Part shown: positions 1 through 64,000 of the stretch, piece after piece | How positions within the stretch are numbered: the first letter of the stretch is position 1 | Layout of the letters: each line of letters begins with the position of its first letter | NCBI RefSeq assembly: GCF_029215985.1 | Contig: NZ_JAEMVC010000003.1 | Span: forward strand, 1 to 64,000 | Direction of reading: 5' to 3' | Length of the DNA stretch: 64,000 bases | Source: Sulfurimonas sp. SAG-AH-194-C21 | Lineage (GTDB): Bacteria; Campylobacterota; Campylobacteria; Campylobacterales; Sulfurimonadaceae | The notes under the pieces: model-generated | The model's input: only the letters and a program-made list of their open reading frames with translations | Databases searched by the model: none | Told to the model about the DNA's origin: nothing | Translations under genes and position numbers: made by a program

Positions 1-33
1 AAAAACGATACTATCAATAAAAAATTTAACCAT
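1..33 (-). CDS. Start of a minus-strand gene cut by the left edge
   Basis: Only the first eleven codons are present, reading M-V-K-F-F-I-D-S-I-V-F and running off the window. The start is supported by a good ribosome binding site (AAAGGA on the minus strand at 40-45, six bases from the ATG) and a possible -10 (TATATT, minus strand, 62-67). Too little is visible to suggest a product. Confidence 0.5.
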   Translation of the reverse strand, partial: MVKFFIDSIVF

Positions 34-132
34 TTTTTTTCCTTTAAAATTTGACCATAATAATATACATTTTCTTAGTTGTATTTTCCTAAAATTCAAT
101 AAGTTTCGTATAATTAAGGGGGCAAACCTTTG

Positions 133-173
133 TTTATATAAAAATGTTTCATCGCTGAAACTTTTTATATAAA
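133..173 (-). terminator. AT-rich stem-loop at the 3' end of the left operon
   Basis: An 18-19 base inverted repeat with one bulged base and a TCGC loop (152-155) spans the stop codon of the last gene of the minus-strand operon. The arms are A/T rich with a GTTTCA/TGAAAC core. It separates that operon from the next gene at the window edge, so a terminator or 3'-end stabiliser is likely. There is no T-tract outside the stem, so this is inferred from position and pairing only. Confidence 0.45.
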
Positions 174-538
174 TATCCTTTAACTTGTCTATTTTCTATT
201 TCTATTACGAGAGTCTCACCTAGTTCAATACTGCTAATGTTCTCATATTCATAAGAATCCACATCTCCAAACTGATCTATGTAGATACTATTTGGAGAAT
301 CGCTATATTCTTCTATTACAAGCATTTCTACAGAGTTACTTGAGTTAAAATACTCAAACTCTTCCATCTCATAGATGCAATAACTAGCTTTAAATATTTT
401 CAGTTCTGGTTTTATCTCGCCATTAATTTTTACTGGGACTAAGTTGTCTGCATACAGTATCTCTACATTATCTCCTATGTCTATTCTTCTATGCAGTTCT
501 TCTAGATATGAAACGAATTCATCTAAATCTAAAAGCAT
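149..538 (-). CDS. Hypothetical acidic protein, last gene of recombination operon
   Basis: A 129-residue soluble, acidic protein with no motif I recognise and no signal peptide or membrane segment. Its ATG overlaps the stop of the upstream DUF2958 gene as TAATG, which points to translational coupling and membership in the exonuclease/annealing-protein operon. Its stop lies inside a stem-loop. Function unknown; by context it could be an accessory factor of the element's recombination or maintenance module. Confidence 0.7.
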   Translation of the reverse strand: MLLDLDEFVSYLEELHRRIDIGDNVEILYADNLVPVKINGEIKPELKIFKASYCIYEMEEFEYFNSSNSVEMLVIEEYSDSPNSIYIDQFGDVDSYEYENISSIELGETLVIEIENRQVKGYLYKKFQR

Positions 539-834
539 TATTTAAATTTAGATAATAAAGTAGGTTTGAAACTTGTATCTCTCTCTATAGGTAAGTTTAA
601 TGGTCCTCTTACTTTTTCTAACTCACATAGCTGAAAGTATCCTAGTTCTTTTTCATGTCCATCTACTAAACCGAAACACTCTTCTGTTTTGGGATCAAAT
701 TCAAGAATAAACCAAGTCCAATTGCTATCTGGTTTAAACAACTTCACATAGACTAAAGGATCTTTCATACCTTCTGTAGCATACAACTTTGGTATTATGT
801 CCTTTATTTCTTGTGGTATCAGTGCCTTTCTCAT
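538..834 (-). CDS. DUF2958 domain protein
   Basis: A 98-residue protein covering a whole DUF2958 domain. The family hallmarks are visible: an N-terminal IPKLYATE stretch, a VYVKLF segment, the aromatic WTWF block near residue 40, GLVDGHEKELGYF near 60, and a C-terminal GPLNLPIERD..FKP. DUF2958 proteins are typical cargo of plasmids, integrative elements and phages, usually near single-strand binding or annealing genes; their biochemical role is not established. The gene starts within the stop of the upstream gene (ATGA overlap) and its own stop overlaps the next start (TAATG), so it sits in the middle of a tightly coupled operon. Confidence 0.85.
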   Translation of the reverse strand: MRKALIPQEIKDIIPKLYATEGMKDPLVYVKLFKPDSNWTWFILEFDPKTEECFGLVDGHEKELGYFQLCELEKVRGPLNLPIERDTSFKPTLLSKFK

Positions 835-1901
835 GCTACTTTTTCCTCTACATCTTCTATCTCTTTTAACAGTGTTTCCAACTTGCCATCTATCCTATCT
901 ATCTCCTCTTGTGTAAGTTGCGCTGTAAAAGAAGTATTGAGTTTAAATTTTCTGCCAAATATCTTAGCTAACAGTTCTGTCCCTTTTTTGTAGTCTCCAT
1001 TGGAAAGGTTTAATATCTCTTGTGAGACTCGTAACACTTGAGTTCTTTTGTGATTTGTATTTGATGATGGGGTTTCATTTATCTCTAAGAGAGCTTCCTT
1101 TTCTGCTTGTGTCAGTATCTCTTTTCTTGTAGTTACACTTACATCAGGAAAAAGGGTGTCTTCATCTTCATAGCCATTTTCTAAGGTTTTTAAGGCACTA
1201 GAGAGCTGTACTAGTTTTATTTTGTCCCAACTCTTGGCTTTACCAAATAAATTTTCTACTTTCTCGAGGGATACTTGTAGATTACTTATCTTTTTTAACA
1301 GTAGCTCTCTAGCTTTTACTTCTCCCATATTATTGATGGTAGCCATAGCATTGTTTTTTGCTTCTTCTAGTACCTTAGTCGCTAACCATCTTGGTACAGC
1401 ATTTAATACTACATTTCTAATGGCTTTACTCTGTCCTATCTGGAAGATGATATCTATCCCCCGATCTCCTTCATAAATGTCTTTACCATATTTAGTTTTT
1501 GGACTTTGTTTGTTTTGACGGAAGCTTCTCGAGAGGTTAAAGCCTGTCTCCAAATCGCAAAAGTAAGCTGTAAAGATATAAGCTTTCTCTTGCTCCTCCA
1601 CTTCCACATCTACAAAGCAATTACCAAAATTTCGTACTATCGATAGAGCAGCACCTATGGTTAAACCTTCGATAATACTACCTCCTTGTTTCCAAGAGTA
1701 GATAAATTCTTCTCCTGCTATGCTCGCTTCTTCCACACACTTAGAAATTACTCTATTTAGGTTGCGTGGTTTTATTACCTGCATTGCAGTTACATATCTA
1801 TTTTTAGCTTGAATAGCTCCACCTGTAAAATTATGGTTATTTACTTCTTGTTCTGTAATTACTATATTTGGCTCTGTTGTACTTTTTTTGTCTATCAGCA
1901 T
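831..1901 (-). CDS. Putative phage-type single-strand annealing/recombination protein
   Basis: A 356-residue soluble protein. Residues about 60-185 resemble a phage protein family often found beside RecE/Cas4-like exonucleases: a GLTIGAALSIVRNFGN block, a FTAYFCDLETGFN segment, then an acidic/aromatic region ending IGQSKAIRNVVLNAVP. I infer a role like RecT/Erf (annealing of single strands after resection) mainly from the neighbouring nuclease and this pattern. The C-terminal third is lysine/glutamate rich and probably variable. The start has a clean AAAGGAG site. The gene lies 29 bases after the nuclease and overlaps the DUF2958 gene. It could instead be an essential recombination function of unknown type, so the family call is tentative. 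Confidence 0.6.
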   Translation of the reverse strand: MLIDKKSTTEPNIVITEQEVNNHNFTGGAIQAKNRYVTAMQVIKPRNLNRVISKCVEEASIAGEEFIYSWKQGGSIIEGLTIGAALSIVRNFGNCFVDVEVEEQEKAYIFTAYFCDLETGFNLSRSFRQNKQSPKTKYGKDIYEGDRGIDIIFQIGQSKAIRNVVLNAVPRWLATKVLEEAKNNAMATINNMGEVKARELLLKKISNLQVSLEKVENLFGKAKSWDKIKLVQLSSALKTLENGYEDEDTLFPDVSVTTRKEILTQAEKEALLEINETPSSNTNHKRTQVLRVSQEILNLSNGDYKKGTELLAKIFGRKFKLNTSFTAQLTQEEIDRIDGKLETLLKEIEDVEEKVA

Positions 1902-1930
1902 ATAATCTCCTTTATCTGCTATTTAGTTGT

Positions 1931-2701
1931 TTAAGCATACATATACTCACTATTCTGCAAGTGAAATAGGTTGGCTGGATCTAAGATGGGTTCTCCATTT
2001 ACAGCTCGATAAAAGTCAGCTATTCTACTAGCTAACAATTCTAAAATCTCATCTGCTTTTTCTTCTTGGAGGTCTACCTTTACTATGCGTGTGCGTGTAT
2101 CTAGCGTTGATGTAGGTTTCACTATCTCATGGATACTCGCGCCTGCTATACTCATCCCTGCTTTTTTTGCCAAGAGACTATAAACGGAAAGTTGGAGTTC
2201 ATGTTTTAGTTGGAGTGATTTACTGAGCATTCCTGCTGTTTTTATGTCTACAAGGGTATCATCTTGAGTTATTAAGTCTATAGTCCCTCGCACTCCTGCT
2301 ATGTAAGGATTATTATCAAACTTCACTTCTACATACTGTTCTGTATACTTAGGTAAGATTGTAGGCATTATCTCTTTGTGGTAGGCACTAGTTAATCTAC
2401 TTGCAAGATTAGCAAACTCATTCACATCCTCCTCCTCTGTCCACTGTGTAGTAGCACTAAGTTTTAAAAACTCTTCACTTGTAGCTTCTAGTACTAGCTG
2501 TTGGTTTGGAAGTGTCCCTGTCTTTATAAACTCTTCGTAGCCTACATTCAGACCATGGTGTACAGCGGTACCTAAAGTTAGATAACTTTTGGGAGCCGTG
2601 TACTCTTTTAAAATATGGGTTTGATACCACTCATAGGGATTTTTCAAGAATGTTTTTATGCTACTGGGTCGTATCCATATCTTGTCACTTTGTGGTAACA
2701 T
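1931..2701 (-). CDS. PD-(D/E)XK superfamily exonuclease (Cas4/RecB-like)
   Basis: A 256-residue protein with the ordered motifs of a RecB/Cas4-type nuclease: an N-terminal PSSIKTFLKNPYEWY, then GTAVHHGL with a candidate metal-binding histidine, GTIDLI carrying the first acidic residue, VDIKTA giving the D-x-K core, and a downstream QLSVYSLLA helix matching the Q-x3-Y motif. Such enzymes resect DNA ends; next to a candidate annealing protein this suggests a Red/RecET-like recombination pair used by the mobile element. I see no iron-sulfur cysteine cluster, unlike true Cas4, and there is no CRISPR array. The start follows AAGGAG and overlaps the stop of a 24-codon reading frame as TAATG. Confidence 0.82.
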   Translation of the reverse strand: MLPQSDKIWIRPSSIKTFLKNPYEWYQTHILKEYTAPKSYLTLGTAVHHGLNVGYEEFIKTGTLPNQQLVLEATSEEFLKLSATTQWTEEEDVNEFANLASRLTSAYHKEIMPTILPKYTEQYVEVKFDNNPYIAGVRGTIDLITQDDTLVDIKTAGMLSKSLQLKHELQLSVYSLLAKKAGMSIAGASIHEIVKPTSTLDTRTRIVKVDLQEEKADEILELLASRIADFYRAVNGEPILDPANLFHLQNSEYMYA

Positions 2702-2775
2702 TACTTCTCCTTAACAACTGGGCATTTGCATTCATCTATCTTATTCCAGTTAAGATCTATATTAAAATTTATCAC
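2701..2775 (-). CDS. Candidate 24-residue leader/microprotein upstream of the nuclease
   Basis: A GTG-started frame of 24 codons with a very strong GGAGG ribosome binding site. It ends TAATG on the nuclease start, so it could couple translation of the nuclease. It contains a C-x-C pair. It is short enough to be a regulatory leader rather than a functional protein; support is only the binding site and the overlap. Confidence 0.35.
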   Translation of the reverse strand: MINFNIDLNWNKIDECKCPVVKEK

Positions 2776-2791
2776 TATACTTTCCTCCTTT

Positions 2792-2917
2792 TTAGTCATG
2801 GTAGTTACTACTGCAACCACCGATAGAGTTTGTGAACTGGTGTCCTCTTATTCGTTCTAATCTAACTCTTCTAGCAGGTGTCATCCTGTCGAAGTAGGCT
2901 TGTTTGGGGTCATACAT
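2792..2917 (-). CDS. Candidate 41-residue basic microprotein
   Basis: ATG start preceded by AAAGGA. The peptide begins MYDPKQAYFDRMTPARR and is rich in arginine over residues 15-24, suggesting nucleic-acid contact. It lies in the same direction as the exonuclease operon with 18 bases to the next frame. No family recognised. Confidence 0.45.
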   Translation of the reverse strand: MYDPKQAYFDRMTPARRVRLERIRGHQFTNSIGGCSSNYHD

Positions 2918-2935
2918 AATTTTCCTTTGATGTGT

Positions 2936-3067
2936 TCACTCTACAGGTAGATAAGGGTTGTAGGTAGGGGTGTTGGCTGGGCTAGCACTTATTAGGTCTG
3001 GAAAAAAGTTTAATCTTTTGCATACCTCTCTTTCATTTTCATGGTAAGTATTTATCTGTTTGTCCAT
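2936..3067 (-). CDS. Candidate 43-residue microprotein, first gene of recombination operon
   Basis: ATG start with an AAGGAG binding site seven bases upstream. The peptide is hydrophilic in its first half and proline/asparagine rich at the end. Upstream, on the minus strand, an AT-rich stretch with TATATTATT-like sequence (about 3095-3110) could be the operon promoter. No homology recognised; it appears to be the first gene of the run that continues to position 149. Confidence 0.45.
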   Translation of the reverse strand: MDKQINTYHENEREVCKRLNFFPDLISASPANTPTYNPYLPVE

Positions 3068-3219
3068 ACTTCTCCTTTCATTGGTATTTACTCTTATCAA
3101 TAATATATATTTTAAAGGTCATTAGTTTCGGTTTTAAAATTTTTATAAATCCATAAGTGTAAAAAAAAAAGGAGGTACCTAACAAGTAAGTTTGTAGGGG
3201 GATAAAGGGAATTTAACTC

Positions 3220-3235
3220 AGATTTAGCTAAATCT
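3220..3235. promoter_or_regulatory. Perfect 16-bp palindrome over the RHH gene stop
   Basis: AGATTTAGCTAAATCT is fully self-complementary and covers the stop codon of the ribbon-helix-helix gene. It may be a short hairpin ending the par operon or a binding site for the dimeric RHH protein. There is no loop, so a protein site is at least as plausible as a terminator. Confidence 0.35.
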
Positions 3236-3428
3236 TAGGTTTATGTGATAAATATTCTTTTATTAGCTTTCTAATGAGAGTGCTAACTGCTATGTCTACC
3301 TTTGTACACACCAACCGTAAAGCTTCATTATCAGCTTTATCTATGTAGACAGATATTCGTACCTTACTCTTTGAACTGTCAGGGCGACCACCTAAGGAAT
3401 GTTCTAGGTCTTTCATAGAAGGTAGCAT
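3228..3428 (-). CDS. Ribbon-helix-helix DNA-binding protein, partner of ParA
   Basis: A 66-residue protein whose second half is a ribbon-helix-helix fold: the strand KVRISVYID (residues about 22-30), then two helices covering NEALRLVCTKVDIAVSTLIRKLIKEYL. The first 20 residues are a flexible tail that may touch ParA, as in small plasmid partition proteins. Its ATG overlaps the ParA stop (TAATG) behind a strong AAGGAGG site, so the pair is co-translated. Expected to bind a centromere-like or operator site and to autorepress. Confidence 0.8.
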   Translation of the reverse strand: MLPSMKDLEHSLGGRPDSSKSKVRISVYIDKADNEALRLVCTKVDIAVSTLIRKLIKEYLSHKPKI

Positions 3429-4060
3429 TAGATACCTCCTTTTAAGCTTATTATCTGTTCTGTTAAATCGATAATTTCCTCATAAATTTCATTGTGAAGA
3501 TTTTTAGTCCTTTGGAGCATATAGTTACCCTTTTCATGATGAATATTTTGGTACCATTTACTTCCATCCCTGGCTATGTGTTTAAAGAGCGTTGTATTTT
3601 TCATCATATAGATACTACATTCGTCAATATATGAGCTAAGTTGTGCTGCAACTTCTAAGAACTCCTTTTCGTTAGCGACTCTATTTACTATGATAAAGAT
3701 ATTTTCTATCTCAGCCTGTTGCACAAACTGTATAGTTTCTATAGTTGCACTTATACTTCTTGCATCTGTTAAGGTAGGGATGATTACTCCATCAGCTAGT
3801 TTTATAGCATGCATAACTTTAGGGTCTACTAATCCAGTCATAGCACCCATGTCAAAGACTATATCTCTGTCTCCTTTTAAATATCGTGAGGGAATCTTCT
3901 TGAGTTTAGAATCTATCAAGTGAGTGTTAATCGTCTGGAGCCGGCTTAAATCTGTCACTACATCATTAGTAACTAAAGTGTAGTTATTGTTGAGGGCTAT
4001 ATTTGTAGCTATGGAGGTTTTTCCAACCCCACCTTTTATGGAAATGACTGTCAAATACAT
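3428..4060 (-). CDS. ParA-family partition ATPase
   Basis: A 210-residue single-domain ParA/MinD-type ATPase. The deviant Walker A KGGVGKTS lies at residues 9-16, a DIVFDMGA motif takes the place of the usual D-x-P-P/G segment near residue 70, and VIIPTLTDA and IIVNRV strands follow. This size fits plasmid ParA proteins that pair with a small RHH protein, which is encoded immediately downstream. It indicates that the island derives from, or can exist as, an extrachromosomal element. Two inverted repeats upstream are probable operators. Confidence 0.85.
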   Translation of the reverse strand: MYLTVISIKGGVGKTSIATNIALNNNYTLVTNDVVTDLSRLQTINTHLIDSKLKKIPSRYLKGDRDIVFDMGAMTGLVDPKVMHAIKLADGVIIPTLTDARSISATIETIQFVQQAEIENIFIIVNRVANEKEFLEVAAQLSSYIDECSIYMMKNTTLFKHIARDGSKWYQNIHHEKGNYMLQRTKNLHNEIYEEIIDLTEQIISLKGGI

Positions 4061-4083
4061 GTTGTATCCTTTTTTAGTTTATT

Positions 4084-4110
4084 TAAGAAGAAGTTTAAAA
4101 TTTCTTCTTA
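4084..4110. promoter_or_regulatory. 9-bp inverted repeat upstream of parA
   Basis: TAAGAAGAA and TTCTTCTTA are separated by nine bases, 24 bases before the ParA start. In this position it would lie in the 5' leader or at the promoter and could serve as an operator for the RHH protein. Confidence 0.4.
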
Positions 4111-4130
4111 TTTTTATGTTCTAAAAAATG

Positions 4131-4154
4131 GACTACAAAAGTACTTTTGTGGTC
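4131..4154. promoter_or_regulatory. 24-bp near-perfect palindrome, probable par operator
   Basis: The central 16 bases (4135-4150, ACAAAAGTACTTTTGT) are a perfect palindrome; the flanks GAC and GTC extend the symmetry to 24 bases with one mismatched pair. It is about 70 bases upstream of the ParA start, a typical place for the operator or partition site of a ParA/RHH module. Confidence 0.5.
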
Positions 4155-4174
4155 TACAATATGAGTTAGAGTTT

Positions 4175-4665
4175 TTAACTAGCTAGTTTTACTCGTTTAA
4201 TATATTCACCTAAAGATTTAGCTGTACCAAATCCTAAATGCAGCTTAGATATCTTGTTCACAGGGACACCTAACTTTACTAACTCTCTAATTCACTCATA
4301 AGGGAAAACATGGTGAGCATAACTTTGTTTTGCATATCGTTGATGTTATTTTTGTTAAGTATCATATTTTGTTTTATGGCTATGAGTTTTATGCTTTTAG
4401 CTATTAAAACATTGACTATGTCAAAAAGACCTGATAAAGAACGAGCTAGCCGACTTAATTCGCTAACTATCAAGGTGTCTTCTTCTTTTAAAGTGGATAT
4501 AAGTTCATCTATTCTTCTATCTTTGGTAGACTTTTTGCTACTCATACTAATCTGGATGAAGCTGACTTTACCAAGATTATGTTTGTTAGCATAGTCTAGT
4601 ATCTCATGCTTTTGGTTCTCTACAGTCTGTTTTTCTGTACTTACTCTTATGTAACCTAGTGTCAT
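4175..4665 (-). pseudogene. Serine resolvase/invertase, broken by internal deletion and frameshift
   Basis: The N-terminal catalytic domain of a small serine recombinase is intact: YIRVSTEKQ with the nucleophile serine, LSRLARS with the active-site arginines, and a helix ending SLMSELES. The frame then stops. In a different frame the sequence continues with IRELVKLGVPVNKISKLHLG...SLGEYIKRVKLAS, which is the C-terminal helix-turn-helix of the same family. The linker between them (about 30-40 residues in relatives) is missing. The junction GAATTAGAGAG can encode either the end of the catalytic helix or the start of the DNA-binding part, so a slip between two such repeats explains the break. Probably inactive. 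Confidence 0.75.
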
Positions 4666-4734
4666 AAGGAACCTCCTCTAAGGTGTTAATTAATCTTAGC
4701 AGTTTTCTTATGGAAAAGTTAGAGCAACTTAAAA

Positions 4735-4769
4735 AAAAACGACACAAGCTTGTACTTAAAGTGGTTAAA
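4735..4769 (+). promoter_or_regulatory. Island promoter-like motif, copy 1
   Basis: AAAAACGACAC followed after 17 bases by GGTTAAA. The same two blocks at the same spacing recur at 5245-5279, and the first block recurs at 18542 with TATAAT in the second position. It lies 29 bases before the start of the next gene. ACGACA resembles a -35 (TTGACA) and the second block a weak -10, though the spacing is longer than usual. Confidence 0.45.
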
Positions 4770-4798
4770 ATTAAGAACTTTAATGTAAGGAAAACTAT

Positions 4799-5242
4799 AT
4801 GGGCAATCTAAGTCAAATAGAGGTAGGTAAAATAGAAAAGTTAAATGCGATTTTAGTAAAGCATGAAGAGGATATCTATACTTTAGCTAAACGAGAGCAT
4901 GATATACTCAAGACTAAAACTGGTTTGGTAGACTACGAGCTAAATGTAGATATATCTTTCTATAAAGAAGAAGGTGAAAATCCTTTAGTGTCTTGGGAAG
5001 AGAATATGAAACAGAGATTTACTACAGGTTCTCTATCCCCTATCAGCAATAAAAAAAATCATAATGTTACAAGTACTTGTTGGAAGCAAAACGATTTAAA
5101 CTCTCAACATCATTGTTGGCTTTTGCATCGTTTGTATGATGACTTTTTTATACCTTGGGCTGAGATATTAGAGATAAAGCATATATGGTACGATATACAA
5201 ATCACATATCAATACACTTGTGACATAGATTTAGAATCTTAG
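4799..5242 (+). CDS. Hypothetical protein, 147 residues
   Basis: Soluble protein with an N-terminal helical part (residues 1-40, possibly coiled coil) and a C-terminal part rich in tryptophan, histidine and tyrosine (CWLLHRLYDDFFIPWAEIL). No motif I can assign. Transcribed alone behind a copy of the island promoter-like motif; a second copy lies just after its stop and serves the next gene. Confidence 0.7.
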   Translation: MGNLSQIEVGKIEKLNAILVKHEEDIYTLAKREHDILKTKTGLVDYELNVDISFYKEEGENPLVSWEENMKQRFTTGSLSPISNKKNHNVTSTCWKQNDLNSQHHCWLLHRLYDDFFIPWAEILEIKHIWYDIQITYQYTCDIDLES

Positions 5243-5244
5243 AA

Positions 5245-5279
5245 AAAAACGACACAACCATGTGAAGTAGTAGGTTAAA
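5245..5279 (+). promoter_or_regulatory. Island promoter-like motif, copy 2
   Basis: AAAAACGACAC plus GGTTAAA with exactly the spacing seen in copy 1. It directly follows the preceding stop codon and is 25 bases upstream of the next ATG, which has its own AAGGAGA site. An equal block arrangement in two otherwise different intergenic sequences argues for a functional site. Confidence 0.45.
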
Positions 5280-5304
5280 GTACTACTATCTAAAAGGAGA
5301 ACAG

Positions 5305-6003
5305 ATGATACAAACAACACTTACTCAAGAAGAGACAGACACCTTAGTTAAATATACTGAAAAATTCAATACTATTGTAGCTCAAGCCAAAGAACAGAAG
5401 ATGAAAGCATTTATCAAAGAGCAGGCTACAAGTGTTAAGCATTTTAAGCTAGCTAAAAAGAGCGAGGATACTTCTGCTTTGGATGCAGTAAAGGTAGAAC
5501 CTACTCTTACAAGTTTAGTTGAGATCTTTGTAGCTTTTGGGTCTGATATAACCATAGCTGTTAAAGAAGAACTCTTAGAAATAGCTCCGTTTAAAGGTGT
5601 AGATGAAGAGACACTAGAAGCCGTCACACAGTTAGCAACTGATTTTGATGAAAATTATTTTCCGTTTTTAACTCTAGACCTACTAGCTTCCATTCGCAAA
5701 ACTTTAGTAGAGGTAGAGGATAAAAGTCCTTTATCTCTAGCCCTAACATCACTTGATGAACAAATCTCACAACATTACTTAGAGGTAAATTCTGGCAGTA
5801 AACTTTATACAAAGATACACACTTTGTCATTAAAGCTTATAACGATAGACATGCTGATTCTTGAAGATGATTTAGTAGGTAGTCAAGTACCTAAAATAAA
5901 GAGATTAGAAAAGAAGTATCAAAAAAAATACGAGTCTTTATTAAGTGAAGCTAAGAAGTATGACATTCTCGTACAAAACCTTCAATACATAAAAGCTAGT
6001 TAG
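5305..6003 (+). CDS. Hypothetical helical protein, paralogue of the next gene
   Basis: A 232-residue, mostly alpha-helical soluble protein. Its N-terminal helix (LTQEETDTLVKYTEKFNTIVAQAK) and C-terminal segment (YESLLSEAKKYDILVQNLQY) resemble the matching ends of the downstream gene product, and both carry a central aromatic block (ENYFPFLTLDLLASI here). The two are therefore likely distant tandem paralogues. The genes are nine bases apart, so co-transcribed. No known domain recognised; by position a phage- or plasmid-type accessory protein. Confidence 0.75.
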   Translation: MIQTTLTQEETDTLVKYTEKFNTIVAQAKEQKMKAFIKEQATSVKHFKLAKKSEDTSALDAVKVEPTLTSLVEIFVAFGSDITIAVKEELLEIAPFKGVDEETLEAVTQLATDFDENYFPFLTLDLLASIRKTLVEVEDKSPLSLALTSLDEQISQHYLEVNSGSKLYTKIHTLSLKLITIDMLILEDDLVGSQVPKIKRLEKKYQKKYESLLSEAKKYDILVQNLQYIKAS

Positions 6004-6012
6004 GGTAAGAGT

Positions 6013-6576
6013 ATGGCAGGACTACAGAACTTAAGTACTCAAGAGTACAACTCTGCTTTGGCTTACATAGAGCAGACTAACACAGCAATTTTAAAAGCTA
6101 AGTCTTTAAGCATTTACACGAGAGTAGTAGAGAGTGAAGATATCTGTAGTGCTTTTAGTACACAACTTTTATTCAACTATGAAAATGAACTAGATGAATC
6201 TGAGTCTAATAATGCCAATGAAAAAAGTATCTACTTAGATAATGGCTTTGAGTTTTACTACCTCCCGACATTTTTGAGTGATATTTGTACAAATATTTTA
6301 GATGAAGTACAAAAAATTCAAGAAGTAAATGTCTATGGAATAATCTTATCTGAGCTACATAGGCAAATAGCAGAAAAAGCTAAATATCTACAAGAACAAG
6401 TCAATCTACTAAATTTATTTACCAATCTATATGAAGGTCTAAACTCCCTAGATTTAAGAAATACAACCATAGATGTCGTAGATGCTCAGTATGAAAAGTT
6501 TCTTGTAGAAGCACAGAGATATGATAAGCAGGTGATTAGCCTTGAATTACTCTCGTTTGACACCTCTGAATGTTAA
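6013..6576 (+). CDS. Hypothetical helical protein, paralogue of the previous gene
   Basis: A 187-residue helical protein. It shares with its neighbour the N-terminal pattern LSTQEYNSALAYIEQTN, a central FYYLPTFLSDI block and the C-terminal YEKFLVEAQRYDKQVISLEL. It is shorter by one internal segment. Function unknown. It ends at a weak version of the island motif that precedes the WYL regulator. Confidence 0.72.
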   Translation: MAGLQNLSTQEYNSALAYIEQTNTAILKAKSLSIYTRVVESEDICSAFSTQLLFNYENELDESESNNANEKSIYLDNGFEFYYLPTFLSDICTNILDEVQKIQEVNVYGIILSELHRQIAEKAKYLQEQVNLLNLFTNLYEGLNSLDLRNTTIDVVDAQYEKFLVEAQRYDKQVISLELLSFDTSEC

Positions 6577-6580
6577 ACAC

Positions 6581-6653
6581 AAAAAAGGGACACGGCAACA
6601 TATCAGTCTAAAGAATAAGAAAAAAGTATAAATTTTACAAATTAAGTATAAAT
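6581..6653 (+). promoter_or_regulatory. Regulatory region of the WYL gene: motif variant and direct repeats
   Basis: A diverged island motif (AAAAAAGGGACAC, 6581-6593) is followed by two exact direct repeats of AAGTATAAAT (6624-6633 and 6644-6653) whose starts are 20 bases apart, that is two helical turns on one face. Tandem same-face repeats upstream of a helix-turn-helix regulator suggest an autoregulatory operator. The -10 is not clear because the whole stretch is A/T rich. Confidence 0.4.
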
Positions 6654-6694
6654 ATTAAGAATATAAAAGTAAAATAAACACAAGAGGAAATAAT

Positions 6695-7570
6695 TTGGCA
6701 GTAGCACATGATAAACTAGCTATGAGATTAGGTCTAATCTTAACTAAACTCAACAACGGTGAAAAACTCTTTACAAAAGAGTTAGCTGAAGAGTTTGGTG
6801 TGACAGTTAGAACAGTAGAGCGAGACATATCTGAGAGACTAGCATACCTACCTCTAAAAAAAGAGGGAACAGGTTATACACTAGAAGCTTATTACTTAGG
6901 TAAACTAACTTTTAATGATATACAAAACTTTGCAGCTCTGAGCGGTATCAAAGAGCTGTTCCCTACCTTAGAGGAGAGCTTTTTAAAAAATGTACTTGAT
7001 AGTGTGGTTAACTCAGCCTACCTAATAAAAGGGCATAACTACACAGATACTAGTAAGATGGGTGAAGAGTTTACACTCTATGAGCAAGCTATCAATGACA
7101 GGCTATGCTTAGAGTTTAAGTACAAAGCTAAACAGAGACTAGTTAAACCCTACAAACTTTTAAACAACAAAGGTGTCTGGTATCTAGCAGGAGTAGAGGG
7201 AGAAAAACTCAAAACATTTTTTCTTGAAAACATAGTAAAACCTACCTTGAGTGATGAGACCTACACTTACGATAGTGAAGTGGTAAACAAACTAAAAACT
7301 GAAGATAACATCTGGTTCTCAGATGAACAGTTTGAAGTAGTGTTAAAGGTAGATAAGAGTGTGGCTAGTTACTTCACTCGAAGAAATATCATACCAAACC
7401 AAGTAGTCATTAAAAACTTAGAAGACGGAGGAATCATCGTATCAACAAAAGTAGGACATATGAATCAGATACTTCCTATCGTGAGATATTGGATACCAAA
7501 TGTTAGAGTTGTTTCACCGGAGAGTTTACAGGTGGAGTTGGAAGAAAGTTTAAAAGAATATTTAATATAA
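6695..7570 (+). CDS. WYL-domain transcriptional regulator
   Basis: A 291-residue regulator: winged helix-turn-helix at residues about 8-60 (ELAEEFGVTVRTVERDI), a WYL domain around 130-195 containing the namesake GVWYLAG, and a C-terminal WCX-like region. WYL proteins often repress defence operons and are thought to sense nucleic acid or nucleotide ligands. The start is TTG behind AGAGGA; an ATG lies at codon 10. Nine bases separate it from the first dynamin-like gene, so it heads that operon. The last 132 bases occur again at 12856-12987, marking a second, deleted WYL gene. Confidence 0.9.
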   Translation: MAVAHDKLAMRLGLILTKLNNGEKLFTKELAEEFGVTVRTVERDISERLAYLPLKKEGTGYTLEAYYLGKLTFNDIQNFAALSGIKELFPTLEESFLKNVLDSVVNSAYLIKGHNYTDTSKMGEEFTLYEQAINDRLCLEFKYKAKQRLVKPYKLLNNKGVWYLAGVEGEKLKTFFLENIVKPTLSDETYTYDSEVVNKLKTEDNIWFSDEQFEVVLKVDKSVASYFTRRNIIPNQVVIKNLEDGGIIVSTKVGHMNQILPIVRYWIPNVRVVSPESLQVELEESLKEYLI

Positions 7571-7579
7571 GGAATTTTT

Positions 7580-9544
7580 ATGAGTGTAAATGTAATAGAT
7601 AGGTTGAATGAAAAAAAATTAGCTAAGAAAAGTGAAACAGAAGCTATTTTAGAGGTTATTAAAAGATTTAGTAAAGATAATAGCTTTTGTTTTGATTTAG
7701 ATTGGACTGAAAAAACATTAAATGGACTATTGCAAAAGTTTTCAAGAGATACAATAAATATATCAGTTGTTGCTGAGGTAAGTAGTGGGAAAAGCACATT
7801 TTTAAATGCTTTAGTTTTTGGTAATCAGGTTTTAGAATCAAAAATAGGTGAAACAACAGCAAAAGTATTTCATATAAAATATGGTAAGGATTATAGTGTT
7901 GATGGTAAAACAATGAATACTATAGATGATTTAAAAGAGGCTATTTCTAAACAAAATACAACAAATCTTAAAAGTATAAATGCAGAAGAAGATATCAAAG
8001 AAATTGAGTCAAATATAACTTTGCCTAATGAAAATTTGGAAAAAGGAATAGAACTATATGACACTCCTGGATTTGGAACTGTTAATGAAAAAGTAATGAC
8101 CATACTTTTAAAAGATGCCATTAGTAAGTCAGATGGTGTTATTTTATTACTTGATATATCCCAAGGTTTGAAAAAAAACGAAAAGAATTTTGTTAAGGAT
8201 ATGATAAATAAAATACCATCAAATAAAAGATTTATTATTTTAAATAAATACGATAGTGTTATTGATGAAGATGATTTAGCTTTAAAAACAAAAGAAGAAA
8301 TTGCTTTAGAAATTGAAAGTGTAATTAAAAGTGTAAAAGATAATTTAAGAGACTTGCAAGAAGATAAAAATGAAAATCTTGAAGTATTTTACCTTTCAGC
8401 TAAAAAAGCCTTGATAGGTAAGCTTAAAAACACTCCAAAAGTATTAGAAGAAAGTAGGTTTCCACTTTTTGAAAATAAATTTTGGGATAGAATGGTATCA
8501 GCTAAAGCAGAAGTATTTGATGATGCAATTCTCACTTTAGAACGAACAAAAGATGCCTTGATTAATAGCCTGAATTATGAAAAGATGTCTATTGAAGATT
8601 CTATAAAAGAGACAGAGTCTCTGCTAGATGCGGGTATTGAAGTTGAAAGTAAAATGTCTAGTATTATAAGATTTCAAACAATAATTCAAAATTCAATAGC
8701 AGAAATACGATTGGAAACACAAAAAAGTAGCACTAGCAATAGAAGCACACTAGAGGTAGAAATAAAATCTGCTTTAAAATCAAATATCAAGCCACAGCTT
8801 GATAACATAGGCTTTTGGGATAAGTTACAATTTTGGAAGTTGAAAGAAAAATATGAAGAAGCTGTAAAGAAAGGTTTATCCAATTCTGAAAAAGATTTTG
8901 AGAATATTATACAAAATTTTATGGAAAAAAGCTTTCAACATCTTTCAAGAAAAGAGAAAGCCTCAAATAAAACTATTGTAAGTATTAATGCTTCAATCCA
9001 AGAGATAAATAGTATAAATAATAAAATCAACCTAAAATTAATAGAAGAGATAAAATTTGGTTTTGATATAGATAGCAACGGGGAATTAAAACTGACAGAT
9101 GGTAACTCAGGTTATCATGCAGGAGATTTTTTAAAAGATTTGGGCATAAGTGTAGGTGTTGGAGGTATTGCACTTGTTGGTTTGGAATTTGGGTTGGCAA
9201 GACTTTTACCTTTAATAGCTGGTCCTATAGGTTGGGTCGTTTCAGGAATATTAGCTTTATTTACTCTTAGTAAAGCCTCAGATAAAAATAATGAAATTTT
9301 AGAAAAAATTGTGGAACAATCTTTGCCTATTATTCTAAAAGAACTACAAAGTATACTCTCATCAATCGATTCTTTTGTACTCCAAAATATTAGTGTACTA
9401 TCACAAAATTTAAATCTAATCGATGAGAGAATACGTAATATTAAAGAATCTCTTAATAATAAAAACGAGTTAGAAAGTAACAAAAAAGCTTTATCTCAAA
9501 AAATAAGTGTTTTAAATAAATTTATAACAGATATCGAAAGATGA
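7580..9544 (+). CDS. Dynamin-like GTPase 1
   Basis: A 654-residue bacterial dynamin-family protein. G1 is AEVSSGKS (residues 65-72), the G2 threonine is in GETTAKV (about 90-96), G3 is DTPGFG (161-166), and G4 is NKYD (222-225). A long helical bundle/stalk follows, and a hydrophobic double segment near residues 515-570 (GIALVGLEFGL...PIGWVVSGILALF) could insert in membrane as the paddle does in other dynamins. The C-terminus returns to coiled coil. Multiple dynamin-like genes side by side typically act as hetero-oligomers on membranes. It is coupled to the next GTPase by an ATGA overlap. Antiphage function is inferred from context (WYL, HEPN, toxin-antitoxin). Confidence 0.9.
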   Translation: MSVNVIDRLNEKKLAKKSETEAILEVIKRFSKDNSFCFDLDWTEKTLNGLLQKFSRDTINISVVAEVSSGKSTFLNALVFGNQVLESKIGETTAKVFHIKYGKDYSVDGKTMNTIDDLKEAISKQNTTNLKSINAEEDIKEIESNITLPNENLEKGIELYDTPGFGTVNEKVMTILLKDAISKSDGVILLLDISQGLKKNEKNFVKDMINKIPSNKRFIILNKYDSVIDEDDLALKTKEEIALEIESVIKSVKDNLRDLQEDKNENLEVFYLSAKKALIGKLKNTPKVLEESRFPLFENKFWDRMVSAKAEVFDDAILTLERTKDALINSLNYEKMSIEDSIKETESLLDAGIEVESKMSSIIRFQTIIQNSIAEIRLETQKSSTSNRSTLEVEIKSALKSNIKPQLDNIGFWDKLQFWKLKEKYEEAVKKGLSNSEKDFENIIQNFMEKSFQHLSRKEKASNKTIVSINASIQEINSINNKINLKLIEEIKFGFDIDSNGELKLTDGNSGYHAGDFLKDLGISVGVGGIALVGLEFGLARLLPLIAGPIGWVVSGILALFTLSKASDKNNEILEKIVEQSLPIILKELQSILSSIDSFVLQNISVLSQNLNLIDERIRNIKESLNNKNELESNKKALSQKISVLNKFITDIER

Positions 9545-10989
9545 AAAAAGAAAAACGATTAGAGGCTAGTCTTGATGAGCTAATATTATTATTTGAGCCA
9601 TATGATATTGATATTGCAGAGTTAGAAAATCTTAAACTTTGGATGAACTTACCTCTATATATATCAGTAATAGCAGAAGTAAGTAGAGGTAAGAGTACAT
9701 TTTTAAATGCTTTATTATTCAAAGAATTAATGTTAGAGTGTAGAAATGGAGAAACAACTGCCAATGTCTTTATGATTGGTTATGAGAAACATTTTGATCA
9801 CAAAGCTCAACGAGAATATATTAAGAAAATAAATTGCAACAGTATTGAAGATATAGACAATTTAGAAGATGTTGGAATTGTCATAAATAGTAATAATTCA
9901 AAATATACTAAAGATATTTTTTGTGATACACCGGGTTTTAATACAAGTAATGAAGACCATATGCAGACAATGATAAATGAATTTTTACCTATTTCAAGCT
10001 GTGTTATATTTATAATAGATATATCTAAAGGTATTACCAAGGAAGAGTTAAAACAATTAAAGAATGTGAAGGAACAAGGTGTAGAAGATGTAATTATAGT
10101 TGCAAATAAATTCGATATGGTTAGAGATGAATTCCAAAACGAAAAAGACATAGATTTCCATCTTAAAAAAATAGAACAAGAAATTTCCAAAGTGATTTCA
10201 CTTAACAACCCTATCTTTTATGTGGCTTCTAAAGAAGCCTTAGCTGGTTATATTACTAAAAATAAAGAGAAGATAGCAAACAGCAGGTTTCCAATTTTTG
10301 AAACTTTTTTCGTACATCAATTAAAAAAAATTAGAGAAAAGAAAGTTGAAGACATTTCAAGGGTAGTTATGCTCTATAATGATGAAAATATGAAGAATAA
10401 GTTAGAGATAGATGTTCTGAAAACACATCTGGATTTAGTTAAAAAGCAAGAGTATCTTCCTACTATAGAGTCTTTGGAAAATATTGTTACTACAATGTTG
10501 TCTTTCGCTGAAGAACGAGACTATATTTCTTTTGTTAACTTCTTTGGTGGGCTTGATAGTGATGCTAAAGGGTATGTTACTACTTTAAAAAAATATAATA
10601 ATCAAATATCTGAAGCTTTGGAGAAATGCTTAACATTTTTTTATAGTATCATTCAGTTAGAGATAGAAAGAGATAATCTTCTTAGCAAAGTAGACAATAC
10701 CAATATAATGGATAAACTTTGTTTAAATGAGGTAGAAGAAATCGCTAGTATACAAGGATATATTACGCTTAAGGATAATTTTTTTACAGCAATAAATGAT
10801 GTATCTATTGCGTCTATAGATTTAACCTCACCTCTTATATCATTAGGTACAGAATTGTCTATAATAGATGTTAAAGATATTAGTATTTTTGGGGAGACTG
10901 AAAACTTACAGAAAGAATATAAATTAGTACACAACAAAATTAAAAAATTGAAATCAAGTATAATTGGGGCAAAACATGTATTTAACTAA
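9541..10989 (+). CDS. Dynamin-like GTPase 2
   Basis: A 482-residue GTPase with G1 AEVSRGKS (residues 45-52), GETTANV for G2, DTPGFN for G3 and ANKFD for G4. It lacks the hydrophobic paddle seen in the first protein, and its C-terminal part is helical. It may be the soluble partner in a hetero-oligomeric dynamin complex, as with the dissimilar subunits of LeoA/LeoBC-type loci. Its start overlaps the upstream stop and its end overlaps the next start by 14 bases, so the three proteins are made together. Confidence 0.88.
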   Translation: MKKEKRLEASLDELILLFEPYDIDIAELENLKLWMNLPLYISVIAEVSRGKSTFLNALLFKELMLECRNGETTANVFMIGYEKHFDHKAQREYIKKINCNSIEDIDNLEDVGIVINSNNSKYTKDIFCDTPGFNTSNEDHMQTMINEFLPISSCVIFIIDISKGITKEELKQLKNVKEQGVEDVIIVANKFDMVRDEFQNEKDIDFHLKKIEQEISKVISLNNPIFYVASKEALAGYITKNKEKIANSRFPIFETFFVHQLKKIREKKVEDISRVVMLYNDENMKNKLEIDVLKTHLDLVKKQEYLPTIESLENIVTTMLSFAEERDYISFVNFFGGLDSDAKGYVTTLKKYNNQISEALEKCLTFFYSIIQLEIERDNLLSKVDNTNIMDKLCLNEVEEIASIQGYITLKDNFFTAINDVSIASIDLTSPLISLGTELSIIDVKDISIFGETENLQKEYKLVHNKIKKLKSSIIGAKHVFN

Positions 10990-12556
10990 AGAAATAATAG
11001 AGTTAGAAGAAAGTGTAAAAACATTAGAAAATGAAAACATAGATTTTTTTATAAACTTAGTTAAAAAATTATCTAATAAAAAAAGTGTAGAAGTTGTTTT
11101 TACAGGAACATTATCTAATGGAAAAAGTAGTGTCATAAATGCTATTTTACAAGAGAACATATTACAAGTAGGTATTGGTTCTACCACCGCTAAGATAACT
11201 TATATAACTGAAGGTAATGATAGTTTAACAGGTTTTAATATAGCAGGAGAAAGTTGTGTAAAAGAACTTAACCAAGCTAATATAAAAGAATTGAATGAAG
11301 ATTCAAATATTGAATACATTGAAATAGGAACTAAAAACTTTAATCATAAAAATATCACTTTTGTAGATAGCCCAGGCATAAATGATATAGATGAATTAAG
11401 GGAAAGTGTAAGTTATTCTTATGTACCACTTGCTGATATAGTTGTATTTGTTATTGATATTTCAAAAGGTTTTACAGCAGATGAAAAAAGATTTTTTGAT
11501 GATAAAATTATAAAAAGTCATAAAGAAAAAATATTTATTATCTTAAATGGATTAGATAAGGTAGACGGAGAGGATTTGTCCCCTGTTTTAAATCATGTAT
11601 TACTTGAAGGTTACAAAGTTTTCCCTTTATCTGCAAAAAAATACTTAGTAGGTACTTTAAGTAATGATAATGAAAAAATCGAAAAGAGTAGGTTCCTTGA
11701 ATTTTTGATTGAATTTAATAAGTATATAGACAGCACAGATCCATATACTATATTATCACATCGAATAATAAACTCCTTAAAAAGTCTTGATAAGCTTACT
11801 ACTATACAAATTAATACAATGATTGAAAACATAAATAAATCTAAAGTAGATTTAGAAATAGAATTAAAAGAAAATAAGGTATTACTTGAAGTAGAAGAAT
11901 TAAAAGTTCAAGAGATACAAGATAACCTAAGTTCTGAAATAAGTGCTATAAAAGAGTTTGTTAGTATTAAACTAAACGAACTAGGCTTACAAGTACAAGG
12001 GATGGAAGATACAGATGAAATACTAAAGGGTATTGAAAAGGTTGTTGCAGAAATTATTACATATAGTAAAAATAAATTAGGTACACTTGATATTGACATT
12101 GGTATGTTAAATACTATGCTAAATACTATATTAAAATATTTTAAAACAATTGTTTTTGCTATTTCATATGCAGTTGAAACTTACGTAACAAAGAATCCGT
12201 CTGGAAAAATTTCTAGTGGATTAAAAGTTTTACTAAAAGGACTAAAAAATGCTCCCTTTATTAAAAAAATGCTTTCTAATACTAATAGAATATCATTCGA
12301 TAGAAGAATAAAAGAAATACTCAAAGAAATTGAAGAACACTTTAATCAGGAACTTACTAGAGTAGAGAAAGAAAAAAAGCAAGAGTTAGAATTTGAAATA
12401 TTAGGTGAAATTAAATCAATTATTAGTGCTTATGAGAACTCTATACATCAAAAAGAAGATAAAAAGTCTACCATAGAAAACGAAATAAGTTTTTTTGGAG
12501 ATAATTTAAAAAATATTCAATCTAGGATTATTGCTGTCTCTAAGAATTATGAGTAA
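10976..12556 (+). CDS. Dynamin-like GTPase 3
   Basis: A 526-residue protein with G1 GTLSNGKS (residues 44-51), GSTTAKI for G2, DSPGIND for G3 and LNGLDK in place of the G4 N/T-KxD, an unusual substitution that may weaken guanine selectivity. A moderately hydrophobic stretch (KTIVFAISYAV) lies in the C-terminal half and coiled coils flank it. I choose the ATG at 10976, which has GGGG six bases upstream, over a TTG four codons earlier. The stop overlaps the ATG of a HEPN gene remnant (TAATG), showing the HEPN gene was once translated with this operon. Confidence 0.87.
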   Translation: MYLTKEIIELEESVKTLENENIDFFINLVKKLSNKKSVEVVFTGTLSNGKSSVINAILQENILQVGIGSTTAKITYITEGNDSLTGFNIAGESCVKELNQANIKELNEDSNIEYIEIGTKNFNHKNITFVDSPGINDIDELRESVSYSYVPLADIVVFVIDISKGFTADEKRFFDDKIIKSHKEKIFIILNGLDKVDGEDLSPVLNHVLLEGYKVFPLSAKKYLVGTLSNDNEKIEKSRFLEFLIEFNKYIDSTDPYTILSHRIINSLKSLDKLTTIQINTMIENINKSKVDLEIELKENKVLLEVEELKVQEIQDNLSSEISAIKEFVSIKLNELGLQVQGMEDTDEILKGIEKVVAEIITYSKNKLGTLDIDIGMLNTMLNTILKYFKTIVFAISYAVETYVTKNPSGKISSGLKVLLKGLKNAPFIKKMLSNTNRISFDRRIKEILKEIEEHFNQELTRVEKEKKQELEFEILGEIKSIISAYENSIHQKEDKKSTIENEISFFGDNLKNIQSRIIAVSKNYE

Positions 12557-12690
12557 TGAATAACCTACTAACCTTATCCAATCCCTGCTACTGCAACAGA
12601 AATGGAATAGAGCAACACCTAGAAAACCTAAAAGCGAATGGTGTGTAAAGTTGGTTCTGAACTCAGAGACTATGCTTGCTCACATTAAAA
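12556..12690 (+). pseudogene. 5' remnant of a HEPN-motif gene (first cassette)
   Basis: The sequence beginning ATGAATAACC translates to MNNLLTLSNPCYCNRNGIEQ and onward to HLENLKANGV, matching the first ~29 residues of the intact protein encoded at 16632 (MSNLLTLYNPYYNKNVIEQ onward). A small deletion then shifts frame and stops it, but homology continues at DNA level through the segment encoding ELRDYA. It is more diverged than a fresh duplicate, so it descends from a related but distinct HEPN gene. Homology ends near 12690 where an IS remnant begins. Confidence 0.75.
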
Positions 12691-12848
12691 TATTGGAATA
12701 TATAGAGATGTTCTACAATTCAAAAAGAAGGCATAGTTATTGAGATTATATTTCACCAAATGAGTTTGAAAAAAGATATAATGAAAAGTCTTTAAAAAAA
12801 TAGGTTTTTACTGGATTAGTAATTGTCTAGTTTATAGGGGATATTCCA
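12691..12848 (+). mobile_element. 3' remnant of an IS3-family transposase and its terminal end
   Basis: The frame from 12691 reads ILEYIEMFYNSKRRHSY, a stop, then DYISPNEFEKRY, which is the hallmark C-terminus of IS3-family OrfB transposases (Y-N-x-K-R-R-H-S and SPxEFE). After the natural stop (12801-12803) comes a tail with TGTCTAGTTTAT and GGGGATATTCC, probably the right inverted repeat (about 12824-12848). Everything upstream of the last ~35 codons is gone. It joins a HEPN start to a WYL end, so an IS-mediated deletion is the likely cause of the scar. Confidence 0.75.
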
Positions 12849-12855
12849 AGTTATA

Positions 12856-12987
12856 GTATCAACAAAAGTAGGACATATGAATCAGATACTTCCTATCGTG
12901 AGATACTGGATACCAAATGTTAGAGTTGTTTCACCTGAGAGTTTACAGGTGGAGTTGGAAGAAAGTTTAAAAGAATATTTAGTATAA
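12856..12987 (+). pseudogene. 3' remnant of a second WYL regulator gene (second cassette)
   Basis: These 132 bases align without gaps to 7439-7570, the last 43 codons plus stop of the intact WYL gene. I count three differences: two are synonymous and one is a conservative Ile to Val change. The frame is open to its stop, followed 11 bases later by the next gene, just as the intact WYL gene is followed nine bases later by its first cargo gene. The substitutions suggest that both copies evolved under selection and that this one lost its front part recently. Confidence 0.85.
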
Positions 12988-12998
12988 AGGTATATTAT

Positions 12999-14072
12999 AT
13001 GAAAAGTGAATTTAATGATATAGTTGATAAAAGCATAAATACTTTATTATCAGATAATCTAAAAGAAGATTTAGTTAAAACAATAAAAGATAACACAAAA
13101 TTGGATTTCCAAAAATCTCAACAAATAGTGAATGATATTGTAAATACAATAGAATTGGTTGATAAAAACTATAAAGATTTAAAAAGAGCTAAAGGTAATG
13201 GTAAGACAAGGACTCAATGGCTAGAAGATAAAGTAGACGTAGTTGTTAAAGATTTATCAAATGAAGCTAAAAATAAGTTTGTTCAAGAAATAAAAGATAA
13301 CCTCGATACATCAAATAATGATATGCTCATAAAGGTATTTGATGAAAGTGTTGATATATCAAAAAGATTACCAAATGCTAAGTATGAAGATTTAAATAAA
13401 AAAGTTATCATTGATGATTTTAGTAGACAACTTAAAGACAATACTATTTTAGGTGCTATAATCAATGAAGATGGCAAATTTGAAATTGATACAAAACACA
13501 AAGAGATAAAAGCAGTAAAAGAGTATTTTGAAGCAAAGCTTGATTCTGATTATGACAAGCAATTTAAAACAGCCGTTTCAGTAGCTACAGAAATAGCTAA
13601 AAATAAAGATTTATTACCACCATCTTTAAAAGATAAAACACCAGAAGAGATAAGTATGATTGTCGATAAAGGTGTAACATCTGCTAAAATAGCTTTTAAG
13701 TTAGCAAATGGTGAACTAAATGCTATGGATGCAGTAGAATATACAATAGATAGAAATACAGCTATTTTAAATTCTGCCATAGTTACAGCTACTACAAAAT
13801 ATGGTGGAGTAGCAGGTGGAAAAGTTGGTGGATTTATTGGTAGTATATTTGGACCTGCTGGAACAATAGCAGGAACAGCAATTGGTACAGTTGTTGGAAA
13901 GTTTGCAGGTAATTTTGTTGGTGGACTAATTAACAAAGGTGTTAAAAAAATAGCAAGTGTTGCAAAGTCTGTTGCTAGTAGTGTTGTAAGTGGTGTTAAA
14001 TCTGTAGTTAGCAGTGTAGCAAGTGGGGTTAGTTCATTTTGTAGTGGAGTTGCTTCATTCTTCGGATTTTAA
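12999..14072 (+). CDS. Glycine-zipper membrane-active protein, putative effector
   Basis: A 357-residue protein. Residues 1-255 are hydrophilic and helical. Residues 269-310 form a glycine zipper (GGVAGG, GGFIGSIFGPAG, GTAIGTVVG, AGNFVGG), and residues 316-357 are a low-complexity Ser/Val/Ala amphipathic tail ending in SFFGF. Such C-termini are seen in pore-forming or membrane-inserting toxins. No signal peptide, so it would act on the inner membrane from the cytoplasm. It is the first gene of a four-gene unit ending in an AAA+ ATPase, which could hold it inactive or assemble it. No named family recognised; the effector role is inference. Confidence 0.8.
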   Translation: MKSEFNDIVDKSINTLLSDNLKEDLVKTIKDNTKLDFQKSQQIVNDIVNTIELVDKNYKDLKRAKGNGKTRTQWLEDKVDVVVKDLSNEAKNKFVQEIKDNLDTSNNDMLIKVFDESVDISKRLPNAKYEDLNKKVIIDDFSRQLKDNTILGAIINEDGKFEIDTKHKEIKAVKEYFEAKLDSDYDKQFKTAVSVATEIAKNKDLLPPSLKDKTPEEISMIVDKGVTSAKIAFKLANGELNAMDAVEYTIDRNTAILNSAIVTATTKYGGVAGGKVGGFIGSIFGPAGTIAGTAIGTVVGKFAGNFVGGLINKGVKKIASVAKSVASSVVSGVKSVVSSVASGVSSFCSGVASFFGF

Positions 14073-14088
14073 AAAAGGATAAAAGAGA

Positions 14089-14769
14089 ATGGCTAAAACA
14101 ATAAAATTTAATCTTTTATTGGATGATAATCCAGTAAGAGATATAGAAAGTTTACAAAATAATTTTTGTATAGATGATATACTTGAAGTTTATGCAAATG
14201 GTTTACTTCAAAAATGGCTTAAAGTGCGTGGGCTTGATGAGTATTTAGAAAAAGTAGAAAATATCAAAAAAGATAGTTCGATTATAGTTGAACTTATAAA
14301 AATATTTGACATTAAAAAAGATGATAAAGAGATAAGAGAAAGTATCTATTCTCTTGAATTTCAAGAAAATAGAAAAAAGTCTCTTGAAAACTATAATATT
14401 AAAGATGATGATTTAAAAAATAGAATTAAAGAGTATCATAAAGAGTATGAGGAACTCATAGAAGCTATTATCGAGCATAAAGAAAATATGGCATTTTTAA
14501 AAGTTGCTTCAAAAGAGATAAGTGATAAATATTTAAAACTATTTGAGCTTGATTATAAAGATAGTTATGAATTATATAAAGAAAAATCACCATTTATGAT
14601 ATATGCTATTTTAATGAATGATAAGCTGAGTTTTATGTTTATGAAAAATAATATTATTGTACAAGATTTATATAAAAACTTTATTTTAAACACTCAACCA
14701 AAAGTTGATAATTTCTTTTATGATAATTTTAAAATATTTAAAAAATTAGAGGATAATACAAATGATTAG
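14089..14769 (+). CDS. Hypothetical protein of the AAA+ operon, 226 residues
   Basis: A charged, helical, soluble protein with a central coiled-coil-like region (KNRIKEYHKEYEELIEAIIE) and aromatic residues in its C-terminal third (SYELYKEKSPFMIYAIL, FFYDNFKIF). No recognised motif. It starts 16 bases after the putative effector gene and its end overlaps the next start by eight bases, which suggests stoichiometric production, perhaps as an adaptor or chaperone between effector and ATPase. Confidence 0.75.
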   Translation: MAKTIKFNLLLDDNPVRDIESLQNNFCIDDILEVYANGLLQKWLKVRGLDEYLEKVENIKKDSSIIVELIKIFDIKKDDKEIRESIYSLEFQENRKKSLENYNIKDDDLKNRIKEYHKEYEELIEAIIEHKENMAFLKVASKEISDKYLKLFELDYKDSYELYKEKSPFMIYAILMNDKLSFMFMKNNIIVQDLYKNFILNTQPKVDNFFYDNFKIFKKLEDNTND

Positions 14770-15130
14770 TTCAGTCTTAGGAAGCATAAATACTAGTAAT
14801 GAAATTTATGATTTACTAAATGGAATAGCTGAAGAAAAAATAGAAAATAATGATATTAAAGAAAAACAACAAAAAGCCTTAGTATTAGTTAAAGAAAATA
14901 TTGGACTCATTGAATTTAAAGGTGAAACAGATGCCTATTGGAAAGATTTAGAAACATCAGATGTAAAAGTGATGGTTCTATCAATTCCAGCAAATACATT
15001 TATTAGAAGCGCTAATGATTTAAAGCAAGAATTATCAGCAGAAGATGTAAATGGAAATTTTTTAATTTTAGATGGTTTAGCTTATAAAAGCAATATTAAC
15101 ACCAAATCAATAGTATATATGAAAGTATAA
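14762..15130 (+). CDS. Hypothetical protein of the AAA+ operon, 122 residues
   Basis: A small protein with a helical N-terminal half and a beta-rich C-terminal half (VKVMVLSIPANTFIRSANDL...GNFLILDGLAY). No family recognised. It overlaps the preceding gene and abuts the AAA+ gene without a gap, so it is translationally coupled on both sides. A role as a small partner of the ATPase is inferred from this alone. Confidence 0.72.
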   Translation: MISSVLGSINTSNEIYDLLNGIAEEKIENNDIKEKQQKALVLVKENIGLIEFKGETDAYWKDLETSDVKVMVLSIPANTFIRSANDLKQELSAEDVNGNFLILDGLAYKSNINTKSIVYMKV

Positions 15131-16615
15131 ATGATGAATGTAGTAGATAAATTATCATCTTATATAGAAGCACTTAGACCCATACTATATATACCAACAT
15201 TTGATTTTAATTCATTTGATAATATCATAAAAGACATATCATCAAAGAGTAAAATTTATGAATTTAATGAGGGATTAGGATATGTTAATTTTGAAACAAA
15301 AAACCAAGAAACAGCATACTCTCTTGAAGAATTTTTAAATCTATTTTTATCAGAACAAACTCAACCAGTTTATTTAGTCTTAAAAGATGTACATAATTTG
15401 ATAGACAATCATATAATCATATCTCTTTTAAAATCAATAGCACTAAAAACCATATATGAAGATGATTATTATGTAACTATCTTTATTGTTTCTACTAAAT
15501 TAAATATACCTATTGAATTAGAAAAACTCATAACAATTTATGATACACCACTACCAAATAGAGTAAAAATTATAGATACAATTAACGATTTTTCTCAAAG
15601 TATGAATATATCTATTGATACACATCTTATAAATGAATTGGCATTATCTTTAAAAGGTTTTAGTGAATTTGAAATAATTCAGATTTTAAATCTAGCTTAT
15701 CAAAAAAGTGGAAGTATTGAAACAAAAGATACACAGCTTATACTTGAAGAGAAAGAGCAGATTATCAAAAAATCAGGAATGATAGAGATACTTAATTTTA
15801 AAGAGGGTATTAATGACATTGGTGGACTTGATAATTTAAAAGAGTGGTTAAACAATAAATCTAAAATATTCAATAATCTTGAAAGAGCTTTAGAGTTTGG
15901 AGTAGAAACACCAAGTGGAATGCTAATAGTAGGAATGCCAGGATGTGGAAAAAGTTTAACTGCAAAAGCTACTGCAAGACTTTTTAATGTACCACTGCTT
16001 AGACTTGATATTGGAAAACTTTTAGGTAAATATGTAGGAGAAAGTGAAGAAAATATGCGAAGAGCCATAGGAATGGCAGAAGCCGTTAGTCCTTGTGTTC
16101 TTTGGATTGATGAGATAGAAAAAGCATTTGCAGGAGCTGGAGATAGTGGAGGAAATGAAGTAACAACTAGACTTTTTGGATATTTTCTAACTTGGATGCA
16201 AGAGAAAAAAAGTTCTGTTTTTGTAGTAGCCACATCCAATGATATTTCAAATTTACCACCAGAGTTTTTAAGAAAAGGTAGATTTGATGAGATATTTTTT
16301 GTTGATTTCCCAAATGATGAAGAGAGAAAAAATATCATAGAACTTCATCTTAAAAAAAGAAAAAAATGGAATAAAGATATTGACACTATTAAATTACTAA
16401 AAGAAACTGTTGGATATAGTGGTGCAGATATAGAGGCAGTTATAAAAGATACTATTGAAAAAGCTTTTATAAATGGATGGAAAGAGATACGAACTAAAAA
16501 TATTTTAGATGAGTTGGCAGATACTAAACCGATGTCTGTATCTTTGAAAGATAAAATAGAAACCTTAGGGAAGACTTTAGATAAGCTTAATGTTAAAAAT
16601 GCGAGTAAAACTTGA
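15131..16615 (+). CDS. Ycf46-like AAA+ ATPase
   Basis: A 494-residue protein with a degenerate N-terminal ATPase-like half and a canonical C-terminal AAA+ module: Walker A GMPGCGKS (268-275), pore-loop/Walker B region with CVLWIDEIE (322-330), sensor 1 ATSN (367-370), arginine-finger segment RKGRFDE (381-387). The lead-in GINDIGGLDNLKEWL and the pattern LLRLDIGKLLGKYVGESEENMR match the Ycf46 clade, whose bacterial members have largely unknown roles. No protease domain or zinc site, so it is a remodeller rather than FtsH. It closes the four-gene unit and is 16 bases from the HEPN gene. Confidence 0.88.
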   Translation: MMNVVDKLSSYIEALRPILYIPTFDFNSFDNIIKDISSKSKIYEFNEGLGYVNFETKNQETAYSLEEFLNLFLSEQTQPVYLVLKDVHNLIDNHIIISLLKSIALKTIYEDDYYVTIFIVSTKLNIPIELEKLITIYDTPLPNRVKIIDTINDFSQSMNISIDTHLINELALSLKGFSEFEIIQILNLAYQKSGSIETKDTQLILEEKEQIIKKSGMIEILNFKEGINDIGGLDNLKEWLNNKSKIFNNLERALEFGVETPSGMLIVGMPGCGKSLTAKATARLFNVPLLRLDIGKLLGKYVGESEENMRRAIGMAEAVSPCVLWIDEIEKAFAGAGDSGGNEVTTRLFGYFLTWMQEKKSSVFVVATSNDISNLPPEFLRKGRFDEIFFVDFPNDEERKNIIELHLKKRKKWNKDIDTIKLLKETVGYSGADIEAVIKDTIEKAFINGWKEIRTKNILDELADTKPMSVSLKDKIETLGKTLDKLNVKNASKT

Positions 16616-16631
16616 TAGAAGATAAAACATA

Positions 16632-17729
16632 ATGTCTAACCTACTAACCCTATACAACCCCTATTACAACAAAAATGTAATAGAACAACACCTAGAACTT
16701 CTAAAAGAGAATGGTATTGTAGCTTTTGGTAAGGTTCGCTCTAAACTCAGAGACTATGCTCACCCACATCAAGATATCTTGGATGGTATTTATACTGACA
16801 CCTCTAGAGAGATGCCAACACAGCTATTTTTGACTGATTACAACAGCATCTATGTAGCCAATGTAATATCTATAAATAAAGATATTAAGTTTATCAAAGT
16901 ACCAAAGTATTATGAAGAGTTAGAAGTAGAGTACTGGTTTGTATTTGATGACTTGAGACTCATAGCTCATAAAGATTTTGAACTCATACGAGATAACATT
17001 ATCTCTAATTTCAAGGCTACAAACTTCAACAATAGAACCTATGCTATTTATGGTAATGAATATGTCTATCCTATGCAAGTAACTATGAAAGAAGAGATAA
17101 ACTACTTTGAAAAAGATGATTCCTCATTTAAATTTTACACCAATATATTTAAATCAGAAGAACAGCTAGTGATGAAAAAAAATCTCATAGAGTATAACTT
17201 TGGAAAAAACATATTTTATAATCTAGCACCAAACTCCCAAGACAACATCATAAGTGCAGAGATAGAGTATCTGCAGAACAAGAACAATCCTCTGTATGAC
17301 TTTAGTTCTGTCATAGTGAAGTACTCAAAAGCAGTAGAACTAGAACTCTACCTCTTTATGCGAACTATCTTTGCTGGTTTAATGGAAAAAGAGAAGAGGC
17401 TGAGTAAAGTGGCTTATTCTGTACAGGGCAGAGATTATGTCCTCAAAGATATCTTAACAAAAAAAGTAAACTATGGAACTTATGGATACCTACTTAGAAA
17501 TTATGAGATAAAAGATGCTATCCATAGTAAAGGGTATGAGAGTAACTTAAAATATTTTATACTCACGGAGATACCGCACTTCATCAGAACCATGCAAAAT
17601 GTGCGAAATGAGTCAGTACATGGAGATACAACAACATTAGAGAAATGTGAAGAGATACGCGATGTAGTCATAGGTATAGGAAGAAGCGGGATACTTGTAG
17701 AGTTTGGTAGATATCTAAAGTTTTTGTAA
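16632..17729 (+). CDS. HEPN-motif protein, putative RNase effector (intact copy)
   Basis: A 365-residue soluble protein. The C-terminal region carries RNESVH (R325 to H330), an R-N-x3-H arrangement diagnostic of HEPN ribonucleases, inside a helical region (PHFIRTMQNVRNESVHG). The N-terminal ~120 residues (GIVAFGKVRSKLRDY...QLFLTDYNSIYVANVISI) are beta-rich and may be a PUA/EVE-like nucleic-acid sensor; this is a weak guess. Start of a related gene survives at 12556, showing the family sits at the end of each WYL-headed cassette. It could be an abortive-infection RNase. Its codon and base composition are closer to the WYL gene than to the cargo genes. Confidence 0.75.
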   Translation: MSNLLTLYNPYYNKNVIEQHLELLKENGIVAFGKVRSKLRDYAHPHQDILDGIYTDTSREMPTQLFLTDYNSIYVANVISINKDIKFIKVPKYYEELEVEYWFVFDDLRLIAHKDFELIRDNIISNFKATNFNNRTYAIYGNEYVYPMQVTMKEEINYFEKDDSSFKFYTNIFKSEEQLVMKKNLIEYNFGKNIFYNLAPNSQDNIISAEIEYLQNKNNPLYDFSSVIVKYSKAVELELYLFMRTIFAGLMEKEKRLSKVAYSVQGRDYVLKDILTKKVNYGTYGYLLRNYEIKDAIHSKGYESNLKYFILTEIPHFIRTMQNVRNESVHGDTTTLEKCEEIRDVVIGIGRSGILVEFGRYLKFL

Positions 17730-17779
17730 GTGCTAAAGAAGTAGGGAAGAGCCTTAATAGTAAATTAACCAAAACTATA

Positions 17780-17796
17780 TTATCATTAGATGATAA
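17780..17796. promoter_or_regulatory. Inverted repeat operator upstream of tumE
   Basis: TTATCAT and ATGATAA flank a three-base spacer 13 bases before the GTG start, overlapping a probable -10 (TATTAT). A dyad over the promoter is the expected autoregulation site of a toxin-antitoxin pair whose antitoxin is a DNA-binding protein. Confidence 0.5.
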
Positions 17797-17809
17797 CAAA
17801 AGGAACTAA

Positions 17810-18145
17810 GTGGATGATTTAGCAAACTTATTGGATTTACATGGGGAAGTTTTTCCGATGGATAATGGCTATTGGATTAAATTTGAAGCTTACAAAGTTC
17901 CATTAAGTAAAGAAGTGCCTCATGGTGTTAGATATTCGCTGACACTACATGATAAGAATAACCATAGAGTCATAGGTTATGACAATGCACATAGTTTCAA
18001 GTCATCCAAAAAATATAGTGCTAAAAAAGAGTCCTACGATCATATCCATAAGAAAATGGATATTGTTGCATATGAGTTTGAATCAGCTAGCCAACTACTC
18101 GAAGACTTTTGGAAAACTATTGAATACTACATGGAGAATAACTAA
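17810..18145 (+). CDS. tumE: TumE-family toxin (DUF6516)
   Basis: A 111-residue protein with the TumE/DUF6516 pattern: WIKFEAY near the N-terminus, HGVRYSLTLHDKNNHRVIGYDNAH in the centre, a conserved YDHIHKK, and a C-terminal YEFESASQLLEDFW helix. Members are toxins of TumE/TumA pairs; the precise activity is not shown by the sequence. GTG start (AGGAAC upstream); the nearby ATG is out of frame. The stop overlaps the antitoxin start as TAATG, giving the toxin-first order usual for this pair. Confidence 0.8.
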   Translation: MDDLANLLDLHGEVFPMDNGYWIKFEAYKVPLSKEVPHGVRYSLTLHDKNNHRVIGYDNAHSFKSSKKYSAKKESYDHIHKKMDIVAYEFESASQLLEDFWKTIEYYMENN

Positions 18146-18513
18146 TGAAAATGAAAACAATAAAAGTTGGCATTATGTCAATGGAACAATACAAACAAAG
18201 AACTATGAAGATTGCTAAGGGGCTATACAAGCCTAAAGAGGATGAGCCTAAGGTTTGGTTCGAGTCTGTTAAATCTATGGCTCAGATACTCTCTAATGAG
18301 AACCAAGATTTACTTCAAGTCATCCTTGACAATAACCCACAATCACTTAAAGAGCTAGAAGAACTTACAGGTCGTGCAAAGTCAAATCTTTCTCGTACTT
18401 TAAAGACACTAGAACGATATGGAATAGTTGAACTGCATAAACAGAATAATGCAATCGTTCCTGAAGTAAAAGCTACTCATTTTCAAGTTGAATTTGGACT
18501 TGAAGCTGCATAA
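18145..18513 (+). CDS. tumA: TumA-family antitoxin, winged HTH regulator
   Basis: A 122-residue protein with a helix-turn-helix at residues about 70-100 (SLKELEELTGRAKSNLSRTLKTLERYGIVEL), similar to MarR/ArsR-type DNA-binding domains of TumA antitoxins. The N-terminal part with MSMEQYKQRTMKIA and VWFESVKSMAQIL likely binds the toxin. It overlaps tumE by one base and probably represses from the dyad upstream. Helps retain the island. Confidence 0.8.
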   Translation: MKMKTIKVGIMSMEQYKQRTMKIAKGLYKPKEDEPKVWFESVKSMAQILSNENQDLLQVILDNNPQSLKELEELTGRAKSNLSRTLKTLERYGIVELHKQNNAIVPEVKATHFQVEFGLEAA

Positions 18514-18541
18514 CTATTGTAGTGAATCTTTTATTTTAAAG

Positions 18542-18577
18542 AAAAACGACACTACCTTTATAGTTAAGTTGTATAAT
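18542..18577 (+). promoter_or_regulatory. Island promoter-like motif, copy 3, with a consensus -10
   Basis: AAAAACGACAC (18542-18552) recurs here, with a consensus TATAAT (18572-18577) in the position occupied by TTAAAA or TTAAAG in the other copies. No protein-coding frame follows on the plus strand, so the expected transcript would be non-coding. Confidence 0.5.
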
Positions 18578-18686
18578 TCTTGGAACGAATAATATTTTTG
18601 TGTCTCTATATTGAGAATTTTATCAGTATCTATATATGGTCCAATTTAAGGTATTACAGTAAAAACAGTAAAGGATTAAGGAGCAG

Positions 18687-18792
18687 TTACCTCTTAAGGT
18701 TTAAACTTGCACAAGAGGTAAGAGAAGAGTAAGTCTTGTATGTACCTATTATCGTAAGAATAAGATACATAAAAACGGTCGTTAAGAGGTAA
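18687..18792 (+). ncRNA. Candidate structured RNA (multi-stem fold)
   Basis: The 327 bases between tumA and the next gene hold no credible protein frame but do hold nested pairings. An outer perfect 11-base stem TTACCTCTTAA/TTAAGAGGTAA (18687-18697 with 18782-18792) encloses two hairpins: ACAAGA/TCTTGT (18711-18716 with 18734-18739) and TATGTA/TACATA (18739-18744 with 18766-18771), which share one base. Just downstream, AGGTT/AACCT (18797-18837) encloses CCC/GGG. A consensus promoter lies about 110 bases upstream. This is pattern-based; no known RNA family was recognised. Confidence 0.3.
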
Positions 18793-18840
18793 TAAAAAGG
18801 TTTTGACAGATAACCCTATATGGGAATAGTGTAACCTGAA

Positions 18841-19116
18841 TTATGAGGCTATGAGTCGTTTAAGTAAATTTTGATTAGGTTTTATTCCTAATTGCTTAAG
18901 GGTATTTCGAACCCACATTCTTACATAAGCATTATTTGGTAATTTTGTAGGGATGAAATTCTTTTTTGCTAGTGTTCGGATTGCCTCTTTGTTTATTAAG
19001 GGTTTGTGAGAAGAGTATGTAGCAAATTTTTTATCAAAAAATATTTTTTCGATTTGAGTGTAATTGTATTGACAGGTAAAAGGGCGTAACTTATTTTTTA
19101 CATATGCTTGTATCAC
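18841..19116 (-). CDS. Hypothetical basic protein near the island end
   Basis: A 91-residue lysine-rich frame with a GTG start and no clear ribosome binding site. The C-terminal half (NNAYVRMWVRNTLKQLGIKPNQNLLKRLI) could form DNA-binding helices. It sits between the island's foldable non-coding region and the tRNA-Phe gene, where an integrase or excisionase is often found, but I see no integrase motif. A small accessory protein or a degraded gene end are both possible. Confidence 0.4.
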   Translation of the reverse strand: MIQAYVKNKLRPFTCQYNYTQIEKIFFDKKFATYSSHKPLINKEAIRTLAKKNFIPTKLPNNAYVRMWVRNTLKQLGIKPNQNLLKRLIAS

Positions 19117-19180
19117 ATATTTTACAATTTTTAAAAGATTCTTTAGTATAAAAAAAAGTTATATTTTTGGGATTTAAAAA

Positions 19181-19256
19181 TGGTGGCCAATCTCGGAATC
19201 GAACCAAGGACACACTGATTTTCAGTCAGTTGCTCTACCGACTGAGCTAATTGGCC
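19181..19256 (-). tRNA. tRNA-Phe (anticodon GAA)
   Basis: A 76-base tRNA including an encoded CCA. Acceptor GGCCAAT pairs with ATTGGCC, the D-arm reads AGCTCAGTCGGTAGAGC, the anticodon loop is CTGAAAA in stem ACTGA/TCAGT, and the T-arm contains GGTTCGATTCC. The 3' end faces the accessory region, so this gene is the likely integration site of the island. Confidence 0.97.
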
Positions 19257-19274
19257 GTAATTTTAAAGAGCGAA

Positions 19275-19280
19275 ATTATA
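19275..19280 (-). promoter_or_regulatory. -10 box of tRNA-Phe
   Basis: TATAAT on the minus strand, 18 bases from the mature 5' end of the tRNA, followed by a GC-containing segment (TTTCGCTC). Confidence 0.55.
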
Positions 19281-19298
19281 GCCCGTAAGTACTGAAAG

Positions 19299-19868
19299 TT
19301 AGCTTATGTTTAGATATTTCACTAAACCTTCCACAATAGCCACTTTTTCAAGCTTTTTTATCTTAAGCTCTAAGGACTCTACCGTTTCATCTTTAGCCAA
19401 GTGAAGCTCTTTTTGAAGAATAATCTCTCCACTATCATATTGGGAGTTTACTTCATGTATAGTAACACCACTAACCCTATCATTAGAGTTGATTACAGCT
19501 TGATGCACATGTCTTCCATACATGCCCTCTCCTCCATGTTTTGGAAGTAGTGCAGGGTGTGTATTGAGTACTTTAAAATTATCAGTTATGGCGGAGTCTA
19601 GTTTCTTCATATAACCGGCTAAAAATATATATTCGCAGTTATTTTCTTTGAGTAGTTCTGTTAGTCTTAGATTTATATCTACACTATTGTTTTGGTTAAC
19701 TATATAATTTTTAATATTGTTATCTTCAGCTTTTTGTAAAACGGGAGAATTTGTATTGTTAGAAATAACTAAGTTGATGTTTATTGGGAGTTGATTCTCT
19801 TTGATAGCTGCTAAAATTGTATCAAAACCGCTTCCATTATGTGAAGCAAATATGGCAATATTTTTCAT
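19299..19868 (-). CDS. purN: Phosphoribosylglycinamide formyltransferase (GART)
   Basis: A 189-residue enzyme, normal length for PurN, which transfers a formyl group from 10-formyl-THF to GAR in purine synthesis. Motifs: N-terminal IFASHNGSGF phosphate loop, FLAGYMKKL, the catalytic NTHPALLPKHGG with the His of the Asn/His/Asp triad, and HEVNSQYDSGEII with the aspartate. Follows mraY directly on the minus strand (its ATG is adjacent to the mraY stop), so both are co-transcribed. Confidence 0.95.
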   Translation of the reverse strand: MKNIAIFASHNGSGFDTILAAIKENQLPININLVISNNTNSPVLQKAEDNNIKNYIVNQNNSVDINLRLTELLKENNCEYIFLAGYMKKLDSAITDNFKVLNTHPALLPKHGGEGMYGRHVHQAVINSNDRVSGVTIHEVNSQYDSGEIILQKELHLAKDETVESLELKIKKLEKVAIVEGLVKYLNIS

Positions 19869-20930
19869 TTAACGAATTTTAAGGCTAATTAGTGCTAACA
19901 AGTTAGAAAGAATAGCTATAATCCAGAAACGAACAATTATTTTGTTCTCTGCCCAGTTTTTCATCTCAAAATGATGATGAATAGGTGCCATAAGAAAGAT
20001 TCTTTTTTTACGAAGTTTAAAACTACCAACTTGTAAAATTACAGAAAGTGTCTCTATTACAAATATTGAACCAATAAGGATAAGTAGTACTTCACTTTTA
20101 GAGATAATAGCAAGATAAGCTAAGAATGCACCAATAGCAAGTGAACCACTATCACCCATAAAGACCTCTGCCGGATGGCAGTTGTGCCAAAGAAAAGCAA
20201 AAAGTGAACCGCTAAGGGCACTTGCAATGATGATCACCTCACCAATGTTAAAGTGTGGTAAAAGAAGGTATGCACTGATTTTAATATTTCCAATAGCATA
20301 AATGATAATCCCAAGTGTTAAGAGGGCAATAATGGAAGGTACAGTCGCAAGCCCATCTAGGCCATCTGTTAGGTTGACTGCGTTTGAAGTTCCTACAATG
20401 ACTATAATCCAAAGAAGAAGAGAACCGGCCCCCATATCTATAAGAGGATGTTTAAAAAATGGAACATAAAAGTCTGTATTGAAATCTGCTACAAAACATA
20501 AGAATGCAGCGATAACTAGGGCTGAAATAATTTGTAGTAGAAATTTAGTTCTTGCTTTGAGTCCTGCTAAGTTTTGATTTTTTCTTATTTTTGCAAAGTC
20601 ATCTTGAAAACCGATGAGTGTAAAAAGTACAAGTGTTAAAATAGCACCAACTGCATAAAGATTAGAAAAATTAATACTTAAAAGGGATGCGATAATAGTA
20701 GCAGTGATAAACACAATTCCACCCATAGTTGGGGTAGAAGCTTTTTCCTTATGTCGATCTGGTGCCCATTCGTTAATAGGTTGAACACTCGATGTTCTTT
20801 GTGCCCATCTTATAAATATTGGTAAAAAAACGAGTGTAAATAAAAGTGCTAAAAAGAAAGAGATTCCTGCACGAATACTGAGATAGCCTAAAATGTTTAT
20901 ATTAAAATATTCGTGTAACCAGTATAGCAA
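19869..20930 (-). CDS. mraY: Phospho-N-acetylmuramoyl-pentapeptide-transferase
   Basis: A 353-residue polytopic membrane enzyme (about ten segments) forming lipid I from UDP-MurNAc-pentapeptide and undecaprenyl phosphate. Signature sites: the FQDDFAKI aspartate pair, NLTDGLDGLA, a FMGDSGSLAIG loop and the cytoplasmic HHHFE. Full length. It is not in a mur cluster here, although murD and murI appear later in the window. Divergent from gpmI, with promoters in the 85-base gap. Confidence 0.97.
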   Translation of the reverse strand: MLYWLHEYFNINILGYLSIRAGISFFLALLFTLVFLPIFIRWAQRTSSVQPINEWAPDRHKEKASTPTMGGIVFITATIIASLLSINFSNLYAVGAILTLVLFTLIGFQDDFAKIRKNQNLAGLKARTKFLLQIISALVIAAFLCFVADFNTDFYVPFFKHPLIDMGAGSLLLWIIVIVGTSNAVNLTDGLDGLATVPSIIALLTLGIIIYAIGNIKISAYLLLPHFNIGEVIIIASALSGSLFAFLWHNCHPAEVFMGDSGSLAIGAFLAYLAIISKSEVLLILIGSIFVIETLSVILQVGSFKLRKKRIFLMAPIHHHFEMKNWAENKIIVRFWIIAILSNLLALISLKIR

Positions 20931-20978
20931 TGTACGTCCTGTTATATATCTGTTTGTATTTTTAAAGTGACATTATAG

Positions 20979-20984
20979 TATAAT
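20979..20984 (+). promoter_or_regulatory. -10 box of gpmI
   Basis: TATAAT preceded by an A/T-rich stretch, 31 bases upstream of the TTG start of gpmI in the divergent gap with mraY. Confidence 0.55.
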
Positions 20985-21015
20985 CCTAAAATAAATTTAC
21001 AATATAGGAATAAAA

Positions 21016-22491
21016 TTGAGTAAAAAAGCAATTTTAGTTATTACTGATGGTATTGGGTATTCGCACAAGACAGAACATAATGCATTTTATAATGCTACAA
21101 AACCAACATATGACAAACTATTTAAAGAAATGCCACACTCACTTATTGACACATTCGGTCTAAGTGTTGGTCTTCCTGAGGGGCAAATGGGAAACTCTGA
21201 AGTAGGGCATATGAGTATTGGCTCTGGGCGTGTTTTATACCAAGACTTAGTGAAAATCTCTTTAGCCTTAAGTGAAAAAAACTTAGAGTCAAACGAGGAA
21301 CTTCAAAAGCTTTTTACTACTTCTGACAGACTACATCTTATTGGGCTTCTGAGTGATGGCGGTGTTCATTCACATATTGACCATTTTATGGGTTTAGCAG
21401 ATATTGCAGCAAAAAATGGTAAAAAAGTTTTCCTACATCTTATAACAGATGGTCGTGATGTTTCGCCTACATCAGCACAAAAGTATTTAAAACAAGTTCA
21501 AGCACACTTAAATGAGAATGTGACTATCGCTACAATTTCAGGACGTTTTTACTCCATGGATAGAGATAATCGTTGGGAGAGAATCAAACGAGGATTTGAT
21601 GCTATGGTAAACGGAGAACCAAAAACAGGTTTTAATCCTGAAGGGTATGTTGGGCACTCTTACTCACTTGGTGAGACAGATGAGTTTGTTGAGCCTGTTG
21701 CATTTGATGGTTACGATGGAATGCTTGATGGGGATAGTGTCCTTACTATAAACTTTAGAAGTGACAGAATGCGAGAAATGGTAACAGCATTGGGTTCAAA
21801 AGAATTTAGTGGATTCTCACGAGAGGATTTACACTTAAATATTGCAACGATTACTGAGTATGATAAAAGTTTTCCATATCCAGTACTTTTTCGTAAAGAT
21901 GTACCTATAAATACACTCGCAGAAGTCATAGCAAATGCAGGGCTTAAACAACTCCATACTGCTGAAACAGAAAAGTATGCTCATGTGACTTTTTTCTTAA
22001 ATGGTGGCATAGATGAGCCTTATCAAAACGAGACAAGAGTTCTAATACCTTCTCCAGATGTAAAAACGTACGATATGAAACCTGAAATGAGCTGTGATGC
22101 CGTGGGTTTAGCTGTTTTAGATGCGATGGATAGTGATTATGACTTTATAGTTGTAAACTTTGCAAATGGTGATATGGTAGGACATACTGGTGATTTTGAA
22201 GCAGCTAAAATTGCAGTAAATGCAGTAGATACTCAACTAGGTAAGATCGTTGCCAAAGCAAAAGACTTAGACTATGCGCTTGTTATCACATCTGACCATG
22301 GAAACTGTGAAGAGATGCGAGACGATGCGGGAGATATTTTGACAAACCACACAGTTGGTAAAGTTTGGTGTTTTGTCCAAGCTGATGGTGTGAGTAAAGT
22401 TGAAGCAGGTGCATTAAATAACATCGCACCAACTGTTTTAACACTTATGGGGCTTGATATCCCATCTGAGATGGATCACAGTTTAATATAA
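21016..22491 (+). CDS. gpmI: 2,3-bisphosphoglycerate-independent phosphoglycerate mutase
   Basis: A 491-residue alkaline-phosphatase-fold enzyme interconverting 3- and 2-phosphoglycerate. It has the N-terminal metal site ITDGIGYS, the phosphorylated serine in [14 protein letters not shown], the [11 protein letters not shown] segment, and the second metal site SDHGNCEE. The start is TTG behind TAGGAA; the residues right after it ([11 protein letters not shown]) fit the family's N-terminus. Two stem-loops follow the gene. Confidence 0.96.
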
Positions 22492-22501
22492 ATCAAATCA
22501 A

Positions 22502-22540
22502 GGGCTAAAGCCCAGTGCAACAAACTACTAAATAGTTTGT
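22502..22540 (+). repeat. Two short inverted repeats between gpmI and fabG
   Basis: GGGC/GCCC with a four-base loop (22502-22513) is followed by ACAAACTA/TAGTTTGT with a five-base loop (22520-22540). There is no T-run after either, so they may be RNA-stability elements or a dispersed repeat rather than a strong terminator. Confidence 0.4.
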
Positions 22541-22563
22541 GTATAAAATAAAGGAATTTATGA

Positions 22564-23310
22564 ATGAAATTTAGTGGAAAAAATGTTTTAGTAACAGGTT
22601 CAAGTCGTGGTATTGGTGCAGAGATAGCAAAAACTTTAGCAGGATTTGGTCTTAAAGTATGGATAAACTACAGAAGTGGTGCTGTTGAAGCAGACGCTGT
22701 AAAAGAGGCGATAGAAGCTGATGGTGGCACTGCCGCAGTTATCGGTTTTGATGTGAGTGATGAAGCTGCCTATGTTGATGCGATTAAAACTATAGTAAGT
22801 AGTGATGGTGAGTTGTCTTACCTTGTGAACAATGCAGGTATCACAAATGACAAACTTGCACTTCGTATGAAAACAGAAGATTTTATGTCCGTAATCAATG
22901 CAAACCTCACAGCAACTTTTATCGGAAGTAGAGAATTCTTTAAAGCTGCAAGAAAAAAGAAATTTGGTGCAGTTGTAAACATAGCTTCTATTGTTGGTGA
23001 AACAGGAAATGCAGGACAGACTAACTATACTGCAAGTAAGGGTGGAGTTGTCGCAATGACAAAATCTTTTGCACATGAATCTGCAACAAGTGGTATAAGA
23101 TACAACTCTTTAACGCCAGGTTTTATCTCAACTGAAATGACAGAAGTTTTAAGTGATGAGATAAAAGGTGCAATAAATGCTAAAATCCCTATGAATAGAA
23201 TGGGTCAAGCAAGAGAAGTAGCCGAAGCTACAGCATTTTTACTTTCAGATCATGCAAGTTATATAACGGGTGAAACACTCAAAGTAAATGGCGGAATGAA
23301 TATGGCATAA
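22564..23310 (+). CDS. fabG: 3-oxoacyl-ACP reductase
   Basis: A 248-residue short-chain dehydrogenase. NADP-binding TGSSRGIGAEIA at residues 11-22, NNAG near 90, catalytic serine in NIASIVGE, and the Y-x3-K pair in YTASKGG. Reduces 3-oxoacyl-ACP to 3-hydroxyacyl-ACP in fatty acid elongation. Start follows AAAGGA. It leads the run fabG-acpP-fabF-accA, all fatty acid synthesis. Confidence 0.95.
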   Translation: MKFSGKNVLVTGSSRGIGAEIAKTLAGFGLKVWINYRSGAVEADAVKEAIEADGGTAAVIGFDVSDEAAYVDAIKTIVSSDGELSYLVNNAGITNDKLALRMKTEDFMSVINANLTATFIGSREFFKAARKKKFGAVVNIASIVGETGNAGQTNYTASKGGVVAMTKSFAHESATSGIRYNSLTPGFISTEMTEVLSDEIKGAINAKIPMNRMGQAREVAEATAFLLSDHASYITGETLKVNGGMNMA

Positions 23311-23336
23311 ATGGCACTTATTTAAGCTAATTTTGT

Positions 23337-23342
23337 TATAAT
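23337..23342 (+). promoter_or_regulatory. -10 box of acpP
   Basis: TATAAT with the upstream TTTTGT typical of this phylum, 32 bases before the acpP start. A separate promoter would explain high carrier-protein expression. Confidence 0.55.
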
Positions 23343-23373
23343 TATTCGATTAAATTAAAATACAGGAGCTATA

Positions 23374-23601
23374 ATGGCACTTATCGATGATATTAAAGAA
23401 GTAGTAGTAGAACAACTGAGCGTAGATGTAAAAGAAGTAAAAGAAGACGCAAAATTTGTAGAAGATTTAGGCGCAGATAGTCTAGATGTAGTTGAATTAG
23501 TTATGGCTCTTGAAGAAAAATTCGATATCGAAATTCCTGATGATGAAGCTGAAAAAATTCAAACTGTTGCAGATGTTGTTGCTTACGTAGAAAGCAAGTA
23601 G
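23374..23601 (+). CDS. acpP: Acyl carrier protein
   Basis: A 75-residue acidic protein carrying the phosphopantetheine attachment serine in [10 protein letters not shown] (about residue 35). It holds growing acyl chains for FabG and FabF, encoded on either side. AGGAG site upstream. Followed by strong stem-loops before fabF. Confidence 0.97.
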
Positions 23602-23602
23602 T

Positions 23603-23696
23603 CTAAACTAACCTATACTGAGTATTTATACTTGGTTTAGGCCAAATACTTTTAAAAATTCATACTTTCTTAAGTCTGTATCTTTAAAAGTATTTT
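23603..23696 (+). terminator. Paired stem-loops in the acpP-fabF gap
   Basis: First, CTAAAC/GTTTAG (23603-23608 with 23635-23640) encloses further AGTAT/ATACT pairing. Second, a perfect 13-base stem AAATACTTTTAAA/TTTAAAAGTATTT (23644-23656 with 23683-23695) ends in T residues. Together they probably trim expression of fabF relative to acpP, by partial termination or by protecting the acpP message. Confidence 0.5.
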
Positions 23697-23720
23697 ATTA
23701 TTTATGTGGAGAGTGTATAT

Positions 23721-24932
23721 ATGAGAAGAGTAGTAGTAACTGGGTTAGGAATGATAAATTCTGTTGGAAATGATAAAGAGAGTTCTTTTAAAGCTATCTG
23801 TGATGGTGTATGTGGAATTGATACTATTACAATTTTTGATCCAGAAAACTATGCTGTTAAAATAGCTGGGGAAGTAAAGGATTTTGATCCTGCAACTGTT
23901 ATGGCTCCAAAAGAAGTGAAAAAAGCAGATAGATTTATTCATCTTGGACTAAAAGCGGCACAAGAAGCGATGCTTGATGCAAACTTTTCAGATGATATCG
24001 ATTATGAAAGATTTGGTATTAGTGCTGGTTCTGGTATTGGTGGCCTTCCTTCAATTGAGAAAAATTCACTTATTATTGAGAGAAAAGGTCCACGTCGTAT
24101 CTCTCCTTTCTTTATTCCTGGTGCATTAGTAAATATGCTTGGTGGATTTGTTTCAATAGAACATGGAACAAAAGGTCCAAACCTCTCTTCTGTTACAGCT
24201 TGTGCAGCAGGAACTCATGCAATTAGTGAGGCTGTTAAAACTATTATGTGTAATGGTGCTGAGAGAATGTTAGTTGTAGCTGCTGAGTCTGCTATTACTG
24301 GTGCAGGGATTGGTGGTTTTGCTGCTATGAAAGCACTCTCAACTAACAACGAAAACCCAAAAACAGCTTCTCGTCCTTTTGATGCAAACCGTGATGGTTT
24401 TGTTATGGGTGAAGGTGCTGCTTCTTTAGTTTTAGAAGAGTACGAATCAGCAGTAGCACGTGGTGCTAATATTTATGGTGAAATTATTGGTTTTGGTGAA
24501 AGTGGTGATGCAAATCATATCACTACACCATCTCTTGATGGCCCCGCTCGTGCTATGAAAGCGGCTTATAAAATGGCGGGTGAGCCTAAGATAGATTATG
24601 TAAATGCACATGGTACATCTACACCTATCAATGATAAAAACGAAACAGCAGCAGTGAAAGAACTTCTTGGTGATAAAACTCCTCCGATGTCTTCTATTAA
24701 AGGACAATTAGGTCACTGTTTAGGTGCTGCTGGTGGAATCGAAGCTGTAGTATGTTTAATGGCTATGCGTGATGGTATCTTACCTCCGACTATTAACAAC
24801 ACTACAAAAGATGAAAATTGTGATTTAGACTATATTACTGAAGGTGCAAGAAAAGCAGATATAAATATCGCTATGAGCAACTCATTTGGTTTTGGTGGTA
24901 CAAACGGCGTACTTATCTTCAAAAAAATCTAA
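23721..24932 (+). CDS. fabF: 3-oxoacyl-ACP synthase II
   Basis: A 403-residue condensing enzyme. The cysteine nucleophile is in TACAAGTHAI, the two catalytic histidines in NAHGTSTPINDKNE and GQLGHCLGAAGG. I choose the ATG at 23721, preceded by GGAGAG, over an in-frame GTG at 23706 that would itself lie on the binding site. Catalyses chain elongation with malonyl-ACP. Located between acpP and accA. Confidence 0.95.
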   Translation: MRRVVVTGLGMINSVGNDKESSFKAICDGVCGIDTITIFDPENYAVKIAGEVKDFDPATVMAPKEVKKADRFIHLGLKAAQEAMLDANFSDDIDYERFGISAGSGIGGLPSIEKNSLIIERKGPRRISPFFIPGALVNMLGGFVSIEHGTKGPNLSSVTACAAGTHAISEAVKTIMCNGAERMLVVAAESAITGAGIGGFAAMKALSTNNENPKTASRPFDANRDGFVMGEGAASLVLEEYESAVARGANIYGEIIGFGESGDANHITTPSLDGPARAMKAAYKMAGEPKIDYVNAHGTSTPINDKNETAAVKELLGDKTPPMSSIKGQLGHCLGAAGGIEAVVCLMAMRDGILPPTINNTTKDENCDLDYITEGARKADINIAMSNSFGFGGTNGVLIFKKI

Positions 24933-24947
24933 TTAGAAGGGTTTAAT

Positions 24948-25883
24948 TTGGCTACATACTTAGATTTTGAACATAAAATTAAATTTATTCAAGAAGATAT
25001 TATCTCTGCACAAGTTCGTCACGATCATGCAGCGATGGACAAACATAAAATTACATTAGATAAAGAAGTAGAAAAAATCTACTCTAATCTAAGTGACTTC
25101 CAAAAATTACAATTAGCACGACATTTAGATCGTCCTTATGCACTTGATTATATCAATATGATAATGAAAGATAAGTATGAGATTCATGGAGATAGACATT
25201 TCCGTGATGATGCTGCAATAATCTGTTATATGGGCTATATTGGTGATGAGAAAGTGATGGTTATTGGCGAGCAAAAAGGCCGTGGTACTAAAAATAAGCT
25301 CAAACGTAACTTTGGTATGCCACATCCAGAAGGTTATAGAAAAGCTCTGCGTGCTGCAAAAATGGCTGAAAAATTTGGTATGCCTATATTGATGTTAGTA
25401 GATACTCCGGGTGCATATCCTGGTCTTGGTGCAGAAGAAAGAAATCAATCAGAAGCAATTGCTAGAAACCTAATAGAACTCGCTGAAATAGACACTCCTA
25501 CTGTATCTATTGTGATTGGTGAGGGTGGCTCTGGTGGTGCACTTGCTATTGGTGTTGCTGATAGATTCGCTATGATGCGTTATTCTGTATTTTCAGTTAT
25601 CTCTCCTGAAGGCTGTTCTGCTATTTTATGGAATGATCCTAAAAAGAGTGAAGCTGCAACAAACGCGATGAAAATTACACCTACCGATCTTTCTGAGCTT
25701 GGTTTAATTGATGATATTATCAATGAACCACTTATTGGTGCACATAGAGAAAAAGAAGCAGCAGCTGATGCTATTGCAGATTACTTTTTAGCACAAGTAA
25801 AAGAGCTAAAAGCTATGAGTAAAGATGAAAGAATGGATGCCCGTTATAAAAAACTTACAGCTCCTGGTGCATTTAAAGAGTAG
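24948..25883 (+). CDS. accA: Acetyl-CoA carboxylase carboxyltransferase subunit alpha
   Basis: A 311-residue subunit that, with AccD (not in the window), transfers CO2 from biotin carrier to acetyl-CoA to make malonyl-CoA. Typical segments: [12 protein letters not shown], the [10 protein letters not shown] loop, [33 protein letters not shown] and the [12 protein letters not shown] oxyanion site. TTG start behind AGAAGGG, 15 bases after fabF. The 3' end overlaps the convergent exonuclease gene by 11 bases. Confidence 0.96.
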
Positions 25884-26688
25884 ACTCTTTTAGTGTATCA
25901 TCCTCTTTAAAAAGAGGGTCAAATTTCGGACGCTTCAATCTTGGAGCACTTTTAGAAAACTTTATCAAATCTTCCACATTATTTAAACTCTCCGTACAAT
26001 TTTTTAAAGACAAAAGAAAAAGCCCATAAGTTGTAAGTACATCACTCATAGCTCGATGATGTGAAGGGTTAGGGTTAAGGGCAAACATATCATTTAAGTA
26101 TCCAAGACCATACCTATAAGAGACTATAGTTCTCTCCGCGAGTGCTAGTGAGCAAAGGGGACGATTAAGGAGAGATTCTAAGCCTACTTTTTGCATACTA
26201 GCAGATATAAAGTTATAGTCAAACTTCACATCATGGGCTACAAAAATAGCATCTCCCAAAAAGAGTTTAAACTCCATAAGTACAGTTTTAAGTTCAGGTG
26301 CATCAAGTGTGTCTTCTACTTTTATACCTGTAAGTTCACTTATAACAGGATTGATCTCTTTGGTAAAAACAAGATTATCAAACCTATCAGTAATCTTTCC
26401 ATTTTTTACTTTTACAGCTGCGAGTTCTATTATCTGGTGCTTATCTACTTTTGAACCATTTGTTTCGATATCGACTATACAAAATTCAGCATCTTTCATC
26501 TTTATGTACTTAGTATCGAAGAAAAAATAACCCTGTCTTTTGATGATGTTAATTCCCTGTGCTTTAGAGACTTCTATAAAAACATCTATACTCTCATCTA
26601 TCTGGGATTTTAAAACTTCTAGGGGCAGACCACGAGTAGCTAAACGCGAGATACTTTTTGCATCAAGAGGAAAAGATTTATTGAGCAT
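25873..26688 (-). CDS. DnaQ-like 3'-5' exonuclease
   Basis: A 271-residue protein. After an N-terminal region of about 75 residues comes a DEDDh exonuclease fold: Exo I VDIETNG, Exo [15 protein letters not shown], Exo [14 protein letters not shown] with the general-base histidine. Similar to DNA polymerase III epsilon-type or RNase T-like proteins of this phylum, which act in proofreading or DNA end trimming. The N-terminal extension is not typical of DnaQ. It overlaps trpF by 11 bases and is the last gene of the rpe-trpF run. Confidence 0.85.
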
Positions 26689-27262
26689 TTTTTATAAAGT
26701 CTTTTACTTTGGCGGGGTCTTTGATACCGTGAGATATTTCTACTCCACTACTTACATCAAGACCGTAAAAACCATATTTTTTAAGACTTGCTACATTTTC
26801 ACTATCGAGCCCACCAGCTAAGATGATTTTTGAGCAGTCAATACCTTCAAACCATTCTATATTTATCCGTTTTCCAGCTCCACCAAAAGCTTCGCAGTAT
26901 GCATCAACAATGCGGTACTCATTTTTAAAATCAATTATATCTTTGGCACTTTTAGCACGAGTTACTTTGATATAGGGAACTTCAAGTGCAGTTATTAAGT
27001 CTTGTGTTGTGTCAAAATGAAGTTGAGCAAGTGTAGCCCCACTATCTTTACATTGGGTATTTATAGTTGCAGCTGACTCGTTTACAAAAAGTGCTACTTT
27101 CTCTATAAAAGGAGGTAATTGAGAGATGATATTTTTAGCGTCTTTGGGAGAGATATATCGAGGTGATTTTTCATAAAAAACAAAACCAAGAGCATTCGCC
27201 CCGGCATTTATTGCAGTAATAGCATCTTTGTAAGATGTTATCCCACAGATTTTTATGCGCAT
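26678..27262 (-). CDS. trpF: Phosphoribosylanthranilate isomerase
   Basis: A 194-residue TIM barrel, third step of tryptophan synthesis. The catalytic cysteine is in KICGIT, the aspartate and phosphate site in LAGGLDSENV and YGLDVSSGVE. Stand-alone here, not in a trp operon. Its start overlaps the end of rpe by one base. Confidence 0.94.
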   Translation of the reverse strand: MRIKICGITSYKDAITAINAGANALGFVFYEKSPRYISPKDAKNIISQLPPFIEKVALFVNESAATINTQCKDSGATLAQLHFDTTQDLITALEVPYIKVTRAKSAKDIIDFKNEYRIVDAYCEAFGGAGKRINIEWFEGIDCSKIILAGGLDSENVASLKKYGFYGLDVSSGVEISHGIKDPAKVKDFIKNAQ

Positions 27263-27906
27263 TATATCTGTAAACTCTCTATAGCAGTTTTGCGGTTCTC
27301 ATTTTTAAAGACATATGACCCAGCAACTACAACATCAACACCAGCTTCTTTAAGGGCCTGAATATTTTTATCATTAACGCCACCATCAACTTCGATAAGA
27401 CAATTTGGATTTAGTTTATTTCGCATTACATTTAAACGTGACGCTTTTTCTATAACTGAGTCGATAAAACTCTGTCCACCAAACCCAGGATTCACACTCA
27501 TAAGTAAAACCATGTCTAAGTCTTTAAGAAGAAATTCTATGCTCTCAGGTGGAGTGTGAGGGTTTAAAACAATAGCGGGTTTAATACCAAGGCTACGAAT
27601 TTTTTGGATGAGACGATGTGGATGTTTTTCTTCTTCTATATGAAAGGAGATATACTCAGGTTTAAGTGGAGCAAAAAGTTCTACAAAAAATGTATTGTTC
27701 TCAACCATCAGGTGAATATCTAAGGGTTTTGTAGCGCATGCAGCTACTGCAGAGACAACAACAGGCCCAATGGTAAGGTTTGGTACGAAATGACCATCCA
27801 TTACATCTACATGAACAAAGTCACAGCCTGCATTACATATCTCTTCTACATCGCGTTGTAAGTTTCCAAAGTCTGCGGATAGAATACTTGGGGCTACTTT
27901 CATCAT
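27262..27906 (-). CDS. rpe: Ribulose-phosphate 3-epimerase
   Basis: A 214-residue TIM-barrel epimerase linking ribulose- and xylulose-5-phosphate. Signature parts: APSILSADFGN, HVDVMDGHFVPN with metal ligands, HLMVEN, SVNPGFGGQ and EVDGGV. Two consecutive ATGs at the start; the second would shorten it by one residue. First gene of rpe-trpF-exonuclease. Confidence 0.96.
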   Translation of the reverse strand: MMKVAPSILSADFGNLQRDVEEICNAGCDFVHVDVMDGHFVPNLTIGPVVVSAVAACATKPLDIHLMVENNTFFVELFAPLKPEYISFHIEEEKHPHRLIQKIRSLGIKPAIVLNPHTPPESIEFLLKDLDMVLLMSVNPGFGGQSFIDSVIEKASRLNVMRNKLNPNCLIEVDGGVNDKNIQALKEAGVDVVVAGSYVFKNENRKTAIESLQI

Positions 27907-27932
27907 GAAATTCCTTTAGATTAATTAGTGAA

Positions 27933-27938
27933 ATTATA
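27933..27938 (-). promoter_or_regulatory. -10 box of rpe
   Basis: TATAAT on the minus strand preceded by TG, 27 bases upstream of the rpe start, with AAAGGA as ribosome site in between. Confidence 0.5.
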
Positions 27939-27952
27939 CAGATATATTGCTT

Positions 27953-29347
27953 TTATCTCGTTAAGAAGAAGATAAACTTGTCATTGTTAAAGGATAAATC
28001 AACTTGAACACCTTTTTTCTCTTGGACTATTTCTAAAAGAGAGTCTATATCTGGGTAAGTACGAGGTAGAGTAATGTTAACACTTATCTTTTCATCAGCT
28101 AAAAGAGTTTTTACTTTTCCTCCTACGATATTTACGAGTTCAGCTAATGTGTCTAAAACTAGTTCCATATCCTCAGTCTCTTCGCCTATGAGAAGTTCAC
28201 AAGCTTTTTTTGCGATTTCTTTAGGAAATACTAATACTACCATTCCATCCATATCCCCATAAAAACCAATAGAACTAGCTATTTTCCCCTCTTTTGAGTC
28301 AATTTGTAGTTTATTAATATTTGCAGACTCTTTTATAGCCTTAGAGTTTGTCATCATCTCAATTGTAGCAACAGTTGCATCTATAAAATTTGGTAGTTCT
28401 GTTACTGTTGTCTTGTTGATAGCTCGCTTGTCTTTTACATTTGCAGCACTACTCGCACCAAGTTCTTCAAGTAGTTCTTTATTTTGTAAGATATCGTCCA
28501 TCTGATTAAAAAACATGATACCAGAGTCTTCAAGTGTCTCTTTAAACTCTTTAGGAGTTTTCTCAAAGCTCATACCAACAAAACAAATAGTAGCATTGTA
28601 TTCTGCACCTGCAGTAGAGAGTTTAGAAAAAAAGTTGAGTGCATGGACATTCATACTTATAACTTTATAGGTATCAAATATAAAGAGCCTAAAGCCAACA
28701 TTAAGAGAGTTGTTATGGTAGGCGATATTAAAAGTATTTCCGATTTCTGCATCTAAAAAGGAGCTTACTGTATAGATGATTGCATTTCCAGTTACACGAG
28801 TGGCTACTTTTTGTCCCATCTGTCCAAGATAAGTGTCTGTTATGATGATATCATAAGCATTCTCAGCACCTGATTTTTCACTAAACTCATTGTAACTTTG
28901 TGCCACGATAGGATTGTGCCCATTATCATGAAGTTCTATGGCCATTGCAGCACGTTGTGACTTGTCTTCATTGTAAAGTAGTATGTTTTTATTTTGATTT
29001 TTATAATTTGCTGAAAATAGCATTGCTATGTCTTGTGATTTGAAGAGTGAGAAGTTTATGTCATCTTGAAAAAAATTGATAATGGCATTATACTTTTTTG
29101 TATCATAATCACAAAAACCAACCGTACAATGGTTGGCAGAACGAACTTTTTGAAACATTTTAACAAAAGAGTCTAATCCATTTCGATTAAAAAAGATAAC
29201 TTTTTTCAAAGATACTAAAATCATATCTGCATTTTGAGCGATAGTCGCTTGGATGTCATCGATGCTTAAAAAAGAGTTACCAGAGGAGCCATCTAAAAAA
29301 CCTTGTGGTGTAAAAACTCCAATACCACTTCTTACAACTGCTCTCAT
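27953..29347 (-). CDS. CheX-like phosphatase domain protein with N-terminal STAS-like and receiver-like parts
   Basis: A 464-residue soluble protein. Residues 1-90 resemble a STAS/anti-anti-sigma-like fold (ILVSLKKVIFFNRNGLDSFVKMFQKV). A central part has receiver-like strands (NILLYNEDKS, DIIITDTYLG) and the last ~140 residues are a CheX/CheC-type domain: NFIDATVATIEMM, then VLDTLAELVNIVGGKVKTLL, which matches the E-x2-N helix of CheX phosphatases. It probably modulates phospho-signalling for chemotaxis or motility. Its start overlaps the HDOD gene by four bases, so both work in one pathway. Confidence 0.72.
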   Translation of the reverse strand: MRAVVRSGIGVFTPQGFLDGSSGNSFLSIDDIQATIAQNADMILVSLKKVIFFNRNGLDSFVKMFQKVRSANHCTVGFCDYDTKKYNAIINFFQDDINFSLFKSQDIAMLFSANYKNQNKNILLYNEDKSQRAAMAIELHDNGHNPIVAQSYNEFSEKSGAENAYDIIITDTYLGQMGQKVATRVTGNAIIYTVSSFLDAEIGNTFNIAYHNNSLNVGFRLFIFDTYKVISMNVHALNFFSKLSTAGAEYNATICFVGMSFEKTPKEFKETLEDSGIMFFNQMDDILQNKELLEELGASSAANVKDKRAINKTTVTELPNFIDATVATIEMMTNSKAIKESANINKLQIDSKEGKIASSIGFYGDMDGMVVLVFPKEIAKKACELLIGEETEDMELVLDTLAELVNIVGGKVKTLLADEKISVNITLPRTYPDIDSLLEIVQEKKGVQVDLSFNNDKFIFFLTR

Positions 29348-30141
29348 GATATCTCCATTAGTTTTGAGAATTCTTCATAAATGTCATTTGCATATTCAAG
29401 CTGAAAGTCAATGAAGTCATTTAACTCTGCTTCTATATATTTTGTTTGTGAGAGTGTATAAAAAAGTAGTAAATGCATCCATTTTCCTAGTTTATCTATT
29501 GTTTCATCCCTAGAAGGTTTTACTCCAGAGGCCGCTTGTAAAATATCTGAGACACTTTGTGGCATTTCCCACTTTTGTGCAATTTGTTGGCAAATGTCAA
29601 AAAGATCAACTCCGCAGAGTCTTTGTAAAACAGTATTTAAATCTATTTGATTGACACTTCTGAGTAGGTCAACATCTTTTTTCTTTTCACAAAAGAGGGC
29701 TTCACTTACAATAATACTCGCAGGAAGTAGAGATATAGATGATAAAATATCACTATCATCAATCTCTAAATGATTTAAAATCTTTTGCCAGTTCATAGAA
29801 AGGTCAGCTTGCAAGTTGTAAAAAACTACACGGTTAAGTCTGAAAAGAACCCATTTAGAAGGAGAAAGTAGGGTCATCATATAGTTGTATACAGTTTGGA
29901 GTGAGCGTGACACTCCAAGGATGCCAAAAATTTGCGATACTTCCGTGACTTCATTTTTAAAACCATATATAGGTTTATTTACAAGAATTTTAAGATAAGA
30001 GCTTAAGGCCTTGTCTTCTTTTGCGGCATTAGCAGCTTTAACTAAGTCTCCAGCATTTAAATGCATAAGAGTCTCTTTGAGTGCTTTTGGGGCTGGAGGT
30101 ATCTTATCTATGAAACTATCGATGGTATCTTTTGTAATCAT
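29344..30141 (-). CDS. HDOD domain signalling protein
   Basis: HDOD proteins are HD-related signalling scaffolds without clear catalysis. Visible here: DKIPPAPKALKETLMHLNAGDL, VNKPIYGFKNEVTEVSQIFGILGVSRSLQTVYNYM (core HDOD) and a helical C-terminal half with an HxW-like QKWEMPQSVSDIL. I start at the ATG at 30141 (265 residues), where the domain begins; the frame is open 41 codons further upstream, but that part reads as hydrophobic non-coding sequence. Coupled to the CheX-like gene. Confidence 0.75.
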   Translation of the reverse strand: MITKDTIDSFIDKIPPAPKALKETLMHLNAGDLVKAANAAKEDKALSSYLKILVNKPIYGFKNEVTEVSQIFGILGVSRSLQTVYNYMMTLLSPSKWVLFRLNRVVFYNLQADLSMNWQKILNHLEIDDSDILSSISLLPASIIVSEALFCEKKKDVDLLRSVNQIDLNTVLQRLCGVDLFDICQQIAQKWEMPQSVSDILQAASGVKPSRDETIDKLGKWMHLLLFYTLSQTKYIEAELNDFIDFQLEYANDIYEEFSKLMEIS

Positions 30142-30259
30142 AATTGTATACTTTATGTTAATGTACATTATTTTAGCTACAATCATATAAAAGTTATCTA
30201 AAACTATCAAATATGTAAAAATGAATATCGGCTTAAGTTGAAGTTTTGCTTTGATTTGG

Positions 30260-30265
30260 TACAAT
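30260..30265 (+). promoter_or_regulatory. -10 box of rpmB
   Basis: TACAAT preceded by TTTGG, 34 bases before the rpmB start, with TTGCTT near the -35 position and AAGGAC as ribosome site. Confidence 0.45.
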
Positions 30266-30299
30266 TCGCAACTTTAAAATATCATTCAAGGACTCTATC

Positions 30300-30488
30300 A
30301 TGGCAAGAAGATGTGCTATTAGCGGCAAAGGCCCTATGAGTGGGAACAATGTTTCTCACGCAAAAAACAGAACAAAGCGTCGTTTTTTATTAAACTTAAG
30401 AACAGTTCGTATCACTTTAGAAGATGGTACTACAAAAAAGATTAAGATCTCTGCAAGAGAGCTTCGTACACTTAAGAAAAATTCGTAA
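30300..30488 (+). CDS. rpmB: 50S ribosomal protein L28
   Basis: A 62-residue basic protein matching bL28: [32 protein letters not shown]. Only one cysteine (C5) is seen, so no zinc-ribbon form. Followed 16 bases later by a potassium channel gene, an order also known from Helicobacter. Confidence 0.96.
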
Positions 30489-30504
30489 GTAGTAGGAGAA
30501 AGTT

Positions 30505-31635
30505 ATGAATCTTTTAGTAAGGATTCGTAATTTTCTTAATTGGGAGATTACTCCCAAACCTGACCCTAAACTTCTTCCTGAAGTTTATCCCCATCTAAAA
30601 CCATTTCGTTTACCTCTTATACTCACTGTATTTGTTATGCTTATCGGAACTATTGGTTATGTAATAATCGAAGACTTCCCTATATTCGATGCTATCTATC
30701 AAACAGCTATTACTTTTACTACAGTTGGTTTTGGAGAGGTGCATGAACTCTCAAATGTTGGAAAAATCTTTACAATAAACTTGATAATTGCGGGTTTTGC
30801 CGTATTTTCTAGTGCAATAGGTATTTTAGTCTCTGAGTTAAACAAGGGTAAAATCGTTGCAATATTAAAGGAAAGAAGAATGTTATACAAAATTGTTAGA
30901 CTGAAAAAGCACTTTGTTATTTGTCATCATAATGATTATACTATTGAAGTAACGAATCAACTTCGAAAAAATCATATTCCTTTTATTGTAGTGGATCCTC
31001 GTCCTGAGATACATGAGTGGGCGATTGAACATAAGTATCCGCACTATTTACAAGCGGAACCTCATGCTGAACTCTCGATGTTAAAAGCACACCTTCCATC
31101 TGCAAAAGGGCTTATAGCACTTTCAAGTTCTATATCAGATAACATTGCACTCATCGCGTCTGTGAGACTTTTTGAAAAAGAGCATTTTTTACCTCGACCG
31201 TATTATATTATCTCATCTGCTGAGAGTTCGGGTGATGTAGAAAAGCTAAAAAAACTAGGTGCAGATACAGTTGTCAGTCCAACAAAGCTAACAGCACAGC
31301 GTGTGAGTGCAATGGCTGCTCGTCCTGATATGGAAAACTTACTAGAAGAATTTTTATATAAAAGTGATAATCCTTTAGATATGCAAGAGATTTTTGTACC
31401 TAAGTACTCATGGGCAGTGCTTAAAAAACTAAAAGAGACACATATTCGTGAGATGACAAATACCTCAGTTGTCGGAATCACAAAAAAAGATGGTAAGTTT
31501 ATAAGTATGCCAAAAGGGGATGTCCTCGTAACAAGTGAGTGTAAACTACTTGTGATTGGTACACAAAAAGGTATAGCAACTACAAAAGGACTAGTGCGAC
31601 AAAGAATAAAACCTAAGGAACTAAAATTTGTATAA
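30505..31635 (+). CDS. Potassium channel with RCK (TrkA-N) domain
   Basis: A 376-residue channel. Two membrane helices (about 33-55 and 85-110) flank a pore loop with the K+ filter TTVGFGE. The cytoplasmic part begins KHFVICHHNDYTIEVTNQL, a Rossmann-like RCK domain with a modified glycine motif, and ends in a TrkA-C-like region. Similar to Kch/MthK-type two-helix channels that set potassium uptake and membrane potential. Its end overlaps the start of argJ by eight bases. Confidence 0.92.
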   Translation: MNLLVRIRNFLNWEITPKPDPKLLPEVYPHLKPFRLPLILTVFVMLIGTIGYVIIEDFPIFDAIYQTAITFTTVGFGEVHELSNVGKIFTINLIIAGFAVFSSAIGILVSELNKGKIVAILKERRMLYKIVRLKKHFVICHHNDYTIEVTNQLRKNHIPFIVVDPRPEIHEWAIEHKYPHYLQAEPHAELSMLKAHLPSAKGLIALSSSISDNIALIASVRLFEKEHFLPRPYYIISSAESSGDVEKLKKLGADTVVSPTKLTAQRVSAMAARPDMENLLEEFLYKSDNPLDMQEIFVPKYSWAVLKKLKETHIREMTNTSVVGITKKDGKFISMPKGDVLVTSECKLLVIGTQKGIATTKGLVRQRIKPKELKFV

Positions 31636-32806
31636 ATTGATTGAAGTACAAACTGGAGTTTGTAGTGCGCAAGGTTTTTTCTCAGATGGAATAAGTGCGG
31701 GTTTAAAAGCTGACAATGCTAAAGATATGGCGTTTATCTATTCGCAAAAAGAGTGTGAAATCGCTTCAGTTTTTACAACAAACAAGATGACAGCAGCACC
31801 GATTAGACACTTTAGAGCAAAGGGTGAGTTTAAGACAAATTTTATTCTTATTAATGCTAAAAATGCGAATGCGATGACTGGTAAAGCGGGTATAAGTGAT
31901 ATAGACACTATACTAGGTACACTTCCAAAAGAGATAATAAATCCTGTTATGAGTTCAACTGGTGTAATAGGTGTTCGCTTACCTCAGGAAAAAATTATTA
32001 ATGGTGCAAAACTTTTTGACCTCAGTAAAAAAGAGCCCAATGCAGCAGCAAACGCCATAATGACTACAGATAGTTTCTCAAAACAAAAAGCTTTTAAAGT
32101 GGAACTTGAAGATGGCAGTAGTTTTAGTATTGGTGCGATGGCTAAGGGTGCAGGTATGATAAATCCTGCTATGGCCACTATGCTTTGTTTTATAACAACT
32201 GATGCCAAAGTAAGTAAGTTAGAGATGCAAGAGATTCTTGATGAAGTGACTATAATTACTTTTAATGCAGCGAGTGTAGATGGTGATACTTCTACAAATG
32301 ATACAGTTATGCTTTTAAGTAATGGTGTTTCAGAAACATATAATAAAGAAGCATTTAAAGAAGCACTGACAAAAATAATGCTCTTTTTAGCCCGTGAAAT
32401 GGTCAGAGATGGTGAGGGTGCTACGAAACTTGTAACATATAAGGTTACAGGTGCTGCAAATAATGCAGAAGCAGAGATAGTTGCTAAAGCACTCTCAAAT
32501 TCATTACTTGTAAAAACAGCCCTTTATGGAGAAGATCCAAACTGGGGAAGAATAGCATCAACAGTTGGTGCTAGTGGCGTTGAGGCTGATGAAGAGACAC
32601 TCAGTATCTCTTTTAACTCTCTTTGTGTTTACGAAAAAGGTACACTACTCTTTGATGATACAATGGAAATAGAAGCTTCAAAGATAATGAAACTTGATTC
32701 TTTTAGTATCTCTTGTGATTTAGGTTTAGGCTCGGGTGAGTTCACATCTTTTGGATGTGACTTAGGATATGAGTATGTTAAGATAAACGCGGACTATAGA
32801 ACTTAA
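31628..32806 (+). CDS. argJ: Glutamate N-acetyltransferase/amino-acid acetyltransferase
   Basis: A 392-residue enzyme moving acetyl from N-acetylornithine to glutamate in arginine synthesis. The self-cleavage site lies in KGAGMINPAMATMLCF, where the threonine of ATML becomes the nucleophile of the beta chain. Other family blocks: SSTGVIGVRLP, GDTSTNDT and GEDPNWGRI. Start TTG at 31628, inside the channel gene; a TTG three codons later is an alternative. Confidence 0.95.
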   Translation: MYKLIEVQTGVCSAQGFFSDGISAGLKADNAKDMAFIYSQKECEIASVFTTNKMTAAPIRHFRAKGEFKTNFILINAKNANAMTGKAGISDIDTILGTLPKEIINPVMSSTGVIGVRLPQEKIINGAKLFDLSKKEPNAAANAIMTTDSFSKQKAFKVELEDGSSFSIGAMAKGAGMINPAMATMLCFITTDAKVSKLEMQEILDEVTIITFNAASVDGDTSTNDTVMLLSNGVSETYNKEAFKEALTKIMLFLAREMVRDGEGATKLVTYKVTGAANNAEAEIVAKALSNSLLVKTALYGEDPNWGRIASTVGASGVEADEETLSISFNSLCVYEKGTLLFDDTMEIEASKIMKLDSFSISCDLGLGSGEFTSFGCDLGYEYVKINADYRT

Positions 32807-32811
32807 AAGTT

Positions 32812-34218
32812 TTATATCCGTGCAGGTAAAACTCCATTCCAGTAGAGTGGTTTTGCAGCGTACACATCATATATCCACCAGAGCCAACTAGGTTTACTTG
32901 CATCAAGGTAAGAGATGCTTGGGTTAAGACCTGAATAGTTAAACTCTACCATTACAACCTCTCCAAACCCAACTTTAATTGGGCAGACTGAATGTCCATC
33001 AAACTTCGCTTGTAACTCTTTTTTATTTATGACAGATTGTAGATTTTTGAGAACTATTTTAGCTTGATGTTGGGCAGATGGAATAGTTTTTCCAAGTGGT
33101 GTTCCACAGACATCTCCAATACCAAAGACATTTTCATACTTTATATGTTGGAGTGTCTCTTCATCAACCTCTAACCAGTCCTTAAACATACCCTCTTTTT
33201 TACAAAGAGGAGAATTAACTAATGCATCTGGTGCGGACATATGAGGTACAAGATGAAGAAAATCATACTTTACTTCAATGATGTCTCGTTTATCTTCTAT
33301 ACTTTCCCACTCTTTAAAGTCAGGATCCCATCCCTCTTTTATCTGATACTTATACTCATATGTTGCTATTTTATTTTTGACATCTATGGCAATGATATTA
33401 TGCTTATAGAGATTTTTGATAGTGTCGTATTTTTCTTGTGCTTTTTCAAGTGCTCCAGAGACAACTTTAGAACCAAAAAGTCTACTTGAGGTTGTTGAGT
33501 AGATATAGTTAGCTGAAAAACCATTCTTTTTGAGATAATCAGCACTCATATACATGATTTTTTGTGCAGTTGCTCCACACTTTAACATACCACTCGCTTT
33601 TACAAAAAGAACAGTCTGTTTTCTCTCTTTACTCGCTTCTTTTATCTCGTTTAACCATTTCCATGTTAGAGGACCACCCTCTGCGGTGCCCTTATCTGTA
33701 TCGTTGATATACACACTCGCTAGATTATTTGTTCCAATGTCTTCTTGAGTGAGACCTTTGATATACTCATAACGGTACTGTGTACCGGTTGCAACTATAA
33801 GATAGTCATAAGAGACTTTTTTATCATTGTCTGTTATTACTGCATTTTGCTCAGGTAAAAACTTTTCTACTTTCTCTTTTATCCAAGTAACACTTTTTGG
33901 GATAAAGTCTGCATTGTCTCTAGTTATTTCATCATTGTCAAAAATTCCAGTTGCAACATAGAGTTGTCCGGGTTGATAAAGGTGTATCTCATTTGGGGCG
34001 ATGATTGTTATATCTGGGTTTTGTATAGATTTGAGTAGAGTAGAGAGGATAATGATAGCACTACTACCCCCTCCAACAATAAGAATTTTTTTCTTTGTTA
34101 CACTTTTTTTTGGAGCTTCACCCCAATTTGCACTAAGAGCACTAGCTGTAACTATAGAAAGAGATGCTAGTTTTATCGCATTTCTTCGTGAGAGTATATT
34201 TTTAGTTTGCATAATCAT
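32812..34218 (-). CDS. sqr: Sulfide:quinone oxidoreductase-like flavoprotein, Tat-exported
   Basis: A 468-residue FAD protein. A twin-arginine signal (SRRNAIKLASLSIVTASALSA) suggests export to the periplasmic face. It has the dinucleotide motif ILIVGGGSSA, a second FAD site NVFGIGDVCGTPLGKT, VKASGMLKCGATAQKIMYMS resembling the active-site region of SQOR-type enzymes, and a C-terminal SCPIKVGFGEVVMVEF-type block (here HSVCPI). The C-terminus ends in tryptophan-rich YWNGVLPARI, a possible membrane-contact helix. Expected to oxidise sulfide to sulfur and reduce quinone. Related flavocytochrome c subunits are an alternative. It overlaps the carbonic-anhydrase-like gene by 17 bases. Confidence 0.8.
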   Translation of the reverse strand: MIMQTKNILSRRNAIKLASLSIVTASALSANWGEAPKKSVTKKKILIVGGGSSAIIILSTLLKSIQNPDITIIAPNEIHLYQPGQLYVATGIFDNDEITRDNADFIPKSVTWIKEKVEKFLPEQNAVITDNDKKVSYDYLIVATGTQYRYEYIKGLTQEDIGTNNLASVYINDTDKGTAEGGPLTWKWLNEIKEASKERKQTVLFVKASGMLKCGATAQKIMYMSADYLKKNGFSANYIYSTTSSRLFGSKVVSGALEKAQEKYDTIKNLYKHNIIAIDVKNKIATYEYKYQIKEGWDPDFKEWESIEDKRDIIEVKYDFLHLVPHMSAPDALVNSPLCKKEGMFKDWLEVDEETLQHIKYENVFGIGDVCGTPLGKTIPSAQHQAKIVLKNLQSVINKKELQAKFDGHSVCPIKVGFGEVVMVEFNYSGLNPSISYLDASKPSWLWWIYDVYAAKPLYWNGVLPARI

Positions 34219-34729
34219 TCTTAAAACTTACATAACGCAGTGCACCAGCATAAAGTTCAGCTACTTCAGCATCTGTTAATTCTCTTACTACTTTAGCAGG
34301 ACTTCCCATAATAAGTGAACGAGGAGGGAAAACTTTTCCTTTTGTTACAAGAGAAGATGCACCAACTATAGACTCTTTTCCGATAACTGCATTATCAAGG
34401 ATAGTCGCACTCATCCCGATAAGACAGGCATCTTCAATTGTACAACCATGAAGCATAACGCGGTGACCGATTGTGACATCACTGCCTATGATAGTAGGAC
34501 TTCCATCACTTCTATCTGCTTTTTTATGGTGGGTAATGTGTACCATACTTACATCTTGTATACTTGTTCTATCGCCAATAGTAATGTAGTGAACATCGCC
34601 ACGGACAACTGTTCCAAACCAGATAGAACAATCCTCTCCAATAGTTACATCACCTATAACATCCGCTGAGGGAGCTATCCAAGTGCCTTTTCCTATTTTT
34701 GGTGTGAAGTTTTTAAACTTATGTAACAT
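34202..34729 (-). CDS. Gamma carbonic anhydrase-like hexapeptide protein
   Basis: A 175-residue left-handed beta-helix protein with repeated I-G-x-x-(T/C)-x-I units (VIGDVTIGEDCSIWFG, TIIGSDVTIGHRVMLHG). Candidate zinc histidines are in MVHITHH and MLHGC. Belongs to the YrdA/CaiE-like gamma-carbonic-anhydrase family, whose members often lack strong activity. Downstream of ppk by three bases and overlapping the SQR-like gene, so expressed with both. Confidence 0.88.
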   Translation of the reverse strand: MLHKFKNFTPKIGKGTWIAPSADVIGDVTIGEDCSIWFGTVVRGDVHYITIGDRTSIQDVSMVHITHHKKADRSDGSPTIIGSDVTIGHRVMLHGCTIEDACLIGMSATILDNAVIGKESIVGASSLVTKGKVFPPRSLIMGSPAKVVRELTDAEVAELYAGALRYVSFKNDYAN

Positions 34730-34732
34730 ACT

Positions 34733-36835
34733 TTATTCCTTGATATCTGTAAAAATCTGAGTCGCTAAGTTGGCTGTATAACTAGTAGACTCTTTTTTAC
34801 TCGCTTTTACTATAGTATTGACATACTCTTCGAGATGTCTATGGTTGTGGATGATATTGTCTTCTTCACTTTTCACTTTAATATACGAGCCATCACTTTG
34901 CAGTTCATGTGAGAGTGTATTATCAGCACATTGGAGTTGTAAGATTTGTAGTATTTTATTCTTAGCAGTTTCATCTTTTATGGCAGTTAAAAGCTCTATT
35001 CTACGTACTAGGTTTCTAGGCATCCAATCTGCACTTGAAATATACACAGCAGATGCATCGTTTTTAAAGTAAAAAGTTCTAGGGTGTTCAAGATATTTTC
35101 CAAGTATAGAGATAACACGAATATTTTCACTTATACCTTCAAGTCCAGGTTTTAAACAGCAGATACCACGAACAATAAGATCTACTTTAACACCTGCTTG
35201 ACTTGCTTTATACAAGGCACGGATAACATCTTCATCAACTAAAGAGTTGACTTTTGCGATTATCTGACCATTTGTTCCTTGTCTTGTTTCATTATGAATG
35301 AGAGATAAAATTTTTGGTTTTATCTGAGAAGGTGCCATATAGAGTTCGTTGAGTTTTCCTTTTTTACTAAAACCAGTTAAAAAGTGAAAAAATCTCGTAA
35401 GGTCATTTGTAATTTCATCCTTACTTGTCATATACGACATATCTGTATAAATTTTTGCAGTTGCAGGGTTATAGTTTCCTGTCCCTAGGTGTGCATACTG
35501 TTTGAGTTTACCATTTTTTCTTCGCGTTACAAGTGTCGCTTTTGCATGAACCTTAAAACCTTTTATCCCGTAGATAACATGTGCACCAGATTTTTCAAGT
35601 GCTTTTGCCCAGATAAGGTTGTTCTCTTCATCAAAACGGGCTTTAAGTTCAACCATTACAGTTACTTGTTTCCCACTCTCACTTGCATTCATAAGTGCTT
35701 GAACTATAGGAGAATTTGTACCTGAACGATAGAGTGTCATTTTGATAGAAACAACATCAGGGTCCTTACTCGCCACTTGAATAAACTTCACAACAGGCTC
35801 AAAACTCTCATAAGGATGGTACATAAGCACATCTTGTTTCTCTAAAGTTGTAAATATGCTCTCAGTAGTGTCAAATGGTGGTAGGATTTTTGGTTTAAAA
35901 GGTGCTGCTAGTAGGTGTGCAAAGTTTTTATTGCTAACTATTTGCCACAGACTAGAAAGGTTTAGATATGTGTGAAATTTATAAATATCATCCTTATAAA
36001 CATTTGTATGGCGATTAAAAAAATTGATAATTTCATCATCGGCATTTGAGCCCACTTCAAGACGAACCATCTCACCTTTACGGCGAAGTTTTAGTCCCTC
36101 TTCAAGAATTTCCATAAAGTCATCAGCTTCTTCTTCTTCAATGGCAATATCTGCGTTTCTAGTAACTCTAAACGCAGCATACTTTAGAAGTGTAAACCCT
36201 GGAAAAAGATCTTCGACATGCTGTGCGACAAGCGACTCAATAGGAATATATGTTCCATTTTCAAGTTCCACAAAGCGCTCTAAAACACGAGGTACTCGAA
36301 TAAGACCAAAACGCTCTATAGACTCATCATCAAGATCTTGGAGTTTAACGATAAGACCAAAACTAAGATTGTTTAGATGTGGAAAGGGATGCGTTGAGTC
36401 GATAGCAATAGGAATAATAACAGGATAAATATTTTCATTAAAAAACTGGTTGAGTTTATGCTTCTCTTGTATGTTTACTTCATCATAACTCTTCACACAG
36501 ACACTCTCATCTTCAAGTTTTTTGAGTATTTCTGTACGACAGTGCTCAACGACTTGCTGTTCTTGGTGTAAATATGAACGAATTTCACGGAGTTGTTGCA
36601 GAGGTGTTAGTTTGTCAGCACCAGAAACTATGATTCCAGCAGAAAAAAGTTTTTTTAAACCAGCCACACGAATCATATAAAACTCATCTAAATTTGTTCC
36701 ATAAATAGCGAGAAATTTTAAACGTTCAAGAAGTGGAAGAGACTCATCTTGTGCTTGTTTTAAAACACGAGTGTTAAATTGTAACCATGATAGCTCACGA
36801 TTGTTATAAAGATTTGGATTTTTAAGATTTAGCAT
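34733..36835 (-). CDS. ppk: Polyphosphate kinase 1
   Basis: A 700-residue enzyme that makes polyphosphate from ATP. The N-terminal domain starts NNRELSWLQFNTRVL; the catalytic part has YHPYESFEPVVKFI, the phosphorylated histidine in GFKVHAKATLVTRR, and YAHLGTGNYNP. The C-terminal domain has the VDEDVIRALYKASQAGVKVDLIVRG repeat. Normal length. A TATAAT box lies 35 bases upstream. Confidence 0.97.
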   Translation of the reverse strand: MLNLKNPNLYNNRELSWLQFNTRVLKQAQDESLPLLERLKFLAIYGTNLDEFYMIRVAGLKKLFSAGIIVSGADKLTPLQQLREIRSYLHQEQQVVEHCRTEILKKLEDESVCVKSYDEVNIQEKHKLNQFFNENIYPVIIPIAIDSTHPFPHLNNLSFGLIVKLQDLDDESIERFGLIRVPRVLERFVELENGTYIPIESLVAQHVEDLFPGFTLLKYAAFRVTRNADIAIEEEEADDFMEILEEGLKLRRKGEMVRLEVGSNADDEIINFFNRHTNVYKDDIYKFHTYLNLSSLWQIVSNKNFAHLLAAPFKPKILPPFDTTESIFTTLEKQDVLMYHPYESFEPVVKFIQVASKDPDVVSIKMTLYRSGTNSPIVQALMNASESGKQVTVMVELKARFDEENNLIWAKALEKSGAHVIYGIKGFKVHAKATLVTRRKNGKLKQYAHLGTGNYNPATAKIYTDMSYMTSKDEITNDLTRFFHFLTGFSKKGKLNELYMAPSQIKPKILSLIHNETRQGTNGQIIAKVNSLVDEDVIRALYKASQAGVKVDLIVRGICCLKPGLEGISENIRVISILGKYLEHPRTFYFKNDASAVYISSADWMPRNLVRRIELLTAIKDETAKNKILQILQLQCADNTLSHELQSDGSYIKVKSEEDNIIHNHRHLEEYVNTIVKASKKESTSYTANLATQIFTDIKE

Positions 36836-36869
36836 GAAAAATAGACCTATAAAGTAGTTTGTTTAATGT

Positions 36870-36875
36870 ATTATA
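36870..36875 (-). promoter_or_regulatory. -10 box of ppk
   Basis: TATAAT on the minus strand, 35 bases from the ppk ATG, in the gap between lnt and ppk. Confidence 0.5.
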
Positions 36876-36925
36876 GCGAATTTTAACATTAGCATAATAT
36901 TTTTGATTCAAAGGAGTCGGAAAAC

Positions 36926-38134
36926 CTAATGAATAATACCTGTTCCCTTGTAGTTAGCACTATGAAAAATAGTTACATGATTTTTACGAGCATAGTACTT
37001 TAAAAGTAGGTTTTGTAGTGTTGACTCTATAGATGGGGCGAACCAGGCATTGTTACTTGTAGCTATAAGAAATTCAACTTCTCCCTCATATATTTCTTGA
37101 CATGTTGCCTCATAACAGATGGCGTTACGAAACTTTACTCCTTTAATGAGAAAATCAGTGGGGGCATCTGCTGTAACAAAATCACTAGCACCACTAAAAA
37201 AAGTTTTATTTATAATGTCTTGTGCAAATTTTGGAAGGGGAATATACTCTCCAAAAGGAACGAGTACAAGCTTTTTAGCCACTTTATACTCTCCATCTTG
37301 AAATAAATATGTTACATTATAGTTATGATTATTCTCTTTTAGTAAAGATCCTACAATAATACTGATTTTTTTAGAATAGACTAAAAGTTTTTGTACAAGT
37401 GCTGGATTATGGTTCATATAGAGTGGGAAAACTGATTCTGGAAATACTATGAGTTCATACTTCTCCTCTATGGCAGTATTGATTCTCGAAAAAATCATGT
37501 TGAGAGTAGGTTTATAGGCTTCTCTTGTCCATTTGTATTCTTGTTTTATGTCTGTAGAAATTAGTTTTATTTTTAGTGGTGCATCTTTTTGGACTGTTTG
37601 AGAGAAATTAAATGCACTAAGTAAAAGTATTAGAGGAAGATATCTATATGTTTTATTTTCTATCAGTGCTGGAAGAGAGAGCGATAATAAAACAAGTGCA
37701 AGTTGGTATTTAAAAATACCAATATAAGTCTCTACAAACACTAACTCAATCTGTAACCAGTTCCAGTCAAAAGGTTCAATAAAACTCAGACCAAAAAGTA
37801 AAATAGCACGGATGTAGGCTTTCTCTGTAAAGAAAAGAGGAAGAAAAAAAAGTAGATAAATAAAACCAAAGGCGAGGGTGATGATGGGAGTCATATATCC
37901 AACACCCTGATACTCAAAACTATATCCAATCCAGTAAAACCATAATATTCCTATACTTCCTCCCGCAACTAAGATAGCTTTTTTTGGAATATAGAGAAAA
38001 AGTGCTAAGGAAGAGAGTGCAAAAAGAGTGTTGAGAAGTCTGTTTGTAAGAGAAAAAAAGTCTAAATAGATAAAAGCACTAAAGCATATTGCAGTGAGTA
38101 GACCTAAAGAAATAGTTTGTGTTATCTTGTTCAT
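36926..38134 (-). CDS. lnt: Apolipoprotein N-acyltransferase
   Basis: A 402-residue protein with about six N-terminal membrane helices and a periplasmic nitrilase domain. The Glu-Lys-Cys triad is visible: VFPESVFPLYM, LVPFGEYIPLPKF and NAICYEATCQE. It adds the third acyl chain to lipoproteins. It is shorter than the E. coli enzyme (about 510) and ends soon after HSANYKGTGIIH, as expected for the compact Campylobacterota form, lacking the last membrane helix. Divergent from yajC. Confidence 0.88.
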   Translation of the reverse strand: MNKITQTISLGLLTAICFSAFIYLDFFSLTNRLLNTLFALSSLALFLYIPKKAILVAGGSIGILWFYWIGYSFEYQGVGYMTPIITLAFGFIYLLFFLPLFFTEKAYIRAILLFGLSFIEPFDWNWLQIELVFVETYIGIFKYQLALVLLSLSLPALIENKTYRYLPLILLLSAFNFSQTVQKDAPLKIKLISTDIKQEYKWTREAYKPTLNMIFSRINTAIEEKYELIVFPESVFPLYMNHNPALVQKLLVYSKKISIIVGSLLKENNHNYNVTYLFQDGEYKVAKKLVLVPFGEYIPLPKFAQDIINKTFFSGASDFVTADAPTDFLIKGVKFRNAICYEATCQEIYEGEVEFLIATSNNAWFAPSIESTLQNLLLKYYARKNHVTIFHSANYKGTGIIH

Positions 38135-38178
38135 AGTGAAATTGTACTCAATTTAAGAGCCCTTTAGTATAAGTTTTG

Positions 38179-38184
38179 TATAAT
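38179..38184 (+). promoter_or_regulatory. -10 box of the yajC-secD-secF operon
   Basis: TATAAT preceded by TTTTG, 36 bases before the yajC start, on the opposite strand to lnt. Confidence 0.55.
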
Positions 38185-38219
38185 CGCTGCAATTTTACTA
38201 AACACAAGGAACCACTCAC

Positions 38220-38486
38220 ATGGATATAATCTCTCAAATCTTACCTTTCGTCTTTTTAATTGCAGTTATGTATTTTGTAATTATTCGCCCACAACAAAAT
38301 GAAGCTAAAGCTAAAAAAGCTATGCTTGAAGCACTTAAAAAAGGTGATAAAGTTATCACTACAAGTGGTTTTATCGTTGTTGTTCACAAGGTTGAAGAGA
38401 ATTTCTTAAGTGTTAAACTTAATGATGACACAATCACTAAAATGACTAAAGACGCAGTAGCGAAGAAGTTCGAGGATGAAGCTTAA
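38220..38486 (+). CDS. yajC: Preprotein translocase subunit YajC
   Basis: An 88-residue protein with one N-terminal membrane helix (ILPFVFLIAVMYFVII), then the family signature RPQQNEAKAKKAMLEALKKGDKVITTSGF. Part of the SecDF-YajC complex. Its last codons overlap the secD start by 11 bases. Confidence 0.95.
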   Translation: MDIISQILPFVFLIAVMYFVIIRPQQNEAKAKKAMLEALKKGDKVITTSGFIVVVHKVEENFLSVKLNDDTITKMTKDAVAKKFEDEA

Positions 38487-40041
38487 TTATCGCATAGTCA
38501 TTTTCGCATTAGCGATAATTTTTGGTATTAGTTTTTCATTGCCGTCTCTTACTCAAAGTGAAGATGGTAAAAAGATAACTTTAGGTCTTGACCTTCAAGG
38601 TGGGCTTCATATGCTTCTTGGTGTAAAAACTGAAGAGGCAACAAAGTCTCGCATCAAGTCTATTACTGCAAGTATCAAACACTTCTCAGATAGAAACGAC
38701 ATCTTAATCGATGGTCTTTCATTTAATGAAAATGAGATTAGCTTTGAAGTTTTAGATGAAGATGAACTCTCTAAGTTTGACGAGTTTTTTCAAGATATAG
38801 AAGGTATAGAAGTTATTAAAAACAGAACTTCTATTTCACTCTCTTTAACTCCTGAGGAAATTATCAAAACTGAAAAAGAGGCTATAAGTCAGGCTATTGA
38901 AACTATACGTAATCGTCTTGATCAATTTGGACTCTCTGAGCCAGTAGTTGCACGTCAAGGCGAGGAAAAAATCCTTGTACAACTTGCAGGTATAAAAACA
39001 CAAGAAGAAGAACAGCGTGCTCGTGAGCTAATATCTCGTGCTGCAAAGCTTGAACTTATGGCTGTGGATGAAGATAGAAGTGCTCGTGTGTATAATATGA
39101 GTGATTCTGACGCCGCTGAGTATGGTGATATCATTTTAACTGATGCAAAAGATGCTTCTATTAAGTATCTTGTTCGTGAGATTCCTATCTTAGATGGTGG
39201 AATGTTAACTGACGCAAGTATGGGTTTTGATCAAAACAATCGTCCACTTATTAACTTTAAGTTAAATGCAGAGGGCGCTGAGATATTTGGTGATTTTACT
39301 GGTCGTAGTGTTGGTAAGCGTTTAGCTGTTGTTTTAGATGGAAGAGTGTACTCTGCTCCAAACATAAACGAGAGAATCGGTGGTGGTTCTGGACAAATTT
39401 CTGGTAACTATACTGTTATGGAAGCAAAAGATTTATCTATTGCTCTTCGTTCAGGTGCACTACTCGCTCCTATATATATGATGGAAAAACGTTCAGTTGG
39501 ACCAAGTTTAGGAGCTGACAGTATTAAAGCTTCACTTGTAGCACTTATCGGTGGTTTTGTTTTAGTTATCATTTTTATGATGGTGTATTACCGTTTAGCA
39601 GGTGTTATAGCAAACATTGCACTTATCGCAAACTTGTTTATCCTTTTAGCTGTTATGTCTCTTTTTGGAGCAACTTTAACACTTCCAGGAATGGCGGGAA
39701 TCGTTTTAACTGTTGGTATGGCAGTTGATGCAAATGTTATCATCTCTGAGCGTATTCGTGAGCTTATTTATGAAGGTAAGTCTATGCATAAAGCTATAGA
39801 AGAAGGGTATGCAAATGCGATGCGCGCAATTTTAGATGCGAACATTACAACTCTTATCGCTTCTGTAGTTTTATATGCGTATGGAACTGGTGCTATTAAA
39901 GGTTTTGCTATCACTATGAGTATCGGTATTTTAGCTTCAATGCTTACAGCAATACTTGGAACACATGGTGTGTATCAAATGCTAGAGTCAAGAATAACTA
40001 AAAGTAAAAATAACAAACTTTGGTTTGGGATTAAGGGGTAG
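38476..40041 (+). CDS. secD: Protein translocase subunit SecD
   Basis: A 521-residue membrane protein using the proton gradient to pull exported proteins. N-terminal helix, DLQGGLHMLLGV, a large periplasmic part with IRNRLDQFGLSEPVV, and the C-terminal five-helix block with TLPGMAGIVLTVGMAVDANVIISERIRE, including the conserved aspartate of TM4. Two bases separate it from secF. Confidence 0.97.
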   Translation: MKLNYRIVIFALAIIFGISFSLPSLTQSEDGKKITLGLDLQGGLHMLLGVKTEEATKSRIKSITASIKHFSDRNDILIDGLSFNENEISFEVLDEDELSKFDEFFQDIEGIEVIKNRTSISLSLTPEEIIKTEKEAISQAIETIRNRLDQFGLSEPVVARQGEEKILVQLAGIKTQEEEQRARELISRAAKLELMAVDEDRSARVYNMSDSDAAEYGDIILTDAKDASIKYLVREIPILDGGMLTDASMGFDQNNRPLINFKLNAEGAEIFGDFTGRSVGKRLAVVLDGRVYSAPNINERIGGGSGQISGNYTVMEAKDLSIALRSGALLAPIYMMEKRSVGPSLGADSIKASLVALIGGFVLVIIFMMVYYRLAGVIANIALIANLFILLAVMSLFGATLTLPGMAGIVLTVGMAVDANVIISERIRELIYEGKSMHKAIEEGYANAMRAILDANITTLIASVVLYAYGTGAIKGFAITMSIGILASMLTAILGTHGVYQMLESRITKSKNNKLWFGIKG

Positions 40042-40043
40042 AG

Positions 40044-41015
40044 ATGGAATTTTTTAGATATACAAGAACTTTCAACTTTATGGGTAAGTCAAAGTTAGCA
40101 ATGATTCTCTCCGTTATAGTCGTGCTAGCTTCGTATGCTATTTTAGTAACGAAAGGTCTTAACTACGGTGTAGACTTTGCTGGTGGAACAGTTGTTCAGG
40201 TTAAGTATGAGACAACGGCACCAATAAAAGAGATGCGAGCAGCACTCAAAGGTAATCCACTTTTTGCATCTGCAACTATAAGTGAGTTTGGTAGTCCTGA
40301 TGAAGTTGTGATTCGTATGAAAACAAGTAGTGGTAACATTACAACTGACATCGGCGATGAGACTAGGTTAGCACTTAAAGGTACAGGAACATTTAAAGTT
40401 CGCCGTGTAGATATCGTAGGTCCAACAGTTGGTGCTGAGCTAAAAGAAAAAGGTATAATGTCCTTATTTCTAGCAGTGTTTGGAATCCTCGTATATGTTG
40501 CTTTTAGATTTGAGTGGCGTTTCGCTGTTGCTTCTATTGTGGCACTTATACATGATGTGAGTATCGCATTAGGTATGGTGGCACTATTTGGCATAGATGT
40601 TAACCTTGATGTTCTTGCGGGTCTTTTAACGATTTTAGGGTATTCATTAAATGATACTATTATCGTTTTTGACCGTATTCGTGAGGGTGTAACTAAGGGG
40701 CGTAATACTGAACTTGGTGAGATTATTAACGAGTCAGTAACGAGAACACTCGCTCGTACAACACTTACTTCACTGACAACTTTCTTTGTTGTGTTTACAC
40801 TCTTTATGTTTGGTGGAGAGATAATCCATCCCTTTGCGTTTACATTACTTGTGGGTGTTGTAGTTGGAACATACTCTTCAGTGTTTGTAGCAAGTCCTAT
40901 TTTACTATGGTTTGGGTTTGATGTTAAAAACTACCATGTAAAACTAGCAGGTAAAGCAAAACGCGAAGCAGAGAAACAAAAAATGCGTGATCAGTTTGAT
41001 GGCGGGATAGTTTAA
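40044..41015 (+). CDS. secF: Protein translocase subunit SecF
   Basis: A 323-residue partner of SecD. VDFAGGTVVQV near the N-terminus, VGPTVGAELKEKG before the second helix, and the signature LGYSLNDTIIVFDRIRE. Six membrane segments. Expressed with secD and followed by a small membrane gene at the same place as in Helicobacter. Confidence 0.96.
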   Translation: MEFFRYTRTFNFMGKSKLAMILSVIVVLASYAILVTKGLNYGVDFAGGTVVQVKYETTAPIKEMRAALKGNPLFASATISEFGSPDEVVIRMKTSSGNITTDIGDETRLALKGTGTFKVRRVDIVGPTVGAELKEKGIMSLFLAVFGILVYVAFRFEWRFAVASIVALIHDVSIALGMVALFGIDVNLDVLAGLLTILGYSLNDTIIVFDRIREGVTKGRNTELGEIINESVTRTLARTTLTSLTTFFVVFTLFMFGGEIIHPFAFTLLVGVVVGTYSSVFVASPILLWFGFDVKNYHVKLAGKAKREAEKQKMRDQFDGGIV

Positions 41016-41036
41016 AAATTAAAGGAGATTATCAAG

Positions 41037-41375
41037 ATGGATTGGGGTAAAGTAATATACGTATTTTTTTCATTGATGAGTTTAACATCAATAGCAGGGT
41101 TTTTGTATGAAAATACAGCAACATCACTTTTTATAGCGGCAAGTGTAAATCTTATTAGTACGATTTTAAAAATTGGTGTGAGAAACCTTCTCTCAGCAGA
41201 ACTTTTTGCATCATCTCTTGTAGCAGACCTGCACCTTATACCTGCGTTTATCTTTTTGGTAATCATCGGGGATGACAACTGGGCTATAGCACTCGCAATT
41301 GGTGCTTTAATCGCAAATATTTTTTCAATGGGACTTGTTTATATCGAAAGTTCAAAACAAAAAGAAGAGTATTAA
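41037..41375 (+). CDS. Small membrane protein of unknown function, conserved between secF and leuS
   Basis: A 112-residue protein with three hydrophobic segments (IYVFFSLMSLTSIAGFLY, LFIAASVNLISTILKI, LHLIPAFIFLVIIG). I recall a small uncharacterised gene at this position in other Campylobacterota (DUF6394-like), but cannot confirm the family. It could assist Sec translocation by location. AAGGAGA site upstream. Confidence 0.8.
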   Translation: MDWGKVIYVFFSLMSLTSIAGFLYENTATSLFIAASVNLISTILKIGVRNLLSAELFASSLVADLHLIPAFIFLVIIGDDNWAIALAIGALIANIFSMGLVYIESSKQKEEY

Positions 41376-41447
41376 ATCATTAGAGTTCTTAGTAGTTTTA
41401 CACTGCTAAGAATTTGTATGAATTAATATATTATAGGACTTATTACA

Positions 41448-43901
41448 TTGGATTACATTTCAGCAGACATAGAAAAAAAATGGCAAAATTATTGGAAAGA
41501 AAACGATAGTTTTGAGCCGAGTGAAGATTTTACCTTAGAGAAAAAGTACATTCTTAGTATGTTTCCTTTTCCAAGTGGACGCCTACATATGGGTCATGTT
41601 CGTAACTACTCAATCTCAGATGCACTTGCCCGTTACCATAGACAACAGGGAAAAAATGTTCTTCATCCTATCGGTTTTGACTCATTTGGTATGCCTGCTG
41701 AAAATGCAGCTATCAAAAATGGAAGTCACCCTAAGGGTTGGACTTACGATAACATCGACTATATGAAAAATGAGTTTTATGCTCTTGGTTTTTCTTTTAG
41801 CCGTAAACGCGAGATGGCAACATCGGATGAACTTTACACTAAGTTTGAGCAGTCTTTCATCATAGATATGTATGAAAAAGGTCTGCTTTACCGTGAAAAA
41901 GGGATGCTTAACTGGTGTCCAAATGATCAAACAGTTTTAGCAAATGAGCAAGTTGTTGATGGTTGCTGTTGGAGATGTGATACTCCTATAGAGAAAAAAG
42001 ATATGAATCAGTACTACTTCAAAATCACTCAGTACTCTGATGAACTACTAGATGACCTTAAAGAACTTGAAAAAGGTTGGCCAAAACAAGTTCTTACTAT
42101 GCAAGAAAACTGGATAGGAAAATCAAATGGACTGGCGTTTGACTTGTTATTTGATGATGAGTCAAAGGCTAAGTTAAACTCTATGTTTGAGAGTTTTGAT
42201 GTATTTACTACTCGTCCTGATACTATTTATGGAGTCTCTTATACGGCTCTTGCTCCTGAACATGCTATAGTTACTTATATGTGTGAAAACAAACTTTTAG
42301 ACGAAGCGACAATCGCCCAAATTATAAAGATGAAAAATACTTCTTCAATTGACAGACAAAAAGAAAAAGCGGGACTTCCTTTAGGACTAAATGTTATCCA
42401 CCCACTTACAGGAAAAATTGTTCCCGTTTGGATAGCTAACTTTGTACTTATGGACTATGGTTCGGGTGCTGTAATGGCAGTTCCTGCTCATGATGATAGA
42501 GATTATGACTTTGCTAAGAAATATGACCTGCCTATAAACGCGGTGATAAAAGCAAAAGATGCTGAGTCTGATGTAAGTGAAAAAGCTTTTACTGATGCTG
42601 GTGTACTTTTTAACTCTGGTGAATTTGATGGTTTGAACTCTAAAAAATCTCAGTACAACATTATCAAAATGTTTGAAGAGAAAAAGATTGGGGCTAAAAC
42701 TACTAACTATAAACTCAAAGACTGGGGTGTGAGTCGTCAGCGTTACTGGGGTGCTCCTATTCCTTTTATTCATTGTGAAGATTGTGGTCTTGTTATGGAG
42801 AAAAAAGAAAATCTTCCTATTGCTCTTCCAGATGATGTAGAAATTAATGGAGAAGGAAGTCCTCTAGAGAATCATCCTACTTGGAAACATTGTAAATGTT
42901 CTGTATGTGGAAAAGACGCCGTTCGTGAGACTGATACTATGGATACTTTTGTTCAGTCTTCTTGGTACTTCTTACGTTTTTGTGCTTCACCTGAGACACT
43001 GAAAAATACTGCATTTACAAAAGAAGAGATTAGCTATTGGATGGGAGTTGATCATTATGTTGGTGGAATTGAGCATGCGATACTTCACCTTTTATATGCA
43101 AGATTTTTTACTAAAGTTTTCCGTGATTTAGGTTATTTAGACTTTGATGAGCCTTTTGATAAACTCCTTACTCAAGGTATGGTGCTTAAAGATGGGACTA
43201 AAATGTCTAAGTCTAAGGGTAACACAGTTGACCCTGATGCAATCATCGCAAAATATGGTGCAGATACAGCACGACTGTTTATCCTTTTTGCAGCACCACC
43301 AACACAAGAGTTAGAGTGGAATGATAGTGCTGTTGAGGGTTCTCATAAGTTTATCAAACGTTTCTTTGACCGTGCATCAAATGTGAAAAAGACAGAAACT
43401 AAACCAAAGATAGACCATAGCTCTTTAAGTAAAGAAGAAAAAACAGCTCGTAAAAAAGTTTATGAAGCTCTTAAACGCAGCGAAGAAGTATTTAAAGAAC
43501 GTTATACATTTAACACGATGATTGCTGGAGTTATGGAGGCTGTAAATGCTTTAAACTTACAATCAAACGCAGATGTATGGAGTGAGGGTTATTGGATTTT
43601 AGCTTCTATAATGGAGCCTGTTATTCCTCATACTTGTTGGGATATCTCAAACGAGTATTTTTCTTTAAACAATCTCACAAAACAAGAGATACTTGAAGAA
43701 GTATTTATCGAAGATAGTATAACTTTAGGTGTAGCGATTAACGGTAAAAACCGTGGAGAGATTGAAGTTGATTTAACTGCTACAAAAGAAGAGATTTTAA
43801 CATTAGCAAAAGAAAAAGTAAAAAAATATTTAGAAGATAAAACAATTATAAAAGAGATTGTTGTTCCTAAAAAACTTGTTAACTTTGTGGTTAAAGGCTA
43901 A
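41448..43901 (+). CDS. leuS: Leucyl-tRNA synthetase
   Basis: An 817-residue class I synthetase. HIGH-equivalent HMGH in [16 protein letters not shown], a zinc-type pair WCPNDQ..CCWRCD, the editing domain with [12 protein letters not shown], and [13 protein letters not shown]-terminal anticodon-binding region to the end. TTG start preceded by AGGA. Followed after two bases by lptE. Confidence 0.97.
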
Positions 43902-43903
43902 AA

Positions 43904-44425
43904 GTGAAAAAATACTCACAAGTTATAATAGTACTTTTACTGAGTGTTTTTACACTAAGTATAGTCTCTTGTGGGTATAAACCTAGTTCAAAGTATGCGA
44001 GAGAGATATTGGGTAATAAGATAAGTACGAGTGTGAGTATCTCGCAAACAGACCCTGAAAATAGTGTAATAATAAAGGATGCTGTAGATAAGGCAATTAT
44101 AGAAATTTTTCATGCATCATTAGTAGATAAGAGATATGCTACTACACATTTAAACTTAAGTATGACTACTCCATCCTATGCACCACTACAGTATGACAAT
44201 GATGGTTTTATTATCTCATATCGTGCTACAATAACCTTATTGATTACTAGAGAGAGTAAAAACTTAAAAAAGAACTATAAAACTGTTGGAACATATGACT
44301 TTTCAGTCGTTCCAAACTCAGTACTCACAGACCAAGAACGTTTTGACGCTATTAAGTTTAGTTCCTTCAAAGCTATTTCAGCATTTATTGCACAAGTTTC
44401 AGCAGAGGGTTCAAAAGTAAAATAA
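43904..44425 (+). CDS. lptE: LPS-assembly lipoprotein LptE
   Basis: A 173-residue lipoprotein: signal peptide and lipobox FTLSIVSC with Cys23. The position after leuS matches the Campylobacterota order, and the size and beta-rich content (LHLSMTTPSYAP-like strands) suit LptE, the plug of LptD in the outer membrane. Sequence conservation in this family is low, so the name rests mainly on lipobox and synteny. GTG start. Confidence 0.75.
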   Translation: MKKYSQVIIVLLLSVFTLSIVSCGYKPSSKYAREILGNKISTSVSISQTDPENSVIIKDAVDKAIIEIFHASLVDKRYATTHLNLSMTTPSYAPLQYDNDGFIISYRATITLLITRESKNLKKNYKTVGTYDFSVVPNSVLTDQERFDAIKFSSFKAISAFIAQVSAEGSKVK

Positions 44426-44435
44426 GGGAGATCAT

Positions 44436-45986
44436 ATGACAATTCAAGCTATTATAAATAATGCAGTTAAAAGATTAAAGTTAGAGGGAAAACTACTCAC
44501 TCCAGACTTTTATGCAGAAGCATTCTGTAAAGAAGCTAAAAAGGCGGGAATGAATGTAGAAGATTGTACACATTTAGAAAAATTTACAAAGTCTCTAAAC
44601 CCTGAATTTCAAAAAGATCTTAAAAATTATCATATCAAAACGCAACATGAATTTGTTCGTTTTATCATCTCCAAACTTAACCGTACAAATCCTACCATAT
44701 CTACACAAGTTGTTGAATCACATCTACTTTTAGCTAAACGTGTTTTTCAAGTTATTGCAGTACTGCATAACAAAGAAGCGGCTACACTTGCTAAACAAAC
44801 TATATCTGCTCTTGGTTCAGGTGCGAAACCAGAACAAATCGATGGTTTTAGACAGCTGTGGGTTAATTTTTTAACTACATACGATGATACTTTTTTACAA
44901 AAACTCAAAAGTTTAGGAAATGTAGATAGTGATGATTTAAAAAAGAGTATAGAAGGTTTAAACTTAGATGCTGGGGGAGGAATGGTAGACAGCACTCCTG
45001 TTCTTGAAAAGGTCTCTAAATTACTTATATCTTCTTTTGTGCCATCAATAGCATCTAGTGTAAATGATACTATTGCAAATATTAGTATTAAAATACAGCA
45101 AAATCCTAGTTTACTTGAGAGTGAAAGTATAGAAAAAGAGATTAAATCAGCAATATCTTTAAGAATAGCACTTGATAAAGAGAGTGTAAAAGAGATGGTC
45201 GAGTCCATCGATGGCGTTTTAGATAAGTTAAGCCTGCGTTTAATTGATATGATAGAGAAGTCTGATAGCTCAAATGAAGAGATACAGTCTATCAAAAAAG
45301 AGTTAGAATCATATGCTGAGAGTCCAGTGACTAACTTTAAAGTAGCTCATAAAAAACTCTATACAATTGCTGTTGCTTTAGAAGAGAATACACAACTACT
45401 AAGTAAAGATTTAAAAAATCATAGCGGTGAGGTCAATGCACTTTCTAAAAAAGTAAAAAAGCTAGAAAAAGAGTTAGAGGCTGCAAAACAAGAGTCCAAA
45501 GAGGACTTCCTTACAAAACTTTACAACCGTCGTGCACTTGATGATTTTATGGAGATAAAAGAGGCAGAATTTAAACGCTACGAGCGTAATTTTTCTGTGG
45601 TTATGTTCGATCTTGATAAGTTTAAAGATGTAAATGATACTTTTGGGCATGATGCCGGAGATGCTGTTTTAGTTGCTTTTGCAAAAATACTTAAAAAAGA
45701 GTGCCGTACAGTTGATGTTGTTGGACGTTTTGGTGGAGAAGAATTTTTGGCAATTCTCAGTGAAACAGATACTAAGGGTGGTGTGATATTTGCAGAAAAA
45801 GTAAGAAAACATGTGCAAAAAGCTCGTTTTATGTATCAGAGTAACCGAATAAGTGTTACTGTTAGTTCTGGTGTGGCAGAGCGTGCAAAACATATTTCAC
45901 TCTCCGCCACAGCAAATTCTGCAGACGAGTATCTTTATGTTGCTAAAAAAAATGGTAGAAATAGAGTGGAGTATAAGAAAAAGTAG
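44436..45986 (+). CDS. Diguanylate cyclase, cytoplasmic, with helical sensor region
   Basis: A 516-residue protein. Residues 1-340 are helical and lack membrane segments; a coiled coil (SKKVKKLEKELEAAKQ) leads into the GGDEF domain (FLTKLYNRRALDDFM, FDLDKFKDVNDTFGHDAGD, GRFGGEEF). The catalytic GGEEF and an inhibitory RxxD site five residues before it (RTVD) are both present, so it should make cyclic di-GMP and be product-inhibited. The gene lies between lptE and folC, with TAGTG overlap to folC. Confidence 0.9.
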   Translation: MTIQAIINNAVKRLKLEGKLLTPDFYAEAFCKEAKKAGMNVEDCTHLEKFTKSLNPEFQKDLKNYHIKTQHEFVRFIISKLNRTNPTISTQVVESHLLLAKRVFQVIAVLHNKEAATLAKQTISALGSGAKPEQIDGFRQLWVNFLTTYDDTFLQKLKSLGNVDSDDLKKSIEGLNLDAGGGMVDSTPVLEKVSKLLISSFVPSIASSVNDTIANISIKIQQNPSLLESESIEKEIKSAISLRIALDKESVKEMVESIDGVLDKLSLRLIDMIEKSDSSNEEIQSIKKELESYAESPVTNFKVAHKKLYTIAVALEENTQLLSKDLKNHSGEVNALSKKVKKLEKELEAAKQESKEDFLTKLYNRRALDDFMEIKEAEFKRYERNFSVVMFDLDKFKDVNDTFGHDAGDAVLVAFAKILKKECRTVDVVGRFGGEEFLAILSETDTKGGVIFAEKVRKHVQKARFMYQSNRISVTVSSGVAERAKHISLSATANSADEYLYVAKKNGRNRVEYKKK

Positions 45987-47131
45987 TGTTAGAGACTTTT
46001 TTAAACAATAAACCTCTTTTTTATGATGAAATTGATTACACCCGTATGCCTAGAGTATATGAAAAGATTAAAGATAGGCTGAAAATTCCTAAGATTATTC
46101 ACCTCATTGGAACAAATGGTAAGGGCACAACGGGTAGATTCTTAGCAACTGCCTTGTATAATCTTTCATATAATGTTGGACACTATACCTCCCCTCATAT
46201 TTTAGAGTTTAATGAACGCATTTGGCTCAATGGTTCGTGTGCTGATTATGAATTATTAGACACAGCACATATAGAACTACTTACACTTCTTTTAAAAGAA
46301 GATGCAGACTCTCTGAGTTATTTTGAATATACAACATTTTTAGCCCTACTTATTTATAAAGATATGGATTATATAGTGCTTGAAGCGGGACTTGGTGGGG
46401 AACATGATGCTACCGCCGTATTTACTAAAACACTCACTCTTATTACTCCCATAGATATAGACCACGAAGCTTTTTTAGGTTCTACTATAAAAGCGATTGC
46501 TACAACGAAACTAAAAGCAGTTCAAAAGAATGCAATAATGGCTATGCAAAAACACCAAGAGGTGTATGATGTAGCAGAAAAGTTAGCTATAAAAAATGCT
46601 TTATGTATTAAGAGTGTTGAAAGATATATTACAGATGAAGATAAAAAAAAGATTGAACAAATTGCAAAAAATAGTAGTCTAGTATCTTACTTAAAAGAGA
46701 ATCTAACTTTAGCCATCAGTGCATTAAAGTTTTTAAATATCGAGTATAGAGTAGAGGATTTTAATAATGCGAAACTCTATGGGCGTTTAACACAAATAAA
46801 TGATAATATTTTACTAGATGTTGGGCATAATGTCCTCGCTGCAAAAGCAATTGTAAAGAGTTTAAAAGAGTTTAAATATACTTTAGTCTATAATAGTTAT
46901 AAAGATAAAAACTATAAAGAAATATTGAGTGTTTTAAAACCAATTATAAATGATGTTGAGATTATAAAAATTACGGATGCTAGAGGCGAAGATATTTGTG
47001 TAATGCAAAAAGTATTAGATGATATGAAGATAAAAAATTCTAGGTTTGAGAAAATTGATACAGATAAAAAGTATTTAGTTTTTGGCTCATTTAGTGTAGC
47101 CGAAGCTTTTTTAAAGGGGATGAGTGAATAA
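45986..47131 (+). CDS. folC: Folylpolyglutamate/dihydrofolate synthase
   Basis: A 381-residue Mur-ligase-type enzyme adding glutamates to folate. P-loop GTNGKGTTGR, HYTSPHILEFNERI, LEAGLGGEHDATAVF and a C-terminal DVGHN segment. GTG start overlapping the previous stop. Its end overlaps the M23 peptidase start by eight bases. Confidence 0.92.
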   Translation: MLETFLNNKPLFYDEIDYTRMPRVYEKIKDRLKIPKIIHLIGTNGKGTTGRFLATALYNLSYNVGHYTSPHILEFNERIWLNGSCADYELLDTAHIELLTLLLKEDADSLSYFEYTTFLALLIYKDMDYIVLEAGLGGEHDATAVFTKTLTLITPIDIDHEAFLGSTIKAIATTKLKAVQKNAIMAMQKHQEVYDVAEKLAIKNALCIKSVERYITDEDKKKIEQIAKNSSLVSYLKENLTLAISALKFLNIEYRVEDFNNAKLYGRLTQINDNILLDVGHNVLAAKAIVKSLKEFKYTLVYNSYKDKNYKEILSVLKPIINDVEIIKITDARGEDICVMQKVLDDMKIKNSRFEKIDTDKKYLVFGSFSVAEAFLKGMSE

Positions 47132-48077
47132 TCATTTTACAGTTACTATTCATGATGATAATGGCGTTAAGCAGTTTAATGTACATCGATTTGTAAAAAA
47201 AGCCCTTTTGTATGCTTCTGTATTTGTTCTGAGTATGGTTTTTATTGCTATGGGAACAATTCTGTATTTAAACAATAGTGTTGAAGCTATAGAGCTTAAA
47301 CGCGATGGGGTGCTTCAAGCATATAAAGAGATTAAAGCGACAAATCTTATATTAGAAAAAAGTATGCAGTTGACGAATGATTCTCTGGATAAAAAGAAGA
47401 AAGAATTAATTGAACTCTCAGATTCTCTCTCTGAGATTGAAGTACTGATTGGGCTTAAACCAATGGCTGAATCTTCTATAGAAGAGAGAGTTAGTGCTAC
47501 AAAGATTGACTCACAACAGCGTGCAGTTTTGATGAAACTGATACCAAATGGCTCACCAATTGAATACCATGGAATTACTAGTCGTTACGGGTATAGAACA
47601 CATCCAACATTAAATAAGCGTGAGTTTCACAGGGGTAGTGATATGAAAGCGGCTATGAACACAGCTGTCTATGCTCCAGCTGATGCTATCGTTGAGTGGT
47701 CTGGATTCCATAAACGGAGTGGATTTGGTCGTTTAATTATCCTCGAGCATTCATATGGTTTTAAAACATACTACGGACATTTAAACAAAACTGTGGTAAA
47801 ATCGGGTGTATTTGTAAAAAAAGGTACACTCATAGGATATACAGGTAATACAGGAATGAGTAATGGTCCACACCTGCATTATGAGATTAGATTTATACAT
47901 AGAAATGTAAACCCATTTTGGTTTATTAAATGGACACAAAAAAATTATGACGAAATATTTCAAAAGGAAAAAAAAATACCATGGCAATCTTTACTAATGG
48001 CGACAGCCCATCTGAGAATACAAGCAACTCAAACACAACAATTATCACAGCCGGAGCAAAAATCAAAGGAGAAATAA
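47124..48077 (+). CDS. M23 peptidoglycan endopeptidase, cell-shape type
   Basis: A 317-residue membrane-anchored LytM protein: one N-terminal membrane helix (LLYASVFVLSMVFIAMGTILYL), a coiled coil (residues 60-110), then the zinc peptidase with HRGSDMKA (H-x3-D) and GPHLHYEIRF (H-x-H). It corresponds by position to csd1/csd2 of Helicobacter pylori, which cut peptide crosslinks to curve the cell. Only one such gene is here. Its 3' end overlaps the bactofilin gene by 97 bases in another frame, an unusually long overlap. Confidence 0.9.
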   Translation: MNNHFTVTIHDDNGVKQFNVHRFVKKALLYASVFVLSMVFIAMGTILYLNNSVEAIELKRDGVLQAYKEIKATNLILEKSMQLTNDSLDKKKKELIELSDSLSEIEVLIGLKPMAESSIEERVSATKIDSQQRAVLMKLIPNGSPIEYHGITSRYGYRTHPTLNKREFHRGSDMKAAMNTAVYAPADAIVEWSGFHKRSGFGRLIILEHSYGFKTYYGHLNKTVVKSGVFVKKGTLIGYTGNTGMSNGPHLHYEIRFIHRNVNPFWFIKWTQKNYDEIFQKEKKIPWQSLLMATAHLRIQATQTQQLSQPEQKSKEK

Positions 48078-48379
48078 ACCTCTCTTGTAATTTATATATT
48101 GATGGCGAACTCGAGGGTATGATTAAGTCCTCCAAAGAAGTAAATGTTGGAAAAAATGGACACGTTAAGGGTAGCATTCATACTGAGCATTTGATTGTTC
48201 AGGGTTTTGTTGAAGGAACTGTTGATGCAAAAAGTGTTGAGATAAAAGCAGCAGGACACGTAAGTGGAGAGATCGTTGCTGCAGAATTGATCATAGAGTC
48301 AAAAGGAATTTTTGAAGGTAACTCTATAGTAAAAGATATGACAGGCACAAAACCTGTACTAGGAAAGATAAAAGATTAA
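47981..48379 (+). CDS. ccmA: Bactofilin (CcmA-like)
   Basis: A 132-residue bactofilin. The central beta-helix begins TIITAGAKIKGEINLSCNLYIDGELEGMI and repeats through GSIHTEHLIVQGFVEGTVDAKSVEI; short disordered tails flank it. It polymerises without nucleotide and positions shape enzymes such as the adjacent M23 peptidase. ATG start lies within the peptidase gene; the stop abuts mfd by one base. Confidence 0.93.
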   Translation: MAIFTNGDSPSENTSNSNTTIITAGAKIKGEINLSCNLYIDGELEGMIKSSKEVNVGKNGHVKGSIHTEHLIVQGFVEGTVDAKSVEIKAAGHVSGEIVAAELIIESKGIFEGNSIVKDMTGTKPVLGKIKD

Positions 48380-51369
48380 TGTCCCAAACAGCACTATTTA
48401 ACTACTTTAAAACACAAACTGCTAAGTCTCTTGAAGTTCTAATCTGTGAAGATACTAAAGAGGCAGAGACACTAGAGAGTGTTGCTTTATATTTCAAACA
48501 AGATACAATTCTTTTTCCAGATTTTCGTGCTACTTTTGGGGATGATCTTCGTTCTTACAAAGAAGAACTTCATGAGCTCTTTTTTGCACTTCAAACTTAT
48601 CACAAAGCAAAGAAAAAACCATTAATTATCTCACCATTAAAGACACTTCTGTTTGCTCTGCCAAAAGAGGAGTTATTTACTACGACTACTTTAGAGTTTG
48701 GTAGTGAAATCAATCTAAAGTCTTTTAAAGAGCAGATGCTTTTTTGGGGATATACCTTTGTGGATATGGTTCAAGTAGCGGGTGAAATAAGTCATCGGGG
48801 TGATATCTTAGATATATATATTCCATCAAGTAAAAACCCTTATCGTATCTCATTTTTTGATACAGAGATAGAACAGATAAAAGAGTTTGAACTTGAATCT
48901 CAAAGAACACTAGGTGAAGAACTCGATGTCATCGAGATACGAAGTGCTTTTTATTCACTTGATGAGGATTCCTTCAATGCTCTTAGTGCAAAAGTGACAA
49001 ATAGTGAGTTTGATGCGATGAGTAAGGATGTATCTTCACTTGGATTTTGGCATTTGGGTGATGATGCGGAGAACTTTTTAGAGAACAAAAATGTACAACT
49101 GAGCCGAAACCTTGATAATCTTTTAAAAGATGCTTATGGAATCAATAATCCTTCTATTAACCGTGAAGCCTTTAACCTTGAAGTTTTAGCTCAAAATGAT
49201 GACATAAAAGAGTTAGTAGTCGTCAATGCAGAGCACCTTTTAAATGTACATAGAGATAAAAAGATAACTGTCATAGCAGCAAACGCAGCGACTATCAAAC
49301 AAGCTGGTATATATGACACCTCAAATATCACTCAAGTAACAGCAGGGTATATTTTAAATATCTTAACACCTGATGAAATGGTGATAAGTCTTAATAAACC
49401 TGATAAAAAACGTAGACGAAGAAAAAGTGCAATTTTACTAGATGACTTAAAAAAAGGTGATTATATTGTACATGAGGATTATGGTGTAGGAATCTTTGAC
49501 TCCATTGAGCAGACAGAAATTCTTGGTGGAATTAAAGATTTTATAGTTATCAAGTATGTGGGTGATGATAAGATTCTTTTACCTGTTGAAAACCTTGATT
49601 TTATTGACCGTTATATTGCAGGTGGTGGTTCTACACCAGTACTCGATCGTCTGGGTAAAGGAAACTTTGGAAAACTAAAAGCAAAGGTACGTAAACGCCT
49701 TCTTGAGATAGCAGGTCAGATTGTAAACACAGCTGCCGCACGAGCACTTATTAAAGCACCAAAGATAAACCTTGTAAAACAAGAGCTTAAAGACTTTGCT
49801 GCACTGGCAGGATTTGAGTATACACAAGACCAAACAAATGCAGTCAAAGACATACTAGGGCAGATGTCTACGGGAAATATCATGGATAGACTCCTTAGTG
49901 GTGATGTTGGTTTTGGTAAGACAGAAATAGCTTTAAACACAATCTTTGCAGCCTTTAAGTCTGGTTATCAGTCCGCGTTTATCGTGCCAACAACACTTCT
50001 TTCAGCCCAACATTGGCGTTCTTTAGATGAGCGTTTCTCTGAACTCGGCATTCGTTATGCAAAACTCGATAGATTTGTAAGTACAAAAGATAAAAATGCC
50101 ATTATAAAAGGTCTTGCCTCTGGTGAGATTGATACAGTTGTCGGAACACATGCTCTTTTTGGTCTGGAGTTTAAAAAGCTCGGAGTTGTAATCATAGATG
50201 AAGAGCATAAGTTTGGAGTCAAACAAAAAGAGCGTATAAAAGAGTTGTATCATAATGTACACTTGCTCTCAATGTCAGCGACTCCAATACCTCGTTCACT
50301 TAACCAAGCAATGAGCTCAATAAAAACAATGTCACAACTCCTTACCGCTCCTAGTGAACGCCAAGGTGTAAGAACCTTTGTAAAAGAGTATGAAGAGAAG
50401 CTTATTAAAGAAGTGATTTTAAGAGAACTTCGCCGTGGTGGACAGGTTTTTTATGTGCATAATTCTATTGATCATATGCCTATCAAATTAGGAGAACTCA
50501 AAGCTCTTCTTCCAAATCTTAGAATTGTAATGCTTCACTCGAAGATTCCAGCAGTACAGACTGAAAAAGAGTTACTCAAGTTTGAAGCGGGAGAGTATGA
50601 CCTTATGATAGCAACTTCTATCATTGAGTCTGGTATCCATATGCCAAAAGTTAACACTATTTTAGTTGATGGTGCAGATAGATTTGGTATAGCAGACTTA
50701 CATCAACTACGAGGTCGCGTTGGTCGTGGTAGTGTTGAGGGTTTCGCTTACTTTATAGTAAAAAACAAAGAAGTTTTAACTGATGAGGCTAAAAAACGCT
50801 TACTTGCATTAGAGTCTAACTCCTTTTTAGGAAGTGGTAGTGTTTTAGCACAGCATGACTTAGAAATCCGTGGTGGTGGTAACCTAATAGGTGACGCTCA
50901 AAGTGGACATATCAAAAATATCGGATATTCACTTTATCTTAGAATGTTAGAAGATGCCATAAAAGAACTCTCTAACACACAAGAGGGTGAACGTGCTAAA
51001 GTAGATATAAAACTTACTATCAGTGCATATATCTCCGATGAGGTAGTTACAGAAGATAGACTGCGTTTAGATATATATAGACGACTCTCTCATTGTGAGA
51101 ATGCTGTTGAGATATATGAGATAGAAGAGGAAATCATAGATCGTTTTGGTGAATTAGATATGCCGACCAAACAGTTTTTTGAGTTAATGGTCATAAAACT
51201 ACTTGCACTTGATAAAAAGATAAAAAGTATCAGTAACTATGGACAAAATGTAACAATAACTTATCTCAATAATGCGAAAGAGACTATCAAGTCTAAGAGT
51301 AGAGATGATGACGATATTATAAAATGTGCACTATTTTATCTTCGTAATAATAAACCTAAGCTTTTGTAA
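48379..51369 (+). CDS. mfd: Transcription-repair coupling factor
   Basis: A 996-residue DNA translocase that removes stalled RNA polymerase and recruits UvrA. UvrB-like N-terminal region, the RNA-polymerase-interacting segment LKKGDYIVHEDYGVGIFD, helicase motif I GDVGFGKTE, DEEH box (IIDEEHKFG), SATPIPRS, and QLRGRVGRG; a C-terminal TRCF domain. Slightly shorter than E. coli Mfd (1148), normal for the phylum. Last gene of the bactofilin run. Confidence 0.97.
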   Translation: MSQTALFNYFKTQTAKSLEVLICEDTKEAETLESVALYFKQDTILFPDFRATFGDDLRSYKEELHELFFALQTYHKAKKKPLIISPLKTLLFALPKEELFTTTTLEFGSEINLKSFKEQMLFWGYTFVDMVQVAGEISHRGDILDIYIPSSKNPYRISFFDTEIEQIKEFELESQRTLGEELDVIEIRSAFYSLDEDSFNALSAKVTNSEFDAMSKDVSSLGFWHLGDDAENFLENKNVQLSRNLDNLLKDAYGINNPSINREAFNLEVLAQNDDIKELVVVNAEHLLNVHRDKKITVIAANAATIKQAGIYDTSNITQVTAGYILNILTPDEMVISLNKPDKKRRRRKSAILLDDLKKGDYIVHEDYGVGIFDSIEQTEILGGIKDFIVIKYVGDDKILLPVENLDFIDRYIAGGGSTPVLDRLGKGNFGKLKAKVRKRLLEIAGQIVNTAAARALIKAPKINLVKQELKDFAALAGFEYTQDQTNAVKDILGQMSTGNIMDRLLSGDVGFGKTEIALNTIFAAFKSGYQSAFIVPTTLLSAQHWRSLDERFSELGIRYAKLDRFVSTKDKNAIIKGLASGEIDTVVGTHALFGLEFKKLGVVIIDEEHKFGVKQKERIKELYHNVHLLSMSATPIPRSLNQAMSSIKTMSQLLTAPSERQGVRTFVKEYEEKLIKEVILRELRRGGQVFYVHNSIDHMPIKLGELKALLPNLRIVMLHSKIPAVQTEKELLKFEAGEYDLMIATSIIESGIHMPKVNTILVDGADRFGIADLHQLRGRVGRGSVEGFAYFIVKNKEVLTDEAKKRLLALESNSFLGSGSVLAQHDLEIRGGGNLIGDAQSGHIKNIGYSLYLRMLEDAIKELSNTQEGERAKVDIKLTISAYISDEVVTEDRLRLDIYRRLSHCENAVEIYEIEEEIIDRFGELDMPTKQFFELMVIKLLALDKKIKSISNYGQNVTITYLNNAKETIKSKSRDDDDIIKCALFYLRNNKPKLL

Positions 51370-51394
51370 AAAATAAAAGTGATATACTTAATTT

Positions 51395-52099
51395 ATGATA
51401 AAAATTATTTTAATAAATCTTCTACTAACTAGTGTTCTTTTTGGACAAACTTATAGTTTATCTGGTCCTTCAAAGGGCACAACACAAAAGATAGCAAAAA
51501 GAATTTTGACAAAAGCTTATAATAAAGCAGGTTTTTCAGTTGAATTTGTAAATAATTCTCTTTCAGTATCTTTGGTTGAAACTAATAAAGGGCTTTATGA
51601 TGGAGAAACTTTAAGAGTAAAGGGAATTGATAAAAAATACTCGAATCTTATCATGGTTCCTGTTCCAATATTTTCTATTGATGCAGCTGTCTTTAGTAAG
51701 GACAAAAACTTGAAAATTCAATCATTCAATGACTTGAAGGGAAAGAAATTTGGAATTGTAAAAGGTGTGAAGTTTATTGAAAAAGCCACACAAAATTATA
51801 AAAAAATATATAAGACAAATATGCAAGATGCTATAGAGAGTTTAGCGAGTGGTGAAATAGATATTTTAGTATTTCCAAATTTTGCCGCTACAGCGATAGT
51901 GTATAATAAAAAATACAAAGATATATATAGGGTTACAAAAAGTTTAAAGAGTCTAAAGTTATATCATTATGTACATAAGAAAAATGTAGACTTAGTTCCT
52001 ATTTTAACTTCAGTACTTCAAGAGATGAAAGATAAAAAAGAATTTTTATATATAAAAAATTCAGTATTACAATCTATAGTTAATCATAAGAACAAATAG
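51395..52099 (+). CDS. Periplasmic solute-binding protein family 3-like
   Basis: A 234-residue protein with a signal peptide (IKIILINLLLTSVLFG) and the two-lobed pattern of SBP_bac_3 proteins: LKGKKFGIVKGVKFIEKA and SLASGEIDILVFPNFAATAIV. No transporter genes nearby; in this group such proteins also serve as sensory input for signalling. The GGDEF gene that follows is a possible partner by position only. Confidence 0.8.
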   Translation: MIKIILINLLLTSVLFGQTYSLSGPSKGTTQKIAKRILTKAYNKAGFSVEFVNNSLSVSLVETNKGLYDGETLRVKGIDKKYSNLIMVPVPIFSIDAAVFSKDKNLKIQSFNDLKGKKFGIVKGVKFIEKATQNYKKIYKTNMQDAIESLASGEIDILVFPNFAATAIVYNKKYKDIYRVTKSLKSLKLYHYVHKKNVDLVPILTSVLQEMKDKKEFLYIKNSVLQSIVNHKNK

Positions 52100-52232
52100 T
52101 AGGAATAGTATATCCTGTGATAGAGTAGATTACCAGGATTTTATTTTCAAAATATCTACTAAAACTGTTTGAATATGAAGCCTAAGACTTGGTATTATTA
52201 ATTCTAAAGTCTTATAAATTATGAAGGAAAAG

Positions 52233-53357
52233 ATGAAAAACTTAGAAAAATATGAAATCAATGAAGATATTTTTGGTTTTAGCATAGAGATTCCTTTAAA
52301 GGATGTCCACTCGATACGGATAGAAAAAAGTGATATTTTTAACCTTCGTTTAGGCTTACTCTTTGAAATGACACAGAGCATGAGTAACTCATCAGACGAT
52401 AACGAAGTTTTTGATATTGCAATGGACTATGCTTGTCGAGTACTTCAAACGGATAGGGCAAGTATAGCAATAGCCGATGAGAGTGATAGCTATTTTGAGC
52501 TCTTTGTAGTCCATGGAGTAAAAGCTAATCAGCCTAAAAAGATTCTATTACCAATTTCTGGAACAGCTATAGGTAATACTTATAAAAAAGAAGTTTTAAG
52601 TTATAGACCTGATATTTCTAATGCTGCATGTCCAGCTTTAGAAGGATTATTTAAGAGTGGAATGAATTCAACTATGGTATCTTCAATTGTGAGTAATGGG
52701 ATACATTACGGAACTTTTAATACTGCGAACAGTGCTAAAGATGGCTACACAACAGATGATATGTTACTCTTTTCTCATGTAACAGTAATCTTAGCGACAC
52801 ATCTACATCGTATAAAATTGAAAAATAAAATTCAAGAACAAAATCTTTTATTAGAGATAAAAAATGAAGAGTTGAGAAATCTAGCTACTATTGATTCCTT
52901 AACAGGTTTATACAATAGACGCTATATAATCAGCGAGATAGACAAAGAGATACAAAAAGTTGAGAGAGGTACTGCTCTATTTTCTTTATTAATGTTAGAT
53001 ATTGACAACTTTAAAAGTGTTAATGATTGTTTTGGACATAATTATGGGGATATAGTTTTAAAAAAGGTATCTTCTAAAATAGAAGAATTTTTGAGAAAAA
53101 GTGATGTAGTTTCTCGTTGGGGAGGAGAAGAGTTTTTGGTTCTATGCTCTACTACAACAAAAGAAGAAGCATTTGTTATCGCTGAAAAAGTTAGATGTGG
53201 TATTGAGCAAGTTGAGTTTAAAAAATCGAATAAAGTGACTGTAAGTATAGGTATAGCAGAGTTTAATGCAAATCTAAGTATAGATGCTTTGATAGAAAAA
53301 GCGGATAAGTGTCTTTATGAAGCAAAAACTTCTGGTAAGAATAAATCAGTTATGTAA
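52233..53357 (+). CDS. GAF-GGDEF diguanylate cyclase
   Basis: A 374-residue cytoplasmic protein. N-terminal linker, a GAF domain about residues 45-190 (VFDIAMDYACRVLQTDRASIAIAD), then GGDEF: SLTGLYNRRYIISEI, LDIDNFKSVNDCFGHNYGD, SRWGGEEF. RKSD five residues before GGEEF is a probable inhibitory site. Start ATG at 52233 has AAGGA five bases upstream; an ATG four codons earlier is possible but would contain that site. Confidence 0.9.
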   Translation: MKNLEKYEINEDIFGFSIEIPLKDVHSIRIEKSDIFNLRLGLLFEMTQSMSNSSDDNEVFDIAMDYACRVLQTDRASIAIADESDSYFELFVVHGVKANQPKKILLPISGTAIGNTYKKEVLSYRPDISNAACPALEGLFKSGMNSTMVSSIVSNGIHYGTFNTANSAKDGYTTDDMLLFSHVTVILATHLHRIKLKNKIQEQNLLLEIKNEELRNLATIDSLTGLYNRRYIISEIDKEIQKVERGTALFSLLMLDIDNFKSVNDCFGHNYGDIVLKKVSSKIEEFLRKSDVVSRWGGEEFLVLCSTTTKEEAFVIAEKVRCGIEQVEFKKSNKVTVSIGIAEFNANLSIDALIEKADKCLYEAKTSGKNKSVM

Positions 53358-53407
53358 AGAAAAGTAAAAAAAGATATAATTTTAAAAAATAATACAGAAG
53401 ATAGATA

Positions 53408-54217
53408 ATGAAAATAGCATTTATAGGAGATATCGTCGGTCGTCCCGGTCGAGATATGCTTCAAAAATATTTACCAAAACTGCGTGAAGATGAAGACTTA
53501 GATTTTGTCATAGTAAATTATGAAAATGCTTCACATGGTTTTGGTTTAGGCATGAAAAACTGTAATGAACTTTTCTCTTATGGTATTGATGTGATGAGTG
53601 GAGGAAACCACTCTTGGGATAAAAAAGATATTATTCCTCTCTTTGAGACACATGAACTCCTCCGTCCTCATAACTATCCTGAGGAAGTGAGTGGAACTGG
53701 TTGTAAAACTTATGAAGTTCAAGGTGAAAAGTTGGCTGTTTTGAATCTTATGGGGCACTATGGTATGCCGTATGCAGACAATGCTTTTCGTTGTGCACTT
53801 AAGGAAGTAGAGCGCTTAGAAGAAGAGGGTGTTAAAAATATATTTATAGATTTTCATGCAGAAGCTACAAGTGAAAAACGTGGAATGATGATGCTACTTC
53901 AAGGCCGAGTGAGTGGTATTATCGGCACACATACACATGTTAGCACTGATGATTTTCAAATCTCAAAAGGCACTGTATATCTTACAGATATAGGTCTTAC
54001 AGGATGTAGAGATAATGTTATAGGCATGGATAAAAAAGTACCTCTAAAGCAATTTTTAACAGGGATGAAAGGGCATTTTGATATTCCAAAAAAGTGTAAA
54101 AGTATTTTACAAATCGCTATTATGGAACTTAATGATGGAGTATGTACTTCGGCTTATAAGATAAAACAATTTTGTGATGGTAGAGTGTTTAAAAGTGAGG
54201 CTTGGTTAGAGAGTTAA
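53408..54217 (+). CDS. YmdB-family metallophosphoesterase
   Basis: A 269-residue phosphodiesterase of the TIGR00282/YmdB type. Metal-binding motifs: FIGDIVGRPGRD, VNYENASHGFG, SGGNHSWDKKD, LNLMGHYGMPY, DFHAEATSEK and GTHTHVSTDD. Bacillus YmdB cleaves cyclic nucleotides and affects development; the role here is open. Convergent with the next gene, overlapping by four bases. Confidence 0.92.
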   Translation: MKIAFIGDIVGRPGRDMLQKYLPKLREDEDLDFVIVNYENASHGFGLGMKNCNELFSYGIDVMSGGNHSWDKKDIIPLFETHELLRPHNYPEEVSGTGCKTYEVQGEKLAVLNLMGHYGMPYADNAFRCALKEVERLEEEGVKNIFIDFHAEATSEKRGMMMLLQGRVSGIIGTHTHVSTDDFQISKGTVYLTDIGLTGCRDNVIGMDKKVPLKQFLTGMKGHFDIPKKCKSILQIAIMELNDGVCTSAYKIKQFCDGRVFKSEAWLES

Positions 54218-54678
54218 GCTGCGGTAACTCTGTAGTAGTTATCATTCGCTGTATAAATATCGACCATTTTAACTTTCATAAAAGATTCTTGACTCTCTTG
54301 TGCTTTTGTCGGAAGATTTTTATCTAGTTTTGGTGTTTGGCTGAGAGTAGTTTTTGGTTTTATAAGAAAAGAGAACATTTTAGAATTTTCTTCATACGAA
54401 ACTTTTGAACTACTCATAGCACTTAGTTTTGAGAACTTCTGCGAGATGACAGTTTGTTTATTTGTCTGTTCATCTAAAAGCTGTCGATTGCTAAGTGCTT
54501 TATAGTTTGAGATATAGTTAAGAGGAATTTTTGAGTTCAGTAACACATTTTTTTGTGTAGTTTGTAAAAGCTTTGAAGCAAAAGATTCTGTTTTTTTGAG
54601 GGGTACAGCAACTTTGTCATTTTGTAGTTTTTTTGTAACAGAAGTGTCAATATATGTACTGTACGATGAAACAAACAT
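54214..54678 (-). CDS. Hypothetical protein, 154 residues
   Basis: A serine/lysine-rich, probably partly disordered soluble protein with no motif recognised. It begins MFVSSYSTYIDTSVTKK. Single gene with its own upstream region. Nothing suggests secretion or membrane location. Confidence 0.65.
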   Translation of the reverse strand: MFVSSYSTYIDTSVTKKLQNDKVAVPLKKTESFASKLLQTTQKNVLLNSKIPLNYISNYKALSNRQLLDEQTNKQTVISQKFSKLSAMSSSKVSYEENSKMFSFLIKPKTTLSQTPKLDKNLPTKAQESQESFMKVKMVDIYTANDNYYRVTAA

Positions 54679-54774
54679 GCTTTTATCCTTTATAATATAC
54701 TAAATTATAAAGCAATTATGCTTAAACTGTTCTTCTATTTTTGATACAATGAGAAGATATAACAAAGGTAGTAG

Positions 54775-55191
54775 ATGAAAAAACTAAAAAATGATATTTT
54801 TTTAAGAATAATTTTGATGTTTATAGGAGTCTTTATCGTTCTGTTCATCATCTCTTATGCACTCTCAAAACATTTTATTCTCTCTTTGCCTTTAGAAGAT
54901 CCACAGGTCGCCAAGCTGACTTTAGAAGGGTTTAATCTTGTATGGCTCAAAATATCACTTGTATTCTTTAGTCTCATGATAGGTGCTTATTTTATTTTAA
55001 AGCATTTGAAAAAAAGGATTTATGAAGATCTAGATGCTTTGTCTGAGTACATGTATGAAGTTTCAGAAAATAAGAACTATGAAAAGACCTTGAAAATACA
55101 ACACTATTTAGAATTTCTTCAAATTGCGGTGGGTTTAAAAAACCTCACGAAGCGGCTCGTACAAAAAGATAAAAAAAGCACTAAAAAATAG
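54775..55191 (+). CDS. Hypothetical membrane protein, 138 residues
   Basis: Two membrane helices (LRIILMFIGVFIVLFIISYAL and LVFFSLMIGAYFILKHL) separated by a short loop, then a cytoplasmic helical tail rich in lysine. The layout resembles a minimal HAMP-like two-helix protein without an output domain. Function not assigned. Confidence 0.75.
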   Translation: MKKLKNDIFLRIILMFIGVFIVLFIISYALSKHFILSLPLEDPQVAKLTLEGFNLVWLKISLVFFSLMIGAYFILKHLKKRIYEDLDALSEYMYEVSENKNYEKTLKIQHYLEFLQIAVGLKNLTKRLVQKDKKSTKK

Positions 55192-55264
55192 CAATATGCA
55201 ATACTTTTTAAAAAACTAATCTTTTTTTGTTATATTTTTAAAAATATAATAAAAAGAGTAATTT

Positions 55265-55477
55265 ATGAGAGATTTCAGAGCTATTATTACAAAGTTAAAA
55301 GTATATTTATCTAATGATATAAAAAGAAAAGTCTTAGATAAAGATGTCTCAAATGTCCTCAAGATAAATCAGGCTAGATTTGCCACCATGAAAAAAAGAA
55401 ATGTCACACCCTATGAAGATATATTACTGTTTTGTGAGAGTGAAAAGCTAGCCTGTAATGAAATCTTTTTTGATTAA
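55265..55477 (+). CDS. Small helix-turn-helix protein, phage CI-repressor-like
   Basis: A 70-residue protein. DVSNVLKINQARFATMKKRNVTPYEDILLFCES fits the CI-type N-terminal HTH, in which the K-K-R-N-x-x-P-Y-E-D-I-L stretch is characteristic. There is no C-terminal dimerisation or peptidase domain, so it may act alone as a small regulator. It overlaps the end of convergent dnaX by four bases. Confidence 0.7.
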   Translation: MRDFRAIITKLKVYLSNDIKRKVLDKDVSNVLKINQARFATMKKRNVTPYEDILLFCESEKLACNEIFFD

Positions 55478-57213
55478 ATCTTTGACTGTACGGTAACTTT
55501 TTTTGCTTCAAACATCTCTATCGCACGAGCAACCATAGGCTCTTGAGTAATGTCTACTCCATTTGTCTCATCTAGTGGGGCAGGGTCATCACAATTTGCT
55601 ACACAAGAGGTGTTTCCACCTACTTCTACATCTTCTATCATCGACGTGCTTTGTGGACCCTTAACAGCAGCTATAGCCTCGTGTTGAGGATTGGATGGAG
55701 TCTCTGCTTGTTCAATAACTTTACTACAAGCGATACCCTTTATCTGAGTCTCAAAACTAAAGATTTCACGTACAAGTTGTTTGATGACACCATATCCATG
55801 TTTAAGTGCTTTTTTACACTCTTCGTTGGCACAACTCTCCCATGTGAGAATGTTGTTCTCATAGGAGATAAAACTAATGTTTTTTGTAAAACATTCACCT
55901 AGTTCTGTATTTCTATCGCTTATTTTTGCAACAAGGGTATTAAATGTTTCTTGGTGAGGATTTATAGTTACAACTTCTTCTGGTATCACTTGAACATGCT
56001 CTTCACGTGGAGCTTCAATCGGTACTTCAGTTGTTACTTCTATTGGAAGAGTACTCTCTTCCTCAGCTACAATTGGAGACATCTCAGGTGTAGCTGACTG
56101 TATCTTGATACTCGGTGTTGGACTTGTAGTTATCTGTGGACGTTCTACATCTTTTTGAAATGACTCTATCATCTGGTCAATTTCACGAATACGGAGTGCT
56201 TCTACCATTTTAAAGAAGATAAGTGAGAGTACAAAACTTCCATCTGCATTTACACTAAAAAGATACTTAGAATCACTTAAAATCCTAAAAAACCTATCAA
56301 GAACTAGTGTTGAGAAAAGTGAGCCAGGATTGTACATTTTCTCTTTTAAGTAAGCGATGAGTTCATCAACTACCATTTCAGATTCATAATCTTCAAGTAT
56401 TTTTGTTTTCTCAACTAAAGCACCGTAGTCTTTAGCAAAAACTGAGTCAAATAACTCATCTATAAACTTAGGATCAACAAGCCCTAACATATCTGTAACT
56501 GTTCTTACATCAACATGATTTTTAGAGTAGATGATGGCTTGATCGAGTAATGTTAGCGTGTCTCTTAAACTACCACTACCACTTCGAGCTAAAATTTCTA
56601 AAGCATCAGTCTCATACTCTATCTCTTCTAGTTGTAAGATATGTGCGAGATGGTCTACTATTTTGTTAGTAGCGATACTTTTAAATCTAAAGTGTTGTGT
56701 ACGACTTAAAATTGTAGCTGGAAGTTTAAGCGGGTCTGTTGTCGCTAGAATAAACTTGACATATTCTGGTGGTTCTTCAAGTGTTTTTAAAAGTGCATTA
56801 AACGCTTCTTTTGTGAGCATATGTACTTCATCTATGATAAATATTTTGAATCGTGCAAGAGCTGGTTTGTACTTTGTCTGCTCAACAAGGTCACGAATGT
56901 CATCTATCTTACGGCTTGATGCACCATCCATTTCAATGATGTCCATGTGACGACCTTCTACAGCCATAACACAGTTTGAACACTTCCCACAAGGATGATG
57001 ACTCATACCCTCTTCACAGATAAGTGCTTTTGCAAAGATTCGAGCAGTAGAAGTTTTACCGCTTCCTCGAAGTCCTGAAAAAAGGTAAGCATGAGAGAGT
57101 CTATTTGAGTCAAGCGCGAGTGAAAGAGTCTGAGTAATAGTCTCTTGACCTATTAACTCATCAAAGTTTGAGGGACGATATTTTCTTGCTAATACTTCAG
57201 ATGCTGCTTTCAA
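55474..57213 (-). CDS. dnaX: DNA polymerase III subunits gamma/tau
   Basis: A 579-residue clamp-loader ATPase. LARKYRPSNFDELIGQE, Walker A GLRGSGKTSTARIFAKAL, a zinc-binding group CEEGMSHHPCGKCSNC, Walker B IDEVHML and sensor TTDPLKLP. The C-terminal 220 residues are acidic/proline rich then a tau-like region. I see no clear slippery heptamer for gamma production. Confidence 0.96.
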   Translation of the reverse strand: MKAASEVLARKYRPSNFDELIGQETITQTLSLALDSNRLSHAYLFSGLRGSGKTSTARIFAKALICEEGMSHHPCGKCSNCVMAVEGRHMDIIEMDGASSRKIDDIRDLVEQTKYKPALARFKIFIIDEVHMLTKEAFNALLKTLEEPPEYVKFILATTDPLKLPATILSRTQHFRFKSIATNKIVDHLAHILQLEEIEYETDALEILARSGSGSLRDTLTLLDQAIIYSKNHVDVRTVTDMLGLVDPKFIDELFDSVFAKDYGALVEKTKILEDYESEMVVDELIAYLKEKMYNPGSLFSTLVLDRFFRILSDSKYLFSVNADGSFVLSLIFFKMVEALRIREIDQMIESFQKDVERPQITTSPTPSIKIQSATPEMSPIVAEEESTLPIEVTTEVPIEAPREEHVQVIPEEVVTINPHQETFNTLVAKISDRNTELGECFTKNISFISYENNILTWESCANEECKKALKHGYGVIKQLVREIFSFETQIKGIACSKVIEQAETPSNPQHEAIAAVKGPQSTSMIEDVEVGGNTSCVANCDDPAPLDETNGVDITQEPMVARAIEMFEAKKVTVQSKI

Positions 57214-57275
57214 AAATGACTCCGTATTTAGTTGAAATCATTTTAGCATTTAATGCGTTAAAAGATTATTTAATA

Positions 57276-58478
57276 CTAAATATTTTTGACTGTGTTTTTA
57301 AATAAATCACCACGCTGGGCATATGAACTAAATTCATCAAGACTAGATGCAGCAGGAGAGAGTAGGGCAACTTCATCTTTTTGTAAGTTTAGACTGATTT
57401 TTTGTATAGCTGAGACAAGGTTTTTACACTTTACAAACGAAAGTGTATAGTCTTGTGCTAGTGTAGAGAGTTTGTCTTTATTTGAGCCAATGTTATAAAG
57501 TTTTACTTTTTTGTCTTTTAAAAACTCAAAGAGTTCTTTTAAATCTACACCCTTATCATCACCACCGAGTATTAGGTGGATAAAAGAGTCCTCGTAGCGT
57601 TTAAGTGCGGCTATACTTGCATCTATATTTGTAGCTTTTGTGTCATTTACCCAGAGGCGATTTTTTGTATCACGAACTTCTTCTTGTCTATGTGGATCTA
57701 AAATAAAAGAGTTCATCTTTTTATAATTTACTCTATCAAAAAGCATTTTATCAACAGCCATAGCAAGTAATGCATCGGCAAGAAATGCACCTTTGAAGTT
57801 TACACGACTTGCATCTATATTAAAGATTTTTGCTAAGTCTTTTTCATCTTTGTAAGTTATCAGTTCTGCTCTAGTCTCAACATCTTTAAAAACTTCAGGA
57901 ACTATCGCTTTGTCAGTACTTTTCATCATACCTAAAGGCTTTAATTTATCCGAAAAGTATGCTTCTTCGCTTCCATGCCAACTGATATGGTCAGGGCTTA
58001 TTGGAAGTAGGGCATATATATTTGGAGCGGCTTCATTTGTATAGTGCATAGTAAAAGAGCTAGTCTCAAGTATCCAAATAGGAGATTTTTGGTCCAAGTC
58101 GGCTAAAGGAACTCCGATATTTCCACCTGCTACACTTCCTTTGTCCTCTAATAAATGTTGCATCATCTGAGTAGTAGTAGTTTTACCATTTGTACCACTT
58201 ATCCAGATTTTGAGGTTATTTATATCGTTAAAAAAGTCATATTCACTTATGAGGTTTTTTGCTTTTTTGATTAAAGGATTTGATGGTGGGATTCCAGGAC
58301 TTGTTATTTCTAAGTCTGAAAAATCAGGGTCAAATTCAGAAGAAGGTCGTACAAAAGAACCATTTATACCAGCATAAGGCTCAGTGCATTTATCATCATA
58401 AAAGACTGCATTTTTTATGTGTTTCGTGAGTGGTTTTGTAGTAGTACCATAACCAAAAATGGAGATTCTTTTAAACAT
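57276..58478 (-). CDS. murD: UDP-N-acetylmuramoylalanine-D-glutamate ligase
   Basis: A 400-residue Mur ligase. P-loop GTNGKTTTTQMM, SPDHISWHGS with the metal/catalytic histidine, DPHRQEEV, and VNDTKATNIDASIAAL. Adds D-glutamate, which the adjacent murI product supplies. Somewhat shorter N-terminus than in E. coli. Overlaps murI by eight bases. Confidence 0.95.
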   Translation of the reverse strand: MFKRISIFGYGTTTKPLTKHIKNAVFYDDKCTEPYAGINGSFVRPSSEFDPDFSDLEITSPGIPPSNPLIKKAKNLISEYDFFNDINNLKIWISGTNGKTTTTQMMQHLLEDKGSVAGGNIGVPLADLDQKSPIWILETSSFTMHYTNEAAPNIYALLPISPDHISWHGSEEAYFSDKLKPLGMMKSTDKAIVPEVFKDVETRAELITYKDEKDLAKIFNIDASRVNFKGAFLADALLAMAVDKMLFDRVNYKKMNSFILDPHRQEEVRDTKNRLWVNDTKATNIDASIAALKRYEDSFIHLILGGDDKGVDLKELFEFLKDKKVKLYNIGSNKDKLSTLAQDYTLSFVKCKNLVSAIQKISLNLQKDEVALLSPAASSLDEFSSYAQRGDLFKNTVKNI

Positions 58479-59214
58479 TTAACCACTTCTTTGCGGTTTG
58501 GCGTAGGGCTTCAGGGTTTTCTGAGGCAAAAAACTTAAGTTTTGGATTTGCATATTGTTTATAAAAATCAAACTTATTCTCAAGGTACTCAACTATAGCA
58601 TCCCCTGAGTGAATAAGTTTAGTATCTGCTCCAAAATGATTACTAAGTTCAGGTGAAAGAAGTGGAAAATGGGTACATCCTAAGATAACTGCGTTTGGAA
58701 TTTTAGTATTTGAAAAGTAGTGTTTGAGTGTGGCGCCAAGTATCTCTCCAGAGAGAATTTCTTCTTCAACAAGAGGCACAAACAGAGGAGTGGCTTTTGC
58801 CTCAAGAGCATTAAACCCAAGATCGTTTAAACCTACCTCGTAAGCTTTTGAGTTGATAGTTGCATGTGTTCCAATGATTAAAACATTTGAGTCTTTGTTT
58901 TGCAGTGCATTTGCAGTAGCAAGAACACCTGCTTCTACAACGCCAATAACAGGACAATCAGCAGACTCATTCATCTCAGATAGGGCATAAGCACTCACAC
59001 TGTTACAAGCGACTATAATCATATCAAGTTCAAAGTTTTTGAAAAACTCTACAGCTTCAATGCCGTAACGAATGATGGTGCTTTTATCCTTACTTCCATA
59101 AGGAACACGAGCTGTGTCCCCAAAGTAGATAATCTCTTCAAAGAGTTGGTGTTCTAGTAGAGACTTAACAACCGTTAGTCCACCAATACCAGAGTCAAAA
59201 ACACCAACTTTCAT
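58471..59214 (-). CDS. murI: Glutamate racemase
   Basis: A 247-residue racemase. The two catalytic cysteines are in VACNSVSA and LGCTHFPLL; N-terminal FDSGIGGLTVVK and the FGDTARVPYG loop are intact. Produces D-glutamate for the ligase encoded directly downstream. Four bases after rho. Confidence 0.96.
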   Translation of the reverse strand: MKVGVFDSGIGGLTVVKSLLEHQLFEEIIYFGDTARVPYGSKDKSTIIRYGIEAVEFFKNFELDMIIVACNSVSAYALSEMNESADCPVIGVVEAGVLATANALQNKDSNVLIIGTHATINSKAYEVGLNDLGFNALEAKATPLFVPLVEEEILSGEILGATLKHYFSNTKIPNAVILGCTHFPLLSPELSNHFGADTKLIHSGDAIVEYLENKFDFYKQYANPKLKFFASENPEALRQTAKKWLNV

Positions 59215-59218
59215 TTAA

Positions 59219-60586
59219 TTACTTATCCGTATTCATACTATCAAGGAACTCTTGATTTGTAGCTTTTTTACCCATAGTTGTGTAAACAAATTTAAGTGCT
59301 TCTATCTCATTGTCTTGTTTATGGATCATCTGTCTAAGAATAAATACTTTTTGTAAATCAGCCTTAGAGATAAGTAAATCATCTTTACGAGTACCTGATT
59401 TAAGAATGTCAATTGCAGGGTAGATACGTCTGTCTGCGATTTTTCTATCGAGAACAACTTCCATGTTACCAGTACCTTTGAACTCTTCAAAAATAACTTC
59501 GTCCATACGGCTACCAGTGTCAACAAGTGCAGTTGCAATGATAGTTAAACTTCCACCGTTTTCAATGTTACGAGCAGCACCAAAGAAACGCTTAGGTTTA
59601 TGTAGTGCATTCGCATCAACACCACCTGAGAGTACTTTACCACTTGAAGGCGTTACAGTATTGTAAGCACGAGCAAGTCTAGTGATAGAGTCAAGAAGTA
59701 TAACTACATCTCTACCCATTTCAACACGGCGTTTGGCTTTTTCAATAACCATTTCAGCCACTTTAACATGGTTTTTTGCAGGCATATCAAAAGTAGAAGA
59801 GTAAACCTCACCCTTAACACTTCTTTCCATATCTGTAACTTCTTCTGGTCTCTCATCAACGAGTAAAACTAGTAAGTCTACTTCTGGATGGTTATGCGTT
59901 AAACCATGAGCTATCTCTTTAAGAAGTTCTGTTTTACCTGAACGTGGAGGTGCAACGATAAGACCACGTTGTCCTTTACCTATAGGAGAGAAAAGATCAA
60001 GCATACGACCTGTTAAACCTTTTTCTCTGTACTCTAACTGAAATCTTTCTTCAGGATAAAGTGGCACAAGGTTTTCAAATAGTGGACGTTTTTTAGACTC
60101 TTCTGGAGGAAGATCATTTACCGCTTCTATCTTGATTAACGCATAGTATCTTTCTTGATCTTTTGGAGGACGAACCTGACCCGTTACTACGTCACCATTA
60201 CGAAGTGCAAAACGTTTAATCTGAGTGTTTGAAACATACGCATCATTTACAGACTCATTAAACGCCTTATCGATAGAGCGGATAAAACCATAACCATCTT
60301 GCATAATTTCAAGTATTCCAGAAAATAAAACAAAACCACCCTGTTCAGTTTGGGCTTTTAATATCTCAAAAATAACATCTTGGCGTTTAAGCTCTTGAGG
60401 ATGTTCTACTTTTAACTCATCAGCAATCGCAATAAGGTCTTCAATACTTTTTGTACGTAATTCATCAATACTAGAACCTTTTGCAGGTGCATGTGTGCGT
60501 TTTGAATTGTTGTTACGATTGTTATTGTTTTTTGGATTGGTCGGTTTTGTGTTCTTGCGGGGTTGTTGTGAATTATTTTCACTCAT
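59219..60586 (-). CDS. rho: Transcription termination factor Rho
   Basis: A 455-residue hexameric RNA helicase. A 35-residue basic Asn/Lys-rich extension precedes the Rho N-terminal domain ([20 protein letters not shown]). RNA-binding GYGFIRS, P-loop [19 protein letters not shown], Walker [16 protein letters not shown], and the Q/R-loop [21 protein letters not shown]. The asparagine-rich tail could drive assembly or condensate formation, as reported for some other Rho proteins; that is inference. Confidence 0.97.
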
Positions 60587-60720
60587 ATAAATGTCTGCCT
60601 TAATTTTATGATTTTTGTTAAACGGAGAAGAAAGGGTTTAATGCTTTGTGTGAAGTCAATCGAATGTACTTCTTTTTAATTATGTAATTTTACACTAAGT
60701 AAAGCCCTAAAGTCAAGCTT

Positions 60721-61746
60721 TTAGTTTTTGAGAGAGTTTATACTATCTACAAGAGCCGAAATATCGACCTTTGCTTCGTTAAGTGTTTTTTGTGTTCTCT
60801 CGGCAAGTTTTCGTACTTCATCAGCAACAACAGCAAAACCACGACCATGCTCACCCGCACGAGCAGCTTCTATAGCTGCGTTTAGTGCTAAAAGGTTCGT
60901 CTGTTCTGCTATGTCAGCGATGGTATCTAAAACAGATGATATATCCTGACTCTGGCCTTGTAAAACTGAGAGTCTCTCCTCAAATTCAAAATTATTATTT
61001 CCATTAGTCGTTTCATGTTTTGCAAGTTCATTTCTTAAACTCTGTATATATTCCTTAAGTTGTTGGAGCTCAGTTCCATGTGTCTCTAAGAGTTCTGTAT
61101 GTGAAGATTCTAGTGCCACTTGTTTAAACTCTATATTTTCTTTTTGAGAAAGAAGTTCTCTGTTTTGTGACTCTAGATTTGAGTTTTCAGATTTGAGTTG
61201 TTTTTCAATTTTAGCACTTGAAGTTGTCTGAAGTATATTTGTATCTTTTATCTCATGGTTCATATTTGCATTGTCAGTTTCTAACTCATTTATTTTTTGT
61301 ATCATTTTTTGGTACTGCTTAGACTCTTTTTTTGCAAAGAAAAAATAACCCATACCTAGACCAATTATTAAAAAGAGTAAAGATACGAGTAATAGACTTA
61401 GATACGAAGTCTCGGAACTTGTTTCTTCTTTGTGAGTTAGCTCTGAGTTACATATATCAAGATAAAGTAAGCGTAAGTTTTCAATTTCTGCTGCACTAAG
61501 TCTATCTTGTGTCTCATGGAGTTGTGAAACAGTACTTAGCATCTTCTCTTTGATATCACTTATATCTTCTTCTAAAAGTAGTCTGTTTTGTGTTGCAAGT
61601 GAGAGATAATAGAGTGTGGTTTTAACTTCAGGGCTTAAACGCGAAGCAGTTTTATCAAGTTCATAAGAGAACTTTTCATAAGTTTGGTTAAGCTGGAGTG
61701 CTAGTAGTGAGCTTAGTAATACTAAAAGTGTTAAAAATATTTTCAT
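60721..61746 (-). CDS. Small chemoreceptor-like (MCP signalling domain) protein
   Basis: A 341-residue protein with an N-terminal signal/TM ([16 protein letters not shown]), a short periplasmic helical part, a second membrane helix ([21 protein letters not shown]), a long coiled coil and the MCP hairpin tip [42 protein letters not shown] at its C-terminus. It ends shortly after the tip, so the second hairpin arm is brief and there is no methylation region after it. May couple to CheA/CheW or act as a modified receptor. Confidence 0.85.
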
Positions 61747-61773
61747 AAAAATATTCTAGCATCTTTTATGCCA

Positions 61774-62325
61774 TTAAGCATATAAGTCTTTGTTAAAATT
61801 ATCAAACTCTTTAAGTGTTTTTTCTAAAAGTTTTTGTGTATCTTCAAAAATCTTCTTAATAGTATCTTCTATACTTAAGGCCTCTATCGGTTTAAGCTCT
61901 TTAATTGCATTATCAAACATCTTTACAATGTTCGTTTTTATGGTGTTTTTACCATCCTCATCGCGTTCTCTATTTGGGTCAAAGAGTCCGGCTATTTCAC
62001 GAGCAAGTTTTGTCACAGGAGATTTAGGAGCATCTTCACTTAACTCTTGTAAAAATTTATCTATAAAAGGTTGGGCGATTTTCATAAATGCATCAATTTC
62101 TTTTTGGTCTTGTGCATCTATTCCATTAGTCTTCATAGAAAAAGAAAAAGACTGCATAGAAGAAAAACTAGCAGATGCTTGTGAGCCATTTTTGTCTCGT
62201 GAGTATCTTAGCGATGCTGATTGTTCATTGGCAAAGTCTAGTTTTATAACATCACCACTAGAAGTTCTCATAGCAATGTTTAATTCATTTGAGCGGTAAC
62301 TGTCAAGTCCATATGAAGTATTCAT
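61774..62325 (-). CDS. Hypothetical protein, 183 residues
   Basis: Soluble protein starting MNTSYGLDSYRSNELNIAM, with a serine/phenylalanine-rich central part (SFSSMQSFSFSMKTNG) and a helical C-terminal half. I use the ATG at 62325, preceded by GGAAAA; the frame continues 26 codons upstream but that part is hydrophobic and A/T-rich, with a poor start. Lies 27 bases upstream of the chemoreceptor-like gene, probably co-transcribed. No family recognised. Confidence 0.65.
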   Translation of the reverse strand: MNTSYGLDSYRSNELNIAMRTSSGDVIKLDFANEQSASLRYSRDKNGSQASASFSSMQSFSFSMKTNGIDAQDQKEIDAFMKIAQPFIDKFLQELSEDAPKSPVTKLAREIAGLFDPNRERDEDGKNTIKTNIVKMFDNAIKELKPIEALSIEDTIKKIFEDTQKLLEKTLKEFDNFNKDLYA

Positions 62326-62469
62326 AATATTTTCCATTAAAGTGAATTTTATTATTATAAATATCGACAAAAAAAGTAAATAGTTTACTACCTCAAAAGA
62401 CATACTTTATGTACAGGTCTATAAATTTATTTTTAAGTATTCTATAATCTAAAAGGTGTATCATATAGT

Positions 62470-62475
62470 TATAAT
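62470..62475 (+). promoter_or_regulatory. -10 box of the acyl-CoA synthetase gene
   Basis: TATAAT 29 bases before the chosen ATG, in the divergent gap with the hypothetical gene. Confidence 0.5.
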
Positions 62476-62504
62476 ATGTTATAAAATTAACAATGGGGCT
62501 GACC

Positions 62505-64000
62505 ATGTTAGATTTAAATACACTACAAGATATACCAAACTATATAGAACAAAACATCTCAAATAAAACATTCGTTAACTACCTAAATAATGATGTTTGG
62601 GAGAGTGTGAGTTCAAAAGAATTTGTACATTATATATATAAACTCTCACATGCCTTTACTAGGGCAGGGGTGACTAAGGGTACACATGTCGCCATAGTCT
62701 CGAACTCATCGCCATTTTGGCTTATGGTTGATTATGCACTCCAAGATATAGGGGCAATTAGTGTTCCTATGTTCGCAAATATATCTTCTAAAAATTTCAT
62801 ATATCAACTAGAAGATGCAGAGATAGAGTTTATCTACATCGCGTCTCAAGAATGTTACGATAAAACTAAAGAACATTTAAGTTCAATGAAGTTAGTTATC
62901 ACACATAATGTAAAGACACACAATACTCAAAGTATTGATTTTGATACTTTTATAGATGTAGAAGCAAAAAGAAGTACAAACAAAATTGATAAAAATGATT
63001 GTGCAACTATAGTTTACACGAGTGGATCAACTGGAATGCCAAAAGGTGTGGAGTTAAGCCATCATAATGTAATCACACAACTTAAAGATACTTCAACACA
63101 GTTTCCCCTGACAGCAAGAGATAAAACATTGAGTTTTTTACCCTTAGCACATATTTTTGAGAGAATGGTGATGTCGTACTACCTTGTTTCTGGAATTAGT
63201 ATCTATTTTGCTGATGATGTAAAAAATGTTGCTCCTTTGATGAAAGATGTAAAGCCGAGCCTTATGACAGTTGTTCCAAGAGTGTTAGAAAAGATTTATG
63301 TAAAAATGCATGATAAAATTCTAATCGCACCATTTGTTAAAAAAATGATTGGAACCTTAGCCCTTAAGGAAGCTGACAATAAAGAGATATACAGTTCTAC
63401 TCTTTTTGGCTCTTTATATGAAAAACTGGTTTACTCAAAACTACTAGAAGCTTTTGGTGGAAACATGAAGTATGTTATCTGTGGAGGAGCACCACTAAGT
63501 GAACAGACTGAAAAGTTTTTTACAAACATAGGACTTCAAATCTATCAAGGGTATGGTTTAACTGAAACAGCACCTGTAATCTGTGCGAATTCACCTTTAA
63601 ATAAAAAAGCTTTTACTTGTGGTAAGGCTTATAAAAACTCAGATGTCAAAATTTCTAGTGATGGTGAGCTTTTAACGAGGGGTGCTTCTATAATGATGGC
63701 TTATCATAAACAAGAGGGCAAAACTAAAGAGGCGATAGATGAAAATGGATGGTTTCATACTGGTGACTTAGCAAGTATAGATGCTGAGGGTTACATAAGT
63801 ATAAAAGGGCGTAAAAAAGAGCTTTTTAAAACTTCAAATGGAAAATATATCGCTGCTGTACACATAGAACAAGAACTGACTCAAAACAGATGGTGTGAAT
63901 TTGCAGTCGTAGTTGCAGATAACAGACCCTTTGTGGTTGCTTTACTTTTTTTAGACCTTTTGATGATAGAGGAGTATGCAAAGAAAAAACATCTTCATTA
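62505..64000 (+). CDS. AMP-binding long-chain acyl-CoA synthetase (5' part, cut by right edge)
   Basis: 498 codons are visible, open to the window end. The frame reads MLDLNTLQDIPNYIEQN at its start. Adenylation motifs: P-loop YTSGSTGMPKGVE, YGLTETAPV, TGDLAS and the hinge/core GRKKELFKTSNGKYI. This is the FadD/FAA1-like branch that activates long-chain fatty acids with ATP and CoA. ATG at 62505 with GGGG upstream is preferred; an in-frame ATG lies four codons earlier. The last ~80-100 residues are missing because of the edge. Confidence 0.93.
   Translation, partial: MLDLNTLQDIPNYIEQNISNKTFVNYLNNDVWESVSSKEFVHYIYKLSHAFTRAGVTKGTHVAIVSNSSPFWLMVDYALQDIGAISVPMFANISSKNFIYQLEDAEIEFIYIASQECYDKTKEHLSSMKLVITHNVKTHNTQSIDFDTFIDVEAKRSTNKIDKNDCATIVYTSGSTGMPKGVELSHHNVITQLKDTSTQFPLTARDKTLSFLPLAHIFERMVMSYYLVSGISIYFADDVKNVAPLMKDVKPSLMTVVPRVLEKIYVKMHDKILIAPFVKKMIGTLALKEADNKEIYSSTLFGSLYEKLVYSKLLEAFGGNMKYVICGGAPLSEQTEKFFTNIGLQIYQGYGLTETAPVICANSPLNKKAFTCGKAYKNSDVKISSDGELLTRGASIMMAYHKQEGKTKEAIDENGWFHTGDLASIDAEGYISIKGRKKELFKTSNGKYIAAVHIEQELTQNRWCEFAVVVADNRPFVVALLFLDLLMIEEYAKKKHLH

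Follow-up and report, generated by a model that had tools for sequence, protein, structure and literature searches.

Three consecutive dynamin-like GTPase genes are the cargo of a WYL-HP0729 cassette in a Sulfurimonas accessory island

The window analysed here, a stretch of 64,000 nucleotides from contig NZ_JAEMVC010000003.1 of Sulfurimonas sp. SAG-AH-194-C21, encodes three consecutive dynamin-like GTPases (P1, P2 and P3). The trio is the cargo of a swappable cassette, which extends from a WYL gene to an HP0729-family gene and lies in a mobile accessory island (Table 1). In our preferred interpretation, to which we assign a probability of about one half, this cargo would be a WYL-controlled dynamin hetero-oligomer, most likely directed against phages. 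Clusters of three dynamin genes are recurrent, not unique; the set in the window is accessory and probably serves anti-phage defence. The trio bears on the question why bacterial dynamins come in sets.

Table 1. Features of the dynamin cassette and its surroundings (positions in the window)
Feature	Position	Strand	Evidence or remark
WYL/WCX regulator gene, N-terminal HTH, TTG start, cassette head	6695..7570	+	Pfam WCX 2.6e-11, WYL 1.1e-7; PADLOC WYL 5e-28
Direct repeat copy 1, 3′ end of the WYL gene	7436..7583	+	94.7% identical to 12853-13002
P1, dynamin-like GTPase, 654 aa, putative hydrophobic paddle near residues 521-560	7580..9544	+	Pfam Dynamin_N 4.2e-19; hydropathy; nearest relative L076, 41% identity
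P2, dynamin-like GTPase, 482 aa, without paddle, shortened arm	9541..10989	+	Dynamin_N 1.1e-13; model; tree
P3, dynamin-like GTPase, without paddle, G4 NGLD	10964..12556	+	Dynamin_N 7.2e-23; model with long helices
5′ end of HP0729-family gene, truncated and frameshifted	12556..12693	+	matches 16630-16777 (75% identity in 151 columns, E 5e-24)
3′ remnant of IS-type transposase, rve_2 integrase core	12694..12806	+	PF13333 2.2e-6 on translated fragment
Direct repeat copy 2, 3′ end of second WYL gene, heads second cassette	12853..13002	+	
Second-cassette cargo: glycine-zipper protein (357 aa), 226 aa, 122 aa, AAA+ ATPase (494 aa)	12999..16615	+	ATPase: best PADLOC name IetA
Intact HP0729-family protein, 365 aa, HEPN-like RNESVH at 325-330	16632..17729	+	NCBIfam NF041917 433.6 bits, cut-off 250
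tRNA-Phe, right edge of island	19181..19256	-	ARAGORN

Three intact dynamin-like genes

As the initial annotation had proposed, the three genes encode distinct dynamin-like proteins. They are intact, and each product covers the Pfam Dynamin_N profile nearly end to end. The P1 and P2 frames overlap by 4 nt and the P2 and P3 frames by 26 nt, or by 14 nt if P3 starts at the ATG at 10976; P3 is 530 aa long from the TTG and 526 aa from this ATG. The regulator gene, correctly placed at the head of the set by the same annotation, carries both a WYL and a WCX domain and ends 9 nt before P1 on the same strand. Promoter and terminator scans stayed at the level of shuffled sequence (36 vs 35.8 and 2 vs 1.5 hits, respectively), and only two short arrays of tandem repeats were found.

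Each protein has its own nucleotide-binding motifs: G1 AEVSSGKS, G3 DTPG and G4 NKYD in P1; AEVSRGKS, DTPG and NKFD in P2; GTLSNGKS, DSPG and NGLD in P3. The trio is therefore not one gene in pieces, unlike LeoC and LeoB. The hydrophobic paddle appears to be confined to P1, in agreement with the initial annotation. The 19-residue hydropathy means of P1 reveal two hydrophobic stretches (2.02 at residue 542 and 1.83 at 521), whereas the maxima outside the G domain are 1.21 in P2 and 1.19 in P3.

The changed G4 motif of P3 had been taken as the mark of a specialised subunit. This argument was abandoned, because the lysine is missing in 6 of the 13 dynamins that were compared and also in BDLP1, where the corresponding motif is NAWD. 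The nearest relative of P3 has NKID. In the third dynamin of Lysinibacillus pFN9B, G4 is NFAD, and an NGLD falls 50 residues past G3.

Phylogeny and structure models

A tree was built from the G domains alone and included 94 of the 95 rows (Bact150_2 was dropped for its short match); some of its rows are very long, P2 with 1.59 among them. P1 and P2, which share 36% identity over 251 aa, appear in this tree as sisters, with P2 as the diverged one, in the clade P2+(G210b+(P1+L076)) (support 99/91). P3 appears on a separate branch together with G210a (98/96). When 397 genomes of the class were searched with P2 and with P3, relatives closer than generic dynamins were found in one other genome only, G210, which carries them as solitary genes on two separate contigs. 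The searches turned up no close relative of all three genes together; the relatives were single genes only. P1 alone yielded nothing in genome contigs, no relative was confirmed in viral contigs with P3 and alignment A1, and P3 matched one unannotated record in phages.

Structure models of P2 and P3, built from 22-row alignments of modest quality, reached mean pLDDT values of 64.8 and 72.0. Both predict a dynamin G domain followed by a helical arm. In the P3 model long helices follow the G domain (pLDDT mostly about 65-85); the corresponding region of P2 is also predicted to be helical, with pLDDT at or below about 60 over most of it, so that its arm is of low confidence. Structure searches with the two models returned bacterial dynamins and mitofusins first, and the top matches of the P2 model were chains of the C. 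jejuni DLP1/DLP2 pair.

Cassette and island

The borders of the cassette are doubled. A WYL 3′ end lies on either side of the trio, and an HP0729 remnant, whose ATG overlaps the P3 stop codon (TAATG), follows P3, whereas an intact HP0729-family gene follows the next cargo. The island carries resolvase and ParA-type genes. Its GC content per kilobase is 0.24-0.29 between 8000 and 16000, and 0.31-0.39 in most of the remaining window. A tRNA-Phe gene stands at the right edge of the island, where three relatives have a tmRNA and two tRNA-Phe genes.

HP0729-family proteins

HP0729 matches occurred in 57 of 367 genomes. We read 45 loci, 44 of relatives and that of the window; the loci of 12 genomes lie outside this count. 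A link between HP0729 and dynamins recurs: the HP0729 gene is downstream of a dynamin gene in 20 of the 44 other loci. Ten of these are LeoA/LeoBC-like, all from one genus (code g19) and apparently one locus, and thus not independent. In the other 24 loci the gene follows cargo without recognisable dynamins, so the link is not exclusive. A WYL gene was found upstream in 8 of the 44 under a strict same-strand rule.

HEPN ribonucleases carry an Rx4-6H motif. The aligned HP0729 homologues, the window's included, have a conserved RNxxxH (R 44/44, N 44/44, H 43/44; frequencies 1.0, 1.0 and 0.98). The window's protein matched no HEPN profile in Pfam, where weak Pua-like (0.0035) and zinc-finger (0.055) hits appeared, and a search of plasmids with it gave nothing. 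Among the matches listed in open-licence PMC full text, none described an HP0729 function. The HEPN-like proteins are linked to dynamins of three lineages, which raises the question of a dynamin-controlled RNase.

Other three-dynamin clusters

The trio had been considered exceptional. This view is not supported, given 17 other trios in 16 of the 397 class genomes, a count based on 34 re-examined genomes with at least three matches and the window's own, further trios in Bacteroidota, Bacilli and Clostridia, and an island with three dynamin-like proteins in H. pylori, reported in the section available of PMC8935386. Among the matches listed in open-licence PMC full text, no conserved three-dynamin bacterial system was described.

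The trios of Campylobacterales and Bacteroidota share a common set of three orthologous subunit classes (alpha, beta and gamma). The window's trio is outside these classes: the G-domain tree places P1/P2 and P3 in clades apart from them, and a single clade of the gamma class and the P1/P2 family was rejected (p-AU 0.0158). For the L043/L065 group, the placement of the first subunit with the alpha class was allowed (p-AU 0.66), and the free tree leaves this placement undecided. Thus, to the earlier suggestion that the locus might prove to be a known three-gene system, the answer is divided: three-gene dynamin sets exist elsewhere, but those found are not orthologous to P1-P3. Since the trio is not orthologous to the recurrent trios, yet sits in a like WYL/HP0729 frame, three-part sets would have arisen more than once.

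Discussion

In the mechanism that we favour, P1, P2 and P3 would most likely assemble as a hetero-oligomer at the cytoplasmic side of the cell membrane. P1 would bring the membrane-inserting paddle and P3 a second full-length arm, whereas the short-armed P2 would most likely pair through its G domain and tune assembly or GTP hydrolysis. The WYL protein would control the set by repression. Against phages, the set might hold together or reshape a damaged membrane, or it might abort the infection. A specialised hetero-oligomer had been suggested before. The full G domains, the differences in paddle and arm, the upstream regulator and the precedent of DLP1/DLP2 still speak for it, but rarity, the NGLD motif and the Eleos comparison no longer do. 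A bacterial dynamin delays phage lysis, according to the consulted part of PMC8844932, and WYL regulators occur at phage-defence islands (PMC9122601, in part). The weak PADLOC Leo matches, the non-exclusive link between HP0729 genes and dynamins, the broken HP0729 copy of the trio, the failure of our searches to find a close relative of the whole set and the poorly modelled arm of P2 count against this interpretation. A wider and rather speculative extension, which we think improbable, is that a dynamin set and an HP0729-family protein form one defence principle, in which phage damage causes the dynamin hetero-oligomer to release or activate the HEPN-like RNase; this trio, the alpha/beta/gamma trio and LeoA/LeoBC would then be interchangeable sets in a common WYL-cargo-HP0729 frame.

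The best PADLOC names of P1 and P3, LeoBC (1.4e-18) and LeoA (4.9e-11), are weak matches. Together with the HP0729 gene that also follows the true Eleos of Helicobacter-type genomes, they might suggest an Eleos system with an extra subunit. In the same class, scores are 417-507 bits for full-length LeoA proteins and 331-445 bits for the better matches to LeoBC, whereas P1 reaches 64.6 bits with LeoBC, about a sixth of true members, and P3 40 bits with LeoA (hmmscan), a tenth or less. P3 was not listed in the class-wide LeoA search at 1e-6, in which other GTPase-like frames reach 47-51 bits. Moreover, the G1 surroundings of Helicobacter-type LeoA and LeoBC are different (GGFSEGKT and GETGAGKS). 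True Eleos scores are five to twelve times as high as those of P1 and P3, so the trio is not Eleos: by these scores it has neither of the two components of that system, LeoA and LeoBC, and we consider this explanation very improbable. Somewhat unlikely, in our judgement, is an accessory machine for general membrane repair or vesicle formation without a specific phage role. LeoABC has been tied to vesicle release (PMC4159319, in part) and DLP1/2 of C. jejuni to the tethering of membranes (PMC6104087, in part), but a dynamin pair is already present on the chromosome of this genome, and the trio is carried by an island, where a WYL gene precedes it and an HP0729-family gene lies next to it.

The sister relationship of P1 and P2, the single-gene state of the G210 relatives, and the weak branch (55/24) that groups P1, P2, P3, L076, G210a and G210b would fit independent, partly redundant paralogues that arose by local duplication and form no single complex. 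Against this, the frames overlap, the proteins are clearly differentiated in paddle and arm length, and the paired dynamins of C. jejuni hetero-oligomerise (PMC6104087, in part); we regard the idea as doubtful. The truncated HP0729 copy and adjoining IS remnant after P3, and the finding that 6 of 9 g19 trios include at least one fragmented gene, could indicate that island turnover has left the trio behind to decay and that it no longer has a function. This is quite unlikely, as none of the three reading frames is broken and every G motif is present, and both cassettes could rely on the intact HP0729 gene further downstream.

Comparison with known systems

For the hetero-oligomer of our preferred reading there is a precedent in C. 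jejuni DLP1/DLP2 (Cj0411/Cj0412), adjoining bacterial dynamins that form a hetero-oligomer (PMC6104087, in part). As in the trio, these dynamins are encoded side by side, but they are two subunits only; their operon holds an HcpA-like gene, and the portion of that article available to us mentions no WYL gene. In the window's genome a DLP1/DLP2-like pair forms a separate locus, on contig C22.

Eleos is an anti-phage system. Like the trio, Eleos/LeoABC of E. coli H10407 consists of adjoining dynamin-like genes on an island. LeoC and LeoB are two halves of one dynamin, as stated in the relevant part of PMC4159319, whereas P1, P2 and P3 have a whole G domain each. BrxR-type WYL regulators also stand at the head of their operon (PMC9122601, in part), a likeness of position.

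The trios of Campylobacterales and Bacteroidota, for which we found no name, also consist of three consecutive dynamin genes, some with WYL and HP0729 neighbours; they differ in that their three orthologous classes exclude P1-P3. The clusters of Lysinibacillus pFN9A, Bacillus FJAT-42315 and Clostridiaceae L152 likewise have three dynamin genes in a row. The FN9A and FJAT-42315 proteins are longer (758-805 aa), the third protein of L152 has 448 aa, and the proteins of these Bacilli and Clostridia clusters form clades apart from P1-P3.

The dynamin locus and its surroundings

The initial annotation described three overlapping dynamin-like GTPase genes behind a WYL gene, with an obvious membrane paddle in the first product only, and read the set as a hetero-oligomer with specialised subunits. 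The observation was confirmed; the interpretation found partial support. The genes overlap on one strand, all three products match Dynamin_N and carry G1, G3 and G4 motifs, and a hydrophobic region resembling a paddle is present in P1 alone. The predicted structures of P2 and P3 consist of a dynamin G domain plus a helical arm; in the PDB the P3 model first matched BDLP and IniA, whereas that of P2 first matched the C. jejuni dynamin pair. Because mean pLDDT was modest (P3, 72.0; P2, 64.8) and the model-normalised TM-scores were low (about 0.3-0.45), the G domain is the one part that can be assigned firmly.

Features of the window
Feature	Position	Strand	Remarks
DUF2958, PD-(D/E)XK nuclease, ParA-type and resolvase genes	1-4665		backbone of plasmid-like or integrative element
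WYL/WCX regulator gene	6695-7570		9 nt before three-dynamin set
Direct repeat, WYL gene 3′ end	7436-7583; 12853-13002		150 nt, 94.7%
P1, dynamin-like GTPase	within 7580-12556	+	654 aa; Pfam Dynamin_N E 4e-19
P2, dynamin-like GTPase	within 7580-12556	+	482 aa; Pfam Dynamin_N E 1e-13
P3, dynamin-like GTPase	within 7580-12556	+	530 aa from TTG or 526 from ATG 10976; Pfam Dynamin_N E 7e-23
Second-cassette cargo: glycine-zipper protein, two unknown proteins (226 aa, 122 aa), AAA+ ATPase	12999-16615
HP0729-family gene, intact	16632-17729		365 aa; NCBIfam 433.6 bits, cut-off 250
TumE-type toxin gene, then HTH protein	17810-18513		likely toxin-antitoxin pair
tRNA-Phe, island end	19181-19256
Cassette 1			WYL - P1 P2 P3 - (HP0729 remnant)
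Cassette 2			(WYL 3′ end) - cargo - HP0729

The altered G4 motif of P3 had been taken as a sign of specialisation, which the comparison with 13 other dynamins (P1, P2, six from Lysinibacillus, two each from genome G210 and E. coli, and DLP2 of the window's genome) did not bear out. The G4 lysine is missing in six of them (NMID, NFKD, NFAD, NAID, NQID, NHKD), the NGLD of P3 aligns with NAWD of BDLP1, and P3's closest relative has NKID. Judged from these alignments, the altered motif is nothing unusual and lacks conservation.

Because the repeat places a copy of the WYL 3′ end on either side of the trio, and an HP0729 remnant follows P3 with an intact copy downstream, the region can be read as two cassettes built to one plan. 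The remnant is a truncated, frameshifted gene start whose ATG overlaps the P3 stop; it is 75% identical to the intact gene over 151 columns and is followed by a transposase end. None of the other HP0729 loci examined showed the cargo of the second cassette. Around the island there are genes for a resolvase, a ParA-type protein, PD-(D/E)XK and a TumE-type toxin. In three relatives the position of the tRNA-Phe gene holds a tmRNA and two tRNA-Phe genes; no match to a relative's tmRNA stretch was found in the window's genome assembly, therefore the other island edge is probably unassembled.

Frequency and kinship of three-dynamin sets

The trio proved less exceptional than supposed. Across the class, 267 of 397 genomes have at least one Dynamin_N match. 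Five at 1e-10 or better occur in the window's genome, namely the trio and two on contig C22, which form a pair at a contig end. Besides the window's, 34 genomes have at least three matches, and on re-examination these showed 17 runs (three genes, one strand, short gaps) in 16 genomes (G019, G021, G064, G068, G081, G101, G185, G227, G367, G026 with two runs, G141 with a broken third gene, G170, G222, G261, G322, G393). In genus code g19, apparently Helicobacter-type to judge by size and gene content, 6/9 trios contain one or more fragmented genes. Among 80 loci from named genomes, a query-biased sample fetched with a P1/P2/G210b alignment, at least three dynamin ORFs were present in 12 (L091, L094, L095, L099, L116, L130, L131, L142, L149, L150, L152, and L154 including pieces); they span Bacteroidota, Bacilli, Clostridia and others. 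Trios are also present on two plasmids of Lysinibacillus capsici.

In a G-domain tree (94 rows) the trios of Campylobacterales (L067, L070, L063, L060, L069, L066) and Bacteroidota (L099, L116, L130, L142, L149, L150) share three orthologous subunit classes in differing gene order, an arrangement not found described in the literature searched. Class alpha (97/90) is gene 1 in both; beta (99/95) is gene 3 in the Campylobacter/Helicobacter type and gene 2 in Bacteroidota, and gamma (98/88) is gene 2 and gene 3, respectively. The group L043, L065, L071 contributes further beta (98/82) and gamma (99/85) members, and its first subunit may belong to alpha (p-AU 0.66). Bacilli/Clostridia trios form classes of their own. 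At L060 one trio ORF (5586-7454, -) continues past its dynamin part, by fusion or read-through, and residues 547-619 form an acyl carrier protein domain.

P1, P2 and P3 fall outside all these classes. P1 pairs with L076 (100/98), a Campylobacteraceae MAG protein of 606 aa, 41% identical to P1 and without a dynamin neighbour on its 7.2-kb contig; they are joined by the P1-like G210b (99/84), then by P2 (99/91). P3 groups with G210a (98/96), which lies on a separate contig from G210b. Placement of the P1/P2 family inside gamma was rejected (p-AU 0.0158); a weak branch (55/24) separates the six P-type rows together from all others. Since P1-P3 lie outside these classes and their relatives are single genes, the tree places the window trio as a separate line, with P2 a diverged sister of P1.

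The HP0729 family

The family has matches in 57 of 367 class genomes. We examined 45 neighbourhoods, the window and 44 relatives, in which the gene is the last of varied cassettes. Same-strand dynamin genes lie upstream in 20 relatives (10 LeoA/LeoBC-like, four with three or more dynamins, three with two, three with one); none was recognisable in the other 24/44. By a strict same-strand rule a WYL gene is upstream in 8/44; L066 also has one, beyond a small opposite-strand ORF. L069 and L066 show the same order as the window, with a WYL gene, a dynamin trio and an HP0729 gene, but their trios are of the alpha/beta/gamma type. This recurrent type of trio and the link of HP0729 genes with dynamins may prove of greater worth than the window trio. 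WYL genes also adjoin two Bacteroidota trios (L116, 13437-14357; L130, 14350-15243), and type I restriction genes lie beyond that of L116. In the RNESVH segment R325 and N326 are conserved in 44/44 and H330 in 43/44 aligned homologues, window included. The RNxxxH has the form of a HEPN motif; the protein had no HEPN profile match.

A possible mechanism

Published work on relatives describes membrane binding and tethering by hetero-oligomers of paired bacterial dynamins (PMC6104087), a dynamin able to delay phage lysis (PMC8844932) and a defence island repressed by a WYL protein (PMC9122601). By analogy, P1-P3 may form a dynamin hetero-oligomer with a defence role, to which we assign a probability of about 0.5. 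The WYL protein would hold expression of the operon low; upon infection the P1 paddle would bind membrane, P3 would lengthen the assembly and P2 would use G-domain pairing to cap or activate it. The HP0729-family protein might contribute a second step, possibly RNA-cutting, although such an RNase-coupled version seems rather unlikely.

Comparison with Eleos

Kinship with LeoA/LeoBC-type Eleos loci was tested with both profiles on 26 genomes. Outside the window's genome, full-length LeoA scored 417-507 bits and the better LeoBC matches 331-445 bits, whereas P1 reached 64.6 bits with LeoBC, and P3 was absent from the LeoA matches at 1e-6 (40 bits by hmmscan); other GTPase-like frames gave up to 47-51 bits. 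These scores contradict membership. A LeoA gene directly precedes the HP0729 gene in G021, G064, G068, G101 and G081 (broken). In Helicobacter-type genomes the genes stand in the order LeoBC - LeoA - HP0729 (L187, L188, L189, L193, L194 and L205), and LeoBC is often split or broken. The window trio may nevertheless act like Eleos without being a member.

Follow-up and report, generated by a model that had tools for sequence, protein, structure and literature searches.

Between positions 12556 and 12987 of a 64,000-nucleotide stretch of DNA from Sulfurimonas sp. SAG-AH-194-C21 (here called the window), three gene fragments adjoin: the start of a HEPN gene, the tail of an IS3-family insertion sequence (IS), and the end of a gene encoding a WYL regulator. 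A first-pass annotation had described these fragments as a scar left by an insertion followed by an adjacent deletion. The fragments are real, far beyond what chance would deliver. They are best explained, and probably correctly, by insertion of the IS into a WYL gene (WYL2), deletion from an upstream HEPN gene (HEPN1) into the IS, and decay. The scar itself is routine IS-associated decay. Its interest is as a fossil of the boundary between two defence-like cassettes, which suggests that cassettes were stacked and then fused, one WYL and one HEPN being kept.

The scar lies within a row of genes (6695 to 17729) where every gene, from WYL1 through HEPN2, is on the + strand, as read from the open reading frames of the window and their Pfam matches. 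The features of the row are:

6695 to 7570, + strand: WYL1, intact HTH-WYL-WCX regulator, head of cassette A (Pfam HTH_11, WYL and WCX)
7580 to 9544, + strand: dynA, dynamin-like GTPase, cargo of cassette A (Pfam Dynamin_N 4e-19; PADLOC LeoBC 1e-18)
9541 to 10989, + strand: dynB, dynamin-like GTPase, cargo of cassette A (Pfam Dynamin_N 1e-13)
10964 to 12556, + strand: dynC, dynamin-like GTPase, cargo of cassette A (Pfam Dynamin_N 7e-23; PADLOC LeoA 5e-11)
12556 to 12685, + strand: 5' remnant of HEPN1, putatively of the HP0729 family, about 43 codons, frameshifted (DNA similarity to HEPN2)
12686 to 12848, + strand: 3' end of an IS3-family element, holding the final 38 orfB codons and their stop, with an intact right end (92% to a 1292-bp IS; Pfam rve_2)
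12822 to 12848, + strand: right terminal inverted repeat (TIR) of the IS, ATTGTCTAGTTTATAGGGGATATTCCA, 26 of 27 bases matching the perfect 27-bp TIR of the complete element
12849 to 12987, + strand: 3' remnant of WYL2, the final 45 codons, with homology clear from 12853 on (97% DNA identity to WYL1; codon comparison)
12999 to 14072, + strand: glycine-zipper protein that opens the cargo of cassette B (Pfam glycine-zipper, weak, E 0.002)
14089 to 14769, + strand: cargo of cassette B, open frame of 226 aa, no significant Pfam match
14762 to 15130, + strand: cargo of cassette B, open frame of 122 aa
15131 to 16615, + strand: AAA ATPase of the CDC48/FtsH class, cargo of cassette B, related to IetA (Pfam AAA 3e-31; PADLOC IetA 4e-30)
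16632 to 17729, + strand: HEPN2, intact HP0729-family HEPN protein, tail of cassette B (NCBIfam NF041917 6e-130)

The presumed link of this row to defence comes from PADLOC profile matches to LeoA, LeoBC and IetA. Cassette A resembles the LeoABC clusters of dynamin-like GTPases in PADLOC in that it holds three co-directional dynamin-like GTPases that match the LeoA and LeoBC profiles. It differs in its weak, partial scores (1e-18 down to 8e-4, several covering only parts of the proteins), and in its WYL and HEPN partners. Both cargo blocks (7580 to 16615) are about 27% GC, against 33-36% for WYL1 and HEPN2. This difference is clear in the window; as a general trend it was rejected, as its sign holds in just six of nine loci. 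Upstream, at 831 to 4665, genes labelled by eye as a RecT-like protein, a PD-(D/E)XK-type nuclease, a ParA-like ATPase and a truncated resolvase are possibly the remains of a mobile element.

The middle fragment of the scar (12686 to 12848) matches, at 92% identity (E ~1e-63), the final 163 bases of a complete IS (1292 bp) from a congener, G032, and is 94% identical to an IS copy in G066. Its alignment to seven IS copies is gap-free and runs exactly to the last base of the element, 12848. A 40-residue peptide that it encodes matches Pfam rve_2 (E 1.4e-6). The IS3-type transposase tail and probable terminal repeat that the first-pass annotation had read between 12691 and 12848 are therefore confirmed by a strong match. 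Related complete elements are present in multiple copies in congeners (the genus-mates among the search matches include records named Sulfurimonas), with 92-94% identity to the scar tail. The complete G032 element carries orfA, orfB and perfect 27-bp inverted repeats, the three copies fetched being identical; intact reading frames of complete relatives match NCBIfam transpos_IS3 (orfB, E 2e-104).

In these intact relatives the marks of the two-frame orfA/orfB type of IS3 element are found. One of them, L069, has an orfB of the DDE type with an rve core, preceded by an HTH orfA (HTH_Tnp_1) in another frame, and perfect 27-bp TG...CA repeats, from which the right end in the scar is one base off. 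Among six complete copies examined for a 3-bp target duplication (L020, L026, L069, L126, L127, L128), two have one (ACT in L069, GAT in L126) and four do not; the scar is without a left end. The window differs from the family in holding only the last 163 bases, the end of orfB without orfA, and in a premature TGA at 12741-12743, the transposase stop being at 12801-12803. Because four of the six congener copies lack the duplication, this IS would seem often to be linked to rearrangement, as in the 14 deletions linked to IS150, none of which has target duplications (PMC11708052).

A complete IS with the same terminal sequence, which the annotation had suggested seeking in this genome, was not found in its assembly (88% complete). 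The only other relic there is a 45-bp left end of a related IS (G000:C12:27678-27721; L004:1511-1555). The only other rve gene in the genome, on contig C43, was considered as a copy and rejected, since it matches just 84 bases at 74%.

The right fragment (12853 to 13002) is 95% identical, over 150 bp, to the end of the intact WYL gene at 7436 to 7583. Over the coding part (12853 to 12987, against 7436 to 7570 of WYL1) the DNA identity is 97%, covering 45 codons and a stop; five codons differ, three of them synonymously. Contig C15 ends in a WYL N-terminus, which was rejected as the missing 5' part of WYL2, since it belongs to another WYL subfamily (45% to WYL1, 63% to that other subfamily). 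Short C-terminal WYL pieces in the congeners G119, G125, G009 and G123 were rejected as parallels; they are mostly of that other subfamily, and have no intact twin nearby.

The left fragment (12554 to 12693) is 75% identical in DNA to the start of the intact HEPN gene (16630 to 16777; E 6e-25). Its ATG, at 12556, overlaps the stop of dynC, and an 11-base deletion near codon 31 shifts its frame. HEPN2 itself is a clear member of the HP0729 family, scoring 433.6 bits against NF041917 (cut-off 250) and carrying the RNxxxH motif that is kept in all 21 family members that cover the region. The remnant differs in keeping only about 43 N-terminal codons. Its motif region is deleted, and its assignment to the family is a probable one, made through its DNA similarity to HEPN2. 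The annotation had named both outer fragments correctly; it counted the HEPN start short, at about 30 codons, and put the WYL end at 44. A scan of viral contigs with a HEPN alignment returned zero relatives. In the literature, one paper names HP0729, as a fast-evolving gene only.

The two edges of the IS fragment are of different kinds. The right edge is a genuine IS end. Because the WYL similarity starts no more than four bases from it, the simplest reading is that the IS inserted near codon 245 of a WYL gene. The left edge falls within orfB, some 1129 bases in from the left end of the IS. Here, HEPN similarity reaches 12693 and IS similarity begins at 12686, so that about 8 bases (12686-12693) are common to both. 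A canonical adjacent deletion made by a transposase starts at the IS end and normally leaves the IS whole (PMC11708052); the deletion in the scar does neither. In the IS150 deletions of the E. coli long-term experiment (PMC11708052), as in the scar, an IS3-family element stands at the edge of the deletion. There, however, the IS stays beside the deletion, while in the scar the deletion enters the IS. With a left edge inside orfB and some 8 shared bases, a deletion that arose by illegitimate recombination at a short stretch common to both sides, and that reached into the IS, appears to fit better than a transposase-driven adjacent deletion. The logic of insertion followed by deletion in the first-pass annotation therefore holds; its type of deletion does not.

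A history that would produce the scar begins with two cassettes arranged head to tail, WYL1-dynA-dynB-dynC-HEPN1 and WYL2-glycine zipper-orf-orf-AAA-HEPN2, with WYL2 and HEPN1 presumably complete. WYL2 would have received an IS3-family element of ~1.29 kb, inserted in sense at about codon 245. Later, a deletion would have begun near codon 43 of HEPN1 and reached into the orfB of that element; it would have joined its two ends at the short shared sequence and removed the rest of HEPN1, the intergenic stretch, the 5' part of WYL2, and ~87% of the IS. The leftover scar would then have decayed, acquiring a stop codon and a frameshift. This would have deprived cassette B of its regulator and cassette A of its HEPN, giving one co-directional row with WYL1 before it and HEPN2 behind. 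The two cassettes now likely share WYL1 and HEPN2. No terminator-like site is predicted in the scar, so read-through across it, and with it joint expression of the row, would be possible.

Against this history, the undeleted locus or an intact second WYL was found in no close relative, nor was the same cargo with an undeleted boundary. Further, a distant genome (G164, locus L112) holds a chimera of similar layout in which no IS was seen. There, a chimeric open frame of 129 residues comes after an intact WYL and a GTPase gene; the frame and the intact twins of both its parts are at L112:1555-4534 and 16402-17592. It opens with 241 bp from the start of a DUF445 gene, of which an intact copy lies 12 kb further on (95% identity), and continues with 154 bp of a WYL 3' end (93% identity to the local WYL); the two similarities overlap by ~14 bases. 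As in the window, the start of a late gene is joined to the end of the head gene. Such boundary scars can therefore arise where no IS is involved, and in the window, too, the truncation may have had another cause than the IS. A HEPN 5' fragment in L118 was rejected as a further parallel; it is a local tandem duplication of 437 bp (98.6%; L118:14546-15400) that precedes an intact HEPN gene.

The chimera in L112 is what might be expected if new cassettes came in through recombination at the 3' end of WYL, an event in which the IS had no part. Here, a circularised or imported piece (WYL 3' end, dynABC, HEPN 5' end) would enter the WYL of cassette B by one crossover. This would place an intact WYL before the new cargo and the displaced WYL 3' end behind it, so that WYL2 was never complete; the IS would have landed at the boundary later and lost its left part. 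Complete second WYL copies are indeed rare, with two copies of this clade in only one of 49 genomes. The WYL ends of the window are 97% alike and the HEPN starts just 75%, which speaks for such an exchange and against a simple duplication of a cassette. Cassette A, however, contains no integrase or circle-forming gene among its open reading frames and Pfam matches, and the L112 chimera is one case in ~60 loci examined. Moreover, the WYL similarity in the scar ends right at the IS end, as if the IS had cut a longer WYL. We regard this route as rather unlikely.

An error of assembly is a further rival reading. The window lies on a contig of 113 kb in a draft of 103 contigs, 88% complete; the join rests on that assembly, and the cassette is described here from its sequence. 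IS ends and repeats are usual points of misjoining, and several contigs of congeners stop inside this IS; short reads in a metagenome bin might have been joined wrongly at the end of the IS or over the WYL repeat of 135 bp. Each piece, however, carries private changes (the premature TGA, the 11-base deletion, the WYL differences) that are in no intact copy of the assembly. Reads from intact copies cannot therefore have made these changes, and an artefact is highly improbable. Nearly as improbable is a scar with a working role, such as that of a promoter, a leader or a small RNA serving cassette B. No other long non-coding gap interrupts the row (this one is 442 bp), and promoter parts can be provided by IS ends. 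The only + strand promoter-like site listed in or by it (12967-12996) is weak, however, and such sites across the region are about as frequent as in shuffled sequence (81 found, 67.8 expected). Each of the two coding remnants either has a decayed frame or has lost its start. Nor has any relative kept the sequence: the junction is in none of 135 congeners and in no viral contig, on which ground an ancestral junction conserved for its function, which the annotation had considered, was rejected. The scar itself is most likely without function. Insertion into WYL2, deletion and decay thus remains the probable history.

Undeleted HEPN-WYL boundaries exist in relatives. In a survey of 347 class-level genomes (WYL clade threshold, E at most 1e-50), 55 genomes carried the HEPN family and 49 the WYL clade, with 23 carrying both. 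In 21 of these 23, HEPN and WYL lie on the same strand no more than 16 kb apart. This is far beyond chance (binomial <1e-34, for 21 of 22 genomes with an assumed chance of 1-2% per genome). An intact HEPN followed by an intact WYL on the same strand occurs in 8 of the 347 genomes, with gaps of 27 bp to 1.5 kb, none of them in the genus of the window. WYL follows directly in G245 (27 bp), G242 (91 bp) and G163 (205 bp); it follows at 0.7-1.5 kb, with an opposite-strand or small gene between, in G197, G234, G395, G308 and G337. Because undeleted HEPN-to-WYL junctions exist across Campylobacterota, the scar can be read as the boundary of two tandem WYL-cargo-HEPN cassettes. Of the undeleted arrangement that the annotation had suggested seeking in relatives, then, HEPN followed by WYL is found; an intact HEPN1-IS-WYL2 in a close relative is not.

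More interesting than the scar is this modular architecture, which is little described; a search of the literature on WYL-dynamin-HEPN cassettes found nothing. WYL-headed cargo ending in HEPN is seen at L070, L083, L086, L110, L113 and L115. It is possible, and we suggest it only tentatively, that in Campylobacterota a WYL head and an HP0729-type HEPN tail form the constant ends of exchangeable cassettes. Recombination at the 3' end of WYL would swap or stack their cargos (dynamin-like, glycine-zipper, AAA, HerA-like), and stacked cassettes would be fused under one regulator as the HEPN-WYL boundary between them was repeatedly lost, the scar and the L112 chimera being two footprints. Should the pattern hold, new cargo systems could be found across Campylobacterota by way of the conserved end genes.

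Both orders, WYL-cargo-HEPN and cargo-HEPN-WYL, occur (window 6695-17729; L070, L083, L086, L100-L119). Between WYL and HEPN, the cargo varies by locus, including dynamin-like GTPases and others. Some of it, by labels read off the sequences, looks HerA-like or patatin-like.
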